Source: Kangsaoukella pontilimi (GTDB lineage: Bacteria; Pseudomonadota; Alphaproteobacteria; Rhodobacterales; Rhodobacteraceae). Taken from it: DNA of 64,000 bases. Position 1 is the stretch's first letter; the number at the start of each line of letters is the position of its first letter. The stretch spans positions 1,054,001 to 1,118,000 of the forward strand of contig NZ_WUPT01000001.1 in the NCBI RefSeq assembly GCF_009830125.1, written 5' to 3'. The notes beneath the pieces were generated by a model. It saw only the letters and a program-made list of their open reading frames with translations. It ran no database searches and had not been told where the DNA came from. A program made the position numbers and the translations under genes. Below are positions 1 through 64,000 of the stretch, in pieces.

Positions 1-243
1 CGCGAAGTATTCGCCCTGAAGCCAGAACAGGTTCTGTCCCCAGTAGTCGCGTTCAATCGCTCCGATGGCTTCGTCGCTGTATCCGCGCGCCTCGTCCGCG
101 GCGCGAAGGCGGTCGGCGTTGTCTCGGCCCCATTGGCGGGCAAACTCGAAGAACGCCTCGAAATCGGCGGTGAAATCCTGAAACGCCGGCTGAAAGGCCG
201 CGATGATCTCGGCCCGGGGGCGAAATTCGTGGGCACCGGTCAT
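1..243 (-). CDS. Unrecognised protein, N-terminal 81 residues (runs off left edge)
   Basis: An open frame starts with ATG at 243 and stays open to the window edge, giving 81 residues and no stop. Its ATG overlaps the TGA of the DUF4240 gene (ATGA at 243-240), so the two are probably translationally coupled. The protein is rich in Phe, Glu, Asp and Arg, has no signal peptide or membrane segment, and looks soluble and helical. I do not recognise a family; the function is unknown. The start is supported by the coupling geometry rather than by a separate ribosome binding site. Confidence 0.6.
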   Translation of the reverse strand, partial: MTGAHEFRPRAEIIAAFQPAFQDFTADFEAFFEFARQWGRDNADRLRAADEARGYSDEAIGAIERDYWGQNLFWLQGEYFA

Positions 244-1379
244 GACAGGCGCCCGGCGAGATTTGGAAGCATGGCTGCGAAGTCGTCCTCCTTGGGGTCG
301 AGGCGTTTCGTCTTCGGCTGCCGAAGGCGCGGCATGTCCTTGCCCACGCGCATTACGAAGGCCTGCTCGACCGCGTTGAGTAGCCCCTCTGCGAGCGGTT
401 TGCCGGTAAGCGTGGCGGGGTCGAACGCGTCGGGATCGGCGAGGATGGAGGTGAATACGGTTCTGCCCTGAAGGACCAGCCAGTTTCTGAAATACTCAAA
501 GGCATCGTCGCTGCAGCCGTCCATCAAAAGATAGGCCAGCGCCCAGATATCCTCCCGACAGGCCTCGGCCACGCGGTCCGTCGCCATCTGTCCAAAAGTC
601 TTGATCGCGGCGGCGCTGTAGGCGGCAAGCCGGTCCGGTAGCGTGTCGAGCCTTTCGTCCGCCGTCTGACCGCCCGTCCCGACGAGATGCCAGAACAGGG
701 CGTCGTCCATCTGATCCTGTAGGGGCTTCTGCGCGATGCGCGTTCTCTCTTCGGCAAGGATTTCGCCATGCACCCGATCAAGCCACGCCTTCTCACGCTC
801 GGTTCCGTACGCCTCGAAGTAGCGGCGGGCGAGCGCGATCGCCTCAAGCACCACGCGCCTGGAGGTGTCGAAGGACTCCTTGTGGTGGTCGAAGGCTGCT
901 TGTTGCGACGCATCCTTCTTCAGTTTTTTCGCCGCCGCGTCCCTGTCGCGCAGATCGTCCCAGAACATGGTGGCGTTCTTGCGGATATAGTGTTCCCAGC
1001 ACCGGACCGCACGCGGCCCTTCGCCGATTGCGACGAAGCGTCGGATACTCGACCGGAGGTGCCGGTGGGGCAGCCCCCGCCCCCATTCGTCGATCTTGTA
1101 ATGCGCCTCAACAAGGTCAGCGCGGCCGCGTTGAAGGTAGAATGCGACGAGTTGCTCGAACGCGCCGCCCCTGGCATGCGCGAGGGCGGGAAACCTGAGC
1201 GAAGCCGCATCGGGCACCTTGCCACGGGCGACCTTCCTCGCGTGGTCGGCGAGGTTCAATGCGTCGTCCTCGAGCGACCGGAACTTCGGCCGGAACGTGT
1301 CGAGCGCGTCCGCGATCAGCAGGGTGGTATCCATCGATTTCAGGCCCCGGTCCTGTCGGCGCCCCGCCAGCTCGACCAT
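240..1379 (-). CDS. DUF4240 domain-containing protein
   Basis: A 379-residue soluble protein. The part from about residue 225 to 320 (MDDALFWHLVG ... GCSDDAFEYFRNWL ... ADPDAF) matches the DUF4240 pattern: an initial D/E-x-FW helix, then a G-C-S-D-D-x-F-E-Y-F-R-x-W core. The first 220 residues are helical and charged and match nothing I know. The first ATG (1379) and a second one 15 codons in (1334, MDTTLLIAD) are both possible; neither has a clear Shine-Dalgarno sequence. It overlaps the next gene by 4 bases. The biochemical role of DUF4240 is unknown. Confidence 0.75.
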   Translation of the reverse strand: MVELAGRRQDRGLKSMDTTLLIADALDTFRPKFRSLEDDALNLADHARKVARGKVPDAASLRFPALAHARGGAFEQLVAFYLQRGRADLVEAHYKIDEWGRGLPHRHLRSSIRRFVAIGEGPRAVRCWEHYIRKNATMFWDDLRDRDAAAKKLKKDASQQAAFDHHKESFDTSRRVVLEAIALARRYFEAYGTEREKAWLDRVHGEILAEERTRIAQKPLQDQMDDALFWHLVGTGGQTADERLDTLPDRLAAYSAAAIKTFGQMATDRVAEACREDIWALAYLLMDGCSDDAFEYFRNWLVLQGRTVFTSILADPDAFDPATLTGKPLAEGLLNAVEQAFVMRVGKDMPRLRQPKTKRLDPKEDDFAAMLPNLAGRLS

Positions 1380-1534
1380 GTGGAAGAGAGTGTAGCCTAT
1401 CTCGGCCGCCGCTCGCGCGATTCGCCGGGCACGGACCTACGGAGCGACCGGAGCGACACCGAAAGGCCACAGCCGGTGGCGGAGCAATTTCGGCCGCCGC
1501 CGAGAGTGTACGCGGCCCGGACCGGAGGAATTGA

Positions 1535-1564
1535 AAAGGGCGGCCCCGGTCGGAGCCGCCCTTT
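1535..1564 (-). terminator. Rho-independent terminator of the lipoprotein pair
   Basis: A perfect 10-bp inverted repeat (1535-1544 and 1555-1564, AAAGGGCGGC/GCCGCCCTTT) with a 10-nt loop. Read on the minus strand the GC-rich stem ends in TTTTC. It lies 21 bp past the stop codon of the minus-strand lipoprotein gene ending at 1585. Confidence 0.75.
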
Positions 1565-1584
1565 CCTGTCCCTGTCGCTCCGTC

Positions 1585-2013
1585 TCAGCGGATGCGGTCG
1601 AGATCCCAGTCGAAGCCGATATCGTCATGGGCCACGGTCAGCTGCCAGCGCTGGCCGGGGCGGATCGGGTTCATCGGCAGTTCGATCGTGTCGGTCTCGG
1701 ACGGGCCGCCCAGCCAGCCAGCCTCTTCGAAGGCAATGGCAAGGTGCAGCGGCTGGTTCGTGGGCAAACCGATGGTCGTCGAGCCCTTCTTGAACTCGCG
1801 GGTGCCAAGATACTCCATGTTCGGTCCTTTGGGTCCGGTCCAGACATCGAGATAGACCGAGCGCGAGGTCATGAAGCCGCCCTCGACCGAGGTCAGTTTC
1901 AGAACCATGTTGGCGGGGCCCTGGTCGGCATAGGGCTTGACCCCGCCGCAACCGGCGACGAGCGCGGCGGCGGCGAAGGCGATGGCCGACCGGCGATTCA
2001 GAAGACCGCCCAT
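1585..2013 (-). CDS. Small lipoprotein of unknown function
   Basis: A 142-residue protein with an N-terminal signal peptide and a lipobox (LVAG-C at about residue 22), so it is predicted to be lipidated and anchored to a membrane facing the periplasm. The mature part is beta-rich, with a central VYLDVWTG segment, and could be an immunoglobulin-like or small beta-sandwich domain; I do not recognise a family. Its ATG overlaps the TGA of the upstream lipoprotein by one base (TGATG), so the two are translationally coupled and probably act together. A strong terminator follows at 1535-1564. Confidence 0.8.
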   Translation of the reverse strand: MGGLLNRRSAIAFAAAALVAGCGGVKPYADQGPANMVLKLTSVEGGFMTSRSVYLDVWTGPKGPNMEYLGTREFKKGSTTIGLPTNQPLHLAIAFEEAGWLGGPSETDTIELPMNPIRPGQRWQLTVAHDDIGFDWDLDRIR

Positions 2014-2525
2014 CAGACGAGATCCGGGCAGCGGATCGCGCCGCCGCGCGCCCAGGACAGGACCGCCTTGTTCATGGCGCCATAGCCCATCTTGCCGCCG
2101 TAGAGGTCGATCTGGGTGCCGCCCGAGGCCGGGGCCACGTCGATCAGGTAGAAGATGCCCTGCTGCTCCATCCCGAAGACAGGCTTGCCATTGCCGTTCC
2201 GGCGATGGACCGGCACTTCCATGCGGCTGCCGGTGCTGCGCGGCTTGGCCGAATAGTAGAGGTTCATCACCTGCATCACCGGCGCCATGCCGGGGCCGGG
2301 CGAATAGCTGCTGCGGGTCTGGATATTACGGTTGAAGCATTTCTCCGTGCCCTGGCGGATGCTGGAGGCCACGGCGGAGTAGCTGCGCGAAATCTTGTGC
2401 GACTGGAAATCCGACATGAAGGCACCGCTTTTCACGACGCTCCGCATTTCTTCAGCCGTTTGGGGAACTGGGGTACAAGCCGCCATGGCGGCAAGGGCGA
2501 ACAGCCCGAGAATCGCTTTTTTCAT
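2013..2525 (-). CDS. Lipoprotein of unknown function
   Basis: A 170-residue protein that begins with a short signal peptide and a lipobox (AMAA-C, Cys at about residue 16), predicting a lipid-anchored envelope protein. The mature part has a basic stretch around residues 40-60, one Cys (CFNRN), and a beta-rich C-terminal half. No family recognised. It is the first gene of a two-lipoprotein operon; the downstream gene starts within its stop codon. A function in the cell envelope is inferred only from the lipobox. Confidence 0.8.
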   Translation of the reverse strand: MKKAILGLFALAAMAACTPVPQTAEEMRSVVKSGAFMSDFQSHKISRSYSAVASSIRQGTEKCFNRNIQTRSSYSPGPGMAPVMQVMNLYYSAKPRSTGSRMEVPVHRRNGNGKPVFGMEQQGIFYLIDVAPASGGTQIDLYGGKMGYGAMNKAVLSWARGGAIRCPDLV

Positions 2526-2653
2526 AAAACTGTCCTCATCTTTTCCGTTGCGAGACCAATTCGAAACTTCGCGACAGGATTGTCGCTCGGTTCCTGGCGT
2601 AGGAACGAAGATGGGCGGAAATGGGGCGGTGTGTGGGCGTTTTCCGGTGACGC

Positions 2654-3100
2654 TCAGCCGTAGAGAGCGGCCGCGCGGCGCTCGAAAGCGCGAACCACGC
2701 GCTGCATGGCGTCGTTGAAGAAAAACGTGGCGGTGGATTGCAGCAGCTTGTTCCGGAACTCGAAATCCACGTGGAAGCTGACTTCACAGCCGCCCTCGGG
2801 CACGTCCCGGAACGCCCAGTTGGACACCATGTGATGAAACGGGCCGTCGAGGTACTCGGTGTCGATCTTCCTGGCCTCGGGCCAGAGCGTCACGCGGCTG
2901 CCAAAGCGCTCGCGGAAGACCTTGAACGAGATCACGAGGTCCGCGAGCATCACCGTCTTCTCGCCCTCGTCGCGGGTCGAGCGGATGCGCGCCGCCGCCG
3001 TCCAAGGCAGGAACTCGGGATAGCGACCCACGTCTGCGACGAGGTCATACATCTGCTGAGCGGAATACGGCAGGCGGCGGGTTTCGGAATGGGTCGGCAT
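2654..3100 (-). CDS. Coq10/RatA-type START (polyketide cyclase) family protein
   Basis: A 148-residue protein of the Coq10/RatA branch of the START superfamily. The N-terminal helix and strand ([17 protein letters not shown]-x-RYPEFLPW) and the beta sheet ending in [15 protein letters not shown] are typical, and the length is usual. Coq10 proteins bind ubiquinone in a hydrophobic pocket and are needed for normal respiratory function. In many alphaproteobacteria this gene sits by lipA; here lipA is about 4.4 kb away. The name RatA (ribosome association toxin) is often given to the same family by annotation pipelines; the Coq10 role is more likely here. Confidence 0.88.
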
Positions 3101-3170
3101 ACGTCTCGGGGCTGGTCGGTCTCGACCCTTTAAGTGTAGAGACGGACGGGACAGTCAAGGGGAAGTGGCC

Positions 3171-3704
3171 ATGTCCGACGCTTACGTGATCGACGAAATG
3201 ATCTCGGCCAAGGCCATCGCGGCCCGGATCGAGGCGCTGGCCCAGGAAATCAAGAAGACCTTCGCGGACACGGAAAAACTGGTGGTCGTGGGGCTTTTGC
3301 GCGGGTCTTTCGTGTTCATCGCGGACCTCGTCCGCGAGCTCGACATGAATGTCGAAGTCGATTTCCTGGAAGCCTCGTCCTACGGAGACAGCATGGAATC
3401 GAGCCGCGAAGTGCGCATCCTGAAGGACCTGCGCGGCGAGATCGCCGGGCGCGACGTGCTGGTGGTGGAAGACATCGTCGACACGGGCTTCACGCTGCAC
3501 CATGTCATGCAGCTTTTGCAGACGCGCGAGCCACGGCGGCTGGAGACCATCGCCCTTCTGGACAAACCGTCCCGCCGGGAGACCGATGTGAAGGCCACGT
3601 GGACCGGGTTCGAGATCCCGGACGAGTTCGTCGTGGGCTATGGCATCGACTATGCGCAGCGGAACCGGAACCTGCCCTTCATCGGGAAGGTGAGATTTAC
3701 CTGA
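3171..3704 (+). CDS. hpt: Hypoxanthine phosphoribosyltransferase
   Basis: Catalyses PRPP-dependent salvage of hypoxanthine (and guanine) to IMP/GMP in the cytoplasm. The 177-residue protein carries the PRPP-binding motif [13 protein letters not shown] near residue 103, an LRGSFVF loop after the first strand, and a C-terminal [16 protein letters not shown] substrate-binding segment. ATG 3171 is chosen because AAGGGGA at 3158-3164 gives a good ribosome binding site; a GTG at 3165 is too close to it. It stands divergently from the Coq10-type gene and seems to be a single-gene unit. Confidence 0.95.
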
Positions 3705-3847
3705 GTTAAAGCTCCGCCGCAGTTCTGCGCCAGTTTTGCCACAGATGGCGGCGTTCCCCGCCGGCAGGAAGCGACTCTCCTCGCCGCAGGTGAGGAATGA
3801 CCTATGGTAAGGGCTGCCGGGGGGGGGATCGGCTTTGGGAATGTGCC

Positions 3848-4618
3848 GTGCGCGGAATGTATCTGCTGCTCCTTACCGTCTTTCTGCTGCCGCATGCCGC
3901 GGCCGCCGCTGACGCGCCGCCTGCCCCCGCCCCTGCTGTTTCCTTTGCAGTCACATCGAGCGACGAGGGTGTCGCGGAATATGCCGCGATGGTCATCGAT
4001 CTGCCGCTCGGCGGGCTCAGCTTCGGGCGTCCGCGCTCGGCGCTGGACGATCCCGCTTTCACCGCACCGGGCCTTGCGCTGACGCTGGCGCGTTCGCAGG
4101 CGAGCAGCGCCGCGATAGAGGACCGGCTGGGGCCGGGCCTTTTGTTCTCTTCCGATCCCTTTCACGGCGTGACGCTGTCGGGCTCGCTGCATCAGACGAC
4201 GGGCCTCTCGTCAGGCGAGCTGGTGGCCGTGACCGGGCGCTACGAGGCGGAAGAGCTGAAGCGGATCGGCCGCATCGCCTTTTACGGCGGCGCCGAAGCC
4301 GGACCGGGCGAGGACGTTTTCCGACTGGGCACGTCGCTTACGCGGGGGCGCGCGACCGCCGGGCTGGACCTGACAGCCGAGGGCGGCGCTTCGCGGCGGC
4401 GGGTGTCGGGCGTCTATCTGGGGGTCGAGATCACCGAGGGCCTGTCCCTTGGCATGTCGCGAGAGGTCGAGCGTGACCCCGATGGCGCGGAACTTCCCGC
4501 ACGGCTGGGCATTGGCGCGGCCGTGGATTTCGGCGCGGGCCAGGTCGTCTCCGGAGCTATCGGGGATGTGGGCGGCGACACGCCAACCATCGGACTGATG
4601 CTGGGCCTGCAATTTTAG
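3848..4618 (+). CDS. Secreted, probably outer-membrane beta-barrel protein
   Basis: A 256-residue protein with a classical signal peptide (MRGMYLLLLTVFLLPHAAAAADA). The mature part is made of alternating Gly-rich strands and ends in LMLGLQF; a C-terminal aromatic Phe is the signature recognised by the Bam machinery, so an outer-membrane barrel is likely. I chose GTG 3848 because it gives a positively charged n-region and has GGGA seven bases upstream; ATG 3857 and ATG 3797 are alternatives. Between 3797 and 3848 lies a run of nine G (3819-3827). No family recognised; a porin-like role is inferred. Confidence 0.7.
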   Translation: MRGMYLLLLTVFLLPHAAAAADAPPAPAPAVSFAVTSSDEGVAEYAAMVIDLPLGGLSFGRPRSALDDPAFTAPGLALTLARSQASSAAIEDRLGPGLLFSSDPFHGVTLSGSLHQTTGLSSGELVAVTGRYEAEELKRIGRIAFYGGAEAGPGEDVFRLGTSLTRGRATAGLDLTAEGGASRRRVSGVYLGVEITEGLSLGMSREVERDPDGAELPARLGIGAAVDFGAGQVVSGAIGDVGGDTPTIGLMLGLQF

Positions 4619-4683
4619 GATTAGCGGAAATCCGCACACTTATCTGTTCAATTCCGCACATGCGCCCCGCGAAATTACCGAAT

Positions 4684-4710
4684 TTGACATATGGCAAGGC
4701 GCGCTACCCT
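4684..4710 (+). promoter_or_regulatory. Candidate promoter for the cytochrome pair
   Basis: A consensus -35 element TTGACA (4684-4689) is followed 15 bp later by TACCCT (4705-4710). It lies 40-66 bp before the start of the c-type cytochrome gene. The spacing is shorter than ideal, so the -10 assignment is uncertain. Confidence 0.4.
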
Positions 4711-4749
4711 TTGACGCATGCCTTCGCGGATACAACCAAAGGATCGTTC

Positions 4750-5229
4750 ATGTCTTTCACCCGTTCATTGATCGCCGGCGCTGTTGTCGCCACCCTTGTC
4801 GCCCCTGCCGCCTTTGCCGGCGGCCATGGCGGGAACCCTGCCGTGAAGGCACGCCAGTCGCATATGCAGCTTTACGCCCACAACCTCGGCGTTATCGGCG
4901 GCATGGCCCGCGGCAATGTCGAATACGATGCCGAGGCCGCGCAGGCGGCGGCGGACAACCTTGTGCTGCTCACGCAGGTCAGCCAGCGGAGCTACTGGGT
5001 GCCCGGCACATCGAATGCCGATCTGGGCGAGGAAACCCGGCTTCTGCCCGCGCTCTTCGAGGATGGCGGTTTCGCCAAGGCGGTCGAGATCGGCGGCAAC
5101 CTTGCGGCAGCGGCCGAAGGCCTTGCAGCGGTTGCCAGTGACGGTCAGGCGGCACTCGGTCCGGCGCTCGGCCCCGTGGGCGCGCAGTGCGGCGCCTGCC
5201 ACGAGGCGTTCCAGCAGCCGAACAACTAA
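4750..5229 (+). CDS. Cytochrome c' / c556 family protein
   Basis: A 159-residue periplasmic cytochrome. Residues 1-23 are a Sec signal peptide (cleavage after AFA), followed by a helical bundle, and a single haem-binding CGACH at residues 147-151 next to the C terminus, the arrangement of cytochrome c'/c556. Such proteins carry electrons or bind small gases such as NO. ATG 4750 is preceded by AAAGGA. It is followed 15 bp later by a dihaem cytochrome gene, and the two probably form an operon and an electron-transfer pair. Confidence 0.88.
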   Translation: MSFTRSLIAGAVVATLVAPAAFAGGHGGNPAVKARQSHMQLYAHNLGVIGGMARGNVEYDAEAAQAAADNLVLLTQVSQRSYWVPGTSNADLGEETRLLPALFEDGGFAKAVEIGGNLAAAAEGLAAVASDGQAALGPALGPVGAQCGACHEAFQQPNN

Positions 5230-5244
5230 GCACCGGGGACGGCG

Positions 5245-6129
5245 ATGATCGGACGTCTCGTCAAGGGGCTGATCCTTGTCGCCCTTGTCGTTGCGGCAGC
5301 GGGCTGGGTTCTGACCCGGCCCGCCACCGTCGAGCCCGAGCGTTTCGCCACGCTGACCGGCGACGCCGCCGCGGGAGAAGCCGTGTTCTGGGCTGGCGGC
5401 TGCGCGTCCTGCCACACCGAAAGCAGCGCGACCGACCGTACGCTTCTGACCGGGGGCTACCGGATCGAAAGCGATTTCGGCACCTTCGTCGCGCCCAATA
5501 TCTCACCCGACCCCGAACACGGAATCGGCGGCTGGAGCCTTACCGACTTTGCCAATGCGATGCTGGAGGGCACCACACCCGAGGGCGCGCATTATTTCCC
5601 GTCCTTTCCCTATGGCAGCTACCGCCTGATGGCCGATCAGGACGTGGCGGATCTCTGGGCCTATCTTCAGACCCTGCCCCCGAGCGACCGTCCGAGTGTG
5701 CCGCATGAGCTGTCCTTACCGTTCAACTTGCGCATGGCGGTGGGGGGCTGGAAGGTTCTCTATCTCGACCGGGGCCTCGTAGGACCGGGCGACGGCGCTC
5801 AACTGGAGCGTGGGCGCTATCTGGTCGAAGCGCTCGGCCATTGCGCTGAATGCCACACGCCGCGGGACGCTTTCGGCGGGCTCGACACCACACGCTGGAT
5901 GGCGGGTGCGCCGAACCCGTCGGGACGCGGACGAATCCCCGGCCTGACACCGGCGCAACTGACATGGTCGGAGGGCGACATCGCCTATTACCTCGAAACG
6001 GGGTTCACGCCCGATTTCGACAGCGCGGGCGGCGGCATGGCTTCGGTCGTGAAGAACCTGGCAAATCTCACCCCCGAAGACCGCACCGCCATCGCAGCCT
6101 ATCTGAAGGCTTTGCCGGCGGCGGAGTGA
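5245..6129 (+). CDS. Membrane-anchored dihaem cytochrome c
   Basis: A 294-residue protein with an uncleaved N-terminal membrane helix (about residues 5-23) and two cytochrome c domains, with haem motifs CASCH (53-57) and CAECH (200-204). The layout resembles the cytochrome subunit of membrane-bound sugar/alcohol dehydrogenases, but no dehydrogenase gene is adjacent, so its donor is unknown. Methionine axial ligands are likely in the PFNLRMAVGGW and GGGMASVVKNL segments. It follows the cytochrome c' gene closely and probably passes electrons to it or to the terminal oxidase. Confidence 0.88.
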   Translation: MIGRLVKGLILVALVVAAAGWVLTRPATVEPERFATLTGDAAAGEAVFWAGGCASCHTESSATDRTLLTGGYRIESDFGTFVAPNISPDPEHGIGGWSLTDFANAMLEGTTPEGAHYFPSFPYGSYRLMADQDVADLWAYLQTLPPSDRPSVPHELSLPFNLRMAVGGWKVLYLDRGLVGPGDGAQLERGRYLVEALGHCAECHTPRDAFGGLDTTRWMAGAPNPSGRGRIPGLTPAQLTWSEGDIAYYLETGFTPDFDSAGGGMASVVKNLANLTPEDRTAIAAYLKALPAAE

Positions 6130-6190
6130 GGGGGCGCTGCCCCCACGGCCCTGACGGGCCTCACCCCCGGAGTATTTCCGAACAGAAGAT
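6127..6190. repeat. REP-like palindromic intergenic element, copy 1
   Basis: After the cytochrome stop codon comes GGGGGCGCTGCCCCC (imperfectly self-complementary), a GGCCCTGACGGGCC hairpin, then CCCCCGGAGTATTTCCGAACAG. The same order GGGGCGCTGCCCC ... CCCCGGAGTATTT recurs at 13961-14003 in inverted orientation, and the CCCCGGgATATTTCgGAACAGgcGAAG part recurs at 13881-13926. It sits between convergent genes and may also act as a bidirectional terminator. Confidence 0.65.
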
Positions 6191-6207
6191 GCCCCGGGCG
6201 CGTGGTC

Positions 6208-7395
6208 TCAATTGGGGCTGTCGGGGATGACGTAGCTTGTGAAGCCATAGCGTTGAGGCGCGTAGAGATCGGCGATTGGCGCGTCGACGAAGGGCACGTC
6301 CACGAAGGCCTCGAAACAGTCGGCGCAATCTTCGCCAGCGGCGGCGGCGGCCCGGTTCGCGGCGGCGGTGAGCGCGGCCTCGTCCCCATCGGTTGGGGCG
6401 AGCCCGTCGAGAAGCCCCGGCCGCACCCGGTCATGGAGCGCCTGTGGCCCGCTCACCGTGGCGCGGAAGGCATGGACGGCGAAGCCCTCGACCGCGACAT
6501 AGGCCCCGTTCGCGACAAGGGGCGCGGCGGCACCCATGGGCGTGACCTGCACCTGATCCGCGCGGTCGGCCCTGACGGGTGCCATCTCATAGGCCAGTCC
6601 CGTTCCGTCCAGCCCGGCGCGGAGCGCGGCGTCGAGCTCGGCGGCGCGGTTTGCGGCGGCCGCATCGGGGTCGGTGGAGCCGTCAAGCGCCGTGATCAGC
6701 CCCGGCAGGTAGATGCGGAAGCTGCCCTCGTAGGTGTTAGCCGGCTCGGGATAGTCGGGCGGGGTGTAGTCCAGAAAAGCACGTTCGGAGCCAAGCGTTT
6801 CGTCCACGGCGGCGACGTAATCGGCATGGGTATCGAAACGCTGGTAGCGCTCTTCGAGGGGCTGGCTGGCGGCGAGGAGCGCGTCGATATCGGCCGCGAA
6901 TCCGTCCGCAAAGCGGCCCGCGCCGCCTGAACAGGCCGCGCGCAGGCAACGCCAGACCTGCGCATCCCGGCCCGGCACCTTGAGCGTCGCGAAGGGTGTG
7001 TCGATGCCGTTTCCCGGGGGCGACAGGAACACGACCGAAAGGAGCAGCACCTCGAGCGCGGCGCCGGTATGTTCGGTGAAAAAGGCGCTCTCGCGGGCCG
7101 CTTCGAGGAGTGCGCGGTCGGTCACGACACGAGGCGCGCCACCTGTGGCGGCGGCGTGCAGGATCAGGAAGGGCCGCGCGTCATCGGGGCCGAAATCCGC
7201 GCCGCGGAGGAAGTAGGACCGGGTCGCGCCGGGCGTGTCAGCGGCGCCGTCGGACGGGATCGCCTCGGGTGCAGGGGCGGGCATGACGGCCACGTCGTCC
7301 CCGCCGCCCCGGTCCGGCCCGAAGGCGACGAACAGAGCGACGGCAAGGATGAGGACAACCGCGATGAGGGCGAGAACGGAAAGGGGTAAACGCAT
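6208..7395 (-). CDS. Membrane-anchored protein of unknown function
   Basis: A 395-residue protein with one N-terminal transmembrane segment (about residues 5-27), then a Pro/Ala/Gly/Asp-rich linker and a large, probably periplasmic, alpha/beta domain. Four Cys occur: a CLRAAC pair around residue 150 and a CADC pair near residue 358, which suggests disulfides. Near the C terminus it has FVDVPFVDAPIADLYAPQRYGF. I do not recognise a family. The ribosome binding site before ATG 7395 is weak. It is convergent with the cytochrome operon, with a REP-like element between them. Confidence 0.7.
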   Translation of the reverse strand: MRLPLSVLALIAVVLILAVALFVAFGPDRGGGDDVAVMPAPAPEAIPSDGAADTPGATRSYFLRGADFGPDDARPFLILHAAATGGAPRVVTDRALLEAARESAFFTEHTGAALEVLLLSVVFLSPPGNGIDTPFATLKVPGRDAQVWRCLRAACSGGAGRFADGFAADIDALLAASQPLEERYQRFDTHADYVAAVDETLGSERAFLDYTPPDYPEPANTYEGSFRIYLPGLITALDGSTDPDAAAANRAAELDAALRAGLDGTGLAYEMAPVRADRADQVQVTPMGAAAPLVANGAYVAVEGFAVHAFRATVSGPQALHDRVRPGLLDGLAPTDGDEAALTAAANRAAAAAGEDCADCFEAFVDVPFVDAPIADLYAPQRYGFTSYVIPDSPN

Positions 7396-7469
7396 GAATC
7401 AATTATCCAATCTATCCCCCGCCGGCGACGCTAGCCGCGTGGGACCGATCGGAAAAGACCTTGGGCGCG

Positions 7470-8438
7470 CTACCCGGCGGTGCTGTTGCCCAGTTTTTTA
7501 AGCCGCGCCTCGCGGAGACGCGCGAAGTCATCGCCCGCGTGGTAGGACGAGCGCGTCAGCGGCGTGGCCGAGACCATCAGGAAGCCCTTGCCATAGGCGG
7601 CCTTCTCGTAGCCCGCGAATTCCTCGGGCGTGACGAACCGGTCGACCCGGTGGTGCTTGGGAGTGGGCTGCAGGTACTGGCCGATGGTCAGGAAGTCGAT
7701 ATCGGCGGCGCGCATGTCGTCCATCACCTGAAGGACGGCCTGACGGTCTTCACCAAGGCCCACCATGATGCCCGATTTCGTGAACATCGTGGGGTCGAGT
7801 TCCTTGACCCGCTGCAGGAGCCGGAGCGAGTGGAAATAGCGCGCGCCGGGGCGCACCTCGGGGTAGAGGCCGGGGACGGTCTCAAGGTTGTGATTGAACA
7901 CGTCCGGGCGCGCCTCGACCACGGTTTCGAGTACCGACGGGTCGCATTTCAGGAAGTCGGGCGTCAGGATCTCGATGGTGGTGCCGGGGGACTGACGCCG
8001 GATGGCGCGGATCGTCATGGCGAAATGCTCGGCGCCGCCGTCCTCGACATCGTCGCGGTCCACGGAGGTGATGACCACGTGGTTGAGGCCGAGTTTCTTG
8101 ACGGCGTCGGCGACGCGGCCCGGCTCGAACACGTCGAGCGCCTCGGGCGGTTTGCCGGTGGCGATGTTGCAGAAGGTGCAGGCGCGGGTGCAGACCTCGC
8201 CCATGATCATCATGGTGGCGTGGCCCTGGCTCCAGCACTCGCCCACATTGGGGCATCCGGCCTCTTCGCAGACCGTGGTGAGCTTGTGCTCGCGCATGAT
8301 GTCGCGGGTCTGCTTGTAGCCTTCGCTGACGGGCGCCTTGACGCGAATCCAGTCAGGCTTCTTCGGCTGGGCGTTATCGGGCTTGTGCGCCTTCTCGGGG
8401 TGCCTGAGGCGCGGGACGTCGATATCCTTGGGGCTCAT
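7470..8438 (-). CDS. lipA: Lipoyl synthase
   Basis: A radical-SAM enzyme that inserts two sulfur atoms into octanoyl groups on the E2/GcvH proteins to make lipoate. All marks are present in the 322 residues: the auxiliary cluster Cys57, Cys62 and Cys68 ([12 protein letters not shown]), the radical-SAM CxxxCxxC at 83-90 (CTRACTFC), and the C-terminal RSSYHAG with the conserved Ser ligand. The neighbouring N-demethylation genes contain GcvT-like modules but no glycine cleavage GcvH, so the usual lipoylated targets lie elsewhere. It is preceded at 108 bp by the DUF4342 gene on the same strand. Confidence 0.97.
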
Positions 8439-8546
8439 GGTGGCTCCGTTGTCGGTTTCCCGCTATGTATCCCCTTCCCGCGCCTCTGTCCAACGCGCCA
8501 AGGGTCGCACATGACGGCTTTGCGCCATGTGCAACCCGTTGAAGCG

Positions 8547-8867
8547 TCAGGTGTCCGGCGTCTTTTCCGGTTCTTCCTCGATGATTTCGATCTTTACCTT
8601 GGCCACAAGCGCCGCGAGCGCGCCGAGAACGGCGAGAACCGGTGTGGCGATCACCACCGCGCCGCCGGCGATGGCGCCATAGGCGAGGGGTATTTCGAGG
8701 GCGATATCGCCGTCGGGCTCGACCACGCGAATGCGTTTCACGTGGCTGTCGGCGGCGAGTTGCTTGACCCGGCGGATCAGTTCCTCGCCGGCGACTTCGA
8801 TTTCCTTGGTCCAGCTGTCGCGCGTCTCGGGCGCGTCGGCCGGTTTGTCGGTGTCCTGGTCGGTCAT
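8547..8867 (-). CDS. DUF4342 domain-containing protein
   Basis: A 106-residue protein. The central part (SWTKEIEVAGEELIRRVKQL ... RIRVVEPDG ... LEIPLAYGA) matches DUF4342, followed by a hydrophobic segment at about residues 64-90 that probably spans or touches the membrane, and a charged tail of Glu and Lys. An AGGAG sequence 7 bases before ATG 8867 fixes the start. Function unknown. It may be co-transcribed with lipA, but the gap of 108 bp leaves room for a separate promoter. Confidence 0.82.
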   Translation of the reverse strand: MTDQDTDKPADAPETRDSWTKEIEVAGEELIRRVKQLAADSHVKRIRVVEPDGDIALEIPLAYGAIAGGAVVIATPVLAVLGALAALVAKVKIEIIEEEPEKTPDT

Positions 8868-8955
8868 TCTGAAACTCCTTTGCGTCCGAATGACCGACTT
8901 CTGTCAGGTATGCCGAGGCCGCGCTTTGAGCCGGATCAAACCCGGCCCGTGGCGA

Positions 8956-10053
8956 TCAGCCGATGAGAGGCGACCACGCGCCTGTCGCCTCGTCATAATG
9001 GCGCTTCAGCCGTGTGAGTGCGATGCGGAAGACGATCTTGCCCGAACGCGCGGACCAGCCCATGCGCCGCTCGACCGATTCCATGCCTTCGAGAAAGCAG
9101 CAGCAGCGCAGAACCACGTCGCCAAGGCCCGGCCCAAGGTCAGCGAGCGCGTTCGAGACCCTGCGGCGCGCGGCCTCGGAGCCGCCTGTCGCGCCCTCGG
9201 GGTTGAAGTCCCCGCGCCCGCCGCCCGTGAGAAATCGGTCCCAGTTCTGCGCCACGCGGGGGCCGATCTGGGCAAGCTCGAAATCCTCGCGGAGGCGTTC
9301 GCCGGCGGCCACGAGGTCGGGGGTGAGGAACGGCTTGCCTTCCTTGTCCTTGCGCCGCGCCAGCGTCAGAAGCGGGCTTTCGACGGCGTTGTAGCGGACG
9401 CGGCGGCGCCCGGTACCGCGATCCTGCATATCCCGGTGCTGATCGGCGAAGGGCTGGGCGTCGGCTGTGGCCTGGGCGCGGCGGGCCTCTTCCTCGGCGA
9501 GGAACCGCTTGAGCGCCACGCGGCCCGTGGACGTGATCCGGTAGCGCTGAATGCGTCCGCCCTCGGACGAGGTGATCCAGTCCTGCAGCGCCATCGCCTC
9601 GGCAATCGCCCGGTCTACCACGGCGGTCCGGATCGTCTCGCCCTCGGAGGTTTCGCGCACGACGACCGCCTTTTCCATCTCGGCGGCGATGGCAAGGCAG
9701 GCGCCCGGCTCGTTCAGCCGTCTGAGAATGCGCGGCGCTTCACGGGAGAGCGTCGCGGTGTCGGGGAGCGAATCGAGTTCGGCAGTGGTCATGTCAGTTG
9801 TTCCTTCGTCCAAAAGACCGTCCGGCGCGTGCTGGAGCCCCAGCCGCGTCAGTCCCATGTCGATCAGAAGGTCGTCGCGCCGCGTCTCGCAGCGGCGAAC
9901 CTGCCGCAGCACCGTCGATGCGTGGCAGCCGGCTTTGCGCGCGATGGCGCGGATCGACTGACCATCCTCGGTATGCGCGATATAGCGGCGCACATCGACA
10001 GGCACCCAAGGGGGCACCCGGTCATCAAGGCAAATGTCGTCGACAGACCGCAA
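8956..10053 (-). CDS. HTH + DUF6456 regulator, candidate GafA-type gene-transfer-agent activator
   Basis: A 365-residue protein if started at the TTG at 10053, which has a perfect AGGAGG six bases upstream; a far upstream ATG (10146) has none. Residues 28-50 form a helix-turn-helix (SIRAIARKAGCHASTVLRQV) and the last 160 residues match DUF6456. From what I know of the family, this two-part layout is that of GafA, the direct activator of the Rhodobacter capsulatus gene transfer agent, which is split into GafY and GafZ in Caulobacter. A CtrA-like box lies 72-87 bp upstream, and GafA expression depends on CtrA in Rhodobacter. The divergent gene is DUF6477, a common neighbour. The GafA assignment is an inference from domain layout. 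Confidence 0.75.
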   Translation of the reverse strand: MRSVDDICLDDRVPPWVPVDVRRYIAHTEDGQSIRAIARKAGCHASTVLRQVRRCETRRDDLLIDMGLTRLGLQHAPDGLLDEGTTDMTTAELDSLPDTATLSREAPRILRRLNEPGACLAIAAEMEKAVVVRETSEGETIRTAVVDRAIAEAMALQDWITSSEGGRIQRYRITSTGRVALKRFLAEEEARRAQATADAQPFADQHRDMQDRGTGRRRVRYNAVESPLLTLARRKDKEGKPFLTPDLVAAGERLREDFELAQIGPRVAQNWDRFLTGGGRGDFNPEGATGGSEAARRRVSNALADLGPGLGDVVLRCCCFLEGMESVERRMGWSARSGKIVFRIALTRLKRHYDEATGAWSPLIG

Positions 10054-10124
10054 GGCCAACCTCCTGATTGCGTGATTGCCGGCACCTGAAACACACCTCA
10101 AACAACAACCTTGGGTTGCATTTC

Positions 10125-10140
10125 TTACCAAGAAGTTAAC
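10125..10140 (-). promoter_or_regulatory. Candidate CtrA-binding site
   Basis: TTAC-N7-TTAAC, one base off the full alphaproteobacterial CtrA consensus TTAA-N7-TTAA(C). It lies 72-87 bp upstream of the TTG start of the DUF6456 regulator and 137 bp upstream of the divergent DUF6477 gene, a plausible position to control either. Confidence 0.5.
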
Positions 10141-10244
10141 AATCACCTTCGAAAGCGAGAATGGTCATCAAATTGTAAACAATGGGAGTTTGCTGCGCGC
10201 GGTCCGCTGTACGCCCCCGCAACACACGCATGGGTTGCGTTAAC

Positions 10245-10266
10245 CCTGAGCCAAGACAAGCTCAGG
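10245..10266 (+). promoter_or_regulatory. Hairpin overlapping the DUF6477 ribosome binding site
   Basis: A perfect 7-bp stem CCTGAGC/GCTCAGG (10245-10251 and 10260-10266) with the 8-nt loop CAAGACAA. Its 3' arm includes the first part of the CAGGAG ribosome binding site (10263-10268) of the DUF6477 gene, so folding could lower translation. Confidence 0.45.
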
Positions 10267-10276
10267 AGTGCTTCAC

Positions 10277-10552
10277 ATGCCCAATCGCCTTGCCGCCTTG
10301 CGCCGTCCCCGGCTTCTGGTTCGTGCCGCCCGGCACGGGACCACGGATTACGACCGCGCGCGCGCCCTGCCCCGGCTTCTCGACATGCCTGGCCAGACCA
10401 CGCCCGAGCATGCGCTGAGCGCGCTGATCGCCGCCGAGGCCGAGGTCGAGGACCGCCGCAAAGGGGCGCTCGCCACCTATTCGGTGGCGCGCCATATCGA
10501 GCTTCTGGCAGCTTTGATGGTCGAGGCCCGCCTGATCGCGGGGCGGGCCTGA
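10277..10552 (+). CDS. DUF6477 family protein
   Basis: A 91-residue helical, Arg-rich protein whose opening MPNRLAALRRPRLLVRAAR and closing YSVARHIELLAALMVEARL match the DUF6477 family that is common in Rhodobacteraceae. ATG 10277 has CAGGAG eight bases upstream; an upstream GTG (10268) would overlap that site. It is divergent from the DUF6456 regulator, across a 223-bp region with a CtrA-like box and an RBS hairpin. Function unknown; the gene pair and its promoter suggest it belongs to the same regulon. Confidence 0.8.
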   Translation: MPNRLAALRRPRLLVRAARHGTTDYDRARALPRLLDMPGQTTPEHALSALIAAEAEVEDRRKGALATYSVARHIELLAALMVEARLIAGRA

Positions 10553-10556
10553 AGGC

Positions 10557-12104
10557 TTAGCCGAAGGCGTCGGGTTCAGATGCCTTCCGCTCGGCCACAT
10601 AGGCGTCGAGCGCCTCGCGGGTGGCGGGATCCATGGCGGGCTGCTGATAATCGTTCAGGAGCTTGTCCACCCGAAGGCTGGCAAGGGCCACCGTGTCGCG
10701 CGCGCCCTCGTCGGCCCAGGTCTCGAACGGTTTGTAATCGAGCAGGTTCGACCGCCAGAAGGCGCTCTGGAAATTGGCCTGGGTATGGGCACAGCCAAGA
10801 TAGTGGCCGCCCGGGCCGACCTCGCGGATGGCGTCCATGGCCTGACCGTTCTCGCTGAGGTCGACGCCCTTGGCGATGTGGTGCAGCGCGCCGAGCTGGT
10901 CGGCATCCATCACGAATTTCTCGAAGCTCGCCACCAGACCGCCTTCGAGCCAGCCTGCCGCATGAAGCATGAAGTTCACGCCGGACAGAAGCCCGACATT
11001 CAGGCTGTTCGCCGTCTCGTAGGCGGCCTGCGCATCTGGCAGTTTCGATCCGCAGAACGAGCCGGACGAGCGGTAGGGAAGCCCGAGCCGCCGCGCCAGT
11101 TGCCCCATGCCATAGGTGACCTGCGCCGCTTCGGGAGTACCGAATGTGGGGGCGCCCGAGTTCATGTCGATCGAGGTCACGAAGGTGCCCGCCACCACCG
11201 GCGCGCCCTTGCGGACGAGCTGGCTGTAGGCGACGCCCACCATGACTTCGGCGAGAACCTGCGTCAGCGTGCCCGCCACCGAGACGGGCGCCATGGCGCC
11301 GCCGACGATGAAGGGCGAGATGATCGCGGCCTGATTGCTGCGCGCATAGACTTCCAGGGCGCCCATCATGGTCGAATCGAAGGTCAGCGGCGAGTTGATG
11401 TTGATGAGCGAGGTCATCACCGTGTTCTCGGCCACGAAATCGTCCCCGAAGAGGATCTTGGACATGGCGACCGAATCCTCGGCGCGTGACGGTTCGGTCA
11501 CCGAGCCCATGTAGGGCTTGTCAGAAAGCGTCATGTGCGCGTGGAGCATGTCCAGATGACGCTTGTTCACGGCGATATCCGTGGGCTCGCAGACGGTGCC
11601 GCCGGAATGGTGAATCCATTTCGACATGTAGGCGAGCTTCACGAACTTCCGGAAATCCTCGATCGTGGCATAGCGGCGCCCACCGATGGCGTCACGAACG
11701 AAGGGCGGGCCGTAGACCGGGGCAAGGACCAGCGTATTGCCGCCGATCTCGACCGAGCGCTCGGGATTGCGGGCGTGCTGGGTATAGCGCGACGGCGCGG
11801 TCTCGCAGAGCTTCCGGGCCAGACCTTTCGGCAGGCGCACCCGCTCGCCGTCGACATCGGCGCCCGCCTCTTTCCAGAGTTCGAGCGCAGCGGGGTTCTC
11901 GACGAAATTGACGCCGATTTCTTCCAGCACCGTCTCGGCATTGGCCTCGATGATCTCGAGCGCTTCGGTGTTCAGGATTTCGAGATTGGGGATGTTCCGC
12001 TCAATAAAGCGCGCCGCCTCGATCCGTACCGCCGTGCGTTCGGCCCGCCGCGCGGCACCACCGCCTGCGCCGCGTGCTCTCCGCCGATCCCTGACTTCGC
12101 TCAT
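10557..12104 (-). CDS. MttB-family (trimethylamine methyltransferase-like) methyltransferase, non-pyrrolysine
   Basis: A 515-residue member of the MttB superfamily (COG5598), which transfers a methyl group from a quaternary or tertiary amine to a corrinoid protein. The body runs from NIPNLEILNTEALEII to the C-terminal GGHYLGCAHTQANF. There is no in-frame TAG, so it lacks pyrrolysine, like glycine betaine methyltransferase MtgB. ATG 12104 is preceded by GGAGAG, whereas longer starts have no such signal. A basic N-terminal region (about residues 4-25) precedes the barrel. No corrinoid protein or reactivase gene is adjacent, so the methyl acceptor must be encoded elsewhere. The substrate is unknown; a betaine is the likeliest guess. 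Confidence 0.87.
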   Translation of the reverse strand: MSEVRDRRRARGAGGGAARRAERTAVRIEAARFIERNIPNLEILNTEALEIIEANAETVLEEIGVNFVENPAALELWKEAGADVDGERVRLPKGLARKLCETAPSRYTQHARNPERSVEIGGNTLVLAPVYGPPFVRDAIGGRRYATIEDFRKFVKLAYMSKWIHHSGGTVCEPTDIAVNKRHLDMLHAHMTLSDKPYMGSVTEPSRAEDSVAMSKILFGDDFVAENTVMTSLININSPLTFDSTMMGALEVYARSNQAAIISPFIVGGAMAPVSVAGTLTQVLAEVMVGVAYSQLVRKGAPVVAGTFVTSIDMNSGAPTFGTPEAAQVTYGMGQLARRLGLPYRSSGSFCGSKLPDAQAAYETANSLNVGLLSGVNFMLHAAGWLEGGLVASFEKFVMDADQLGALHHIAKGVDLSENGQAMDAIREVGPGGHYLGCAHTQANFQSAFWRSNLLDYKPFETWADEGARDTVALASLRVDKLLNDYQQPAMDPATREALDAYVAERKASEPDAFG

Positions 12105-12289
12105 GTCACTCTCCACATGGGTTTTGTCATCCGACATACACGAGCCGTGCGCATGGGCGGGGCGGATTGCGTCCTTTGGCAATCGAAAACGACATGTCTT
12201 TCACCGGTCCTGAGAAAACGCACCCGATGGGACGGATGCTCTGGGCCTTCGCGCTTGCGCGACCGGCGCCGTCCTTCTAATGAGCGAAC

Positions 12290-13849
12290 ATGACCAGCGC
12301 CTCTCATGACCGCCTTCTCATCATCGATTTCGGCAGCCAGGTGACCCAGCTCATCGCGCGGCGTTTGCGCGAGCTTGGCGTCTATTGCGAAATCCATCCG
12401 TTCCAGAATGTCGATGACGCCTTTCTCGACGCGTTCGCCCCACGCGCGGTGATCTTCTCGGGCGGGCCGGCCAGCGTGCTCGACGAGGGCTCGCCCCGGC
12501 CCCCGGCCAGGGTGTTCGACATGGGCGTGCCGATCCTCGGCATCTGCTACGGCCAGCAGGTGATGATGCAGATGCTGGGCGGGCGCGTCGAGCGCGGCGA
12601 GGGCACCGCGGAATTCGGACGGGCCTTCGTCCAGCCGAAAGAGCCGCTCGATATTCTCGAAGGCTGGTTCGACACCGACCGCGAACAGGTCTGGATGAGC
12701 CATGGTGACCACGTGGCGGAAATCGCACCCGGTTTCCGGGTCTATGCCACCTCGCCCGGAGCGCCCTTCGCGATCACGGCGGATACGGAACGGCATTTCT
12801 ACGCCGTGCAGTTCCACCCCGAAGTACATCACACACCGCGTGGCGCACGGCTCTACGAGAATTTCGTCCGGATGGCGGGCTTCACCGGCGACTGGACCAT
12901 GGCCAGTTATCGCGAGGAGGCGGTCCAGAGGATCAGAGAACAGGTGGGCGACGCCAAGGTGATCTGCGCGCTGTCCGGCGGGGTCGACAGCTCGGTCGCG
13001 GCGGCGCTGATCCATGAGGCGGTGGGCGACCAGCTGACCTGCGTTTTCGTCGATCACGGGCTTCTCCGCCTGAACGAGGCCGAAGAGGTCGTGGGCATGT
13101 TCCGCGACCACATGAACCTCTCGGTGATCCATGCCGAGGAGCAGGAACTGTTCCTTGGCGAGCTCGAAGGCGTCTCGGACCCCGAAACAAAGCGGAAGAT
13201 CATCGGGCGGCTCTTTATCGACGTGTTCCAGAAATACGCCGATCAGATCGAGGGCGCGCGGTTCCTCGCGCAGGGGACGCTCTATCCCGACGTGATCGAG
13301 AGCGTCAGCTTCTCGGGCGGGCCGTCTGTCACGATCAAGTCGCACCACAATGTGGGCGGTCTGCCCGAGAAAATGGGGCTGAAGCTGGTCGAGCCCTTGC
13401 GAGAGCTCTTCAAGGACGAGGTGCGCGCCCTTGGCGTCGAGCTGGGCCTGCCCCGGCATTTCATCGGCCGCCACCCCTTCCCCGGTCCCGGCCTCGCCAT
13501 CCGTTGCCCCGGCGAGATCACCCGCGAAAAGCTGGATATCCTGAGAAAAGCCGACGCGGTCTATATCGACCAGATCCGGCGGCACGGGCTTTACGACGAT
13601 ATCTGGCAGGCCTTCGTCGCCATCCTGCCGGTCCGGACAGTGGGCGTGATGGGCGACGGCCGGACCTATGATTATGCCTGCGCGCTGCGCGCCGTGACCT
13701 CGGTAGACGGGATGACGGCGGATTACTATCCGTTCAGCCACGATTTCCTGGGCGAGACGGCCACGCGGATCATCAACGAGGTCAAGGGGATCAACCGCGT
13801 GACCTATGACATCACCTCGAAGCCGCCGGGCACGATCGAATGGGAATGA
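12290..13849 (+). CDS. guaA: GMP synthase (glutamine-hydrolysing)
   Basis: Converts XMP, glutamine and ATP to GMP. The 519-residue protein has an N-terminal class I glutamine amidotransferase domain (catalytic Cys86 in GICYGQQ; FHPE at about 175) and a C-terminal ATP pyrophosphatase domain with the PP-loop SGGVDSS near 230 and the dimerisation segment ending in KPPGTIEWE. Length and order are typical. It is divergent from the MttB-family gene and is followed by a REP-rich intergenic region, so it is probably transcribed alone. Confidence 0.97.
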
Positions 13850-13880
13850 CCCCGGCCGGGTTCTGACCGCCAGGGGCCGC

Positions 13881-13926
13881 CGCGAGGGGCCAGCCCCTCG
13901 CGCTCCCCGGGATATTTCGGAACAGG
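13881..13926. repeat. REP-like element, copy 2
   Basis: CGCGAGGGGCCAGCCCCTCGCG forms a hairpin and is followed by CTCCCCGGGATATTTCGGAACAG, the same tail as copy 1. It lies just after guaA and is followed by a second, inverted copy 35 bp later, with an AAATTT-GACTC-AAATTT stem (13935-13951) between them. Confidence 0.6.
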
Positions 13927-13960
13927 CGAAGCGCAAATTTGACTCAAATTTTCTTCTTCT

Positions 13961-14003
13961 TGGGAGAAATACTCCGGGGAGTGTGAGGGGCAGCGCCCCT
14001 CAC
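13961..14003. repeat. REP-like element, copy 3 (inverted)
   Basis: On the minus strand it reads GTGAGGGGCGCTGCCCCTCAC then ACTCCCCGGAGTATTTCTCCC, which closely matches copy 1 (same GGGGCGCTGCCCC stem and CCCCGGAGTATTT tail). Together with copy 2 it forms a head-to-head pair, like bacterial interspersed mosaic elements, between guaA and tmk. Confidence 0.6.
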
Positions 14004-14050
14004 GGATAGCGGGTTTGACAAGACCGTCCGGCCGGTGCAGAGCCTTTGAC

Positions 14051-14665
14051 ATGACAGGCGCGCGCTTCATCACCTTCGAGGGTATCGACGGGTCGGGGAA
14101 ATCGACTCAGGCCAGACGTCTGGCCGACACCCTGCGGTCGCGCGGCGATGACATCGTTCTGACCCGAGAGCCGGGCGGTGCGCCGGGCGCCGAGGAAATC
14201 CGGAGACTTCTGGTCGAGGGTGATCCCGACCGCTGGTCGCCGGAAACCGAGATCCTTCTCTTCACCGCCGCGCGCCGGGACCATCTCGAGACCACAATCG
14301 CGCCTGCGCTCCACCGGGGCGCCACGGTGATTTCGGACCGCTTCGCGGATTCGACACGGGTGTATCAGGGGGCGGCCCGCGGAGATCTGCGCGATCTCGT
14401 GGACCGTCTCCACGACATGGTGATCTCGCGCGAGCCGGACCTGACGCTGGTTATCGATATGGACCCCGAGATCGCGCTCAACCGCGGTCTGGCCCGTGCC
14501 TCGGGCGAGGATCGGTTCGAGGATATGGGGCTCGACTTCCAGCGGCGTCTGCGCGCCGGGTTTCTCGACCTCGCTCGAGAGCACGGCCTTCGCTGCCGCC
14601 TGATCGATGGCAACCGCCCGGCCGACGAGGTGGCCGCCGACGTGCTCAAGGCGGTGGACGCATGA
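14051..14665 (+). CDS. tmk: Thymidylate kinase
   Basis: Phosphorylates dTMP to dTDP. The 204-residue protein has the P-loop GIDGSGKST at residues 11-19, the DR(F)-type motif DRFADST near residue 97, and a lid region rich in Arg (RASGEDRFED). ATG 14051 (MTGARFITFEG) is chosen by family; an upstream in-frame ATG at 14015 would add 12 residues not seen in the family. It is the first gene of a tmk-holB-tatD-MBL-AEC operon, a standard alphaproteobacterial order, and overlaps holB by 4 bases. Confidence 0.96.
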   Translation: MTGARFITFEGIDGSGKSTQARRLADTLRSRGDDIVLTREPGGAPGAEEIRRLLVEGDPDRWSPETEILLFTAARRDHLETTIAPALHRGATVISDRFADSTRVYQGAARGDLRDLVDRLHDMVISREPDLTLVIDMDPEIALNRGLARASGEDRFEDMGLDFQRRLRAGFLDLAREHGLRCRLIDGNRPADEVAADVLKAVDA

Positions 14666-15795
14666 GCGACCTGCCCGAGCCCGACCGCGCCCCGGGCGCG
14701 CCGCACCCCCGCGAAACGCAGGTTCTGTTCGGTCAGGGGCAGGCCGAAGCACAATTTCTCGACGCCATGGCATCGGGCAAGCTGCACCATGCGTGGCTTC
14801 TGAGCGGACCGCGCGGCACCGGCAAGGCAACGCTGGCATGGCGGATCGCGCGGCATCTGCTGGCCGCTCCGCCCGAGGCCGAGGATGACGCAGGGCCGGG
14901 CCTGTTCGGGGATGCACCGGCCCCTGCCCCCGTTCGTACCCTTGACCTTGATCCGGAGCACCCGGTCAGCCGTCGCATTGTGGCGCTTTCCGAACCGGGG
15001 CTGATGCTGATCCGGCGCGGTGTGTCCGACGACGGGAAGCAGCTGAAAAGTCAGATCACCGTGGACGAGGTGCGGAAGCTCGGTGGATTCTTCGGCCTCT
15101 CCGCAGCCGAAGGCGGCCGCCGTGTGGTCATCGTCGACAGCGCCGACGAAATGAATACCTCCGCAGCCAATGCGCTTCTCAAACTCCTGGAGGAGCCTCC
15201 GAAACGCGCGGTACTTCTTCTGATCAGCCATCAGCCAAGCCGTCTTTTGCCGACGATCCGGTCCCGCTGCCGCGAGTTGCGTCTGAAACCGCTCTCCGCC
15301 GCCGATATGGCGCTGGCGCTGGCCGCCGCCGGCGCAGAGGACGGGCGCGCCGAGGCGCTGGCGGAACTCGCCGGCGGGTCCGTCGGGCGGGCCATGCGGC
15401 TGATCGCCGTGGATGGGCCTGCGCTTTATCGCGAGCTTCTGGAGCTTTTCGGCACGATGCCGCGCCTTGACCGGCCCACCGCCCTCAGAATCGCGGAAAA
15501 ATCCGCGGCGCGAGGCGCGGAAGAGCGGCTTGAAGTGACGCGCGATCTGCTGGATGTCGCTGTCTCCCGGATCGCGCGTGCGGGCACCGGGCTGATGCCG
15601 GACGCCGAAATCTTCCAAGGCGAGACCGACATTCTTCGTGCGCTTGCCCCGGACCACGGCGCGGCCCAGGCATGGGCCGGATTTCAGAACACGGCCAGAG
15701 CACGGCTGGATCACGGGCGTGCGGTGAACGTCGATGCCCAGAGCCTGCTCACCGATTTTTTCCTGGCCGCGAATGCGGTCGCCCGGCATCCTTGA
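14662..15795 (+). CDS. holB: DNA polymerase III subunit delta' (clamp loader)
   Basis: A 377-residue AAA+ clamp-loader subunit. The N-terminal part has SGPRGTGKATLAWRIA, a Walker A-like loop near residue 50, and the SADEMNTSAANALLKLLEEPP segment near residue 155 with the conserved sensor/Walker B neighbourhood typical of HolB. The gene overlaps tmk by 4 bases (ATGA), suggesting coupled translation. It is part of the replication clamp loader with gamma/tau and delta. Sequence length is usual for alphaproteobacteria. Confidence 0.93.
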   Translation: MSDLPEPDRAPGAPHPRETQVLFGQGQAEAQFLDAMASGKLHHAWLLSGPRGTGKATLAWRIARHLLAAPPEAEDDAGPGLFGDAPAPAPVRTLDLDPEHPVSRRIVALSEPGLMLIRRGVSDDGKQLKSQITVDEVRKLGGFFGLSAAEGGRRVVIVDSADEMNTSAANALLKLLEEPPKRAVLLLISHQPSRLLPTIRSRCRELRLKPLSAADMALALAAAGAEDGRAEALAELAGGSVGRAMRLIAVDGPALYRELLELFGTMPRLDRPTALRIAEKSAARGAEERLEVTRDLLDVAVSRIARAGTGLMPDAEIFQGETDILRALAPDHGAAQAWAGFQNTARARLDHGRAVNVDAQSLLTDFFLAANAVARHP

Positions 15796-15826
15796 CCCTT
15801 CCGGTCAAAGCGTCGATACGAAGCGC

Positions 15827-16627
15827 ATGGAGCGCACCCCCCGGATAACCGACAGCCATTGCCACCTCGACTTTCCGCAGTTCGAGGGCGAGGTCGCGGA
15901 CCTGATCGCGCGCGCCTCTGAACGGGGTGTCCACCGCATGGTAACGATCTGCACCCGTCTCCGGCAGGAACCGCAGGTGCGTGCTCTGGCCGAGGCTCAT
16001 GCCCCCGTATTCTACGCCGCCGGAACGCACCCGATGTCCGCCCATGACGAACCCATGGCGACGGTCGAAGCGCTTGTTTCGCTCGCCCAGCACCCGAAAT
16101 TCGTGGGCATCGGGGAAAGCGGGCTTGATTATCACTACACCGCCGAAACCAAGGCGGTTCAGCAGGAGAGCCTCCGCATCCACATCGAGGCCGCGCGCCG
16201 GACCGGGCTGCCGCTCATTATCCACGCTCGTGACGCCGACGACGACATGGCGCGTATTCTCGGCGAAGAATTCCGCGCGGGCGCCTACGCTTGCGTCATG
16301 CATTGTTTTTCTTCCGGTGCGGCGCTGGCCGAGGCCGCGCTTGAGCTTGGCTTCTACCTGTCGATGAGCGGCATTGCCGCCTTTCCCAAAAGCCGGGAGC
16401 TGCGTGACATCTTCGCTGCTGCGCCGGTGGACCGCATTCTGGTCGAGACGGATGCCCCCTACCTTGCGCCGCCTCCCAACCGCGGCAAGCGGAACGAGCC
16501 GGCTTTCGTGGCGGACACTGCGCGCGTGGGCGCGGAGGTCTTCGGTCTGGCCTATGAAGACTTCGCGCGCCGGACCGAAGAGAACTTCGGCCGGCTCTTC
16601 TCCAAGGCGGCGGCATGGCGCGGCTGA
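15827..16627 (+). CDS. TatD-family metal-dependent deoxyribonuclease
   Basis: A 266-residue TIM-barrel hydrolase. Metal ligands are visible in DSHCHLDF near residue 8, the GESGLDYHY segment near residue 100, IIHARDADDD near residue 130, and the C-terminal LVETDAPYLAPPPNRGKRNEP. TatD proteins have 3'-5' exonuclease or DNA-repair activity. ATG 15827 (MERTPRITDSHCH) is the usual start; longer in-frame starts lie inside holB. It overlaps the next gene by 13 bases and belongs to the tmk operon. Confidence 0.92.
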   Translation: MERTPRITDSHCHLDFPQFEGEVADLIARASERGVHRMVTICTRLRQEPQVRALAEAHAPVFYAAGTHPMSAHDEPMATVEALVSLAQHPKFVGIGESGLDYHYTAETKAVQQESLRIHIEAARRTGLPLIIHARDADDDMARILGEEFRAGAYACVMHCFSSGAALAEAALELGFYLSMSGIAAFPKSRELRDIFAAAPVDRILVETDAPYLAPPPNRGKRNEPAFVADTARVGAEVFGLAYEDFARRTEENFGRLFSKAAAWRG

Positions 16628-17412
16628 GCTTTCGCATATTGGGCTGTGGCTCGTCCGGGGGCGTGCCGCGCCTGGGCGGGCTCTGGGGCGACTGCGACCC
16701 GGAGAACCCGAAGAACCGCCGCACGCGCTGCTCGATGCTGGTTGAGCGCGTGACCGAGGCGGGCACGACCCGCGTGCTGATAGATACGTCTCCCGACCTC
16801 CGGCACCAGCTTCTGGAGGCCGGGATCGGGAACCTCGATGCCGTGGCCTATACCCATGGCCACGCCGACCACGTGCACGGGATCGACGACCTGCGCATGA
16901 TCGTCTTCAACCAGCGGGAGCGGCTTGCGGTCTGGGCAGACGGGACAACGCAGGAGAGGCTTTACGGCAGCTTCGGCTATGCCTTCATTCAGCCCGAAGG
17001 CTCGCCCTATCCACCGATCCTCGACATGCACACGATCGACGGACCGGTGACCATCGACGGCGCGGGCGGCCCCGTGACGCTGACGCCCTTCAAGGTCGAT
17101 CACGGCTCCATCGACGCGCTTGGCTTCAGGATAAAGAACGTCGCATATCTACCTGATGTTTCGAAAATTTACGATTCTGCGTGGCCCATGCTCGACGGGC
17201 TGGACGTCTGGATTATCGACGCGCTGCGCCGGACGCCGCATCCGACCCACGCGCATCTGGCGCAGGCACTCGAATGGATCGAGCGTGTCGCACCCCGCCG
17301 AGCGATCCTGACCAACATGCATATCGATCTCGACTATCAGACGGTGCTGGACGAGACCCCGGACCATGTCGAGCCCGCCTATGACGGGCTGACCTTCGAG
17401 ATCGCGGACTGA
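16615..17412 (+). CDS. MBL-fold metallo-hydrolase (PhnP-like)
   Basis: A 265-residue metallo-beta-lactamase-fold hydrolase with the N-terminal ILGCGSSGGVPR loop and the zinc motif THGHADHVHG near residue 80, followed by further ligands in FKVDHGSIDALGF and NMHIDLDYQ. The opening loop is that of the PhnP/YcbX-like phosphodiesterase branch. It almost always follows tatD in alphaproteobacteria. The natural substrate (a cyclic phosphodiester in PhnP) is not known for this branch. It is directly followed, without a gap, by the AEC transporter start codon. Confidence 0.9.
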   Translation: MARLSFRILGCGSSGGVPRLGGLWGDCDPENPKNRRTRCSMLVERVTEAGTTRVLIDTSPDLRHQLLEAGIGNLDAVAYTHGHADHVHGIDDLRMIVFNQRERLAVWADGTTQERLYGSFGYAFIQPEGSPYPPILDMHTIDGPVTIDGAGGPVTLTPFKVDHGSIDALGFRIKNVAYLPDVSKIYDSAWPMLDGLDVWIIDALRRTPHPTHAHLAQALEWIERVAPRRAILTNMHIDLDYQTVLDETPDHVEPAYDGLTFEIAD

Positions 17413-18342
17413 ATGCAGGCCCTTATCGAAGTCATCCTTCCGGTCTTTCTGGTCCTTGGCTTCGGGTATTTCGCTGTCTGGAAGGGGCTCTTCAGCGACG
17501 CGGCGGTCGATGGGCTTGTAAGGTTTACCCAGAACTTCGCAATTCCGTGCCTGCTGTTCCGGGCGATCTCGGATCTGGACCTGAGCGCGAATTTCAACGC
17601 GCCCCTTCTGATCAGCTTCTACGCAGGCGCAATCATCTCTTTCATAATAGGCATGACCGGCGCGCGTCTGTTCTTCGACCGGAACTGGGGCGATGCGGTG
17701 GCGATCGGGTTCTGCTGCCTTTTCTCGAACACGGTGCTTTTGGGGCTGCCTATCACCGAGCGCGCCTATGGATCAGAGGCGCTTGCCGGCAACTATGCGA
17801 TCATCGCGGTCCACGCGCCCATCGGCTACCTGATCGGGGTCACGGCGATGGAGATCGCGCGGGCCGGCGGCGGCAGTCTGAGGCTTACGGCCCCGCGCGT
17901 GGTCAACGCCATGTTCCACAACGCCCTTGTGATCGGCATCGCCCTCGGGATGATGGTCAACCTGTCCGGCGTCACGCTTCCTGGCGTCCTGCTGGACGCG
18001 GTGGACCTGATGGTGCGCGCGGCCATTCCGGCGGCCTTGTTCGGCCTTGGCGGTGTTCTGTTCCGCTACAAGCCGGAGGGCGACATCAAGACCATCCTGA
18101 TGGTCTGCGCCATTTCGCTTGTCGTGCACCCGGGGATCGCGTTTGGCATCGGGTCGTTCCTCGGGCTCGGGACCGATGCGATGCGGTCTGCCGTTGTCAC
18201 GGCCGCCATGGCGCCGGGCGTGAACACCTATATTTTCGCCAACATGTACGGGGCCGCCCGCCGGGTCGCGGCCTCGTCCGTCCTGATCGCGACGGCGGCT
18301 TCGCTCCTGTCGGTCTGGCTCTGGCTTCTGGTCCTGCCCTGA
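17413..18342 (+). CDS. AEC-family (auxin efflux carrier-like) transporter
   Basis: A 309-residue inner-membrane protein with about ten hydrophobic segments in two halves, each with five helices, and the family features GFGYFAVWKGL near the N terminus, FSNTVLLGLPI in the middle, and ATAASLLSVWLWLLVLP at the end. AEC carriers export or import organic anions such as malonate or malate; the substrate here is unknown. Its ATG directly follows the TGA of the MBL gene, so it is the last gene of the tmk operon. Confidence 0.88.
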   Translation: MQALIEVILPVFLVLGFGYFAVWKGLFSDAAVDGLVRFTQNFAIPCLLFRAISDLDLSANFNAPLLISFYAGAIISFIIGMTGARLFFDRNWGDAVAIGFCCLFSNTVLLGLPITERAYGSEALAGNYAIIAVHAPIGYLIGVTAMEIARAGGGSLRLTAPRVVNAMFHNALVIGIALGMMVNLSGVTLPGVLLDAVDLMVRAAIPAALFGLGGVLFRYKPEGDIKTILMVCAISLVVHPGIAFGIGSFLGLGTDAMRSAVVTAAMAPGVNTYIFANMYGAARRVAASSVLIATAASLLSVWLWLLVLP

Positions 18343-18446
18343 CGGTTGCGCTCGATCGGTTAACCGAAAAAATACCTCTCCCGTGCCAACCTCCTGTCAC
18401 ATTCCTTTGTCATCTGTACGACCGGAGTATCAGGAGTCCCGTCGCC

Positions 18447-18602
18447 ATGTCCGTCATCGCCTTTCCGAAAGCGACCGTCCGGCCAGCCAAGACCGGTGCT
18501 ACGCTTTTCATGCATATCGCCAAGACCACTCTGATCGTTCATCTGAACCCCGTGCCGCGCAGCGCCGCCGCCGCACAGCCTCAGGCCGCCAAGCGCAAGT
18601 AA
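18447..18602 (+). CDS. Small protein of unknown function (51 residues)
   Basis: An ORF from ATG 18447 with a CAGGAG ribosome binding site 10 bases upstream. The product has a basic N-terminal half with Lys and Arg, a short hydrophobic stretch (TLFMHIAKTTLIVHL) in the middle, and a basic C-terminal tail QPQAAKRK. The protein is rich in Ala and Pro. It stands alone between two genes with a hairpin 30 bp downstream. Too short for a family call; the coding signal is good for its size. Confidence 0.5.
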   Translation: MSVIAFPKATVRPAKTGATLFMHIAKTTLIVHLNPVPRSAAAAQPQAAKRK

Positions 18603-18631
18603 GGCACCAGCACCTGCCGACCTGACACTCA

Positions 18632-18654
18632 GCGCCACAAGGGCCGTGGCGCTC
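18632..18654 (+). terminator. Hairpin after the small ORF
   Basis: A perfect 8-bp stem AGCGCCAC/GTGGCGCT with a 7-nt loop (AAGGGCC) 30 bp past the small ORF stop and 40 bp before the aminotransferase start. There is no U tract, so it may be a weak terminator or a mRNA-stabilising hairpin. Confidence 0.4.
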
Positions 18655-18693
18655 TGCCCCCCTGGCCGCTATGTCTCGATCTGACGAGGGGGG

Positions 18694-19878
18694 ATGAACG
18701 ACATGCTCAAGACATTCGACGGATTCGACCGCATCGGCGAGGAAAACGCCTTTGCCGTTCTGGCGCGCGCCACGGCATTGGCCGCACAGGGCCGCGATAT
18801 CATCAACCTCGGCATCGGCCAGCCAGACTTTCCGACCCCCGAACATATCGTCGAAGCGGCGGTCAAGGCGCTCCGCGACGGGGCCCATGGCTATACGCCT
18901 GCCACCGGAATCCTGCCGCTGCGCGAGGCGGTCGCGATGGACCTCGACCGCCGCTACGGCGCAACGGTCGATCCTGACCGTGTAATGATCATGCCCGGCG
19001 GCAAGGTGACGATGTTCGCGGCCATCCTGATGATGGGCGAACCGGGGTCCGAAATTCTGTATCCCGACCCCGGCTTTCCGATCTACCGCTCGATGATCGA
19101 GTTCACCGGCGCCACCCCGGTTCCGATCCCGATACGCGAGAAAAACGGCTTCGCCGCCTCGGCCGAAGAAATCCTGTCGCTCATCAACGCCAAGACCCGT
19201 CTCATCATCCTCAACTCGCCCGGCAACCCCTGCGGCGGCGTCACGCCAAAGGCGGAATACGACGCGCTGGTGGCGGGACTGGCCGACTGTCCGGATGTCG
19301 CGATCATGTCGGACGAGATCTATGACCAACTGCTCTATGAGGGCGAGGCGCACGTCTCGCTTCTGTCATACCCCGAGATCCGGGACCGGCTGATCCTGCT
19401 CAACGGCTGGTCCAAGACCTATGCCATGACCGGCTGGCGGCTGGGCTATTCGGTTTGGCCCGATGGTCTGTACGACAAGGCGCGCAAACTCGCCGTCAAT
19501 TGCTGGTCCTGCGTGAACGCGCCCGCGCAATACGCCGCCATCGCCGCACTGACAGGAACGCAGGACGATGTGGCCCAGATGCGAAGCGCCTTCGACGTCC
19601 GCCGCCGCGCGACCGTAGACGGGCTGAACGCGCTGCCCGGCGTGTCGGCGGCTGTGCCGAAGGGGGCCTTCTATGCGTTCCCAAACATCACCGGGACCGG
19701 GATGAAGGCCAAGGCGCTGTCCTCGGCCCTTCTGGAAGAGGCCGGTGTCGCCACCATCGGCGGCCCCGATTTCGGCATTCTGGGGGAAGGCTTCATCCGC
19801 CTCAGCTATGCAAACAGCCTTGAGAACATCGAGCGCGCGCTCGACCGGATGCGGGCTTTTCTGGAAGAGCGCGCCTAG
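18694..19878 (+). CDS. Pyridoxal-phosphate aminotransferase, aspartate aminotransferase-type (class I)
   Basis: A 394-residue class I aminotransferase. The PLP lysine is in NGWSKTYAMTGWRLGY near residue 238; LNSPGNPCGGV near 173 and SDEIYDQLLY near 210 are the usual cofactor-binding segments. It catalyses amino transfer between an amino acid and 2-oxoglutarate or oxaloacetate. ATG 18694 follows GAGGGGGG so closely that ATG 18703 (MLKTFDGF) is an alternative start. It overlaps the convergent FAD-GcvT gene by 4 bases. The substrate range cannot be fixed from sequence. Confidence 0.9.
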   Translation: MNDMLKTFDGFDRIGEENAFAVLARATALAAQGRDIINLGIGQPDFPTPEHIVEAAVKALRDGAHGYTPATGILPLREAVAMDLDRRYGATVDPDRVMIMPGGKVTMFAAILMMGEPGSEILYPDPGFPIYRSMIEFTGATPVPIPIREKNGFAASAEEILSLINAKTRLIILNSPGNPCGGVTPKAEYDALVAGLADCPDVAIMSDEIYDQLLYEGEAHVSLLSYPEIRDRLILLNGWSKTYAMTGWRLGYSVWPDGLYDKARKLAVNCWSCVNAPAQYAAIAALTGTQDDVAQMRSAFDVRRRATVDGLNALPGVSAAVPKGAFYAFPNITGTGMKAKALSSALLEEAGVATIGGPDFGILGEGFIRLSYANSLENIERALDRMRAFLEERA

Positions 19879-22289
19879 TCGGCGCCTCTCAGCCGTTTCC
19901 CCTCGGAGTCGAAGGGCGGCGCGTCGAGGATCACCGCCCGGTGCGGGCGCCCGAGGATCGCGACGGACAGCTCCGTTCCGGGCGCGGCATGGTCCGCCGC
20001 GACATAGGCAAGCGCCAGGGACATCCCCACAGAATAGCCGTAGGCCCCGGACGATACCTGCCCGACCGGCGTGCCATCGGCGAGGAAGACCGGCTCGCCA
20101 CCTGTCGCGTCGGCATCCACCGCCTGAATGCGGAGCATCACCATCCGGTCGCGAGCGGGGCGATCTCGGATCGCCTGCCACGCGTCCTTGTTGAGAAAGT
20201 CCTTATCCGCCCGGATCAGCCCGTCGAGCCCGCATTCCTGCGGCCAGTATTCGGGGCTGTAGTCCCGTCCCCAGGACCCGTAGCCCTTTTCGACCCTCAG
20301 CGACATCAGCGCCCGCGACCCCACCGGCCCGCCGTCATGTCTTCGGGCCGCATCGATCAGAGCGGCATAGAGCCGGGGCTGATCGGCTTCCGCGGCGTGC
20401 AGTTCCCAGCCGAAATCGCCGGTGAAGGACACACGAAGCGCGACGCAGTCCACCCCCGCCACGGTGATGCGGCCTGAGCGGAAGAACGGGAAGGCCGCGT
20501 TCGACAGATCGGCATTGGTGAGGCCCGACAGCACGTCCCGCGCGCGCGGACCGGCAACGTTGAAGCCGGCGACCGCTTCGGTGAGCGACGTGAACTCTGT
20601 TCCTTCGGGCAGCGGGACGGCGCGAAAGAAGCGCTGGTGAAAGCGCTCGGCCATACCCGAGCCGATCACCCAGAATTCCTGATCGTCCAGCCGCGTCACG
20701 GTAAAGTCCCCGGCGATCCCGCCCCGCCTGCCGATGAGCGGGGTCAGGCAGGAGCGGCCGACCTTGGTTGGCATCCGGCTGGCGAAAACCGCGTTCAGCC
20801 AGTCCTCGGCCCCCGGTCCTTTGACCCGGTACTTGGCGAAGTTCGAGATGTCGATCACGCCGACATGGTCGCGCAGCATCCGCGCCTCGCGGCCTACGCT
20901 CTCCCACCACGGCTGACGGGTGAACCCCGCGCTGTCGGGCGTATTGGCGTCGAAATAGAGCGGATGCTCCCAGCCATAGTTCAGCCCGAAGACCGCGCCG
21001 AGCGATTTCTGATCGGCATGGACCGGGCGCGTGCGAACGGGGCGCCCGGCGTCACGTTCCTCGCCGGGGAAGTGGATCTTGAAGCGGTGCGCATACTGGT
21101 CACCCACCCGCGCCTTGGTGAAGGCTTTGCCCGCCCATGCGCCGAACCGCGCCATGTCCCAGCCGAATAGATCGAGCGTCGGCTCGCCCTCGACCATCCA
21201 TTCGGCGGCCAGTTTGCCCAGGCCCCCAGACTGACTGAAGCCCGGAATGATCCCGCAGGCGCAGAAGTATCCGTCCATCTCGGGGACCGGCCCGAACAGC
21301 GCGGCGCTGTCCGGAGACCAGATCATAGGGCCGTTGATCACCCGCTTGATCCCCGCCGCGCCCACAGCGGGCACGCGGTCGATGGCGCGCATGATATTGT
21401 CCTCGATCCGTTCCAGATCGTCTGGGAAAAGCTCATGTCCGAAGCCTTGCGGCGTCCCGTCTTCGGCCCAGAAGCGGACGTCACGCTCATAGGCGCCGAC
21501 CAACAGCCCCTGCCCCTCCTGCCGGAGGTAGTATTCGCCATCCCGGTCCGCGACCGACGGCAGCCGCCGGTCGAGCCCGGCGATCTCGGGGATGGTCTCG
21601 GTGACGAAATACTGGTGTTCGGTCGGGATCAGCGGCAATTCGAGCCCCCCAAGAGCCGCCACCTCGCGCGCCCAGAGACCGGCGGCATTCACGACCCAGG
21701 GCGTGCGGATGTCGCCCTTGTCGGTGCGGACGATCCACGTTCCGTCCGGCTGCGCTTCGGTCCCTGTGACGGGAGTGAAGCGGTGGATCTCGGCACCCCG
21801 TTGCCGCGCGCCCGCCGCGTAGGCGTGGGTGACGCCGGACGGGTCCACATTGCCACCGTCGGGCTCGAACATGATGCAGCGGACGCCCGTGAAATCGACG
21901 AGCGGGTGCAAGCGTTCGGCCTCGTCCCGGCTGACTTCGTGAAACGCCATGCGATAGCGCCGCGCCTTTGCCTCTTGCAGGCGCAACTGGTGCTCACGTT
22001 CCTCGGTCTGGGCGAGGTAAAGAGACCCGGGCTGGAACACCCCGCAGGACTGTCCGGTCTCGGCCTCGAGCGACTTGTAAAGCTGCATCGTATAGTGCTG
22101 AAGCCGCGAGATATTCGTGCTGTCATGCAGACCGTGGATATTCGCCGCCGCGTGCCACGTGGACCCGCTGGTCAGTTCGGACCGTTCCAGAAGAACAACG
22201 TCCGTCCAGCCCATCTTGGTGAGGTGGTAGAGGATCGAACAGCCGACGACGCCGCCCCCGATCACAATAGCCTGCGCATCCGTCCGCAT
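19875..22289 (-). CDS. FAD-dependent dehydrogenase fused to GcvT domain (dimethylglycine/sarcosine dehydrogenase-like)
   Basis: An 804-residue enzyme of the dimethylglycine/sarcosine dehydrogenase family: an N-terminal FAD-binding oxidoreductase (GGGVVG at 11-16) with the TWHAA motif whose His46 corresponds to the residue that covalently holds FAD in mammalian DMGDH, then an FAO-M linker and a C-terminal GcvT-like tetrahydrofolate-binding domain (about residues 430-800). In the family the secondary or tertiary amine is oxidatively demethylated and the one-carbon unit is captured on THF. It is the last gene of the tpa-started minus-strand series, 107 bp from the fused dehalogenase. The substrate is an inference: N-methylated taurine or glycine. 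Confidence 0.88.
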   Translation of the reverse strand: MRTDAQAIVIGGGVVGCSILYHLTKMGWTDVVLLERSELTSGSTWHAAANIHGLHDSTNISRLQHYTMQLYKSLEAETGQSCGVFQPGSLYLAQTEEREHQLRLQEAKARRYRMAFHEVSRDEAERLHPLVDFTGVRCIMFEPDGGNVDPSGVTHAYAAGARQRGAEIHRFTPVTGTEAQPDGTWIVRTDKGDIRTPWVVNAAGLWAREVAALGGLELPLIPTEHQYFVTETIPEIAGLDRRLPSVADRDGEYYLRQEGQGLLVGAYERDVRFWAEDGTPQGFGHELFPDDLERIEDNIMRAIDRVPAVGAAGIKRVINGPMIWSPDSAALFGPVPEMDGYFCACGIIPGFSQSGGLGKLAAEWMVEGEPTLDLFGWDMARFGAWAGKAFTKARVGDQYAHRFKIHFPGEERDAGRPVRTRPVHADQKSLGAVFGLNYGWEHPLYFDANTPDSAGFTRQPWWESVGREARMLRDHVGVIDISNFAKYRVKGPGAEDWLNAVFASRMPTKVGRSCLTPLIGRRGGIAGDFTVTRLDDQEFWVIGSGMAERFHQRFFRAVPLPEGTEFTSLTEAVAGFNVAGPRARDVLSGLTNADLSNAAFPFFRSGRITVAGVDCVALRVSFTGDFGWELHAAEADQPRLYAALIDAARRHDGGPVGSRALMSLRVEKGYGSWGRDYSPEYWPQECGLDGLIRADKDFLNKDAWQAIRDRPARDRMVMLRIQAVDADATGGEPVFLADGTPVGQVSSGAYGYSVGMSLALAYVAADHAAPGTELSVAILGRPHRAVILDAPPFDSEGKRLRGAD

Positions 22290-22396
22290 CGCCCGCCCCT
22301 TCTCGCCCCGCCTCTGCCTTAAGCCTAGCAGGGCGACCGGCGATCACATGCCGAACGCTCCGGGAAAATGTCTGTTTGCGACCTCGCCGCAGAAAA

Positions 22397-25300
22397 TCAG
22401 AGGTCGATCTCGATTACGCCGTCTGGCTCGGCGGCACGGCTCTGACAGGTGATGATGGCGCCCTCGCGCTGCGCTTTGGACAGAACGAAGTCGCGATGTT
22501 CGACCTCGCCCGAGACCAGACCGCACTTGCAGACCCCGCAAATCCCGTCCGAGCACTTGATGTCGATGGCATAGCCGTTGGCCACCAGAACATCCGACAG
22601 CGACTTGTCGGCGGGCACCTCGAACTCGCGCCCGCTTTGCGCCAGCCGCACCTTGAACGGGTGATTTTCATACTCCGGCAGTTCGGGGACCGAGAAGTAT
22701 TCGAGATGCCGCGCGTCTTCGGGAAAGCCCTTGGCCTCGGCGGCCTCCATTACGGCGGACATGTAGCGGTCGGGGCCGCAGGTATAGACATGCTGGCCAT
22801 CGGTAAACTGCGGCAAGGTCGCGGCCAGGTCGATCCGCGTGCCCTCGTCCGAGACATGGATATGCACCCGGTCGGCCCAAGGCACGGAGGCGAGATCCTC
22901 GAGATAGCCCGCCGACGCTCGCGACGGGATCGAGTAATGCAGATCGAAGGGACGGCCAAGCGCGTGCAGCCTGTGCGCCATGGCGATCATCGGCGTCACT
23001 CCGATCCCGCCCCCCATCAGGAAGGAATGCGCCGCGTCCTCGACCAGCGGGAAATGGTTGATCGGACGCGAGATGAAGACCTTCCGGCCCGGCGTGAAGA
23101 TGCGATGCAGAAGCGCCGACCCGCCCCGGCCCATATCCTCGCGCAGGACCCCGATCTGGTAGACCGAGCGGTCCGCCGGATCGCCCGACATCGAGTATTG
23201 CCGGAGGAATTCGGGCGCGACGACGATATCCAGATGCGCGCCCGCCTCCCATTCCGGCAGATCGCTGCCATCGAGACTGCGGAACTCGTATTTGGTCACG
23301 CCGTCCGCCATGACCTCGGCCTTCGTCACCTCGACCCTCAGGACCGGGCTTTCACCCGCCGCGGTGTAGCGGTGGATGACGCTTTCGTCGCCCTCCTTCA
23401 GCCGCTCGCGATAGACCTCGGCCGTGACCATGGCCTGATAGGCCTCGATCCCTGCCTCGCGGTCCATCGGGAAGGGATAGGGCCATGGATGCGGCGCGAG
23501 GTTCGCGGGGTAGACGGCCAGCGTCTGATCCTCGTATTTCAGGTCGAGATCGGTCTGCAGGCCGCGCTCGTTCACGGGATGCTCGGTCGGCCGATAAGCG
23601 CCGTCCTCCTGCAGCTTGAGATCCCACCACCATTTCTTGACCGGGTTCAGCCCGCCCCGCCCCATGGCGTCGTCGATCCGTTGCAGAACAGGGGCGCTTT
23701 GCGGAAGCGTCATCGCCGCCCACCGGAAAGGTTTCTCCGAGAAGATTCCTTCGAGATTCCACGGACAGGTCTTCATGCAGCGCCCGCACATCGCGCCGCC
23801 ATCGGTCGTGATCCGGTAGGTGGCGCATTTCTGGCTGTCAGACTTCCAGATCTCATAGCCGTTGAACATCAGCTTCGGCCCGGCAGTGATCGCGCCCGAG
23901 GGACATTCACGGGCGCATTTGTTGCAGCCCTCGCAGAACTTCTGCAGCCCGAAGTCGATGGGTTTGTCATGCTCCATGGGCATGTCGGTGGTCACGACAC
24001 CCGATTTCAGGCGCGGTCCGAGGAACGGGTTGAGGATGACTTCGCCAATGCGGCTGACCTCGCCCAGCCCCGACAAGAGCAAGAGGGGCGGTTGCAGCAC
24101 CTCGCCGTCGATCACCGTGTGGGCCTTTGCCGAGTATCCAAGGTTCCGGATCTGCCGCGCGATCACACCGCCCAGAAGCGAAAAGCGCAGGTAGGCGCGC
24201 ATCGACTGCGCGACGCTGATCCAGTCGTCGCCGGACGCGCCCTCCATCGTCTCGAAGCCCTGATCGACGATCATGGAAATCGCTTGATCGTGGCGCGGCG
24301 TGATCGGCGCGCCAGTGGCATCATGGGAATACCACGCCCAGTCGGGGCACCGGCTGAGGCCCACCGCGTCGATCCCAAGGAAGTAACAGGCCGCCTTGAC
24401 CGCCAGCGCATTCTGCCGGGCGTCGCCGGGGCGCGCGCCGTCGCTGGCAGGCGCACCGTCCTGCAACAACGTGAAGGCGCCGAGGAGGCGCCGCTCGGCC
24501 GAGGACGTGGCCGATTTCCGTGCGTAATATCCGCCCTTTGCGTTGTCCTGAAGCGGTTTGCCCATGTCGCCGAACTGCGCACGGGCGAACATGTCTGTGC
24601 GCTTCGGCACGCGGGCCACGTTGGGCTCGTCGATATAGGTGGTGGGCTTTTCCACCCGCTTCAGCGTCTCGAACCTGTGCGGCCCCTTGTGAAACGGGCG
24701 GCGGCGGAAGGGATCGCCGTTCAGAACCGATTTCCGAAAGCCCGCGCCAACCCACCAGGCAGGGCCGAGGGTGCGAAACACCGGCTGCTGGCGGAGCGGA
24801 ACGAGGGGGCGGTCGGTGGCAAGATCGAGCGTCGTCGTGACGGCGGCGAGACCAAAGCGCGTTCCCAGGTAAGGCATTTCAACCACATCGCCCTCGACCG
24901 CCGCAAGCCCGGCGGCGACCGCCATCCGGTTAAGATCGATATCGGACGAGGTCGCGGTATGCGCCTTGGCCGAGTGGCCGAGAATACGCAGGTAGTTCGC
25001 GATGACCGCTGCCGTCTCGGCTGCGCGAAGGGCTGCGGCCTCCTCAGCCGCGCCGTCGATCCATTCGGTTCCCTCCTCGTCCTCGAAGGGGGCGCGGGGC
25101 ACGGCATTGACGAAGACGATGCCGAATGTATGGCCCTCGACCGAAGATGGCGGCGCGTCCATCGCTTCCTTCAGATCGGCCATGATCATGTCGATGCCGC
25201 TGGCCAATGTCTTGGTCTGCTTCGTGCGCAGCTCATCGGCCAGCCGGTCGATGCCCGGATTGCGCACAGGGTCGTCCAGCAGGATGGCCGCGCTCATGGG

Positions 25301-25609
25301 GCCGATCCCCACCATGGCCGCGTCGGAGAAATAGCCGAAGCCCTTCAGGTGCCGGGCGCGCTCGGCGGGGTCGGCCGGGATCTCGGACATCACCCTGGCC
25401 ACGGGCCCGTCGCGGAGCGCGTCCATCATAGCCTGATAGTCGTCCATGGCGTTGACGAGCGAGGCGGGCGTGTCAGGCCGGCGAAACGACAGATGCGGGC
25501 GAAGCGGTACCGACGCGAGATCGGGCATCGGCCCGCGTTCCAGCCGTTCCAGCGGATAGGGTCCGAGATGGACAGGACGTTTTTTCGTGGAGAATGCCTG
25601 GAATGTCAT
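22397..25609 (-). CDS. Self-sufficient cobalamin-dependent reductive dehalogenase fused to a flavin/2Fe-2S reductase
   Basis: A 1070-residue fusion. Residues about 1-560 are a catabolic reductive dehalogenase (RdhA) domain with two similar halves (NYLRILGHSAKAH at 205-217; RQIRNLGYSAKAH at 485-497), fitting the internal duplication known in the RdhA fold. Two 4Fe-4S clusters follow: CEGCNKCARECP (559-570) and CGRCMKTCPW (608-617). Tyr427 and Lys495 sit where catalytic Tyr and Lys are expected. There is no twin-arginine signal, so it is cytoplasmic. Residues about 750-970 are an FNR-like flavin reductase (GGGIGVTPM at 866) and 985-1070 a 2Fe-2S ferredoxin (CSDGICGVCKC). The layout is that of BhbA of Comamonas and of the self-sufficient Jhaorihella enzyme, which reduce halogenated phenols aerobically with NAD(P)H. 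The substrate here is unknown. Confidence 0.88.
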   Translation of the reverse strand: MTFQAFSTKKRPVHLGPYPLERLERGPMPDLASVPLRPHLSFRRPDTPASLVNAMDDYQAMMDALRDGPVARVMSEIPADPAERARHLKGFGYFSDAAMVGIGPMSAAILLDDPVRNPGIDRLADELRTKQTKTLASGIDMIMADLKEAMDAPPSSVEGHTFGIVFVNAVPRAPFEDEEGTEWIDGAAEEAAALRAAETAAVIANYLRILGHSAKAHTATSSDIDLNRMAVAAGLAAVEGDVVEMPYLGTRFGLAAVTTTLDLATDRPLVPLRQQPVFRTLGPAWWVGAGFRKSVLNGDPFRRRPFHKGPHRFETLKRVEKPTTYIDEPNVARVPKRTDMFARAQFGDMGKPLQDNAKGGYYARKSATSSAERRLLGAFTLLQDGAPASDGARPGDARQNALAVKAACYFLGIDAVGLSRCPDWAWYSHDATGAPITPRHDQAISMIVDQGFETMEGASGDDWISVAQSMRAYLRFSLLGGVIARQIRNLGYSAKAHTVIDGEVLQPPLLLLSGLGEVSRIGEVILNPFLGPRLKSGVVTTDMPMEHDKPIDFGLQKFCEGCNKCARECPSGAITAGPKLMFNGYEIWKSDSQKCATYRITTDGGAMCGRCMKTCPWNLEGIFSEKPFRWAAMTLPQSAPVLQRIDDAMGRGGLNPVKKWWWDLKLQEDGAYRPTEHPVNERGLQTDLDLKYEDQTLAVYPANLAPHPWPYPFPMDREAGIEAYQAMVTAEVYRERLKEGDESVIHRYTAAGESPVLRVEVTKAEVMADGVTKYEFRSLDGSDLPEWEAGAHLDIVVAPEFLRQYSMSGDPADRSVYQIGVLREDMGRGGSALLHRIFTPGRKVFISRPINHFPLVEDAAHSFLMGGGIGVTPMIAMAHRLHALGRPFDLHYSIPSRASAGYLEDLASVPWADRVHIHVSDEGTRIDLAATLPQFTDGQHVYTCGPDRYMSAVMEAAEAKGFPEDARHLEYFSVPELPEYENHPFKVRLAQSGREFEVPADKSLSDVLVANGYAIDIKCSDGICGVCKCGLVSGEVEHRDFVLSKAQREGAIITCQSRAAEPDGVIEIDL

Positions 25610-25673
25610 ATCGCGCCTGCCTTGCCCTGCCTGCCCTGACCTTAGCGCGCCCGCACGCCAGCACCAGCCCGCG

Positions 25674-27266
25674 TTAACGTGCGTCCTTCAGGATCATGTC
25701 CGACGCCTTTTCGGCGATCATGATCGTCGGGGAATTGGTGTTGCCGGACGTGATGCGCGGCATGACCGAAGCATCGACGACGCGCAGCCCATCCACCCCC
25801 CTGAGCCGAAGCCGTCCGTCAAGCGGGGCGCCGTCATCCGTGCCCATCCGCACCGTGCCGACCGGATGGAAGATCGTCGTTCCCACCCGCCCTGCCGCTT
25901 CGGCCAGGGCCTCGTCGCTGTCATCATCCGTGCCGGGCATGAACTCTTCGGGCTGGAACTTCGCCATCGGCGCTGCCGCCATGATCCGCCGGGTCAGCCG
26001 GATGGCGCGCGCGGCGACCGCCTTGTCGCGCTCGGCGCTGAGGTAATTTGGGGCGATTTCGGGTGCATCGCTCAGGTGTGGAGATGTCAGACGCACTTCG
26101 CCCCGGCTGTCGGGGCGCAGGTTGCAGACACTGGCGGTCATCGCATCGAACGGATGAAGCGGCTCTCCGAAGGCGCCGAGGCTGAGAGGCTGAACGTGGT
26201 ACTGGAGATCCGCCGTCACCACATCCGGCCCCGACCGGGCAAAGGCACCAAGCTGCGAGGGCGCCATGGACATCGGCCCCTTGCGCCGGAGCGCGTAATC
26301 GAAGGCGATCCGCGCCTTGCCCGCGACGCTGGCCGACAGCGTGTTCAGCGTCCGCGTCCCGCGCACCTTGTAGGCGCAGCGGAGTTGCAGGTGATCCTGA
26401 AGGTTCCGCCCCACTCCGGGGATGTCCCGGATCACGTCGACACCATGTGCGGAAAGCAAATCGCCCGGCCCCAGACCCGAGACTTGAAGCAGATGAGGCG
26501 AGCCGACGGCCCCGGCCGCCAGAATGACCTCACCCGCCGCGCGCGCCGTCACGGTCTGGCCGCCCCGCCGGTAGCGCACGCCCACGGCACGCCCGTTCTC
26601 GATCAGGACACGCTCGACCTCGGCATGGGTCTCGATCTTCAGCCCTGCAAAGTGCCGCGCCGGGCGCAGGAAGGCTTTCGAGGTGTTCCAGCGGATTCCG
26701 CTCCGCTGGTTGACCTGGAAGTAGCTGACGCCCTCGTTATCGCCCCGGTTGAAGTCGTCGACCCGCGGGATTCCGGTGGCTGCGGCCGCCTCGGCCCATG
26801 CCTCCAGCACCTCCCAGCGGAGCGAGGGCTTCTCGACCCGCCACTCGCCGCCAGCGCCGTGCATGTCGTCGGCACCGTCCGCATGATCTTCCGAGCGGAT
26901 GAAATACGGCAACACGTCGTCCCAGCCCCAGCCGGTCAGGCCCGATTGCCGCCAGCCGTCATAATCCGCCGCCTGCCCGCGCATGTAGATCATGCCATTG
27001 ATCGAGCTGCAGCCGCCGAGGACCCGGCCGCGCGGATAGCGGATGCGACGCCCGCCAAGGCCGGCCTCCTCGACGGTGGAGAAGCACCAGTCGGTGCGCG
27101 GATTGCCGATGCAATAGAGATAGCCGACCGGCACATGGATCCACGGGTAAGTGTCCTTGCCCCCTGCCTCCAGAAGAAGGACGCGGCGTCCGGCCCCGCT
27201 CAACCGGTTGGCAAGAACCGCGCCGGCGCTGCCCGCGCCCACGACGATGAAATCCCAGTCGGCCAT
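25674..27266 (-). CDS. GMC-family FAD oxidoreductase (choline dehydrogenase-like)
   Basis: A 530-residue glucose-methanol-choline oxidoreductase. GAGSAGAVLANRLS (11-24) is the FAD dinucleotide fold, YPRGRVLGGCSSINGMIYMRG near 77 is the first GMC signature, and the C-terminal HPVGTVRMG with VVDASVMPRITSGNTNSPT holds the catalytic His. The family oxidises alcohols such as choline to aldehydes and passes electrons to the respiratory chain. GGGGGAG precedes ATG 27266. It lies between an FAD-GcvT gene and the fused dehalogenase, so it may oxidise an alcohol side chain in the same pathway; its true substrate is unknown. Confidence 0.92.
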   Translation of the reverse strand: MADWDFIVVGAGSAGAVLANRLSGAGRRVLLLEAGGKDTYPWIHVPVGYLYCIGNPRTDWCFSTVEEAGLGGRRIRYPRGRVLGGCSSINGMIYMRGQAADYDGWRQSGLTGWGWDDVLPYFIRSEDHADGADDMHGAGGEWRVEKPSLRWEVLEAWAEAAAATGIPRVDDFNRGDNEGVSYFQVNQRSGIRWNTSKAFLRPARHFAGLKIETHAEVERVLIENGRAVGVRYRRGGQTVTARAAGEVILAAGAVGSPHLLQVSGLGPGDLLSAHGVDVIRDIPGVGRNLQDHLQLRCAYKVRGTRTLNTLSASVAGKARIAFDYALRRKGPMSMAPSQLGAFARSGPDVVTADLQYHVQPLSLGAFGEPLHPFDAMTASVCNLRPDSRGEVRLTSPHLSDAPEIAPNYLSAERDKAVAARAIRLTRRIMAAAPMAKFQPEEFMPGTDDDSDEALAEAAGRVGTTIFHPVGTVRMGTDDGAPLDGRLRLRGVDGLRVVDASVMPRITSGNTNSPTIMIAEKASDMILKDAR

Positions 27267-27308
27267 CGCTCCCCCTTGTCCACATCCGGCACGGCGCGGA
27301 CGCCCCGG

Positions 27309-29753
27309 TCAAGCCCTCATGCGCGCATGCGTCGGGTCATAGAGCGGCGTCAGGCTCGGCTCGGCCCGGACGAGACGGCCGCCGATGTCGATCTCGTAGC
27401 GCGCCGTCAGAAGGTCGGCATCGCTTTCACCGGCGGAGGGAACGTAGCCCATCGCGATCGCGCCGCCGAGCGTGTGGCCGTAATTGCCCGATGTCACAAC
27501 CGAGACCACCTTGCCATCCTTCAGGATCGCCTCGTTGTGAAAGACCATCGCATCCGGCTCAGTCAGGCGGAACTGCAGTAACCGACGCGACAGACCTGCC
27601 TCGGCCTTTCGGAGGACCGCGTCGCGTCCGATGAAGTCGCCTTTGCCGGTCTTCACCGCAAAGCCGAGACCGGCCTCCAGCACATGGTCCTCGTCGGTGA
27701 TGTCATGCCCGAAATGGCGGAACGCCTTTTCGATGCGGCAACTATCCATCGCGTGAAGCCCGCAGAGCGTCAGCCCGACCGCGTCACCCGCTTCCAACAG
27801 AGTCTCGAAGACATGCGCCGCCTGATCGACCGAGACATAGAGCTCCCAGCCAAGCTCGCCCACATAGCTGACACGATGCGCGCGGGCGAGACCCATTCCC
27901 ACCTCGATTTCCCGCGCCATGCCAAAGGGATGCGCGGCGTTCGTAACGTCGTCCGGGCTCACGCGGGCCATCAGGTCGCGCGCCTTGGGTCCCATCACCG
28001 AAAAGACGGCCTCCTGCGCCGTGACATCGGTGATGACGGCGAATTCGTCGCCCACATGCCGCCTGAGCCATGCCATGTCCCGCACCACTGTTGCTGCTGG
28101 AACGACCAGCAGAAACGCAGTCTCGGAGAGGCGCGTGACCGTCAGATCGCACTCGATCCCACCCCGGTCGTTCAGCATCTGGGTATAGACGATCCGGCCC
28201 GGTGCCACGTCCACGTCATTGCCTGAGACCCGTTGCAGGAAGCGGCAGGCGTCGCGGCCCTCGACCCGGATTTTGCCGAAGGACGACATGTCCAGGAGGC
28301 CGACGCCCTCGCGGAGCGCATGATGCTCGGTCTTCTGATTGGCGAACCAGTTCTGCCCGGCCCAGTCATAGCGGTATTCCCGCGCCTGCCTCTCGGTCGC
28401 GAACCAGTTCGCGCGCTCCCATCCTGCGGTCTCGCCGAAGACCGCATCACGCTCGGTCAGATGGGCATGAACCGGGCTTCGCCGGACACCGCGCGCCGTT
28501 ACCGGCTGCCGGTAGGGATAATGGTCGGCATAGAGAAGCCCCAGCGTCTCGGTCACACGGTCTTTCAGATAGCGGCGGTTTCGCTGGAAGGGCTGCGCGC
28601 GGCGGATATCCACGTCCCAGAGATCGAAGGGCGGCTCGCCCCCGTCGATCCACTCGGCCAGCGCCATACCCGCCCCGCCTGACGAGACGATCCCGATGGA
28701 GTTATACCCCGCCGCGACCCAGTACCCCCGCAGCTCCGGTGCCTCGCCAAGATAATAGCGGTCATCGGGGGTGAAACTTTCGGGACCGTTGAAGAATGTG
28801 TGGATGCCCGCCGTCTGGAACATGGGCATCCGGTGCATGGCTTGCTCTAGAATCGGTTCGAAATGCTCGAAGTCTTCCGGCAGGCTGTCGAATTCGAAAT
28901 CCTCGGGGATGCCGCCCATGCCCCACGGTTTGGCGCGCGGCTCGAAGGCGCCGAGAAGCATCTTGCCGGCGTCCTCCTTGTAATAGCTGCACTCGTCGGG
29001 CACGCGGAGGCTGGGAACGGTGCCAAGACCCTCGATCGGCTCGGTCACGAGGTAGAAATGCTCGCAGGCGTGCAAGGGCAGCGTGACCCCCGATTGCGCG
29101 GCAAGGTCCCGGCCCCACATGCCGCCGCAGTTGATGACAACGTCGGTCTTGATCGTCCCGGTCTCGCCTTCAGCGGACCATGTCACACCGGTCACGCAGG
29201 CACCGTCATCAGTCACACGTTCGACCTTGACCCCCTCAAGGATCGTCGCGCCCCGCATCCGCGCGCCCTTGGCCAGCGCCATGGCGATGTTCGCCGGGTC
29301 GCATTGGCCATCGCCCGGCAAATGGACCGCGCCCACCACGTCATCGGTCGTCAGCCACGAGTAGAGCGCCTTGACCTCGTCCGGCGTGATCAGGTTCGCC
29401 TCGACGTCAAAGACCTTGGCGAGCGTGGCCTGGCGGCGCAGCTCTTCCCACCGGTGGTCGGTCAGCGCGACCGAGATCGAGCCGTTGAGCCTCAGCCCCG
29501 TGGCCACCCCGGTTTCCTCTTCCAGTGTCGCGTAGAGGTTCCGCGAATACTTGGCGAGGCGGGTCAGATTCTGACTGGGTCTGAGCTGACCAATCAGACC
29601 GGCGGCGTGCCACGTGGTGCCGCTGGTCAGGCGTTTCCGCTCGAGGAGGACGACGTCCGTCCAGCCGAGCTTGGCAAGATGATAGGCAACCGAGCAGCCC
29701 GAAACGCCGCCCCCGATGATCACCGCGCGGGCATGCTCGGGCGGACGTTTCAT
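27309..29753 (-). CDS. FAD-dependent dehydrogenase fused to GcvT domain (sarcosine/dimethylglycine dehydrogenase-like)
   Basis: An 814-residue member of the same family: GGGVSG at residues 14-19, a conserved FAD-linking His in TTWHAAG (His49), an FAO-M-type middle, then a GcvT folate-binding domain from about residue 435. It keeps the AMDSCRIEKAFRHFG helix of the GcvT domain, and DECSYYKEDAGKMLLG in the substrate-binding half. It overlaps its upstream neighbour by 4 bases. The divergence between it and the other two copies suggests distinct substrates along a stepwise demethylation rather than recent duplication. Confidence 0.9.
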   Translation of the reverse strand: MKRPPEHARAVIIGGGVSGCSVAYHLAKLGWTDVVLLERKRLTSGTTWHAAGLIGQLRPSQNLTRLAKYSRNLYATLEEETGVATGLRLNGSISVALTDHRWEELRRQATLAKVFDVEANLITPDEVKALYSWLTTDDVVGAVHLPGDGQCDPANIAMALAKGARMRGATILEGVKVERVTDDGACVTGVTWSAEGETGTIKTDVVINCGGMWGRDLAAQSGVTLPLHACEHFYLVTEPIEGLGTVPSLRVPDECSYYKEDAGKMLLGAFEPRAKPWGMGGIPEDFEFDSLPEDFEHFEPILEQAMHRMPMFQTAGIHTFFNGPESFTPDDRYYLGEAPELRGYWVAAGYNSIGIVSSGGAGMALAEWIDGGEPPFDLWDVDIRRAQPFQRNRRYLKDRVTETLGLLYADHYPYRQPVTARGVRRSPVHAHLTERDAVFGETAGWERANWFATERQAREYRYDWAGQNWFANQKTEHHALREGVGLLDMSSFGKIRVEGRDACRFLQRVSGNDVDVAPGRIVYTQMLNDRGGIECDLTVTRLSETAFLLVVPAATVVRDMAWLRRHVGDEFAVITDVTAQEAVFSVMGPKARDLMARVSPDDVTNAAHPFGMAREIEVGMGLARAHRVSYVGELGWELYVSVDQAAHVFETLLEAGDAVGLTLCGLHAMDSCRIEKAFRHFGHDITDEDHVLEAGLGFAVKTGKGDFIGRDAVLRKAEAGLSRRLLQFRLTEPDAMVFHNEAILKDGKVVSVVTSGNYGHTLGGAIAMGYVPSAGESDADLLTARYEIDIGGRLVRAEPSLTPLYDPTHARMRA

Positions 29754-32197
29754 GCGCGAAGCCTTTCGTTATCGGCATCCCAGAATGGCATTTCGGCGAC
29801 GCGGGCGGCGCGCATCTCGCCGAAGATATCGACCTCTACTTCGGTGCCGGGGGCCGCCAAATCGGCACGGATCATGCCGATGGCGAGCGAGGCGCCGACG
29901 CGGTATCCCCACGCCCCGCTCGTCGTCTCGCCCACCAGATCGCCGTCCTTCCAGATCAGCGCCATATAGGGCGCGTCCGCCGATCCTGCGTCGATGACAA
30001 GTCCCACAGCGCGCTTGGCCGGGCCTGCCGATGCCTCCTTGGCGAGAGCCTCTCGCCCCGGAAAGCCCGCGGATTTGTCGAAATCTATGAACCGCTCCAG
30101 CCCCGCCTCGACCAGCGAGTAGTCGGTGGACAGATCGCCCTTCCACGCGCGATAGCCCTTCTCGATCCGAAGCGCGTCGAGCGCGAACATGCCGAAGGGT
30201 TTGGCCCCCGCCGCCGTCACTGCGTCCCAGATGGCGGGCGCGTCCTCGGGACGGCAATGGATTTCCCAGCCGAGTTCACCGGCGAAGGACACCCGCGCCA
30301 GAGTGCAATCGCGCCCCGCGACGGTCCCCTCGGTCGAGAAGGTGAGCCATGGCGTGGAAAGGTCATGCCCCGCGACCAGCGACGCGAGCACGTCGCGCGC
30401 CCTGGGACCGGTGACCAGCACGCACTCCCACTCGTCGGAATGGTCGGTGACGGTGATGTCCTCGGGCAAGTCCTTGAGCAACACGTCCCGGTCATGCCAC
30501 TGGGCCACCGCCGCCGTGATGAGGGTCAGTTCCTCATCCGAATGGGGAAAGACCGACATCTCGGTCAGGATGCGGCCCCGCGCGTCGGGGAAATAGGCCA
30601 GCCCCACGCGCCCTGGCCGTGGCAGCCGCGACGCGGTCAGCCGGTCCACATGCGCCCGCGCCCCCGCCCCCGACACCTTGAGCCGCGTAAAGCCCGAAAT
30701 CGCGATCAGGCCGCAGCCGTCCCGTACTGCCTCGCATTCGGCGCGGACCGCGCCCTCCCACGGGCCGGCACGGTCCCAGGTCAGGCTCGCCTCCTCGGAT
30801 GTGTCGTCGCCCGGCCGCGCGAACCACGCCGCCCGCTCCCAGCCGTTATAGGGCGCAAAGACGGCGCCCGCGTCCTTCAGCCGGGAATGAAGCGTCGAGA
30901 GCTTGCGGTCACGGCCTGCCGGCCAGATGTGATGCGGGAAATGGATGGCGTATTCGTGGCCATAGATCTCCATCCCCTTCTCCATCGCGTAGGCCTCGTC
31001 CGCGAAGCCGGTGAAGCGGCGCGGATCGCAGGACCACATGTCCCATTCGGTCTGCCCCTCGGTCACCCATTCGGCCAGCACCTTGCCCGCGCCGCCGCCC
31101 TGCGCGATGCCGAAGGTGAATACGCAGGCCTCAAAGGCGTTTGGCACCCCCGGCATCGGACCGATCAGGGGGTTGCCGTCGGGCATGTAGGGGATGGGGC
31201 CGTTGATGACCTTGGACAGTCCCGCCTCGGCCAGAAGCGGCACGCGGGCCATGGCGTCCTCGATATGCCACTCCAGCCGCTCCAAATCGTCGGGGTAGAG
31301 CTGGAAGCTGAAATCCTCGGGCATCGGGTCGCTGCTGCCGGTCCAGTGTGCCCGGCAATTCCGCTCGTAGGGCCCAAGGTTGAACCCGAATTTTTCCTGC
31401 CGGAGGTAGTATGAACTGTCGACGTCGCGCAGAAGCGGCAGCTTGTGACCCACCTCTTCCGACCATGCCTTCACCTCGGGCACTTCCTCGAACAGCAGGT
31501 ACTGGTGGCTCATCACGTTCATCGGGATCAGCCGTCCACCGAAGGGCAGGAACATCTCGCTGACACGCCTTGCATAGTAGCCTGCCGCATTGACCACGTA
31601 TTCGGCTCGCACCTCGCCTTTGGGCGTCTCGACCACCCACTCGCCGCCCTCGCGACGGATGCCGGTGACGGGGCAGAACCGCTCGATCCGCTGGCCAAGA
31701 TCCCGCGCGCCCTTTGCCAGCGCCTGAGTCAGTTGCGCCGGGTCGATATCACCGTCGTTCGGATCGTATAGAGCGCCTTTCAGATCATGGGTTTCCACGA
31801 AGGGATACCGCTCGGGCAGATCGCCGGGGGCGAGGATTTCAAGGTCCATCCCTTGCGCCAGGCCCATGCCGCGCGCGCGCTCGAATTCCTGCATCCTCTC
31901 GCGCGTATGCGCCAGCCGGACCGAGCCGGTGACATGGTAGTTCATCGGGTAGTCCACCGCCGCCGCCAGACCACGATAAAGCTCGGTCGAGTAGCGCTGC
32001 ATGTTCATGATCGACCACGACGCCGAGAAGGTCGGGACATTCCCGGCTGCGTGCCATGTCGATCCGGCGGTAAGTTCGTTCCGTTCGAGCAGAAGGCAGT
32101 CGCGCCACCCCGCCTTGCCGAGGTGGAAAAGGCAGGACGCGCCCACGGCGCCTCCCCCGATGATCACCACGCACGCGGTGCTGGGAATTGCGCTCAC
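29750..32197 (-). CDS. FAD-dependent dehydrogenase fused to GcvT domain (third paralogue)
   Basis: An 815-residue FAD-GcvT fusion with GGGAVG at 14-19, the FAD-linking motif STWHAAG (His49), YLRQEKFGFNLG in the substrate-binding part, and a C-terminal GcvT domain ending with the ALRIEKGYRAWKGDLSTDYS helix near residue 700. As with its paralogues the expected reaction is oxidative N-demethylation with transfer of the one-carbon unit to tetrahydrofolate. It is the first gene after tpa, 45 bp downstream of it with a hairpin between, and its stop overlaps the next start by 4 bases. Confidence 0.9.
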   Translation of the reverse strand: MSAIPSTACVVIIGGGAVGASCLFHLGKAGWRDCLLLERNELTAGSTWHAAGNVPTFSASWSIMNMQRYSTELYRGLAAAVDYPMNYHVTGSVRLAHTRERMQEFERARGMGLAQGMDLEILAPGDLPERYPFVETHDLKGALYDPNDGDIDPAQLTQALAKGARDLGQRIERFCPVTGIRREGGEWVVETPKGEVRAEYVVNAAGYYARRVSEMFLPFGGRLIPMNVMSHQYLLFEEVPEVKAWSEEVGHKLPLLRDVDSSYYLRQEKFGFNLGPYERNCRAHWTGSSDPMPEDFSFQLYPDDLERLEWHIEDAMARVPLLAEAGLSKVINGPIPYMPDGNPLIGPMPGVPNAFEACVFTFGIAQGGGAGKVLAEWVTEGQTEWDMWSCDPRRFTGFADEAYAMEKGMEIYGHEYAIHFPHHIWPAGRDRKLSTLHSRLKDAGAVFAPYNGWERAAWFARPGDDTSEEASLTWDRAGPWEGAVRAECEAVRDGCGLIAISGFTRLKVSGAGARAHVDRLTASRLPRPGRVGLAYFPDARGRILTEMSVFPHSDEELTLITAAVAQWHDRDVLLKDLPEDITVTDHSDEWECVLVTGPRARDVLASLVAGHDLSTPWLTFSTEGTVAGRDCTLARVSFAGELGWEIHCRPEDAPAIWDAVTAAGAKPFGMFALDALRIEKGYRAWKGDLSTDYSLVEAGLERFIDFDKSAGFPGREALAKEASAGPAKRAVGLVIDAGSADAPYMALIWKDGDLVGETTSGAWGYRVGASLAIGMIRADLAAPGTEVEVDIFGEMRAARVAEMPFWDADNERLRA

Positions 32198-32217
32198 CCC
32201 TGCCCTCCTTTGCCTTC

Positions 32218-32237
32218 ACCCGCCCGAGGCGGCGGGT
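32218..32237 (-). terminator. Hairpin between tpa and the FAD-GcvT genes
   Basis: A perfect 7-bp stem ACCCGCC/GGCGGGT with a 6-nt loop (32225-32230), 6 bp past the tpa stop on the minus strand. No T tract follows, so it is more likely an attenuator or mRNA-processing hairpin that lowers read-through than a full terminator. Confidence 0.45.
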
Positions 32238-32242
32238 CTTCT

Positions 32243-33622
32243 TCAGCCGAACACGGATGTCAGCGCCCGGTCAATCGCGTCCGTCAGTGCGTCGATGTCG
32301 TCGGGTCCGGCGATCAGCGCGGGCGACAGGCAGAGCGTATTGTTGAAACCGGGGATAGAACGGTTCGTCGCCCCGATGATCACGCCTTCGGCCATGCAAT
32401 GTGCCACGACGGCTTGCACCATCTTCTCGGGCGCCGGCTCCTTGCTCGCGCGGTCGGTGACCAGTTCTGCCCCGCAGAACAGCCCCTTGCCCCGCACGTC
32501 GCCCACGACGCGGTGCTTTTCCTTGAGCGCGTGAAGGTTCCCCATCAGCCGCTCGCCCATCCTGAGAGTGTTCTCGAGAAGGCCCTCTTCTTCGATAATG
32601 GCCATGTTCTCGATCGCCGCCGCCGGACCGGCGGTGCAGCCGCCAAAGGTCGAGATATCTCGGAAATAGTCCAGCGGATCGTTCGGGTCCAACTTGAACA
32701 TCTCGAAGACCTTCTCAGTCGTGACCATGCAGGCAATGGCCGCATAGCCAGAGGCGACGCCCTTGGCCATGGTCACGAAATCCGGCTGAACCCCGTAATT
32801 CTGATAACCGAACCACGTGCCCGTACGCCCGATCCCGCAGACAACCTCGTCGATATGGAGCAGGATGTCGTATTTCCGGCAAATCTCCTGCACGCGGGGC
32901 CAGTAGCCCTCGGGCGGGGTGATGACGCCGCCGCCCGCCGTGATCGGCTCGAGGCAGAGCGCACCCACCGTGTCGGGACCCTCGCGCAGGATCACCTCTT
33001 CGATCTGGTCGGCGGCCCATTCGCCGTAATTCTCGGTCTCGACCTGCGCGCGATACTCAAGGCAATGCGGCACCTCGACAAAACCCGGCGCGAAGGGGCC
33101 GTATTGCGCGTTCCGCTCGTACTGACCGCCCGCAGACATCGTGGCGAGCGTCGAGCCATGATAATCCCGCGCACGGTAGAGGATCTTGTGCTTCTGCCCG
33201 CCATAGCGCTTGTGCGCGATCTGGCGGACCATCTTGAAGGCCTTCTCATTCGCTTCGGAGCCCGAGTTCACGTAGTAGACCCGGCTCATCCCGGGCATCT
33301 TGGCAATCAGCTTTTCGGCAAAGCGCGAGCCGGGGATCGAGCCTGCGGACTGCGCGAAATAGTTCATCTGCAGGAGCTGGTCGCGGACCGCATTCGCGAT
33401 CCGCTCGCGGCCATAGCCCACGTTCACGGTCCAAACACCACCCGAAACGCCGTCCAGATGCTCTTTCCCCTTCTGATCCCAGACACGCATCCCCTTACCC
33501 TCGACGATGATCCGGGGGTCGGTCGTCTCATAGGGCTTGTGCTGCGACAGGTGATGCCAGAGATGGGCGCGGTCGGCTTCGACCACATCGGTCAGATCAT
33601 TGGGCGTCAGTTGCGTATTCAT
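32243..33622 (-). CDS. tpa: Taurine:pyruvate aminotransferase
   Basis: A 459-residue class III (omega) PLP aminotransferase. Taurine and pyruvate give sulfoacetaldehyde and alanine. The protein starts at ATG 33622 (MNTQLTPNDLTDVVEADRAH) and has the family's opening, SGVWTVNVGYGRERIANAVR, the HIDEVVCGIGRTG cofactor segment and the PLP-lysine in TMAKGVASGYAAI. The identification as Tpa rests on context as much as sequence: divergent TauR-type regulator, xsc, pta and a pair of TauR-like operator repeats. Another omega-amino acid (for example beta-alanine) is the main alternative. Confidence 0.88.
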   Translation of the reverse strand: MNTQLTPNDLTDVVEADRAHLWHHLSQHKPYETTDPRIIVEGKGMRVWDQKGKEHLDGVSGGVWTVNVGYGRERIANAVRDQLLQMNYFAQSAGSIPGSRFAEKLIAKMPGMSRVYYVNSGSEANEKAFKMVRQIAHKRYGGQKHKILYRARDYHGSTLATMSAGGQYERNAQYGPFAPGFVEVPHCLEYRAQVETENYGEWAADQIEEVILREGPDTVGALCLEPITAGGGVITPPEGYWPRVQEICRKYDILLHIDEVVCGIGRTGTWFGYQNYGVQPDFVTMAKGVASGYAAIACMVTTEKVFEMFKLDPNDPLDYFRDISTFGGCTAGPAAAIENMAIIEEEGLLENTLRMGERLMGNLHALKEKHRVVGDVRGKGLFCGAELVTDRASKEPAPEKMVQAVVAHCMAEGVIIGATNRSIPGFNNTLCLSPALIAGPDDIDALTDAIDRALTSVFG

Positions 33623-33691
33623 GAGGCGCGGATCCCTTGCCTGAGTGGGCCTTGTGGGCATGGTTCAGAATTGCCCGTTAACCACGTGGCG

Positions 33692-33727
33692 CAATAGGGC
33701 CAGACAGGCGGCAACGATAGTGCCAGA
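33692..33727 (-). promoter_or_regulatory. Two direct repeats, candidate TauR operator upstream of tpa
   Basis: On the minus (tpa) strand two 13-mers, TCTGGCACTATCG (33727-33715) and TCTGGCCCTATTG (33704-33692), differ at two positions and start 23 bp apart, about two helical turns. Rhodobacter capsulatus TauR acts through a pair of direct repeats CTGGACYTAA; these match at 7 and 8 of 10 positions. They lie about 70-105 bp upstream of the tpa start and 52-87 bp upstream of tauR. Confidence 0.6.
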
Positions 33728-33778
33728 AACGGCGTTTCCCTCTGGCATTTCGCCACCGGGAGGCGCAGGATCGCCGTT

Positions 33779-35245
33779 ATGGCAATCAACGCGGAAACCT
33801 TCTTTCTCGACGACCGGGCGGGCGGCACGCTCCAGCACCGGATCAAGCGCTTTGTGGTGGACGGCGTCCTTTCGGGACGCTTCCAGCCCGGCGAACGGAT
33901 GCCGTCGAGCCGCGCGCTGGCCAATCGGCTGGGCGTCAGCCGGATCACGGTGACGCTGGCCTATACCGACCTCGTGGCGGACGACTATCTCACTTCGCGC
34001 GGACGGTCGGGATATTTCGTGTCGGACACGGCGCCCGCGGCGCCAAGTTTCCCGATGGAAGATCTGCGGGACACGACAGAGATCGACTGGTCGCGGTTTC
34101 TGGCCCATCGGCCCGAACCACCGGACGCCGTGACCCGGCCAAGCGACTGGCAAAGCTACCCCTTCCCCTTCATCTACGGCCAGGCTGACCCAACGCTCTT
34201 CGACAGTCAGAACTGGCGGCTTTGTGCGCTTCAGGCGCTTGGGCAAAAGGATTTCGACGCGCTGACCTCGGACCAGTACGAGAGGGACGATCCGCTTCTG
34301 GTCGACTTCATCCGCCGCCACATCCTGCCCCGTCGCGGCATCAAGGCGGCACCAGAGGAAATCCTGATCACCATGGGCGCGCAGAACGCGCTCTGGCTTG
34401 CCGCGCAGCTTCTTCTTACGCAGCGCAGGACGGCGGTGGTGGAAAATCCGGGCTATCCGGGCCTTCGCGATATTCTCGCCCAGACGCGGTGCCACACGGC
34501 TCACGTGGATGTGGACGCCGAAGGTCTGAACCCCGACCGCCTGCCCGAGACGCTCGATGTCCTTTTCGCGACGGTCAGCCACCAATGCCCCACCAACGCC
34601 ACCATGCCGGTCGAGCGCCGCAGGGCGCTGCTGGAGCGGGCCGCGCGCGACGGGTTCTTGATCGTGGAGGATGACTACGAATTCGAGCTCACCTTCGAGC
34701 GGTCGCCCTCTCCCTCGCTCAAGTCGATGGACGATGCAGGCGCGGTGATCCACGTGGGATCCTTCTCGAAATCGCTTTTCCCGGGCCTGAGGCTCGGCTA
34801 CCTCGTCGCCGCCCGGCCTTTCGTTGCAGAAGCCCGCAGGCTGAGGGGCACGGTCCTGCGACATCCGCCGGGCTTGGTGCAGAGAACGGCGGCGAACTTT
34901 CTGTCGCTCGGGCATTATGACGCCCAGATCAACCGGATGCGGGGCGCGTTTCAGCGGCGGCGGAAGCTGATGCAGACCGCCATCGCAGAACATGGCCTGA
35001 TGCCGGCGGGCGACATGACGAGCGGCGGCTCGTGTTTCTGGATGTGCGCACCAGACCACGTGGACACCGCCGACCTCGCCCGCCGCCTTTATGCGCGGGG
35101 CGTGGTGATCGAGCCGGGCGCGGCGTTTTTTCAGGATCCCGCGCAAGGGCGTCCCTTCTACCGGCTGGCCTATTCCTCGATCGCCTCGGCGCGTATTCCG
35201 AAGGGGATCGAGATCATCGCCGACACGATCCGGCAACTGGACTGA
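33779..35245 (+). CDS. tauR: MocR-type regulator of taurine catabolism
   Basis: A 488-residue MocR/GntR regulator: an N-terminal winged helix (residues about 15-80, with SSRALANRLGVSRITVTLAYTDL) fused to a class I aminotransferase-like domain that keeps the PLP-lysine segment SFSKSLFPGLRLGYL. TauR of Rhodobacter capsulatus has this layout and activates tpa in response to taurine. It is divergent from tpa across 156 bp holding two operator-like direct repeats, and is followed 100 bp later by xsc on the same strand. The symbol is assigned from context plus domain order. Confidence 0.88.
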   Translation: MAINAETFFLDDRAGGTLQHRIKRFVVDGVLSGRFQPGERMPSSRALANRLGVSRITVTLAYTDLVADDYLTSRGRSGYFVSDTAPAAPSFPMEDLRDTTEIDWSRFLAHRPEPPDAVTRPSDWQSYPFPFIYGQADPTLFDSQNWRLCALQALGQKDFDALTSDQYERDDPLLVDFIRRHILPRRGIKAAPEEILITMGAQNALWLAAQLLLTQRRTAVVENPGYPGLRDILAQTRCHTAHVDVDAEGLNPDRLPETLDVLFATVSHQCPTNATMPVERRRALLERAARDGFLIVEDDYEFELTFERSPSPSLKSMDDAGAVIHVGSFSKSLFPGLRLGYLVAARPFVAEARRLRGTVLRHPPGLVQRTAANFLSLGHYDAQINRMRGAFQRRRKLMQTAIAEHGLMPAGDMTSGGSCFWMCAPDHVDTADLARRLYARGVVIEPGAAFFQDPAQGRPFYRLAYSSIASARIPKGIEIIADTIRQLD

Positions 35246-35345
35246 TCAGGCCCGGCCTACTGGCCCTATGACTGCCCCTCGGCGGGACGATAATGGGCGT
35301 CAGCGGAAATTCCGGCGCGTGCGCGCCAAGACAGGACATGCACTC

Positions 35346-37118
35346 ATGAAAATGACAACCGAAGAAGCCTTTGTGAAGGTTCTCCAGCGTCACGGCATCA
35401 CCGATGCCTTCGGGATCATCGGCTCGGCCTTCATGCCGATTTCGGACCTGTTCCCCAAGGCGGGCATCATGTTCTGGGACTGCGCGCATGAGGGCTCGGG
35501 CGGGATGATGGCCGATGGCTACACTCGCGCATCTGGCAAGATGTCGATGATGATCGCGCAGAACGGCCCCGGCATCACCAATTTCGTGACTGCCGTGAAG
35601 ACCGCCTACTGGAACCACACGCCACTTCTGCTGGTGACGCCGCAGGCGGCCAACAAGACCATCGGCCAGGGCGGTTTTCAGGAAGTCGAGCAGATGAAGC
35701 TGTTCGAGGACATGGTCGCCTATCAGGAAGAGGTCCGTGACCCGTCGCGCGTGGCCGAGGTTCTGAACCGCGTGATTCTGAAGGCCAAGCGCGCCAGCGC
35801 CCCGGTGCAGATCAACATGCCGCGCGATTTCTGGACGCAGGTGATCGACATAGACCTGCCGGCGGTCGTCGAATTCGAGCGCCCCTCGGGCGGCGAGGCG
35901 GCGATCACGGCGGCGGCCGAGCTTCTGTCCTCGGCCCGCTTCCCGGTGATCCTGAACGGCGCGGGCGTGGTCCTTGCCGGGGCGATCCCCGCCTCTGCCG
36001 CGCTGGCCGAGCGGCTGGATGCGCCGGTCTGCTGCGGCTACCAGCACAATGACGCCTTCCCCGGCTCACATCCGCTGTTCGCCGGACCCTTGGGATATAA
36101 CGGCTCGAAAGCGGGCATGGAACTGATCGCCAAGGCCGATGTAGTGCTGGCTCTCGGCACGCGGCTGAACCCGTTTTCGACGCTGCCGGGCTATGGCATC
36201 GACTACTGGCCCAAGGACGCCAAGATCATTCAGGTCGACCTGAACCCCGACCGGATCGGCCTGACCAAGCCGGTGAGCGTCGGCATCGTGGGCGACGCCA
36301 AGGACGTGGCGACCCGCATCCTCGACAAGCTCTCCGACACGGCGGGCGACGTCGACCGGGACGAGCGCCGCGCCACCATCGCCCAGACCAAGAGCCGTTG
36401 GGCGCAGGAACTGTCCTCGATGGATCACGAGGACGACGATCCCGGCACCTCGTGGAACGAGCGCGCCCGCGCCGCAAAGCCCGAGTGGATGAGCCCCCGC
36501 ATGGCGTGGCGCGCGATCCAGCAGGCGCTGCCGAAAGAGGCGATCATCTCGTCCGATATCGGCAACAACTGCGCCATCGGCAACGCCTATCCCACATTCG
36601 AAGCGGGTCGTAAGTATCTGGCACCCGGCCTTTTTGGCCCTTGCGGCTATGGCCTGCCTGCGATCATCGGCGCCAAGATCGCCTGCCCCGATACACCTGT
36701 CGTGGGCTTCGCGGGCGATGGTGCTTTCGGCATCGCGGTGACCGAACTGACCGCCATCGGACGCAAGGAATGGCCCGCCATCACCATGATCGTCTTCCGC
36801 AACTACCAGTGGGGCGCGGAAAAGCGGAACTCGACGCTCTGGTATTCGGACAATTTCGTCGGCACCGAACTGGACGAGGGCGTGAGCTATGCCGCCATCG
36901 CCAGCGCCTGCGGCCTGAAAGGTGTGCAGGCCCGCACGATGGACGACCTGACCGACGCTCTGGATCAGGCACTCAAGGATCAGGCGGCGGGCAAGACCAC
37001 GCTGATCGAAGCGCTGATCAATCAGGAACTGGGCGAGCCTTTCCGCCGCGACGCGATGAAGGCACCCGTGGCCGTCGCGGGCATCGACCCCGCCGACATG
37101 CGCTCGCAAGAGGTCTAG
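35346..37118 (+). CDS. xsc: Sulfoacetaldehyde acetyltransferase
   Basis: Thiamine diphosphate enzyme that converts sulfoacetaldehyde and phosphate to acetyl phosphate and sulfite. The 590-residue protein begins MKMTTEEAFVKVLQRHGI, which is the family's usual start, with IGSAFMPISDLFPKAGI and QNGPGITNFVTAVKTAYWNH close behind, and a C-terminal TPP-binding GDGAFGIAVTEL. It differs from acetolactate synthases by this N-terminal segment. The upstream in-frame ATG at 35268 gives 26 extra residues that the family lacks. The 3' end overlaps pta (minus strand) by 4 bases. Confidence 0.96.
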   Translation: MKMTTEEAFVKVLQRHGITDAFGIIGSAFMPISDLFPKAGIMFWDCAHEGSGGMMADGYTRASGKMSMMIAQNGPGITNFVTAVKTAYWNHTPLLLVTPQAANKTIGQGGFQEVEQMKLFEDMVAYQEEVRDPSRVAEVLNRVILKAKRASAPVQINMPRDFWTQVIDIDLPAVVEFERPSGGEAAITAAAELLSSARFPVILNGAGVVLAGAIPASAALAERLDAPVCCGYQHNDAFPGSHPLFAGPLGYNGSKAGMELIAKADVVLALGTRLNPFSTLPGYGIDYWPKDAKIIQVDLNPDRIGLTKPVSVGIVGDAKDVATRILDKLSDTAGDVDRDERRATIAQTKSRWAQELSSMDHEDDDPGTSWNERARAAKPEWMSPRMAWRAIQQALPKEAIISSDIGNNCAIGNAYPTFEAGRKYLAPGLFGPCGYGLPAIIGAKIACPDTPVVGFAGDGAFGIAVTELTAIGRKEWPAITMIVFRNYQWGAEKRNSTLWYSDNFVGTELDEGVSYAAIASACGLKGVQARTMDDLTDALDQALKDQAAGKTTLIEALINQELGEPFRRDAMKAPVAVAGIDPADMRSQEV

Positions 37119-37972
37119 TCGGGGCGCATCGCAAGCGTGATCGCGGTGGCGGCGACGATATCCTCGGCCGTCGCCCCGCGCGAGAGATCGCAGACGGGTT
37201 TGCGGAACCCTTGCAGGAAGGGTCCGAGCGCCTGCGCGCCCGCCAGCTGCTGGCAGAGCTTGTAGGCGATGTTGCCGGCATCGAGATTGGGAAAGATCAG
37301 GACATTGGCGTCACCCGACCGGATACCCTTGCGGCCAGCGATCGCGGCGTTCAGCGCCGCGTCGGCCTGTACCGGACCGGGAAAACCGCTCAGCCGCGCC
37401 GCCTCGGCGACGAGGTCGACCGACGGCCCGGTGCCAGAGGTGCCGGTGGAATACGACAGAAGCGCCACCTCGGCCCGGCCGAGAAGCGCCTCTGCCGAGC
37501 GTGCCGACGCGCGGGCGATGTCGGCCAGGTGGGGGGCATCCGGGGCGACCATGACGGCGCAATCGGAAAAGATCAGCTCGCGCCCGTCCGGGAACCGCAT
37601 CAGAAAGAAGGACGATGGCGCGCGCACGTCATCGGCCTGCCCGATGGCAAGCGAAGCGGCCTCGATAACCCGCCGCGTGGGCGTGTCGATCCCGGCGACC
37701 ATCGCATCCGCTTCGCCCGCAGCCACCATCGCAGCCGCCCGGATCATAGGTCTGGCCAGCATGCGCCGGGCCAGCGCCTCTTTCGCGCCGCGCATCTCGA
37801 TAAGCGCCAGAAGCTGTTCGTCGGAGGGCTCGGAAACCGGGACCGGCTCGCAAATCCCGCCCTTTTTCAGGGTGTTGCGGGCGGTTTTTACAGTGGGCTC
37901 GTCCCATTCCGGGAAGACGACGCGGGCGGGCCGGGACCGGGCGCGCTCGAAGGCAAGATCAAGAACAGACAT
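37115..37972 (-). CDS. pta: Phosphate acetyltransferase
   Basis: A 285-residue short-form phosphotransacetylase (PTA/PTB fold) with EADAMVAGIDTPTRRVI near residue 88 and the SYSTGTSGTGPSVDLV segment near residue 172. It makes acetyl-CoA from the acetyl phosphate produced by Xsc. In other bacteria pta follows xsc on the same strand; here it is convergent with xsc (overlap of 4 bases) and divergent from a citrate synthase 20 bp away. The close coupling of these genes supports the taurine assignment. Confidence 0.92.
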   Translation of the reverse strand: MSVLDLAFERARSRPARVVFPEWDEPTVKTARNTLKKGGICEPVPVSEPSDEQLLALIEMRGAKEALARRMLARPMIRAAAMVAAGEADAMVAGIDTPTRRVIEAASLAIGQADDVRAPSSFFLMRFPDGRELIFSDCAVMVAPDAPHLADIARASARSAEALLGRAEVALLSYSTGTSGTGPSVDLVAEAARLSGFPGPVQADAALNAAIAGRKGIRSGDANVLIFPNLDAGNIAYKLCQQLAGAQALGPFLQGFRKPVCDLSRGATAEDIVAATAITLAMRPD

Positions 37973-37992
37973 GAACCGAAGGGGGGCCTCAG

Positions 37993-39126
37993 ATGAGTGA
38001 AGGCGTCAAGATCAATCGTGGCCTGAAAGGCGTTTATTTCGAGCGCTCAGGCGTGAGCGACATCGACGGGGCGGCAGGAGAACTCAGCTATCGCGGGTAT
38101 TCGATCCACGATTTGGCAACTAAGTCGACCTTCGAAGAGGTGTCCTATCTGCTCATCCATGGCGAGTTGCCGACCGCCGACCAGCTTGCCGCCTTCGACC
38201 GTGACCTCCGCGCCGCACGCGACCTGCCCGGCGGGGTTTTCGACGTGATCCGTGCGACGGCGGACGGGCATCCGATGGATGTTCTCCGCACCGCTGTCTC
38301 GGCGCTGGCCGCGCTCGACCCGCGCGCCAAGGCCACCAGCCGCGAGGCGTTTCTGGAGAACGGCACGCGGCTGATCGCGCAGCTTCCTGTGCTCGTCGCC
38401 GCGCATCACGCGATCCGCTCGGGCCGTGACCCGGTGGCGCCCGATCCGTCGCTCGGCCATGCGGCCAACTGGCTCTGGATGCTGAAGGGCGAGAAACCCT
38501 CCGATCACGCCACACGTCTGGCTGATGTGGACCTGATCCTGCATGCCGAGCACGGCGCCAATGCCTCGAGCTTCGCCGCCCGCGTGACCGTGGGAACCGA
38601 GGCCGATCTCCATGGCGCGGTGGTTACGGCGCTGTCCACGCTGGCAGGCCCGGCCCATGGTGGTGCGGCCGAGGACGTGATGAAGATGGTTCACGAGATA
38701 GGACACCCCGAGAACGCCGCCGCCTACGTTAAGGCCAAGCGCGCGGCGCGCGAGGCCGTCACCGGCTTTGGGCATCGGGTTTACCGCGCCGAAGATCCGC
38801 GAGCGCGGCACATGCGCGACGGGGTCGAGGCGCTAGGCCGCGAGATGGGTCAGCCCGAGTGGTTCGAGATCCTGCAGGCCGTGGTCGAGGCGATGAAACC
38901 CTATTCCCGGCACGGGCTGAATGTGAATGTCGATTTCTATTCCGGCGTCGTCTACCAGCTTCACGGCATCCCGATGGACCTTTACGTTCCGATCTTTGCC
39001 ATCGGGCGCGCGCCGGGCTGGGTCATCCAATGCGTCGAGCAACTGGACCGGAACATCCTGATCCGGCCCCTGACGCTTTACGAAGGGCCGGAGCCCCGCG
39101 CCTATGTCCCGCTTCAGGACCGCTGA
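37993..39126 (+). CDS. Citrate synthase-family protein (short form)
   Basis: A 377-residue citrate/2-methylcitrate synthase with all catalytic residues: His in HAEHGANASSF, GPAHGGA, GFGHRVY, and the Asp in NVDFYSG. It condenses oxaloacetate with acetyl-CoA (or propionyl-CoA). Acetyl-CoA would come from the taurine route next door. It starts 20 bp from the divergent pta and its last 13 bases overlap the convergent MttB-family gene. A short form may be 2-methylcitrate synthase; no prpB or prpD lies nearby, so citrate is favoured. Confidence 0.86.
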   Translation: MSEGVKINRGLKGVYFERSGVSDIDGAAGELSYRGYSIHDLATKSTFEEVSYLLIHGELPTADQLAAFDRDLRAARDLPGGVFDVIRATADGHPMDVLRTAVSALAALDPRAKATSREAFLENGTRLIAQLPVLVAAHHAIRSGRDPVAPDPSLGHAANWLWMLKGEKPSDHATRLADVDLILHAEHGANASSFAARVTVGTEADLHGAVVTALSTLAGPAHGGAAEDVMKMVHEIGHPENAAAYVKAKRAAREAVTGFGHRVYRAEDPRARHMRDGVEALGREMGQPEWFEILQAVVEAMKPYSRHGLNVNVDFYSGVVYQLHGIPMDLYVPIFAIGRAPGWVIQCVEQLDRNILIRPLTLYEGPEPRAYVPLQDR

Positions 39127-40676
39127 AGCCGGATCGGAAAGCGCTCTCTCAGCCGCTTGTCGGTGGCGGGGTCGATCAGGTGGCTTGCCTTGGCGAGGAT
39201 GCTCTCCATCCGCTCTTTCGCGGTGGGCAGCAGGTGCGGCTTGCCCGCCTCGTCCCATTCCTTTGGGCTCATCCGGTTGCCGACGACGGGATAGACGTAT
39301 TCCGACTGCATCAGCCTGAGCGTCTGCTCGGCGCCCAGGTAATGCCCCGGCCCGCCCAGGCAGACCTGCCGCATCGTGTCGAGCGACACGGCGTCCTCGG
39401 TCACGTCGATCCCCCTGATACAGCGCAGCACCTGCCCGATGATGTCGTCGCCCAGAACAAGGCTTTCGTGGCAGAAGCCAAGGAGCGAGGCGTGCATCCC
39501 CGCCGCCTCATAGACCATGTTGAGGCCCGATAGCCCCGCCAGCGTGTTCGTGATCGCCTGTTCCCAGCCCGCCTGCATGTCCGGGAGCTTGCTGTCGGTG
39601 ATCCCCGCCGCTGCGCCCCCCGGCAGACCGTAGAAGTGGTGCATCTGTGCGCAGCCCGCCGTCAGCAGCGCCTGCTCGGCCGAGCCGCCGGACATCGCGC
39701 CGGTGCGAAGGTCCGACACGAAGGGCCATGTGCCGAAGACCGCCGGATGCCCTGGCGCGATGGCGTTGACATAGACGACACCGGCGAGGCACTCGGCCAC
39801 CGCCTGAACGATCGCGGCCGCGATGGGCGCGGGCGCGGTCGCCCCGGCCTGCCCCGCCGACAGCAGCAAAACCGGCATCCCGGCGCGGATCGCCACCTCC
39901 ATCGCCATGCAGCTTTCCGAGGCGAATTTCATCGGCGGCACGACGAAGCAGTTGGAGTTCGACACGAACGGCCGCGAGCGCCACGCGTCCTCGCCACCCG
40001 CGACCTCGTGGATCAGCGCCATGCAACCGGCGACATTCCCCGGCTCGGAAAAGGATGTGCCCACGTGCTTGCCTGTCCCGGCAAGCGCCGCGTAGAGCGT
40101 ATTGATGTCCAACTCGTAGGGGTCGGCCACGTCGCGGCAGACCATGACACGCTGGAAGAAGTGGATATTGTCCAGATGTTCGACCAGCCGCGCGGCATCG
40201 TAGAGGTCCGCCACGGTGGACTCGCGGTATTGTCCGGTCTCGGGGTCGACCACGTGGACCGCCGCGCCCGCCGTTCCGAAATGCACCTTGTTGCCGAGAA
40301 GGTGGAGGTCATGGCGAGGGTCTCGCCCGCAGAGCGTAATGCCGCGCGCGGCGACCGCCAGCATGTCCTCGACCAGCGCACGCGGGAACCGGATACGACC
40401 GTCCGCGCCCTCGATCGCGCCCGCGCCGGTCAGAACCTCGACGCCCGAGGGCGGCGCATCCGCCAGTCCGATCTCTTCCAGCGCGTCGAGAGCAGCCGCG
40501 TGGATGCGCGCCACATCGGCCTCGGAAAGCGGCTTGTACTGCCCACCCGAGAGCCCTGCCCTGACCGGGCGGAGCGCCTCGTCAAGCGGTGCGGCCCTCA
40601 GCGCCACGCGCGCGGCACGCCCGCCGCTTCGGCGGCTCTTCTGGGGTGTTTCAACCGGCGGTCCCGGCTCAGTCAC
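39114..40676 (-). CDS. MttB-family methyltransferase, second copy, non-pyrrolysine
   Basis: A 520-residue trimethylamine methyltransferase-family protein, distantly similar to the one at 10.6-12.1 kb. GTG 40676 has GGGAGGG seven bases upstream. It has no in-frame TAG. The C-terminal barrel carries CLGGPGHYLGAEQTL, equivalent to the GPGGHYLGCAHT segment of the other copy. The first 20-50 residues are basic and Pro-rich. No corrinoid protein gene is near. It is the last gene on the minus strand before the citrate synthase and could either act on an N-methylated compound of the taurine island or be part of the aromatic island. Confidence 0.82.
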   Translation of the reverse strand: MTEPGPPVETPQKSRRSGGRAARVALRAAPLDEALRPVRAGLSGGQYKPLSEADVARIHAAALDALEEIGLADAPPSGVEVLTGAGAIEGADGRIRFPRALVEDMLAVAARGITLCGRDPRHDLHLLGNKVHFGTAGAAVHVVDPETGQYRESTVADLYDAARLVEHLDNIHFFQRVMVCRDVADPYELDINTLYAALAGTGKHVGTSFSEPGNVAGCMALIHEVAGGEDAWRSRPFVSNSNCFVVPPMKFASESCMAMEVAIRAGMPVLLLSAGQAGATAPAPIAAAIVQAVAECLAGVVYVNAIAPGHPAVFGTWPFVSDLRTGAMSGGSAEQALLTAGCAQMHHFYGLPGGAAAGITDSKLPDMQAGWEQAITNTLAGLSGLNMVYEAAGMHASLLGFCHESLVLGDDIIGQVLRCIRGIDVTEDAVSLDTMRQVCLGGPGHYLGAEQTLRLMQSEYVYPVVGNRMSPKEWDEAGKPHLLPTAKERMESILAKASHLIDPATDKRLRERFPIRLQRS

Positions 40677-40729
40677 TGGCAAGCCCTCCCGCGCCTGGCC
40701 TTGACCAAGTCTTGAGCAAGCGGACATCT

Positions 40730-40766
40730 CTGTCTCGCCATTCGCGACAGGAACAGGTCGTTCCTG
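40730..40766. promoter_or_regulatory. Two adjacent inverted repeats upstream of the MttB-family gene
   Basis: 40730-40750 reads CTGTCTCG-CCATT-CGCGACAG (7 of 8 pairs), and 40748-40766 reads CAGGAAC-AGGTC-GTTCCTG (perfect 7 bp). They lie in the 121-bp gap before GTG 40676 on the minus strand and share the CAG at 40748-40750. They may be an operator or an attenuator. Confidence 0.4.
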
Positions 40767-40797
40767 AACCTCGGCACGCCGGTTGCGGTGCCGGCTC

Positions 40798-41538
40798 TCA
40801 GGACATCACGTAGTTCAGCCCCAGCCGGCCACCGTCGGCATAGATCGTCTCACCCGTGATGTAGCTGGCCTTGTCCGAGCAAAGGAAAGCGACGACGTTT
40901 CCGATCTCTCGCGCCGTGCCGGGCCGGCCGAGCGGTGTCCGGGACATGGCCACGCGCATCGCTTCGGGGTTGGCGTTGATGCCTGCCATCATCTCGGTGT
41001 CGATGGAGCCCGGCCCCACGGCGTTCACACGGATATTATGCGGCGCCAATGCCAGCGCGGCGACCTTGGTCAGTTGCATGACACCGCCTTTGGACGCGCA
41101 ATAGGCCGGGATCGCCGGGATCGCGACCTGCGCGTTGATCGAGGACATGTTCACGATCGCTCCTTCGATGCCCGCATCGACCATACCCTTTGCGGCACGC
41201 TGCATGGCGACGAAGACGCCCCTCAGGTTCACACCCAGAACCGTGTCGAAATCGTCCAGCCCGTAGGACAGAAAATCCCCCGGCATCGCGATACCGGCGT
41301 TGTTGACCAGTGCCGAGACCGGCCCGTGCTCGGCTTCGATCCGGTCGAACATGGCGAGAACCGCGGAAGGGTCGCCCATATCGCAGATCAGACCCACGCC
41401 GCCCAGTCGGGCTGCCGCCTCGTGGACGCTGTCCTTGATGTCGGCGAGGATGACCGTGTAGCCATCCTCGGCCAGCGCCTCGGCAGAGGCAAGGCCGATG
41501 CCCTGCGCCCCGCCGGTGATGAGTGCGAATTTGCTCAT
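40798..41538 (-). CDS. Short-chain dehydrogenase/reductase (SDR)
   Basis: A 246-residue classical SDR: NAD(P)-binding TGGAQGIG near residue 8, LVNNAGIA near 80, and the catalytic Ser-Tyr-Lys in MSSINAQ and YCASKGG. ATG 41538 (MSKFALITGG) has AAAGGATC eight bases upstream. SDRs oxidise alcohols or reduce ketones; the substrate is unknown. It sits between the MttB-family gene and an FAD oxidoreductase, all on the minus strand. Confidence 0.9.
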   Translation of the reverse strand: MSKFALITGGAQGIGLASAEALAEDGYTVILADIKDSVHEAAARLGGVGLICDMGDPSAVLAMFDRIEAEHGPVSALVNNAGIAMPGDFLSYGLDDFDTVLGVNLRGVFVAMQRAAKGMVDAGIEGAIVNMSSINAQVAIPAIPAYCASKGGVMQLTKVAALALAPHNIRVNAVGPGSIDTEMMAGINANPEAMRVAMSRTPLGRPGTAREIGNVVAFLCSDKASYITGETIYADGGRLGLNYVMS

Positions 41539-41622
41539 GCCTGATCCTTTCCTCTTCCCGTGTCCTGCCCCTGTCATCGACGATGCGACCGGCATCCGCA
41601 AGCGCATCGGTCGCAGCCCCAA

Positions 41623-42897
41623 TCAGAGGGCCCGGATCGCCTGGTTGACGGCGAAGGCGGCGCTGTAGAGCGGGGCCATCACGCCGGCGCTACGGACAGG
41701 CCGCGGTGTGGTGAGAGGCAGAGGGAGGTCTTCGGGCGTCTCGCCCGCGGCAAGGCGCGCCAGCACGTCCCCCATCACGGTCCCGGTGGTGATGCCGCGC
41801 CCGTTATACCCAATGGCAGTGAACACGCCGTCGTCCAGACGGCAGAGGCGCGGCAGGTGATCGGGCGTCATGGCGATGCGCCCCGACCACGCCTCTTCGA
41901 ACGCGACCGGTCCGAGATCGGGAAAGAGCCGGGAGAGCCGCCTCAAAGCCCAGCTCCGGGACAGACCGCGCTCTGCCGAACCGATAACGGCACCCATCGA
42001 GCCGATGACCAGCCGGTTGCCCGCTTCCTTCCGGAGGCTGAACATGATCCGGCCCGTGTCCCACAGCCCCTCGCCGCCTGGCAGTATGCGGTCGGCAATG
42101 TCGCCGAGGGGCCGGGTGGCAAGCTGAAAATAGCTGATCGGAGTGAACACCCGGTCGAGCCCCGGCCAAAGCGAACCGGTATAGGCGTTGGTTGCCAGCA
42201 CCACGCGCCCAGCCCGAACCGCTCCGCGCCCGGTGGTCACACACCAGCCCGCCCCGTCCCGCGAGAGGGCCCGGACCGGCGTCTCGACCGAGATCACGGC
42301 TCCGGCCGCCCGCGCCGCGCGCGCCAGCCCGCGCGCATAGCCCATCGGATTGATCGTCCCCGCCCGGTCATCAAGGAGGCCACCGTGGAACGCCGTGCTT
42401 CCCGTCCTCTCGGCCACCTCATCGCGCGTGAGCAACCTTACCGGCGCGCCGAGCCGCGACCAGGCGTCGTGCCGCGCGGCGAGCCCCGCCATCGCGCGGG
42501 GGGCATGTGCGGCATGGATTGTCCCGTTACGCGTCGCCTCGCACCGGATCTGGTGCCGTTCGATCAGTGAGAACACACGTTCTGGCGCGTCGCCGAAAAG
42601 CCGGATGAACCTTGGCCCGTAGACGTCGCCAAGGCTGCGCCGGACGGCGTCGGGCGGGTGCCAGACGCCGGCATTGACCAGCCCCACGGCCCGGCCCGAG
42701 CCGCCCTGCCCGATCCGGCCCGCCTCGACCACATGGACCGACATGCCCCGCTCGGCGGCAAAAAGCGCCGTGGCGAGTCCGGTAAACCCGCCCCCCACGA
42801 CGGCGAGGTCGGCCACGGCGTCTCCGTCGAGAGGCTGGCCCATGTCCCGCTCTTCGGCGGTCACGTCCCAGAGCGAGAGCGAAGGTCCGTTCGTCAT
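41623..42897 (-). CDS. FAD-dependent amine/amino-acid oxidoreductase (DadA/PuuB-like)
   Basis: A 424-residue DAO-fold oxidoreductase: GGGFTGLATALFAAERG near residue 35 is the FAD-binding site, and the C-terminal IGYNGRGITTGTVMG completes it. The closest named relatives are D-amino acid dehydrogenase and gamma-glutamylputrescine oxidase. It probably oxidises a secondary or primary amine. It is followed closely by FAAH, SDR and MttB genes. The exact substrate is not predictable. Confidence 0.85.
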   Translation of the reverse strand: MTNGPSLSLWDVTAEERDMGQPLDGDAVADLAVVGGGFTGLATALFAAERGMSVHVVEAGRIGQGGSGRAVGLVNAGVWHPPDAVRRSLGDVYGPRFIRLFGDAPERVFSLIERHQIRCEATRNGTIHAAHAPRAMAGLAARHDAWSRLGAPVRLLTRDEVAERTGSTAFHGGLLDDRAGTINPMGYARGLARAARAAGAVISVETPVRALSRDGAGWCVTTGRGAVRAGRVVLATNAYTGSLWPGLDRVFTPISYFQLATRPLGDIADRILPGGEGLWDTGRIMFSLRKEAGNRLVIGSMGAVIGSAERGLSRSWALRRLSRLFPDLGPVAFEEAWSGRIAMTPDHLPRLCRLDDGVFTAIGYNGRGITTGTVMGDVLARLAAGETPEDLPLPLTTPRPVRSAGVMAPLYSAAFAVNQAIRAL

Positions 42898-42913
42898 GCC
42901 CTGCGCCGCGCTG

Positions 42914-43615
42914 TCAGACGACCACGACGTCCAGCGTACCGACGCCCTCGATCTGGCCGCTCAATCGGTCGCCCCGGCGGACCGGCCCGACCCCAGCCGG
43001 CGTCCCGGTCAGGATCACGTCACCGGGCGCAAGCGTGAAAAGCCCCGAGAGGATCGAGATCATCTCTTCGGTTTTCCAGATCATCTGGGCGAGATCGCCG
43101 TCCTGCCGCCGCGTGCCATTCACATCCAGAGTGATCGATCCGCTAAAGGGATGACCAACGTCGGTCGCCCGGACGAGCCTGGACGCAGGCGCCGACATCT
43201 CGAACGCCTTCCCGATTTCCCAGGGGCGGCCCATCTTCTTCATCTGGCCCTGCAGATCGCGCCGGGTCATATCGAGCGCGACACCGTAGCCGAAGACACA
43301 GTCGAGTGCAGCCTCGCGCGGAATGTCATCTCCGCCCCGACCAAGCGCGACCAGCAGTTCGATCTCGTGATGCACGTCCTGAGACGCTTTCGGATAGGGA
43401 AACTCGGTGGCATCGGGGACAAGGTTGTCGGGGTTCTTCTGGAAGAAGAAAGGCGGTTCCTTGTCCGGGTCATGCCCCATCTCGATGGCATGGTCGGCAT
43501 AGTTTCGGCCGACGCAATAGACCCTCCGCACCGGAAAAAGCGCGTCGCTGCCTTGCACGCTGAGGGCCGTGACGGGGGCCGGATCGAAAACGAAACTGCG
43601 GGGATCGGTCGGCAT
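42914..43615 (-). CDS. Fumarylacetoacetate hydrolase-family protein
   Basis: A 233-residue FAH-fold protein with VYCVGRNYADHAIEMGH, PPFFFQKNPDNLVP, and the metal site in HHEIELLVALG and the later GVALDMTRRD segment. Family members hydrolyse or decarboxylate 2,4-dioxo acids from aromatic ring cleavage (fumarylpyruvate hydrolase, 5-oxopent-3-ene-tricarboxylate decarboxylase). It sits upstream of the SDR and directly downstream of GalD/LigK/GalB, so a role in ring-cleavage product processing is reasonable. Confidence 0.88.
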   Translation of the reverse strand: MPTDPRSFVFDPAPVTALSVQGSDALFPVRRVYCVGRNYADHAIEMGHDPDKEPPFFFQKNPDNLVPDATEFPYPKASQDVHHEIELLVALGRGGDDIPREAALDCVFGYGVALDMTRRDLQGQMKKMGRPWEIGKAFEMSAPASRLVRATDVGHPFSGSITLDVNGTRRQDGDLAQMIWKTEEMISILSGLFTLAPGDVILTGTPAGVGPVRRGDRLSGQIEGVGTLDVVVV

Positions 43616-43704
43616 TCGGGTAATCCTTCGGACTGAGGGGCGACGTGCCCCCTCTCTTTTCAGTGCCAGACGGGGCGTCCCGTCAAGGCGGAAAACGGAG
43701 CCGG

Positions 43705-44760
43705 TCAGGCCGGAAAGACGCGCCCGTCCATCAGTTTCCGGCAGGTGCGCAAAACCTCGGCACGGATCATGCGCTCGCCCTTCATCGTGGCGACGACGGT
43801 CAACTCGCCGGTCGGATGCTCGACCCGCATCTCCTTCACGTCACCCCCTGGCAGATGCGCCAGATCGTGACCGACCGCACCCGGCGTGGCGCAGGCCGTC
43901 GCGACGCTGACGGCACCGAGAACCCCGATGGCCTTGTGGCAGCGATGCGGAATGAACGTGCGGGTGGAAATGGTGCCGCCCTCCGCCGGTGCACTGACCA
44001 TGGTGAGCTTTGGGACGGATTTCACCGTGACGTCGCCAAGGTTCATCATGGGACCCGCAGCACGCCGGATCGCCTCCAATCGCTGCCGGAGCGGTTCGTT
44101 GGCCTCAAGCTCTGCCGGGGTTTCTCGGCCCGACACACCCATATCCGCCGCATTCAGCACGACCACGGGCATCCCGTTGTCGATCAGCGTCACCGTGACC
44201 CCGTGGATTTCGTCCGCAACCTGTCCTGTCGGAAAGAGCGCGCCGCAGGTGGACCCCGCCGTGTCCCGGAACTCGACCGGCACTGGGGCGGCGGTGCCGG
44301 GAACCCCGTCGATCCGCGCGTCACCCGAATAGCGAACCTGCGCGCCCGGCGTGGCGACGCGCAGGACCGCCGTTTGCCCCGTGTTCTCCATGAAGACCGT
44401 CACGGGTGTTTCCCCGTCACGCGCCGGAACCAGCCCCCGCTCGATGGAAAAGGCGCCCACGGCGGCCAGCATGTTCCCGCAATTCTGGCCATCGCTGACC
44501 AGCGGCTGATCCACGAAGATCTGCAGGAACAGATAGTCCACGTCGACCCCGTCGCGCGACGAGGGTGCGACGACAGCCACTTTCGAGGTCAAAGGGTCCG
44601 CACCGCCCATCCCGTCGATCTGGCGAGGATCGGGCGAGCCCATGACGCCGAGGAGAGTGCGATCCCGCTCGGCGGGGTCGGACGGCAGATCGCCGGCCAC
44701 AAAGAAACCGCCCTTCGACGTCCCGCCACGCATCCACATGACGGGGATGCCGTCACTCAT
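43705..44760 (-). CDS. galD: 4-Oxalomesaconate tautomerase (PrpF/GalD family)
   Basis: A 351-residue PrpF-fold isomerase. It begins with [19 protein letters not shown] and has [13 protein letters not shown] and CGALFPTGQ as the two Cys-containing motifs of the diaminopimelate epimerase fold. In gallate catabolism GalD converts the keto and enol forms of 4-oxalomesaconate before hydration by GalB. The gene overlaps ligK by 8 bases and belongs to the ligK-galB block. The pairing with these two genes makes the name more certain than sequence alone. Confidence 0.87.
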
Positions 44761-45427
44761 ATGTCAGACCCTTGTCGGCAAGCCGCCCGCGCATGTCGTA
44801 GATGTCGAGGCCCAGCTCCCCCGCCGCGAAGCGCGCGCGCTTGGCCTCTTCGGCGTCGAGCCGCTTTTGTGCCGCCGCCATGACGGCTTGGGCGTTCGCG
44901 CGCGGCACCACGCAGACCCCGTCGTCATCGGCCACGATCACGTCGCCCGCATTCACGAGCGCGCCCGCGCAGACCACCGGCACGTTGACCGAGCCGACCG
45001 TCTCCTTGACCGCCCCCTGTGCCGAAACGGCGGTGGACCAGACGGCAAACCCCATGGCGCGCAGGTCTCGGGTATCCCGCACGCCGCTGTCGAGAACCGC
45101 CGCGCGGCAGCCCCGCGCCATGGCGGAGGTGGCAAGGAGGTCTCCGAAATAGCCCATGTCACAGGGCGATGTGGGCGCGAGGACGAGGATATCGCCCTCT
45201 TGCAACTGCTCGATGGCGACATGGATCATCCAGTTATCGCCGGGCGGAGCCGAAATCGTGACCGCCGACCCGGCAATCCCGAAATCCTGCTGGATGGGGC
45301 GCATCTTCGACGACATCAGCCCCGTACGCCCCTGTGCCTCGTGGACCGTGGCCACGCCTGCCGCGCCAAGTCGCGCGATCAGATCGGGATCGGCCCGTTC
45401 GATGTTCTGGACTACGACACCGCCCAT
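44753..45427 (-). CDS. ligK: 4-Carboxy-4-hydroxy-2-oxoadipate aldolase
   Basis: A 224-residue RraA-fold aldolase (called LigK or GalC) that splits 4-carboxy-4-hydroxy-2-oxoadipate into pyruvate and oxaloacetate. Characteristic segments are [19 protein letters not shown] near residue 20, [14 protein letters not shown] near 165, and [10 protein letters not shown] near 75. ATG 45427 follows GAGGGGG. It overlaps galD and is 10 bp from galB, so the three act as one operon. Confidence 0.9.
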
Positions 45428-45437
45428 GGCGCCCCCC

Positions 45438-46172
45438 TCAAAGCTCGTCGACGGTACGCGGGAAGACCGACTGGAAGCCCTCCGCATATTCCGCTTTTCG
45501 GCCGCCCGCCTGCCCGCCCGAGTTCCGTCGGAAGTGGTTGGCGCGGTTCTGCGCGACCCGCGTGTAGTACTCCCAGAGGTGCTCCTGCCCCTCCATGCAC
45601 TCGATCGCGGCACGCTTCTTGCCCCAGACGGGCGTGATGTCGAGGAACGTGTCCGGCTTCCAGCCCATCTGTTCGGTCTGATGCGGTTCGAACAGGTAGA
45701 GTTGCGGCGCGCCCAGCACCTTCTCGCCGGGATTGTGGCCCCAGGCCTGCGCGATCATCCGCGTCTCAAGCGTCAGCTTCATCGCGTACATGTGGTCGGT
45801 GTTGTACGGATCATATTGCGAATGTGAGAGCATGAATTTGGGCTGCACCGCCCGGATCACGTCGACCACGCGGTATTTCTGCTCTTCGGTCAGGTCGAGC
45901 GGATAGTCCCCGCAATCGAGAAACTGGATGTCATGAGCCCCAAGCGCCTTGGCTGCGTTCTCGGCCTCGGCCCGGCGCGAGGATTTGACCTTGTCGAGCG
46001 TCATCCCCTCCTGCTTCCAGAGCTTGGCGCTTTCGCCCCGCTCACCGTAGGAAAGACAGAGGATCGTGATGTTGTAGCCAAGCTCCTGATGAAGCGCGAT
46101 GGCGCCACCGCAGCGCCAGACGAAATCGGCCGAATGCGCCGACATCACCAGAGCCGTCTTGTTGTCCGACAT
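45438..46172 (-). CDS. galB: 4-Oxalomesaconate hydratase, PIG-L family
   Basis: A 244-residue PIG-L/LmbE-fold metalloenzyme that starts [20 protein letters not shown] and contains [25 protein letters not shown], and [13 protein letters not shown], all features of Pseudomonas GalB. It hydrates 4-oxalomesaconate to the substrate of LigK. This is unusual, because the equivalent Sphingobium enzyme LigJ is of an unrelated family. AAGGA lies 8 bases before ATG 46172. It is preceded by iorB by 14 bp. Confidence 0.9.
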
Positions 46173-46186
46173 GTCGTTCGTCCTTG

Positions 46187-47740
46187 TCACTCTGCCGCGT
46201 CGAGCGCGGGCTTTCTCGAACCGGCGACATCCTTGAACGCCGCCACCACCTGATCGAGCGCGGCGCTGTCGGGGTCTTTCACCGCCGCCAGCCGGGCCTG
46301 AAGCACGGCGTCGGCCAGCATGTCGGAGGGCAGACGGCCATCGAGGCAGGGCGCGATCACCTCGCCTTCGATCAGCCGCCAGTTCCGTGTGCCCCGCTTG
46401 TAGGTCGAGGCATAGCCCCGGACCAGCCGCGCGGTTTCCACGATCTGGATCGCCGCGTCGGGTGCCACGTCGAGCGCCTTTTCCACATGACCGAGCCAGA
46501 GGTCGAGCCACTCCATCTCTTCGTGGTGGCGAAGGTTTTTTTGCCGCCAGCGTTTTGCATAAGCGAGGAATTTCAGTCGGATAAACCCGGAAAAGCGCGT
46601 GGTTTTGACCTTCATCGGCCACGAATAGCCGCTCCAGCCGTTCCGCTGGGACATGGCGATCAGCCGCTCGCCCAGACTTTTGGGCAGCATTCCGAAAACC
46701 TCTTCGGGACCGGGCTTCATGTATTCCCGGACGTCCACGATATCGCCCGCCCGTGCCTTTGCTTCGGCGCGGACGCGGGCGAGCCGGGCCTGTCTCAGCT
46801 TCAGCTCGGCCACACGATGCGTGTCCTCGTAGCTCATCCGCACGGCCATGTGCCGGGCGAGCGCGGCAAGGAGTTCGGGCGTGGCATTGGGGTGCTCGGA
46901 AACGCGCTTCAGATGGCTGAGATACGTCTCGGCATAGGCCCGGTCCTGATAGTCGGTCAGACGGCGCATCCCCTCGGCAGCGAGGCCCGCCGCTTCACCC
47001 GTCAGGAATTCGGTCTCGGGCGACGCGACGAGCACGGGTGTTGGCGCCTCTTCCATCTCCGGTGCCGGTGCGGCCTTTGCCTTGCCCGTCAGATCGGGCA
47101 CGATGGACGCCTCTGCCGCTAGCGCCAGCCCCGCTTCAAAGCCGCGCAGGTTCGCCTCGGAGGCGCGTTTGCCGGACTGGACCGCCTTCAGACAGCTTTC
47201 GACCGGGATAGGCAGCACGCCCGATCCCGCGACCAGCCCCATGACGACCGAGTTAAGATGCGCCGACACCTTTTGTGCCTCTTTCGAAAAGTCGCTGATC
47301 GTCGCCTTTGCCGCGAAGTTGCGGAGCGTCGCGACCATCGGCTCGACCTCAAGCCGCCCGTCCTCCATGGCGCTTTTCTCGTCCACGGTGAAGGTCCGGT
47401 GCCGCGACGCAAAGAGCCGGGTGCGGTCGGGCGTGACGTATCCCGCCTTGACCATGCGAACAGCTTCCAGAAGCTCGGTCGCGACCAGCACGTCCACCTT
47501 GCCCGGCGCGGGATGCAGCGCCATGACGGGGCGCTTGTCCCCGGTCTTGGGGAGGAATTCGAGATAATAGGTCGTGGCCCCGGTCCGCTGTGCAACGCCC
47601 GGCACCGAGGTCCGCTGGACCCAGAGCCCCGCATCTAGCGCCGCTTCGGTCAGCCAGCCGGCCAGAACACCGCCACCCTCGCCGCCCATGGCCGCGATCA
47701 GCAGGCGGACGGGCTTCTGCGTCTTCGTCGCGCCGCTCAT
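46187..47740 (-). CDS. iorB: Indolepyruvate:ferredoxin oxidoreductase, beta/gamma subunit with DUF6537
   Basis: A 517-residue protein. The N-terminal 190 residues are the pyruvate-ferredoxin oxidoreductase gamma domain (LLIAAMGGEGGGVLAGWLTEA near residue 12), followed by a linker, and the C-terminal 280 residues match DUF6537, which is fused to this subunit in proteobacteria. With IorA it oxidises arylpyruvates to arylacetyl-CoA and CO2. It overlaps iorA by 4 bases. Confidence 0.88.
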   Translation of the reverse strand: MSGATKTQKPVRLLIAAMGGEGGGVLAGWLTEAALDAGLWVQRTSVPGVAQRTGATTYYLEFLPKTGDKRPVMALHPAPGKVDVLVATELLEAVRMVKAGYVTPDRTRLFASRHRTFTVDEKSAMEDGRLEVEPMVATLRNFAAKATISDFSKEAQKVSAHLNSVVMGLVAGSGVLPIPVESCLKAVQSGKRASEANLRGFEAGLALAAEASIVPDLTGKAKAAPAPEMEEAPTPVLVASPETEFLTGEAAGLAAEGMRRLTDYQDRAYAETYLSHLKRVSEHPNATPELLAALARHMAVRMSYEDTHRVAELKLRQARLARVRAEAKARAGDIVDVREYMKPGPEEVFGMLPKSLGERLIAMSQRNGWSGYSWPMKVKTTRFSGFIRLKFLAYAKRWRQKNLRHHEEMEWLDLWLGHVEKALDVAPDAAIQIVETARLVRGYASTYKRGTRNWRLIEGEVIAPCLDGRLPSDMLADAVLQARLAAVKDPDSAALDQVVAAFKDVAGSRKPALDAAE

Positions 47741-49911
47741 TCGGCCGGTACTCCGATGGCGCCGGGTGCGCTTGCACCGGGCCTGTCTTCGTCAACGTCA
47801 CCGCCGAAGAGCCTGATAAGCCTGTCAGAAACGCTCTTGGAGAAACGATCCCAGGCGGTCGGATTCTGAAGAATGTCGATCTGTGCGAAGGACGGGCAAA
47901 GCTGTGCCGCATGGCTGACTTCGCCGCAAAGACCGCATCCGACGCAGTCGTTATTCACATGTGCCACCGGATCGGTGCGGAGCGGATCGGGGTTTGGCTT
48001 GATCGTCAGCGACGGGCAGCCCGAGAGCCGGATACAGCTATGGTCGCCCGTGCAGGTCTCTTCGTCGACCCAGTAGCGCGTGCGGACCACCCGGTCGCCC
48101 CGCGCGACCGCCTTGGCCATGGCCGGACGCACACGGCGCTGCCGCGCCAACTGGCATTCGCCCTCGGCCACGATGACTTTGAGCCCCTTGTCGCGGCTGG
48201 TCCGCGCCTCGCGGAGCGCCTTGACCATGGTCGAGACGTTGTAGTTGTTGACCCGCTTCACCCATTTGACGCCCATGCTCTTGAGCGCCTTGTCGATGTT
48301 AAGCCCCTTGCCGCGCCCCAGTTCCTTGGGCCGGCTCGACGGCAGATCCTGTGCGCCAGTGGCACTGGAATACCCGTTATCCATGACGATCAGGACCGAG
48401 TCGTCCTGATTGAAGACCGACCCGGCCACGCCGGTCAGAAGTCCGTTGTGCCAGAAGCCCCCGTCCCCCATGACGGTGAAGGGCCGCTTTTCCTGAGTCC
48501 CCGACACAGCGGAGGCAGCGGCCAGAGACATGCCGTAACCGATAATCGAATGGCCCTGACTGAAGGGTGGGAATGTCGCCAGAGCGTGGCAACCGATATC
48601 GACCGACACGTGAACCGGCCCCAGTTCCTCGCGCACCAGTTTCATGGCCGAGAAAACGGGACGTTCCGGGCAGCCGGTGCAGAAGGTCGGCGGGCGCGGC
48701 GGCAAAGGGTCGCCCGATCCGTCGGCAAGCGCCTTCTGGTTGGCGTCCACGCCATCGAGCCATTCGCCCAGCCCGCCCGGTTCGATCCCGTAGGCATCGA
48801 GAAAGGCGGAGACGCCCTTGCCCACCACGGCGGCGGTGTATTCTCCCGCCTCGGGCAGCATGTCCTTGCCGTGGATCTTGGTCTGGAGATCGGCCTGCCT
48901 CAGGATCTTGCCCACCGCCAGTTCGATATACTCGGGCGATCCCTCTTCCACGATCAGGATCGCCTTCTTGTCCTTGGCGAAGTCCGTGATCTGCTCGGGC
49001 ACCAGCGGATGGGTGACGTTCAGCACCATCACCGGCACGTCGAGATTGCCGTAGGCGTCCGAAAGCCCCGCATCGGCCAGGCAGGAATTCAGCCCGTTGA
49101 ACAGACCGCCCTGCGTGATGATCCCGATCTCGCCGGTGGTCGGCCCCATGAACTCGTTCAACTTCTCGCGGACGATGAAGTCGCGCGCCGCCGGCAGGCG
49201 CCTCGCGACCTTGTCCTTTTCCTGGATGAAGGTTTCGGGCGGATGGGCCAGACGCGCATAGTTGAAGGGCGTCGGCTCCTTGAACTTTTCGCGCGTCGAA
49301 TGGGGCGCGGCGACGTTGTCCTTGGCCTCGAAATCCCCAAAGACATGGCAGGCGCGGATGCGCAGTTCCATGATGACAGGGGTGTTCGACGCCTCGGACA
49401 GCTCGAAGCTCTTTTCCACCATGTCGACGATCTTCGTAAGCTCCGGGCGCGGGTCGAGAAGCCAGAGCGACGACTTGAGCGCATAGGCATGGGTGCGCTC
49501 CTGAATGACGCTCGCGCCCTCGCCGTAGTCTTCGCCCACCACGATCAGCGTGCCGCCGATCACGCCCGGCGACGCGAGGTTCGACAAAGCGTCCGCCGCC
49601 ACGTTGGTGCCGACGATGGATTTCCATGTCACGCAGCCGCGCATCGGGTACTGGACGGATGCCGCCAGCATCGCCGCCGCCGCCGCCTCGTTCGTGCAGG
49701 TCTCAAGATGGATGCCAAGCTCTTCGAGGATGTCTTCGGATTGTACGAGAACGTCCAGCAGGTGGCTGACCGGCGCACCCTGATAGCCGCCGACATAGGC
49801 CACGCCCGACTGCAAAAGCGCCTTTGTCACGGCAAGAATACCCTCGCCATGGAAGGTCTCTCCCTTGCCCAGCTTCAGGCTCTGAATTTCCTTATGAAAC
49901 GAGACTTCCAT
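47737..49911 (-). CDS. iorA: Indolepyruvate:ferredoxin oxidoreductase, alpha subunit
   Basis: A 724-residue TPP enzyme. The N-terminal pyrimidine-binding domain opens with GVAYVGGYQGAPVSHLLDVL; the TPP-pyrophosphate domain carries the GDGGFWHNG motif near residue 480; two 4Fe-4S sites sit near the C terminus in CTGDHSCIRLSGCP and CVGCGLCGEVSHAAQLCP. It takes arylpyruvates and CoA to arylacetyl-CoA, reducing ferredoxin. Such enzymes are best known in anaerobes; the fused form appears in aerobic proteobacteria. AGGAG lies 9 bases upstream of ATG 49911. The thioesterase upstream could free the acid from the CoA ester. Confidence 0.92.
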   Translation of the reverse strand: MEVSFHKEIQSLKLGKGETFHGEGILAVTKALLQSGVAYVGGYQGAPVSHLLDVLVQSEDILEELGIHLETCTNEAAAAAMLAASVQYPMRGCVTWKSIVGTNVAADALSNLASPGVIGGTLIVVGEDYGEGASVIQERTHAYALKSSLWLLDPRPELTKIVDMVEKSFELSEASNTPVIMELRIRACHVFGDFEAKDNVAAPHSTREKFKEPTPFNYARLAHPPETFIQEKDKVARRLPAARDFIVREKLNEFMGPTTGEIGIITQGGLFNGLNSCLADAGLSDAYGNLDVPVMVLNVTHPLVPEQITDFAKDKKAILIVEEGSPEYIELAVGKILRQADLQTKIHGKDMLPEAGEYTAAVVGKGVSAFLDAYGIEPGGLGEWLDGVDANQKALADGSGDPLPPRPPTFCTGCPERPVFSAMKLVREELGPVHVSVDIGCHALATFPPFSQGHSIIGYGMSLAAASAVSGTQEKRPFTVMGDGGFWHNGLLTGVAGSVFNQDDSVLIVMDNGYSSATGAQDLPSSRPKELGRGKGLNIDKALKSMGVKWVKRVNNYNVSTMVKALREARTSRDKGLKVIVAEGECQLARQRRVRPAMAKAVARGDRVVRTRYWVDEETCTGDHSCIRLSGCPSLTIKPNPDPLRTDPVAHVNNDCVGCGLCGEVSHAAQLCPSFAQIDILQNPTAWDRFSKSVSDRLIRLFGGDVDEDRPGASAPGAIGVPAE

Positions 49912-49936
49912 TTGGATGTTCTCCTGATACGCGCGC

Positions 49937-50353
49937 TCAGGCGAAGCGCGCTTTCACCTCTTCGGGGATCGGTTGGCTTTTGATGCGTTCGGGGTCGTCC
50001 GGATGCCGTCCGACCCAGACGCGGGTCTCCCACGCCTCGATCGCAAGCGCGTCGCCCTTGTAGACCCGGTGCTTGATGTCGAAGCTCGAACGCTTCCATT
50101 CGGTCACTTCGCTTTCGATGGTGATCGTCTCGCCCCATTTCGACGGGATCATGAAGCGGGCGCCGGTGTCGACCATGGGAAAGCCGACCATGTCGTAGGT
50201 CTTGACCATCTCGTGCTTCTCCAGCCCCGCTGCCGCGAAAAGCGCGACGGTGGCATTGTCGAACATCACGAAATAGCGCGGATAATAGACGATCCCCGCC
50301 GGGTCGCAGTCGCCCCATTCGATGAACACATCCCGGCGGTTGACCAGCCCCAT
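49937..50353 (-). CDS. Hot-dog fold acyl-CoA thioesterase (4-hydroxybenzoyl-CoA thioesterase type)
   Basis: A 138-residue hot-dog thioesterase with the family signature WGDCDPAGIVYYPRYF, whose Asp is catalytic. It hydrolyses aromatic or short acyl-CoA esters; the best-known relative acts on 4-hydroxybenzoyl-CoA. It is one short gap (25 bp) from iorA, so hydrolysis of the arylacetyl-CoA made by IorAB is the likeliest role. Upstream is the TRAP transporter, 3 bp away. Confidence 0.86.
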   Translation of the reverse strand: MGLVNRRDVFIEWGDCDPAGIVYYPRYFVMFDNATVALFAAAGLEKHEMVKTYDMVGFPMVDTGARFMIPSKWGETITIESEVTEWKRSSFDIKHRVYKGDALAIEAWETRVWVGRHPDDPERIKSQPIPEEVKARFA

Positions 50354-50356
50354 CGC

Positions 50357-51664
50357 TTAGCGCCCCAGCATCGTGTTTGGCAGGAAGAGCGCGATATCGG
50401 GGAACGCCACCAGCAGGATCACGCAGACGCCCATGGCCAGCCAGAACGGCAGGATGCCCCAATAGACCTGACTGAGCGGCACATGGGGCGCCACCCCCTT
50501 CACCACGAAGACGTTTAGCCCCACTGGCGGACTAATAAGCCCCATCTCCAGCACCACGACCATGATGATCCCGAACCAGATCGGATCATAGCCGAGCGTC
50601 TGGATGATCGGCAGCACGATCGGCACGGTCAGCACCATCATCGCGAAGCCTTCCATGAAGGTGCCGAGGACGATGTAGACGAGAATGATCACCATAAGGA
50701 TGGCAAAGGCAGGGATCGCGAGCTCTCCGATCCAGTCGGCAAGGTTCACCGGGATGCGCGTGAGCGCCAAGAACGGTGCGAAGAAATGCGCGCCGATCAG
50801 GATGAAGAACACCATGGCGGTGGTCTTGACCGTATCCAGAAGCGCGTCGAGGAACAGCTTGATCGTCAGGCGCCGCGACCAGAGCGCGTGGAGGAAGGTC
50901 AGCCCCGCGCCCACGGCGGCCGCCTCGGTCACGGTGAACACACCGGCATAGATGCCGCCGATCACGATCAGCACGACGAAGATCAGCGCGCCCGAGCCGA
51001 ACAGGGTTTTGAAACGCTCGGCCATCGGCACCCGCTCGCCCGGAGGGCCGGCATTGGGGTTCATCACGGCGACGATAAAGACCGTGGCCACGAAGAGAGC
51101 CGTCAGAAGCAGCCCCGGCACGAAGCCGGCAAGAAAGAGACGGCCCACCGATTGCTCGGTCAGGAGTGCGTAGACGATCAGAACCGTCGACGGTGGAATG
51201 AGGATGCCAAGCGTACCGCCCGCCGCAATCGCGCCCGTAGCCAGACGAGGCGAGTAGTTGTAGCGCTCCATCTCCGGCAGAGAGACCTTGCCCATGGTCG
51301 CCGCCGCCGCGATGGACGAGCCGGACAGAGCGGCGAAGCCCGCGCAGGCCAGGATCGTTGCGGCAGCCAATCCACCGCGCCTGTGCCCTACGAAGCTGTA
51401 GGCGGTGCGGTACATATCAGCCCCCATGCCCGACACGCTCGCGAAAGAGCCCATCAGCACGAAGAGAGGAATGACGCTCAGCGTGAACACCGCCGAGTAG
51501 GAAAACGCGAAGGAGCCGAGGTTGTTGAAGGCCGCGGTAGGCGAATTCAGGATCGCGATGCCTGCGGCGCCCACCGTCATCATGGCAAGCCCGATGGGCA
51601 TCCGGATTGCCAGCAGCAGAAACAGCGCCAGAAAGCCGACAAGGCCGGCGAGCATTGGTGTCAT
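50357..51664 (-). CDS. TRAP transporter large permease (DctM type)
   Basis: A 435-residue membrane protein with about 12 predicted helices and the DctM features VRKGxx-type gly-rich loops, here ALSGSSIAAAATMGKVSLPEM and GGTLGILIPPSTVLIVYA. It is the large membrane subunit of a TRAP transporter that takes up an organic acid with Na+. It overlaps the small permease by 4 bases. The clustering with aromatic genes suggests an aromatic acid substrate. Confidence 0.92.
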   Translation of the reverse strand: MTPMLAGLVGFLALFLLLAIRMPIGLAMMTVGAAGIAILNSPTAAFNNLGSFAFSYSAVFTLSVIPLFVLMGSFASVSGMGADMYRTAYSFVGHRRGGLAAATILACAGFAALSGSSIAAAATMGKVSLPEMERYNYSPRLATGAIAAGGTLGILIPPSTVLIVYALLTEQSVGRLFLAGFVPGLLLTALFVATVFIVAVMNPNAGPPGERVPMAERFKTLFGSGALIFVVLIVIGGIYAGVFTVTEAAAVGAGLTFLHALWSRRLTIKLFLDALLDTVKTTAMVFFILIGAHFFAPFLALTRIPVNLADWIGELAIPAFAILMVIILVYIVLGTFMEGFAMMVLTVPIVLPIIQTLGYDPIWFGIIMVVVLEMGLISPPVGLNVFVVKGVAPHVPLSQVYWGILPFWLAMGVCVILLVAFPDIALFLPNTMLGR

Positions 51665-52167
51665 TGGGTGTCCTCGCCGGTCTCGGTCGCCGGTCTCAGC
51701 GCCTTGAGCGCGTCGATGATCAGAACGACCGTGAACAGGGCCGCCGAGATGGCGACGGCGAACTGGAAGGGGAATTTCGGGATTCGCATCATGTTCGACA
51801 CGTCACCGTAGCCGTAGCTCTTCAGCGCGTACTGAAAGCTCTCATAGGCGAGAAGCCCGAGCACGGCAGCGCCGAGCGCGTGAACGGCGAAGTTGATCCA
51901 CCGCATCGAAGGGCGATCGAGATATTTCGAGAAGATGTCGACCGAGACATGCCCCCGCTGGATCGCGGTATAAGGCAGGCCGCAAGCCACGATCACGGAC
52001 ATGGCAAGCTCGGTCATTTCGAACCCGCCCCGGAAAGGCCGGCTGAAGAAGTAGCGCGCACCGATCTCGTAGATGATCAGCACGGCCAGCCCGGCCAGGA
52101 CGAGGCCGCCCGCATAAGCGAGCAGCCTCAGACCCTGTTCGAACCTGCGTTCGAAAGCGTCGAGCAT
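51661..52167 (-). CDS. TRAP transporter small permease (DctQ type)
   Basis: A 168-residue protein with four predicted membrane helices and the DctQ signature near residues 30-60 (LVLAGLAVLIIYEIGARYFF). It pairs with the large permease (4-base overlap), and the solute receptor gene is 6 bp upstream. The three proteins form one transporter. Confidence 0.9.
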   Translation of the reverse strand: MLDAFERRFEQGLRLLAYAGGLVLAGLAVLIIYEIGARYFFSRPFRGGFEMTELAMSVIVACGLPYTAIQRGHVSVDIFSKYLDRPSMRWINFAVHALGAAVLGLLAYESFQYALKSYGYGDVSNMMRIPKFPFQFAVAISAALFTVVLIIDALKALRPATETGEDTQ

Positions 52168-52173
52168 GGCCGA

Positions 52174-53217
52174 TCAGTTCGACAGGTTGACGCCGGCGGC
52201 GTCGAGCATGGCCTGCCCGTCGATGCCCTGTTCGGCCATCGAAGCGAGCCATTCGTCGTAGATCGGGCGTAGCATTGCCGCGATCTCGGCCTGCTGCTCT
52301 TCGGTGAACTCGATCACCTCCTTGTCGGCCGCGTCGCGGACGAACTGGATGCTTTCGGCGGCGCGGTCGAGATAGGCGTCGGTCGCCTTCTGGCTCAGCT
52401 CTTCGCCCATCAGACCATCCAGAATCGCCTGATGCTCTGCCGACAGACCGTTATAGCTGTCCTCGTTCATCACGATCAGGAACTGCGACCGGCCAAAGAG
52501 CGGCCCGGTGATGGTGAAGTAGTTGGCAACCTCGTGCATCCGGAAGTCGAGGATGGTGGTGAACGGCACCATGGCGCCGTCGATCACGCCCCGCTCGAGC
52601 TGCGGGTAAAGCTGCGGGATCGGAAGTGCGACGGGCGTCGCGCCCATCTTTTCGATCTGCGCGGCCTGCGCAGCGGAAGGCGAGCGAAGCAGCATCCCCT
52701 CGATGTCCTGCGGGGTCCGGATCGGCTTGTCGCGGGTGTACAGGCCCGCGTCATCGGCAGCCCAGAGCGCCACGACCTTCAGGCCGTCATACTCGGGATC
52801 GAAATACCCGCCCTCCAGCAGATCCCACATCAGTTCGGTGGTTGACGTGCCGTCCGGGCGCAGGCCCGGAAGTTCGATCATCTGAGTGCGCGGGAACACG
52901 GGCGACGTGTAGCCCGGAAGCGTGAACACCATGTCGACAGTGCCGTCCTGAGCCTGACGGATCAGTTCGGGCGCCTTGCCGCCAAGCTGCATCGACGGAT
53001 AGATCGTCAGCGTCAGTTCACCGCCCGACTGCTCGGCGATGTCGGCGGCCAGCGGCTCGATGATTTCGCGCACGATGATGTGGCCCGGCGGCACGAAGGT
53101 ATGCAGGCGAAGCTCGGTCTGGGCCTGGGCGGCGCTCGGCGCGAAGGCTCCGAGAGCGGACGTGAAGCCAAGGGCAACGGCCGCAACCGCACCTTTCAGT
53201 GAAAGCGTAGTGGTCAT
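52174..53217 (-). CDS. TRAP transporter solute-binding protein (DctP type)
   Basis: A 347-residue periplasmic receptor with a Sec signal peptide (about residues 1-32, ending AAQA) and typical DctP segments: ADIAEQSGGELTLTIYPSMQ near residue 57, RSPSAAQAAQIEKMGATPV near 180 with its conserved Arg that binds the carboxylate, and the C-terminal EQQAEIAAMLRPIYDEWL. It captures an organic acid. GGGAGG lies 5 bases before ATG 53217. The 127-bp gap upstream may hold its own promoter. Confidence 0.93.
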   Translation of the reverse strand: MTTTLSLKGAVAAVALGFTSALGAFAPSAAQAQTELRLHTFVPPGHIIVREIIEPLAADIAEQSGGELTLTIYPSMQLGGKAPELIRQAQDGTVDMVFTLPGYTSPVFPRTQMIELPGLRPDGTSTTELMWDLLEGGYFDPEYDGLKVVALWAADDAGLYTRDKPIRTPQDIEGMLLRSPSAAQAAQIEKMGATPVALPIPQLYPQLERGVIDGAMVPFTTILDFRMHEVANYFTITGPLFGRSQFLIVMNEDSYNGLSAEHQAILDGLMGEELSQKATDAYLDRAAESIQFVRDAADKEVIEFTEEQQAEIAAMLRPIYDEWLASMAEQGIDGQAMLDAAGVNLSN

Positions 53218-53344
53218 GTAGTCCTCCCGTTATGTGCCCCGCACCCGGTTCTTCGAGGTGTCGGAGCCTGTTGAAAAGTTAGGCGGGCGCGATGGGCTTG
53301 GCAAATGAAGTTCATCCGATTGCCCGGTTTTTCCGCGCCCCTGC

Positions 53345-54535
53345 TCATGGTCTTGTCACTTTCAGTCGCGTCTTCAGGTCGGTCCGGCAAAACGCATGCA
53401 GGAAACATGTTTGCTCGGACACATCGAGCATGTCGCGGGCGACGTCATCGCTCTCCGTGGTCTGCAGATGGACATGGGTTTCCACCGGATCGGCAGTGCC
53501 GGCCTGCCCCGTCCCGCCGGACGCACCGCCGAGCGAAAAATGCGTGTCCTGCACGATGGAATAGGCCGGAAGATCGAGTTTCTCCATCGACGCCATCCGG
53601 CCGAACTGGGTCATGAAACAGAACCCGATCCCGGCGGAGATATAGCTGACCGCATCCGGCGCGCGACCCATGCCGCCCGCCACCGGCGCCTCGTCCGAAA
53701 GGAACCGGAAGACCGAACCGTGCGGACTGTAGAGATGCTGTTCGATCTCCTTGATCCCGTCTTCGCGAAGCGTGCAGATCGCCGCCGGATTCAGCGTGCG
53801 GTCCTGCTCGTCGCTCAGGCTGGACGCCGCCGCCGCCGTGCCCTTCGCAACCTCTTTCCGAGGAGACATACCGAGTCGTTCGATCAGCGTCAGATCGGTG
53901 TCTTCGGGCAACGGCGCCGCGCCCGACGGGTCCGGGATGACTTCGCCGGAGAGTTCCTGCGCAGCACCTGTCGCGATCCGGCCGCCATTCCGCGTCAGGG
54001 TGAACAGGCTCGGCAGCACGCCCCGCATCAGCCCGTTCAGCGGCGACGCCGCAACCGCCTCCATCAGAAGCTGGGTCAGCGCGGTATCCTCAAGATCGCA
54101 ATCGACCTCGACCTCCAGCTCGACCGGCAGCGCTCCGCCTACCATCGTGCGTTTCCGCATCGAGCCCTGCATCGTGTAATAGTTGTTCTGAGTGAGCTTC
54201 AGCCCGCGCATCTCGACGCCCCGGGCAGCGGCCAAGGCGGTGATCTCGTTCATGTAGCCGGCGATCATCCCGGTGGTCAGGAAGGCCAGCGGACAAGGCG
54301 CGGCGTCGTGGCCGCTGAGATAGGCGCCCTCGTCCGAGACAAGCCGCCACATCAAACCGGAACGGGCCGAGACGACCAGAGCCTCTTTCTGAAAGCCCGA
54401 GAGCGACCGCACCCAGGTGCGCGCCGCCTCACCCAGCCGGTTCTCGGGGGGTGTCAGGCCCACGGCCTCGGGATTGGACACGCGGAAGAACGGCGCGACA
54501 CCGCTTTCCGCGATGATGTTCTCGCCGAGCCGCAT
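53345..54535 (-). CDS. Double OsmC-fold protein
   Basis: A 396-residue protein that reads as two OsmC-like halves. The first has PCPLAFLTTGM near residue 80, in the position of the peroxidatic Cys, but a Ser (VAASPLNG) where the second Cys is expected; the second half has ISAGIGFCFMTQFGR and a Cys near the C terminus (SEQTCFLHAF). OsmC proteins reduce organic hydroperoxides with two Cys. Its ATG 54535 follows the metF-like stop by one base with GGGAGG. Its role next to a methyl-transfer and ring-cleavage operon is unknown. Confidence 0.75.
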   Translation of the reverse strand: MRLGENIIAESGVAPFFRVSNPEAVGLTPPENRLGEAARTWVRSLSGFQKEALVVSARSGLMWRLVSDEGAYLSGHDAAPCPLAFLTTGMIAGYMNEITALAAARGVEMRGLKLTQNNYYTMQGSMRKRTMVGGALPVELEVEVDCDLEDTALTQLLMEAVAASPLNGLMRGVLPSLFTLTRNGGRIATGAAQELSGEVIPDPSGAAPLPEDTDLTLIERLGMSPRKEVAKGTAAAASSLSDEQDRTLNPAAICTLREDGIKEIEQHLYSPHGSVFRFLSDEAPVAGGMGRAPDAVSYISAGIGFCFMTQFGRMASMEKLDLPAYSIVQDTHFSLGGASGGTGQAGTADPVETHVHLQTTESDDVARDMLDVSEQTCFLHAFCRTDLKTRLKVTRP

Positions 54536-54536
54536 G

Positions 54537-55475
54537 TCAGCCTCCCTTTCCCGCGCCGGCACGTGCAGCCGCGTCGTCTTCGAGGATACGGGCGGCATAG
54601 TCGGCAGACGCGCGGATGCCGCCGAGGGGGAACAGATGGATCTGTTCGAAAAGCGGCGCGCCCTCGCCGTCGGTCGCCTGCGCTACGTCAGCCAGAAGGT
54701 CGTCAGGCTCGAACGGCAGGAGAAGACGCGTGACGTCGCCCGCCCGTTTCTGCAACACCTTAAGCGACGGCCCGACCCCGCAGGCGATGGCGAACTTGAT
54801 CAGCGTCTGAAGTTTCGCCGGACCGGCAACGCCCAGATGGATCGGCAGGGTGATCCCCCCTGCCCGAAGTCCCTTTGCCCAGTCGATGACGCTGGCACCG
54901 TCGAAGGCGAACTGGGTGACGATCGCCATGTCGACACCAGCCTCTGCCGCAAACGCCTGTTTCCACCGGAGCGCCGCATCCACATTCGCGCTTCCGCCCT
55001 TGGGGTCGATATCGCGGTTCCCCTCTGGGTGGCCCGCGATGTGCAGCCGCGTAAATCCGGCGTCCTGAAAGGCCCCGGTTTCGAGAAGCTGGATCGAACT
55101 GTCGAAAGTCCCCTTCGGCGTTGTCGGGCTGCCACCAAGCACCAGCGCCTGAGACACGCCCGCCTCGGAGCGGTACCGGTCGATCCAGTCGCGGAACTCG
55201 GCCTCGTCAGCGATGATCCGCGCCGGAAAATGCGGCATCACTTCGAAGCCGTCGGCGGCAAGCCGCTTGGCAGTCGCGACCATTTCCTCGATGGGCGTGC
55301 CGTCGATATGGGCGATGTAGACGCGGGTGCCCCTAGGCAAAAGCGCGCGGAAATCGTCGATCTTCTCGGCGGTGCGCGGCATCACCTCGATGGAGAAGCC
55401 GTCAAGAACGCCCCGCATCTTGCTGACTTGAGTTGCTTTTTTCGACTTCTTTGAAAACGGCAGTATCGACATCAT
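54537..55475 (-). CDS. metF: Methylenetetrahydrofolate reductase-family protein
   Basis: A 312-residue MetF-fold (TIM barrel, FAD) protein with HIAGHPEGNRD and AIVTQFAFD, the two segments that shape the folate and flavin site. Standard MetF reduces methylene-THF to methyl-THF; beside an O-demethylase it would run in reverse, oxidising methyl-THF made by the demethylase. GGAGGAGG precedes ATG 55475. It overlaps the dioxygenase gene by 4 bases and is one base from the OsmC gene. Confidence 0.86.
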   Translation of the reverse strand: MMSILPFSKKSKKATQVSKMRGVLDGFSIEVMPRTAEKIDDFRALLPRGTRVYIAHIDGTPIEEMVATAKRLAADGFEVMPHFPARIIADEAEFRDWIDRYRSEAGVSQALVLGGSPTTPKGTFDSSIQLLETGAFQDAGFTRLHIAGHPEGNRDIDPKGGSANVDAALRWKQAFAAEAGVDMAIVTQFAFDGASVIDWAKGLRAGGITLPIHLGVAGPAKLQTLIKFAIACGVGPSLKVLQKRAGDVTRLLLPFEPDDLLADVAQATDGEGAPLFEQIHLFPLGGIRASADYAARILEDDAAARAGAGKGG

Positions 55476-56434
55476 GCCTCCTCCGGCGCCGGCGGCGTCC
55501 CGTGGGTGTGGAAGGTCTCGATAGTTTTAAGACCCCAGGCCTGACCCTTCTTCCGCTCGGTTTCGGTCCAGGTCACCGTTTCCCAGTCGGGCGCGAGGAT
55601 CAGACGCGCCCCGGCATTGGCCAGCTCGACACGGTTGCCCGCAGGCTCCCAGACATAGAGGAAGAACGTGCCCTGAATGGCGTGCTTGTGCGGACCGGTC
55701 TCGATGTGGACGCCGTTTTCCAGAAAGATATCGGCGGCGCGCAGGATATCCTCGCGCTGATCGGTGGCGTAGGTGACGTGGTGCAGCCGCGCGTCGCCCT
55801 TCCCGTGTTCCTCGGTGCAGGCGAGGTCATAGGTCTTGTTGTTGATCGTGAACCAGCAACCGCCGAGACGCCCGTTATCCAGTTGAATTTGCTCGGTCAC
55901 GCGGCTGCCAAGACAGGTCTGCATGAAGTCGCGGAAAACGGTCACGTCCTCGGCGAGCAGGTTCAGGTGGTCGATCCTGCGCGGACAGGCACCCTGCGCA
56001 TGAAACCGGCTCGCCATGTTCTTGAGAGCGGGACGGTCGGCCTCGTCCGGCTGGTAGCGATTTGTGTCGTAATAAAGCTCGAAGACGTGGCCGAACGGGT
56101 CCTCGAACCGGAACGCCTTGCCGTGGCCCAGATCGCCCGCGACCCAGCCATGGGTCTTGTAGCCTGCCGCCTCGATCGCCGCGACGCGCCGGTCAAGCGC
56201 GGCCTCGGACACGGTGCGATAGGCGATATGCCCAACACCCGTTGTGTGGTGCCGCGTCAGCTTGAGGCTGTGAAACTCGTAATCCTCCCAAGCCCTCAGA
56301 TAGGCACTGCCTCCGTCCAAGGCACTGAGTTTAAGTCCGAAAACACGCGTGAAGAAGTCGAGACTTTCGTCGAACTTGTCGGTGTAGACCTCGACATGGC
56401 CCAGATGGGCGACGTCCTGAACGGGGTCTGTCAT
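55472..56434 (-). CDS. Type I extradiol dioxygenase (VOC family, catechol 2,3-dioxygenase-like)
   Basis: A 320-residue, two-domain VOC dioxygenase. The metal ligands are His156 (RRIDHLNLL), His219 (LHHVTYATD) and Glu270 (GNRVELAN), at the same spacing as in XylE. GAAGGAGA precedes ATG 56434; longer in-frame starts are less likely. It cleaves a catechol next to the hydroxyls using Fe(II). In SYK-6 the equivalent steps use LigAB or DesZ/DesB, which are type II; here a type I enzyme sits in that place. Gallate, methylgallate or homoprotocatechuate are possible substrates. Confidence 0.92.
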   Translation of the reverse strand: MTDPVQDVAHLGHVEVYTDKFDESLDFFTRVFGLKLSALDGGSAYLRAWEDYEFHSLKLTRHHTTGVGHIAYRTVSEAALDRRVAAIEAAGYKTHGWVAGDLGHGKAFRFEDPFGHVFELYYDTNRYQPDEADRPALKNMASRFHAQGACPRRIDHLNLLAEDVTVFRDFMQTCLGSRVTEQIQLDNGRLGGCWFTINNKTYDLACTEEHGKGDARLHHVTYATDQREDILRAADIFLENGVHIETGPHKHAIQGTFFLYVWEPAGNRVELANAGARLILAPDWETVTWTETERKKGQAWGLKTIETFHTHGTPPAPEEA

Positions 56435-56519
56435 CTGCTCGTCTCCTTCGGGTTCGGTCGCGTCGGTCACTCCGTGAGACCGGCCCCGGAGCATATGCCC
56501 CGGAGCCGGCAAAGTCAGA

Positions 56520-57926
56520 TCAGGCGGCCTTGGTGCGCCAGCTATCCGCAGCGTAGGAACCGCGCGCCTCGTTCGAGTACGGCGTCGGCGAGACGCGGAC
56601 GCGGATCTCAGCCTGCTTGTGCTGCTCGGTCGAGGTCTTGGCGGTGTCGTCGGGCTCGCCCCACTTGAGCGTCAGCACGTCGCCGATTTCGACAGACTGG
56701 TCCACGACGCCAAGCGACAGGACGCAGCGCTCGTTGTAGGAATAGCCGTTAAACATCGACATCCCGACCATCTTGTCGCCGTGCATGATCATGTCGGCCG
56801 ACGACGAGGCATAGTTCGGCTGCGGGAAGTCGATCCACTTGTAGGGGATGCCCTCGTCGAACGCGGACGCGATGACCTTGAGCACGTCTTCCTTGTTCCA
56901 CTCGAAGGTGACCTTCTTCCGGTTGGTGCCGCTTTCTTTCATCTTCTGAAGCGCGGATTTCCCAATGAAATCATCCTTCTTCCAGCCGATGTAGAAGTCG
57001 TAGCCCAGCTCGAACGGGTTGACGTAGTAGTCCTCGATATTGTCCGAGACGAAGCTGCCGCCGATGGCGCCTGCGGCCTCGTACATGTCGGCACCGACCC
57101 AGTCGCGGTAGTCGGCCAGCATCCCGTCACCGGTGTAGATGCCGGGGAGCGGCGACGGAATCCAGCCAGATTCCAAGGTGTTGGTCGAATAGGCGCGGCT
57201 GCCGCACTGAACCAGATCGACGCCGGCGTCGCGCGCGGCCTGAAGGATGGTCGAGTGGATGTAGTGCTTGTCCTCGTACGGGCCCCAGATTTCCAGACCC
57301 GGCGCGCCCGACATGCCGTGGCGCAGCGCCTGCACCTTCTTCGAGCCGACATTGATCCAGTCGACATGGAAGAACTTGATGTCGGGAACCGGCCCGCCAT
57401 TCATCTTCTCGAAGATCTTCGGCGCATCGGGGCCTTGGATCTGGTAGCGATAATGTGTCCGCAGAACCCGCTCGCCCTCGGGGCGCGAGGTCGAGCGCGG
57501 GTCGTGCTTGATGCGGACGTTCCAGTTGCCGTAGGCGGCGCAGAACATCAGCCAGTTCGACGTCGGCGCGCGACCCACGAGGATGAACTTGTCCTGACGC
57601 TCGCGGAAGATGATGTGATCGCCGATCACGTGGCCGTTCGGCGTCACGGGCACAAAGTGCTTGGCGCGGTTCAGGTCGAAGTTCGAAAAGCTGTTGATGC
57701 CGTGATGGGCGAGGAATTCCTCGGCCTGCGGACCCTCGACGATCAGCTCGTCCATGTGATGGCTCTGATCGAAAAGGACGGCGGACTTGCGCCACGCTTC
57801 CTGCTCGACCCGCCAGTTGCGGAATTCGGGCGTTACGACCGGATAGACATACATGCCGATGGTCGAATTGCGGAGCATTTCGACCGGGTTTTTATGCTGG
57901 GCCATGACATCGGAAAGGCTTGGCAT
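56520..57926 (-). CDS. Tetrahydrofolate-dependent aryl O-demethylase (LigM/DesA family)
   Basis: A 468-residue GcvT-fold enzyme that matches Sphingobium LigM (vanillate / 3-O-methylgallate O-demethylase) and DesA (syringate O-demethylase) along its whole length: SAVLFDQSHHMDELIV near residue 48, SGAPGLEIWGPYE near 206, the SRAYSTNTLESGWIPSPLP segment with Tyr246 near the catalytic Tyr of LigM, and GGSFVSDNIEDYYVNPFELG. It transfers a methyl group from an aromatic methoxy group to THF, giving methyl-THF and a phenol. It is co-directional with a MetF-like gene. Whether it prefers vanillate, syringate or methylgallate cannot be told. Confidence 0.93.
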   Translation of the reverse strand: MPSLSDVMAQHKNPVEMLRNSTIGMYVYPVVTPEFRNWRVEQEAWRKSAVLFDQSHHMDELIVEGPQAEEFLAHHGINSFSNFDLNRAKHFVPVTPNGHVIGDHIIFRERQDKFILVGRAPTSNWLMFCAAYGNWNVRIKHDPRSTSRPEGERVLRTHYRYQIQGPDAPKIFEKMNGGPVPDIKFFHVDWINVGSKKVQALRHGMSGAPGLEIWGPYEDKHYIHSTILQAARDAGVDLVQCGSRAYSTNTLESGWIPSPLPGIYTGDGMLADYRDWVGADMYEAAGAIGGSFVSDNIEDYYVNPFELGYDFYIGWKKDDFIGKSALQKMKESGTNRKKVTFEWNKEDVLKVIASAFDEGIPYKWIDFPQPNYASSSADMIMHGDKMVGMSMFNGYSYNERCVLSLGVVDQSVEIGDVLTLKWGEPDDTAKTSTEQHKQAEIRVRVSPTPYSNEARGSYAADSWRTKAA

Positions 57927-57948
57927 TCTCTTCTCCTTGGGCTCTGGG

Positions 57949-58683
57949 TTATTGGGCCGTGACCAGCGAAAGTCCCGGGATACGGGTCGCCAGCCGTGGA
58001 TCGGCGTCTCTTAGAAAACGGAAATTCCGGCGGGCCAGCCGCGCGTGCTCGCGGGCGAGCGCCTCGGCGCGGGCACCTTCGCGGGCTTCGATCGCGTCGA
58101 CTATCGCGTGGTGTTGCCCCTGCGCGCGGACGAGCGACGCCAGGAAATCGGGAATGATCTCCTGCCCTCGTAGGAACGCGTTTGGCGACGCCAGCGGGTG
58201 ACGGCAGACGCGGTCCACCTCGCGGCGGATCAGGTCACTGCCGGCCATCTGGGCCAACATGTCGTGGAAACGGGCGTTCAGCCGCACGTAAAGGTCGAAA
58301 TCGACGCTGTTCGGGCCGCTGATACCTTCGTCGATACGGGCCAAAAGGCCGCGCGCATCGGCGATCACTTCGGCATCGACACCACGCTCTGCTGCAAGGC
58401 GCGCGGCAGTGCCTTCGATGACACCGCGCAATTCGATCGCGTCGTTGATGTCGTCCAGATCGAAACTCGCAACACGGCAGCCGCCGCTTTCGATCCGCTC
58501 CAGAAGCCCCTCCGAGACGAGACGATCCATCGCCTGCCGGAGCGGCGTGCGCGATACGCCCAAACGCTCGGCCAGGGCGACCTCGGGCAGGCGCGAACCG
58601 GCGTCGAACTCGCCGGACATCACCAGTCCGCGCAAGCCGATAATGGCCTTTTCGACCTGTGTCATGCGGTCGTTCTCGCCCAT
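57949..58683 (-). CDS. GntR/FCD-family transcriptional regulator
   Basis: A 244-residue regulator with an N-terminal GntR winged helix (LPEVALAERLGVSRTPLRQAMDRL near residue 32) and a C-terminal FCD effector domain (about residues 85-225), whose His and Asp metal-binding positions lie in DLYVRLNARFHDML and HHAIVDAIEAR. These regulators usually repress catabolic operons and are released by a carboxylic acid. GGGAGG is four bases from ATG 58683. The promoter ahead of it carries two TGTATACA sites, so it probably represses itself and the O-demethylase operon. Confidence 0.9.
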   Translation of the reverse strand: MGENDRMTQVEKAIIGLRGLVMSGEFDAGSRLPEVALAERLGVSRTPLRQAMDRLVSEGLLERIESGGCRVASFDLDDINDAIELRGVIEGTAARLAAERGVDAEVIADARGLLARIDEGISGPNSVDFDLYVRLNARFHDMLAQMAGSDLIRREVDRVCRHPLASPNAFLRGQEIIPDFLASLVRAQGQHHAIVDAIEAREGARAEALAREHARLARRNFRFLRDADPRLATRIPGLSLVTAQ

Positions 58684-58733
58684 GCATCCTCCCTGGACGC
58701 GGCAGCGGGCTTTGCCAGCGCGTCGCGGAGCAT

Positions 58734-58762
58734 GTCATAATGTATACAATTTAGCCCGTCAA
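58734..58762 (-). promoter_or_regulatory. Promoter and operator O1 of the GntR/O-demethylase operon
   Basis: On the minus strand TTGACG (58762-58757) and TATGAC (58739-58734) are spaced 17 bp, a normal -35/-10 pair. The perfect palindrome TGTATACA (58741-58748) lies in the spacer, where a bound repressor would block RNA polymerase. It fits the usual FCD/GntR operator type. Confidence 0.6.
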
Positions 58763-58803
58763 TCGTGAATTATCGGCTAATGTCCGCCATTTTGGTAGCC
58801 GAA

Positions 58804-58811
58804 TGTATACA
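58804..58811 (-). promoter_or_regulatory. Second TGTATACA operator O2
   Basis: The same TGTATACA palindrome with flanking AA-TGTATACA-C, centred exactly 63 bp from O1, which is six helical turns at 10.5 bp. It lies 16 bp past the end of the araC-type gene. Two sites on one face of the helix suit cooperative or looped binding. Confidence 0.55.
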
Positions 58812-58826
58812 CTGACGCGTAGAGAA

Positions 58827-59768
58827 CTACGGCCACTCGTACAGCGCGACCGATTCCGGTTGGGTATCTGCGCTGCTCAAAGACACCGCGCGCCGCAAAC
58901 GCCCCGGCGGCGTTCCGGTCATACGCCGGAAGAACCTGTTGAACTGCGCCGCCGACTGGAACCCCAGCATTCCGGCGATTTGTTCTATGGAATTTGTCGA
59001 GTTCGTAAGCAAAAGCCGCGCCTCGACCTCGCTTCTTCTGTCGATGATCGTCTTCGGCGTCCGCCCGCGCACGCGCATGCAGATGTCGCCCAACCGATCC
59101 CGCGACAGACCGAGACTCGCCGCATAGCGCTCGACCGTCCAACGCTCGCGATAGTGTTGCTCGACCATCGCGCGGAACTGATCGAATACGCGCTGCGACG
59201 GTGAATTGGCGCTGATCTCCTCAGCCGATCTCCGCTGCGACCGCCACAGCTCGATCAGCACGATGTGCAGGTAGGCCTCGATCAGCGTTCCAGCCGCCCC
59301 CCTGTCGTCGAGGGATTCGCGGTGGATCGCGTCGAAACAGCCGCGAAAGGTCGCCAGAACCTCCGGGTCGTCCGACAGCGGCATGGTCACGCGGCGATTG
59401 ACCATGGCGCGGATGTCTTCGGATTCCGGCTTGTGACCGATCGCGTTGAAAAGCGCCGTCGAGCCGATGAGCAGATGCGCGCCCACGGCGCCCGGCGAGA
59501 GCTGCGCCATCGCACCCTGTTCCCACGGCCACCAGACGATGGCGGGCGCGCGGATGGCGGTCACCACGTCCCGCAACCGGATTTCCGCATCGCCTTTCTC
59601 GATCAGAAGCGAAAGCCACGACGTGCCCGACAGGCGTTCGGCACGACCGATGACATGCGAGCGGAGCGCACCGCGATGGATGCCTGCTCGCAACCCAGCG
59701 GGTTGCGAAAGCGGTGGATTCGGCACGGTCAGCACGGCATTTCCCACATTCCGGCAATACTTTCCCAC
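58827..59768 (-). CDS. AraC-family transcriptional regulator
   Basis: A 313-residue regulator with an N-terminal cupin-like effector region and a C-terminal pair of AraC HTH motifs (WTVERYAASLGLSRDRLGDICMRVRG and IEQIAGMLGFQSAAQFNRFFRRMTG). The best fit is the AraC branch that senses aromatic acids, such as the 4-hydroxybenzoate regulators, but that is only a general resemblance. It is divergent from the aldehyde dehydrogenase gene and shares a 53-bp intergenic region, so it probably controls that promoter. Confidence 0.88.
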   Translation of the reverse strand: MGKYCRNVGNAVLTVPNPPLSQPAGLRAGIHRGALRSHVIGRAERLSGTSWLSLLIEKGDAEIRLRDVVTAIRAPAIVWWPWEQGAMAQLSPGAVGAHLLIGSTALFNAIGHKPESEDIRAMVNRRVTMPLSDDPEVLATFRGCFDAIHRESLDDRGAAGTLIEAYLHIVLIELWRSQRRSAEEISANSPSQRVFDQFRAMVEQHYRERWTVERYAASLGLSRDRLGDICMRVRGRTPKTIIDRRSEVEARLLLTNSTNSIEQIAGMLGFQSAAQFNRFFRRMTGTPPGRLRRAVSLSSADTQPESVALYEWP

Positions 59769-59821
59769 AAATCGTCATTTACTGTGCGCCATTATGATCG
59801 ATTTTGCCAGATCAGGTTCTA

Positions 59822-61276
59822 ATGGGACCGTTCGGCTCAGAGTTGTTTTGGGAGGAGCAGCTGTTTGAGACCAGGCTCATAATCGACGGAGAGTCCGTGT
59901 CGCCAGTGTCCGCGGGGCATTTCGAGCGGCGTGATCCCCTGTCCGATGCCATTGTGACGCGTGCCGCCGCCTGCAGCGTGGACGAGGCACGCGACGCGGT
60001 AAATTCCGCCGCCCGCGCCTTTTCCGCATGGTCCGAAACGCCGCCTGCCGAGCGGCAGGATGTCCTCTGCAATGCCGCCGACCTGATGCTCTCCCGTGAG
60101 GACGAGATCATCGCGGTGGCGACCGAAGAAATCGGCTCAACCGCTGAGTGGGTGCGCTTCAACGTCAAGGTGGCGGCCGACATGCTTCGCCAGACGCGCG
60201 AGCTGGCCGACGCCTTTGACGAGATCCGCGATGAGAACCGGAACTACATCCTGCGCCGCCGTCCGGCCGGTGTCGTCCTTGGCATCGCGCCCTGGAATGC
60301 CGCGGTCACGCTTGCCACGCGCGCCGCGGCTGCGCCGCTCGCCTGCGGCAACACGGTTGTTCTCAAGGGGTCCGAACTCTGCCCCAAGACCCACGAATGG
60401 GTGGCGCGCCTTCTGAACGATGCCGGCCTGCCACCGGGAGCCCTGAACTTCATCACCAATGCGCCCGACCATGCGGAGGAGATCGTCGAGGCCCTGATTG
60501 CGCACCCGGCGGTCAGGCGGGTGAACTTCACGGGCTCGACCCGTGTCGGTCGCGACATCGCCACACGTGCCGCACGGCATCTGAAGCCCTGCCTTCTGGA
60601 ACTGAGCGGCAAAGGCACGATGATCGTTCTGGCCGATGCCGACCTCGACGCAGCGGCGGATGCAGCGGCCCATGGCGGCTACTTCAACCAGGGCCAGATC
60701 TGCATGTCGACCGAACGTTTGCTGGTAGACGACGCCGTCGCAGATGAGTTCGCCCGGAGTCTGGCCGAGCGAGTCCTGCTCCTCGGCAGCAATGCCGGGA
60801 ACGGTCACGGCCCGCTCGGGGCGCTGATCAGCCCGTCTGCAGCGGTCCGGATACGGGCGCTGATCGACGATGCCCTTGCCAAGGGCGCACGGCTGATCTG
60901 CGGCGGAGACCTTGCGGGGGGCGGCATTCAGCCGGCGCTTCTGGATGAGGTCTCGCAGGGGATGCGGCTTTACACGGAAGAAGCATTCGGACCGGTCGTC
61001 GGTATCACGCGCGTGTCCGGTCCTGACGAAGCTTTGTCGGTCGCGAACGACACCGAATTCGGGCTCGTCACCTCGATCTTCAGCCGGAACGTGGCCGGAG
61101 CGACCGAGATGCTGCGCCGGATCGAGGTGGGCATCGCCCATGTGAATGGCTCGACCGTCTTCGACGACCCCCGGATGCCCTTCGGCGGCGTCAAGGCCTC
61201 GGGCTATGGCCGCTTCGGCGGGCGCGAGGCCGTGCACGAGTTCACCGATTGCCAATGGATCGCGGTCCACGACTGA
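59822..61276 (+). CDS. Aldehyde dehydrogenase (aromatic aldehyde type)
   Basis: A 484-residue NAD(P)-dependent aldehyde dehydrogenase with catalytic Cys in NQGQICMS near residue 295 and the Glu of LLELSGKG (the family norm is ELGGK). It resembles vanillin or salicylaldehyde dehydrogenases. The start is uncertain: ATG 59822 has no clear ribosome binding site, while GGGAGGAG at 59850-59857 lies just before an in-frame CTG at 59861 (MFETRLIIDG). It is divergent from the AraC gene and followed by the ABC importer, so it probably makes the acid that feeds the demethylase. Confidence 0.9.
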   Translation: MGPFGSELFWEEQLFETRLIIDGESVSPVSAGHFERRDPLSDAIVTRAAACSVDEARDAVNSAARAFSAWSETPPAERQDVLCNAADLMLSREDEIIAVATEEIGSTAEWVRFNVKVAADMLRQTRELADAFDEIRDENRNYILRRRPAGVVLGIAPWNAAVTLATRAAAAPLACGNTVVLKGSELCPKTHEWVARLLNDAGLPPGALNFITNAPDHAEEIVEALIAHPAVRRVNFTGSTRVGRDIATRAARHLKPCLLELSGKGTMIVLADADLDAAADAAAHGGYFNQGQICMSTERLLVDDAVADEFARSLAERVLLLGSNAGNGHGPLGALISPSAAVRIRALIDDALAKGARLICGGDLAGGGIQPALLDEVSQGMRLYTEEAFGPVVGITRVSGPDEALSVANDTEFGLVTSIFSRNVAGATEMLRRIEVGIAHVNGSTVFDDPRMPFGGVKASGYGRFGGREAVHEFTDCQWIAVHD

Positions 61277-61335
61277 CCCAACGACGAATGCTCGACGCCG
61301 GATACCGGCAGAAACATGAAAAGGGAGGAAACGAC

Positions 61336-62535
61336 ATGAAACGCAGAACTCTATTTGCAGCCGCCACGGCCGTCGCAACGCTGGCGCTGACCGTACCGGC
61401 CTTCGCGCAGGAAACGCTCAAGATCGGCGCGGTCGGCCCGAAGACCGGTCCGCTTGCGGGCGGTGCCGCCGTCTCGTTCTGGCCGAACGTGCAGCTCTGG
61501 GCCCACGACGTGAACGAAGCTGGCGGCATCACTGTTGGGGGCACCAGCTACATGGTCGAGATCATTGAATACGACGACCAGACGAACCCCGGCGAGACCA
61601 TCAAGGCCGTACAGCGACTGGCGACCCAGGACGAGGCGGATTTCATCCTGGCCCCCTACTCGACCGGCCTGAACATCGCCGCCGCGCCCATCTTTCAGCG
61701 CTACGGCTACCCGATGGTCACGCACACAGCGATTTCGGACCAGATCGAAGACCTGTCGAACAAGTTTCCGAACATGTACTTCCTTCTGGGCGGTGCCACG
61801 GGCCTTGCCGGCGGCGTGGTCGACGTTCTGACCGACATGCGCGAGGCGGGCGAGATCGGCAACCGCGTGGCCATGGTCAATGTCGCGGACGCCTTCGGGA
61901 TCGAACTCGCCAGCGTGGGCAAGCCGCAGCTTGAGGAAGCGGGCTTCGAGATCGTTTACGAGACGTCCTATCCGCTCGGCACTCAGGACCTGTCGCCGGT
62001 CATCAACGGCGCCAAGGACAGCAACCCCGACGCCTTCGTCGCGTGGTCCTATCCGCCGGACACCTTTGGCCTGACCGAGCAGGCACAGATCGCGGGCCTT
62101 GCGCCCAAGGCGTTCTATACCGCCGTCGCCACCGCCTTCCCGGCCTATGCCGGCCGCTTCGGCGCGGCTGCCGAGGGCGTTCTGGGCGCGGGCGGTGTCT
62201 ATGCCGACGGCGATCAGTTCAAGGAATACGCCGCACGACACGAGGCCGTCACCGGCGCCAAGCCCGACTTCTGGGCCTCGGCCCCGACTTACGCCACGTT
62301 CGAGATCCTGCATCAGGCCATCGAGGGCGCAGGCTCGACCGACAAGGAAGCCGTTGCGGAATACATCGCCAACAACAGCTTCGAGACGGTGATCGGTCCT
62401 GTCGACTGGGACGAGAACAACTCGAACGCGAAATACTGGACCGTCGGCCAGTGGCAGGGTGGCGTCTTCAAGGGCGTCGCATCCACAGGCCGCGACGGTG
62501 CAGTCGCGGCGATGCCGAAGTCCGGCTGGGAATAA
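61336..62535 (+). CDS. ABC transporter substrate-binding protein (branched-chain amino acid / aromatic acid type)
   Basis: A 399-residue periplasmic binding protein of the LivK fold with a Sec signal peptide (MKRRTLFAAATAVATLALTV, cleaved after AFAQ). GGGAGGAAAC lies before ATG 61336. The permease genes follow. LivK-fold proteins of the alphaproteobacteria often bind aromatic acids (p-coumarate, benzoate types). The neighbouring aldehyde dehydrogenase and aromatic operon suggest that here, but an amino acid is possible. Confidence 0.9.
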   Translation: MKRRTLFAAATAVATLALTVPAFAQETLKIGAVGPKTGPLAGGAAVSFWPNVQLWAHDVNEAGGITVGGTSYMVEIIEYDDQTNPGETIKAVQRLATQDEADFILAPYSTGLNIAAAPIFQRYGYPMVTHTAISDQIEDLSNKFPNMYFLLGGATGLAGGVVDVLTDMREAGEIGNRVAMVNVADAFGIELASVGKPQLEEAGFEIVYETSYPLGTQDLSPVINGAKDSNPDAFVAWSYPPDTFGLTEQAQIAGLAPKAFYTAVATAFPAYAGRFGAAAEGVLGAGGVYADGDQFKEYAARHEAVTGAKPDFWASAPTYATFEILHQAIEGAGSTDKEAVAEYIANNSFETVIGPVDWDENNSNAKYWTVGQWQGGVFKGVASTGRDGAVAAMPKSGWE

Positions 62536-62608
62536 GCCCCGCAGCTGAACCCGCGCGCCCCGGTCAGATGCCGGGGTGCGCAATCCCGAACACCTGAACG
62601 GCGGAACG

Positions 62609-63475
62609 ATGGACATTCTCTTTACCGGCCTGCTGCTTGGAGGGACCTATGCGCTGATCGCCATGGGCCTGAACCTGCAATACGGCATGGCCCGGATCAT
62701 GAACCTCGCCAATGGCGAGTTTCTGGTCGCGGGCGGCTTTGGTGCGTTCTGGTTCTTTACCGCCGGTCAGGTCAGCCCCCTTCTGACGATCTTCATCGTC
62801 GCGCCGGTGGCCTTTGCCATCAACTGGCTGATCTATGTCGTCTTTCTGCGCCCACTGGTCAAACGCGCCAAGTCGCGCGGACAGCTTGAGGTCGACGCGA
62901 TCCTGACCACCTTCGGTCTGGCCTTCTTTCTGGTCGGGCTGACCCTGGCCTTCTTCGGAGGCGATTATTTCAGCTATTCCTACCTTGCCCGACCCGTCAC
63001 CTTCATCGGCGAGACCTATGCGCTGAACCGTGTTGTCGCCTTCTTCGCCGCCGTGGTGATCTGCGGCGGCCTCTGGCTCTGGCTGACGCGCACGCGGGCG
63101 GGCATGTCGATACGCGCCATCGCGGTTGCGCCCGACAGCGCGCGGCTCGTGGGTATCGACGTGCCGCGCCTCTCGGCGCTGGCCTTCGCCCTCGGTGGAG
63201 CGGTCACGGCGGTGGGCGGCGCGCTGATCTCGACGTTCCTGACCCTCGATGCCTCGACCGGGGTACTCTTCACGCTCAAGGCGCTGATCATCGTGATCAT
63301 GGGCGGCGTGGGCGACGTGCGCGGCACGGTCATCGCGGCGCTGATGCTGGGCATTCTCGAGACCTTCGTGGCAACGCTGATCGACCCCGGCCTGACGCTC
63401 GCCGCCGCCTATCTGCTCTTCGTCGCGATACTTCTCTTCCGTCCGCAGGGACTGTTCGGGAGGCGGCAGGCATGA
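62609..63475 (+). CDS. ABC transporter permease, LivH type
   Basis: A 288-residue inner-membrane permease with eight or more hydrophobic segments and the LivH loop GGVGDVRGTVIAALMLGILET near the C terminus, where it meets the ATPase. ATG 62609 has GGCGGA a few bases upstream. It follows the binding-protein gene by 73 bp and overlaps the next permease gene by 4 bases. Confidence 0.92.
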   Translation: MDILFTGLLLGGTYALIAMGLNLQYGMARIMNLANGEFLVAGGFGAFWFFTAGQVSPLLTIFIVAPVAFAINWLIYVVFLRPLVKRAKSRGQLEVDAILTTFGLAFFLVGLTLAFFGGDYFSYSYLARPVTFIGETYALNRVVAFFAAVVICGGLWLWLTRTRAGMSIRAIAVAPDSARLVGIDVPRLSALAFALGGAVTAVGGALISTFLTLDASTGVLFTLKALIIVIMGGVGDVRGTVIAALMLGILETFVATLIDPGLTLAAAYLLFVAILLFRPQGLFGRRQA

Positions 63476-64000
63476 TGACCACGACCGAATACCGCAACCT
63501 CGCCATCGGTGCCGCCCTGTTCATCCTCGCGGCCTGCCTGCCCTTCGTCGGCGGCGCCTATCTGCTGACCATCGGCGTGACCATCGCGATGTACACGGTC
63601 CTCGCCACAAGCTGGGCGCTGTTCTCGGGACCCACCCATTACATCTCGCTCGCCACGGCCGCGTTCTTCGGCCTTGGCACCTACACGACCGGCCTTGGCT
63701 TCGAGCACCTGGATTACTGGCTTCTGGTCCCCCTTGCCGCGATCCTCGGCGCCGCCCTTGCGGCCATTGTGGGCGTCGCGACGTTGCGGCTGTCGGGCGT
63801 CTATTTCGTGATCTTCACGCTCGGCCTTGCCGAACTCATCCGGCAACTGGTCACCTGGGGGCAGAACGTCTCGGGTCAGAAGGGTCTCTATGTTCTGACG
63901 GACCTGACCGAAGTGCATATCTACTGGCAGCTTCTGGTCCTTGCGGCGCTCGTCTACCTGACCGGCTGGCTGATCGGGCGGTCGCGCCTTGGCTTTGCGC
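63472..64000 (+). CDS. ABC transporter permease, LivM type (partial, runs off right edge)
   Basis: An open frame from ATG 63472 (or ATG 63475) to the window edge, 176 residues without a stop. It begins MMTTTEYRNLAIGAALFILA and has at least five hydrophobic segments, with GPTHYISLATAAFFGLGTYT as the typical LivM opening. Its start overlaps the livH-type stop by 4 bases. It is the second permease of the same importer; the ATPase genes presumably lie beyond the edge. Confidence 0.85.
   Translation, partial: MMTTTEYRNLAIGAALFILAACLPFVGGAYLLTIGVTIAMYTVLATSWALFSGPTHYISLATAAFFGLGTYTTGLGFEHLDYWLLVPLAAILGAALAAIVGVATLRLSGVYFVIFTLGLAELIRQLVTWGQNVSGQKGLYVLTDLTEVHIYWQLLVLAALVYLTGWLIGRSRLGFA

Follow-up and report, generated by a model that had tools for sequence, protein, structure and literature searches.

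A putative self-sufficient catabolic reductive dehalogenase within a six-gene operon of Kangsaoukella pontilimi

The window analyzed here (64,000 nucleotides of contig NZ_WUPT01000001.1 from Kangsaoukella pontilimi, assembly GCF_009830125.1) contains six minus-strand genes that run from 33661 to 19875 with spacings of 45, -4, 42, 64, and 107 bp (Table 1). No terminator-like sites were found on the minus strand within the gaps of this operon. The two genes adjacent to RdhA encode the GMC flavoprotein and a FAD-GcvT protein. The GMC flavoprotein was ruled out as BetA based on its TIGR01810 score (428.4 bits against a cut-off of 732.1), and it falls under both choline dehydrogenase cut-offs of the curated models. 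A plus-strand open reading frame (22376-25639; 1087 aa) overlies the RdhA gene; the homology lies in the minus frame. Foreign composition of the RdhA gene was also ruled out, since its GC content (0.650) is close to that of the window (0.652), and its GC3 is 0.820, compared with 0.804-0.835 for the neighboring genes.

Table 1. Features of the RdhA locus, with positions in the window
Feature	Position	Strand	Basis or remark
Class III aminotransferase, first operon gene	32243..33661	-	Tpa-like by position beside the MocR regulator and Xsc; over no curated cut-off
FAD-GcvT, 815 aa	29750..32197	-	Closest solved relative dimethylglycine dehydrogenase (4pab)
FAD-GcvT (dimethylglycine-dehydrogenase-like), 814 aa	27309..29753	-	4-bp overlap with the next gene upstream
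GMC flavoprotein alcohol dehydrogenase/oxidase, 530 aa	25674..27266	-	
RdhA-PDOR fusion, putative self-sufficient catabolic reductive dehalogenase, 1070 aa	22397..25609	-	Domain, PDB, and curated-model matches
FAD-GcvT (FG804), 804 aa, last operon gene	19875..22289	-	
MocR-type GntR/aminotransferase regulator, divergent from the operon	33779..35245	+	PdxR model over cut-off; TauR-like by position
Sulfoacetaldehyde acetyltransferase Xsc	35268..37118	+	TIGR03457 929.5 bits, cut-off 676.4

The RdhA reading frame is intact and begins with ATG. Its catalytic unit exceeds the curated cut-off of the RDH model TIGR02486 (195 bits against 160.35), and Pfam detects a 4Fe-4S dicluster and Fer2 (residues 989-1059). 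In a search of PDB sequences, the N-terminal part matches NpRdhA of Nitratireductor pacificus (4ras, E 5e-157) and residues 753-1066 match phthalate dioxygenase reductase (PDOR; 2pia, E 2.5e-54), while P450-PDOR fusions match the C-terminal part with E values better than 2.5e-54. The first cysteine motif (CxxCxxCxxxC) starts at C559 and the second (CxxCxxxCP) at C608, and alignment to NpRdhA shows that C595 completes the second 4Fe-4S cluster. Each of C559, C562, C565, C569, C595, C608, C611, and C615 falls on a cysteine of NpRdhA and is present in 177/177 rows of the family alignment (the query included, with two near-duplicates among the rows). For the 2Fe-2S part, C1019, C1024, and C1027 occur in all 177 rows and C1055 in 176. 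All elements that the initial annotation had listed for the 1070-residue chain, namely two 4Fe-4S motifs, a SAKAH repeat, an FNR-like reductase, and a 2Fe-2S ferredoxin, were found.

The two copies of SAKAH (residues 213-217 and 493-497) belong to a longer internal duplication (175-269 against 455-551; 35% identity over 97 columns, E 5e-12), and the repeat is therefore not a chance occurrence. Its exact letters vary among relatives, with only A and H nearly conserved in the family alignment. By sequence, it is the vestigial duplication of the cobalamin-binding domain that is typical of catabolic RdhAs. Respiratory RdhAs carry a Tat signal peptide, whereas a pattern search of the window protein's first 80 residues detected no twin-arginine motif, in line with the initial claim; the sole RR within the first 60 residues (43-44) misfits the Tat pattern.

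Comparison with characterized enzymes places the protein among the self-sufficient RdhAs of the BhbA and Jhaorihella kind, to which it had originally been assigned. BhbA (Comamonas sp. 7D-2, plasmid pBHB, NC_021077.1) is likewise a full-length RdhA-PDOR fusion, with 50.2% identity over 1064 residues; however, its gene belongs to an aromatic cluster on the plasmid, together with ligA, an extradiol dioxygenase subunit gene, and a gene for a transporter protein, whereas the neighbors in the window are flavoprotein demethylases. NpRdhA (4ras, 6zxu, 6zy1) shares the catalytic unit (43.9% identity over 572 aligned residues) but lacks the PDOR part that the window protein has. As described in PMC10463259, JtRdhA of Jhaorihella thermophila, a marine roseobacter relative, has the same vestigial N-terminal duplication, two 4Fe-4S clusters, fused PDOR, and absence of Tat signal as the protein here, keeps the same Y/K/R residues as NpRdhA, and with NADPH dehalogenates ortho-bromo and ortho-iodo phenols. 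Ros_A3X954 of Roseobacter sp. MED193 (PMC13101508) is a marine roseobacter catabolic RdhA with no Tat signal that debrominates 2,6-dibromophenol and, unlike JtRdhA, is reported to lose its activity on contact with oxygen. A marine host, as initially proposed, is supported in that the bacterium's relatives are marine roseobacters.

The active-site comparison that the initial annotation had called for shows that the catalytic Tyr, Lys, and Arg are present (Y473, K535, R599). Specifically, NpRdhA residues F291, S422, M423, Y426, K488, and R552 correspond to F341, S469, M470, Y473, K535, and R599, and these are invariant in 177/177 rows. In NpRdhA, the phenol hydroxyl is held by S422, K488, and R552; since all three are kept here, the substrate is predicted to be a phenol. 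K307 of NpRdhA, which lies at the pocket entrance and binds the substrate carboxylate, is replaced by A357, and A419 by V466, so that a phenol can be predicted with more certainty than a substrate bearing a carboxylate. By analogy with the characterized enzymes, natural bromo- or iodophenols are the likely substrates, and ring-brominated 4-hydroxybenzoate or phenylacetate types would be our best guess.

The AlphaFold model of RdhA is of moderate quality (mean pLDDT 72.7, pTM 0.63) and was built on a shallow input alignment of 59 sequences that are 70-76% identical to the query. NpRdhA chains account for all 14 of its best PDB matches (TM by target 0.80-0.83). Because the low-confidence segments (pLDDT <50 at residues 499-533 and 570-594) lie in the corrinoid/Fe-S core, the model offers no independent confirmation of the cobalamin pocket.

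QueG has the same fold as RdhA. Together with a weak TIGR00276 match (22 bits), this would allow the protein to be a QueG-like epoxyqueuosine reductase, or another cobalamin reductase with a drifted substrate, rather than a dehalogenase. We consider this extremely unlikely, given that TIGR00276 requires 200 bits while the RDH model exceeds its cut-off, that the phenol-binding and dyad residues are invariant, and that the closest characterized relatives are dehalogenases.

The compact, co-directional arrangement (gaps of at most 107 bp, no minus-strand terminator-like site between genes) bears out the original claim that RdhA sits in an operon with FAD-GcvT and GMC genes. The operon could then encode a single pathway, in which an N-methylated amine or choline-like molecule loses its halogen to RdhA and is demethylated and oxidized by the FAD-GcvT and GMC enzymes. 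To weigh this, we compared neighborhoods at 80 loci plus the window (81 in all), and at a further 80 loci of 471 matching stretches plus five plasmid records. In the exploratory set, GMC genes lay near RdhA more commonly than expected, with nine non-window matches in 156 other distinct loci; eight of these lay within 3 kb, and four directly upstream on the same strand (111-200 bp). This association was spotted after the fact, and two of the loci (L165 and L177) look related; we place no weight on it. In addition, FG804 orthologues (74% and 80%) lie less than 650 bp from RdhA in two loci (L074, L118), which also favors one pathway. On the other hand, GMC was near RdhA in none of 20 hold-out loci, of which 18 were new (a sample too small to exclude a 5% association), and FG804 and RdhA are unlinked in 25/25 genomes with both (draft assemblies). 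Homologues of the Tpa-like gene (74-77%) occur at most 8 kb from RdhA in four other loci (L036, L116, L123, L131), two of them from Phaeobacter.

Beyond these genes, no neighborhood is conserved across the RdhA loci, and the widest shared cluster besides RdhA reaches 12/81 loci. Among the Pfam families listed, the commonest upstream neighbor is MarR (13/80 loci), followed by LysR (5) and SDR (4), and no downstream neighbor exceeds 6/80 (DUF3572); these immediate neighbors come from simple ORF picking, and some calls are doubtful. The proposed synteny check likewise suggested that the operon grouping is peculiar to this genome: in the sole other genome of the genus examined, a draft, no RdhA was detected, and homologues of the five remaining operon genes are spread across five contigs. 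The FAD-GcvT pair is kept without RdhA in 20/20 stretches. With the phenol-hydroxyl residues kept in RdhA and the GMC protein missing both choline dehydrogenase cut-offs, these observations argue against an amine or choline-like substrate, and we regard the one-pathway reading as very improbable; the operon stands, but its neighbors give little clue to the substrate. A search of non-subscription literature returned no match pairing "reductive dehalogenase" with "dimethylglycine dehydrogenase" or "triiodophenol" with "Roseovarius", and the literature listing yielded no link for the idea of homarine degradation.

In a more specific version, RdhA has become part of an operon that is driven by the taurine locus and handles N-methylated, ring-brominated amines from the sea, the methylated bromotyramines of sponges for example, with one gene set carrying out demethylation, side-chain oxidation or transamination, and phenol-ring debromination. 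We find this very improbable; if true, the GMC-RdhA and FG804-RdhA neighborhoods that recur at a few unrelated loci would reflect the same logic. Rather, we read the operon position of RdhA as a lineage-specific insertion behind the Tpa-like gene and not as a pathway. In the tree, RdhA groups with a Rhizobiaceae-labeled and a Granulosicoccaceae-labeled MAG (support 0.998), which hints at transfer, although the MAG labels may be wrong; the window's neighbors are not common to these two MAGs, save for weak matches. The six-gene operon says little about the substrate of RdhA.

Of 394 genomes of the family (about one per genus), 148 carry a full or near-full RdhA-PDOR match, with changing neighbors. 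This pattern, along with MarR being the commonest upstream gene among the families listed, fits a housekeeping-like salvage or detoxification role, in which RdhA dehalogenates many seawater bromo- and iodophenols; RdhA would then sit alone because no dedicated pathway is needed. Conversely, BhbA and the relative from Nitratireductor OM-1, which adjoins pobA and protocatechuate genes, are embedded in aromatic catabolism. We hold such a role to be possible, if somewhat doubtful; it is a variant of our best explanation and not an alternative chemistry.

Altogether, we consider it very probable that the protein is a soluble, self-sufficient catabolic RdhA that uses NAD(P)H and cobalamin to remove bromine or iodine from natural ortho-halogenated phenols. 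From characterized relatives, we infer its cofactors, electron path, proton transfer, and halogen preference as follows. NAD(P)H would reduce the flavin in the C-terminal PDOR module, and electrons would pass from the PDOR [2Fe-2S] cluster through the two [4Fe-4S] clusters to base-off cobalamin. The cobalamin would attack the halogen ortho to the phenol hydroxyl, and bromide or iodide would leave as Y473, with K535/R599, supplies a proton. The dehalogenated products probably feed the host's own 4-hydroxybenzoate/protocatechuate genes: PobA and PcaH are both over cut-off in the host genome, with the PobA gene on the same contig as RdhA, 57 kb away. The genome also has CobN-family matches. No aromatic gene adjoins RdhA in the host genome, and protocatechuate 4,5-cleavage by LigB was ruled out by the absence of a PF02900 match in the genome. 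Since the Roseobacter enzyme of PMC13101508 lost activity on exposure to oxygen, oxygen tolerance cannot be assumed here.

The window protein is therefore an additional intact member of a family whose action on bromo- and iodophenols is already established. That RdhA moves between unrelated neighborhoods calls for caution in inferring its substrate from any one operon. The breadth of RdhA-PDOR, in turn, suggests that the ability to strip natural bromine and iodine from phenols aerobically is common among these bacteria.

The open reading frame of the reductive dehalogenase (RdhA) is intact, and a sequence search against solved structures matches its N-terminal part, in two stretches, to the Nitratireductor pacificus enzyme NpRdhA (4ras, 6zxu family), and the part from about residue 753 to phthalate dioxygenase reductase (PDOR) and P450-PDOR fusions. 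Pfam finds 4Fe-4S dicluster and Fer2 domains in the same chain, the NCBIfam reductive dehalogenase model scores over its cut-off (195 versus 160.35 bits), and the comparison with BhbA of Comamonas sp. 7D-2 that the initial annotation had proposed gives 50.2% identity, with the catalytic Tyr and Lys kept as Y473 and K535. An identity as QueG was rejected (22 bits versus 200 needed, NCBIfam). These results confirm a self-sufficient reductive dehalogenase with 4Fe-4S, reductase, and ferredoxin parts in one chain; the window gene is a further member of an already known enzyme type. The SAKAH repeat noticed earlier is real and belongs to an internal duplication (residues 175-269 versus 455-551, E 5e-12), a trait of catabolic RdhAs according to PMC10463259. 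The absence of a Tat signal likewise held, with no twin-arginine motif in residues 1-80.

Locations of the features discussed (window positions unless a contig or locus is named)
Feature	Location	Strand	Remarks
Operon	33661 to 19875	-	Order: class III aminotransferase, FAD-GcvT 815, FAD-GcvT 814, GMC, RdhA, FAD-GcvT 804
RdhA	22397-25609	-	1070 aa
Class III aminotransferase	32243-33661	-	Faced by MocR-type regulator and Xsc
MocR-type regulator, Xsc	33779-37118	+	
MTTB-type methyltransferase	39114-40727	-	328.6 bits, under pyrrolysine-type cut-off of 525
Aromatic catabolic cluster	41623-58683	-	
PobA	C1:1136992-1138158		683.9 bits versus cut-off 538.7
PcaH	C1:1135112-1135777		Over cut-off
Operon homologues, same-genus genome	C80; C126, C69, C91, C125		Aminotransferase, regulator and Xsc on C80; other four on the rest
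RdhA and FAD-GcvT genes	L115 7389-23209		
RdhA-ending gene run	L036 856-8182		
Broken or split RdhA copies	G269:C1:2006487-2009686; G099:C4:333239-336426 in two frames		

To compare active sites, we aligned the protein with 176 homologues and a stretch of NpRdhA, counting 177 rows. The homologues comprise 156 distinct loci (<97% nucleotide identity, BhbA included) and 20 hold-out loci (two duplicate loci already included); no row was removed for stops or length, and the loci were picked among good matches, so that broken copies are under-represented. Residues F291, S422, M423, Y426, K488, and R552 of NpRdhA correspond to F341, S469, M470, Y473, K535, and R599, each identical in 177/177 rows, as are the eight cluster cysteines. 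S422, K488, and R552 hold the phenol hydroxyl in NpRdhA, and their conservation argues most strongly that the substrate is a phenol. Two differences speak against a close copy of the NpRdhA pocket, namely A357 in place of K307, the carboxylate-binding residue of the pocket entrance, and V466 in place of A419. The AlphaFold2 model (59 sequences) has a mean pLDDT of 72.7 and a pTM of 0.63; its pLDDT drops under 50 at residues 499-533 and 570-594. In Foldseek, every one of its 14 best PDB matches is an NpRdhA chain (TM by target 0.80-0.83). The fold assignment is clear; the cobalamin pocket is poorly defined in this model.

RdhA matches at E 1e-200 or better occur in 148/394 whole genomes of the window's family, sampled at about one per genus, and most of the named relatives belong to the Rhodobacteraceae, many being marine. 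Eight plasmid records match at least 80% of the query; the Ruegeria sp. TM1040, Tritonibacter, and Jannaschia plasmid matches are 70-71% identical. This distribution is not a new discovery, since the Discussion of PMC13101508 already reports bhbA homologues as widespread among members of the Roseobacter clade. A small number of copies are split or broken, and those of genomes G269 and G099 are possibly decaying genes or sequencing errors.

Spacings in the operon are, in order, 45, -4, 42, 64, and 107 bp. Scans, which are weak evidence, found neither a minus-strand terminator-like site between the genes nor a sigma-70-like promoter in the operon region (shuffles give 1.8). FAD-GcvT 815 is closest to dimethylglycine dehydrogenase, and the GMC protein falls under both choline dehydrogenase cut-offs. 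The aminotransferase, named by no curated model, is probably a taurine aminotransferase because of the facing regulator and sulfoacetaldehyde acetyltransferase Xsc (929.5 bits versus cut-off 676.4); together they probably form a taurine locus, with the operon running out from it.

From these neighbors, the initial annotation had proposed an amine or choline-like substrate, which is not supported; by four neighborhood and linkage tests, operon membership does not tell the substrate of RdhA. Across 81 RdhA loci, the immediate neighbors vary from locus to locus, and the widest common gene cluster, RdhA aside, reaches 12/81. A search of one other genome of the genus (140 contigs, 96% complete) found no RdhA, and the five other operon genes have homologues on five contigs; with identities of 70-80% in a draft assembly, linkage may have been broken there or some homologues may be paralogues. 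In 20/20 fetched stretches of other genera, the FAD-GcvT 815 and 814 genes sit side by side on one strand, and RdhA was seen in none of these stretches. Homologues (69-77%) of the window's MTTB-type methyltransferase lie near the pair in 8/20. FAD-GcvT 804 has orthologues in 46/120 genomes, and in the 25 with both (window excluded) it lies on a different contig from RdhA or >200 kb away.

Signs for a link come from distance counts over 157 distinct loci (window included), which are post hoc and have related loci among them. Window aside, GMC matches cluster near RdhA, with 4 within 1 kb (310 kb of sequence), 4 at 1-3 kb (600 kb), 0 at 3-5 kb (572 kb), and 1 at 5-8 kb (832 kb); the FAD-GcvT counts are 4, 0, 2, and 2. 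The 20 hold-out loci, too small a sample to refute a 5% association, have no GMC match and one FAD-GcvT match, 5.1 kb from RdhA. At locus L115, RdhA is flanked by a FAD-GcvT gene (37%) on one side and the FAD-GcvT 814/815 pair (77-78%) on the other; these genes run on the strand opposite to RdhA. In L100, L102, L104, L236, L241, L243, L244, and L248, a distant MTTB-type gene (25-28%) is located 0.9-1.8 kb upstream of RdhA on the opposite strand, probably through inherited synteny.

Several relatives have contexts that fit aromatic acid uptake and breakdown. Plasmid pBHB carries bhbA beside ligA, an extradiol dioxygenase subunit, and a transporter protein, and Nitratireductor sp. OM-1 has aldehyde dehydrogenase, pobA, protocatechuate and extradiol dioxygenases, and an aldolase near RdhA. 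A MarR gene lies upstream of RdhA on the Aminobacter plasmid, which also has a TRAP transporter, and divergent from it on the Jannaschia plasmid; at L114, the closest locus in the tree, 19 bp separate the end of a DctM-like gene from RdhA downstream. At L036, RdhA is the last of a same-strand run of BKACE, class III aminotransferase, class V PLP enzyme, EgtC-like amidotransferase, and PxpBCA-like genes (family scan of L036 only); L123/L131 have the first four, and L051/L129 three Pxp-like genes.

In JtRdhA of Jhaorihella thermophila, as described in PMC10463259, electrons pass from NADPH via flavin and 2Fe-2S to the 4Fe-4S/corrinoid unit, the halogen interacts with cobalt, and a Tyr-Lys/Arg pair supplies the proton; ortho-bromo and ortho-iodo phenols are substrates and chlorinated phenols inhibitory. 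The same mechanism is expected here. The Roseobacter enzyme studied in PMC13101508 was oxygen-sensitive.

The aromatic cluster of the window has a LigM-type O-demethylase and a LigK aldolase over cut-off, an extradiol dioxygenase slightly under it, and PrpF, PIG-L, FAA hydrolase, TRAP transporter, and indolepyruvate-oxidoreductase-like genes. The genome has CobN-family matches, and LigB was not found in it. A weaker match adjoining PcaH is probably PcaG. PobA and PcaH share a contig with RdhA, and the distance from PobA to RdhA is 57 kb. Since PobA and PcaH are present, this cell may therefore convert bromo-4-hydroxybenzoate to 4-hydroxybenzoate and protocatechuate, with subsequent ring opening.
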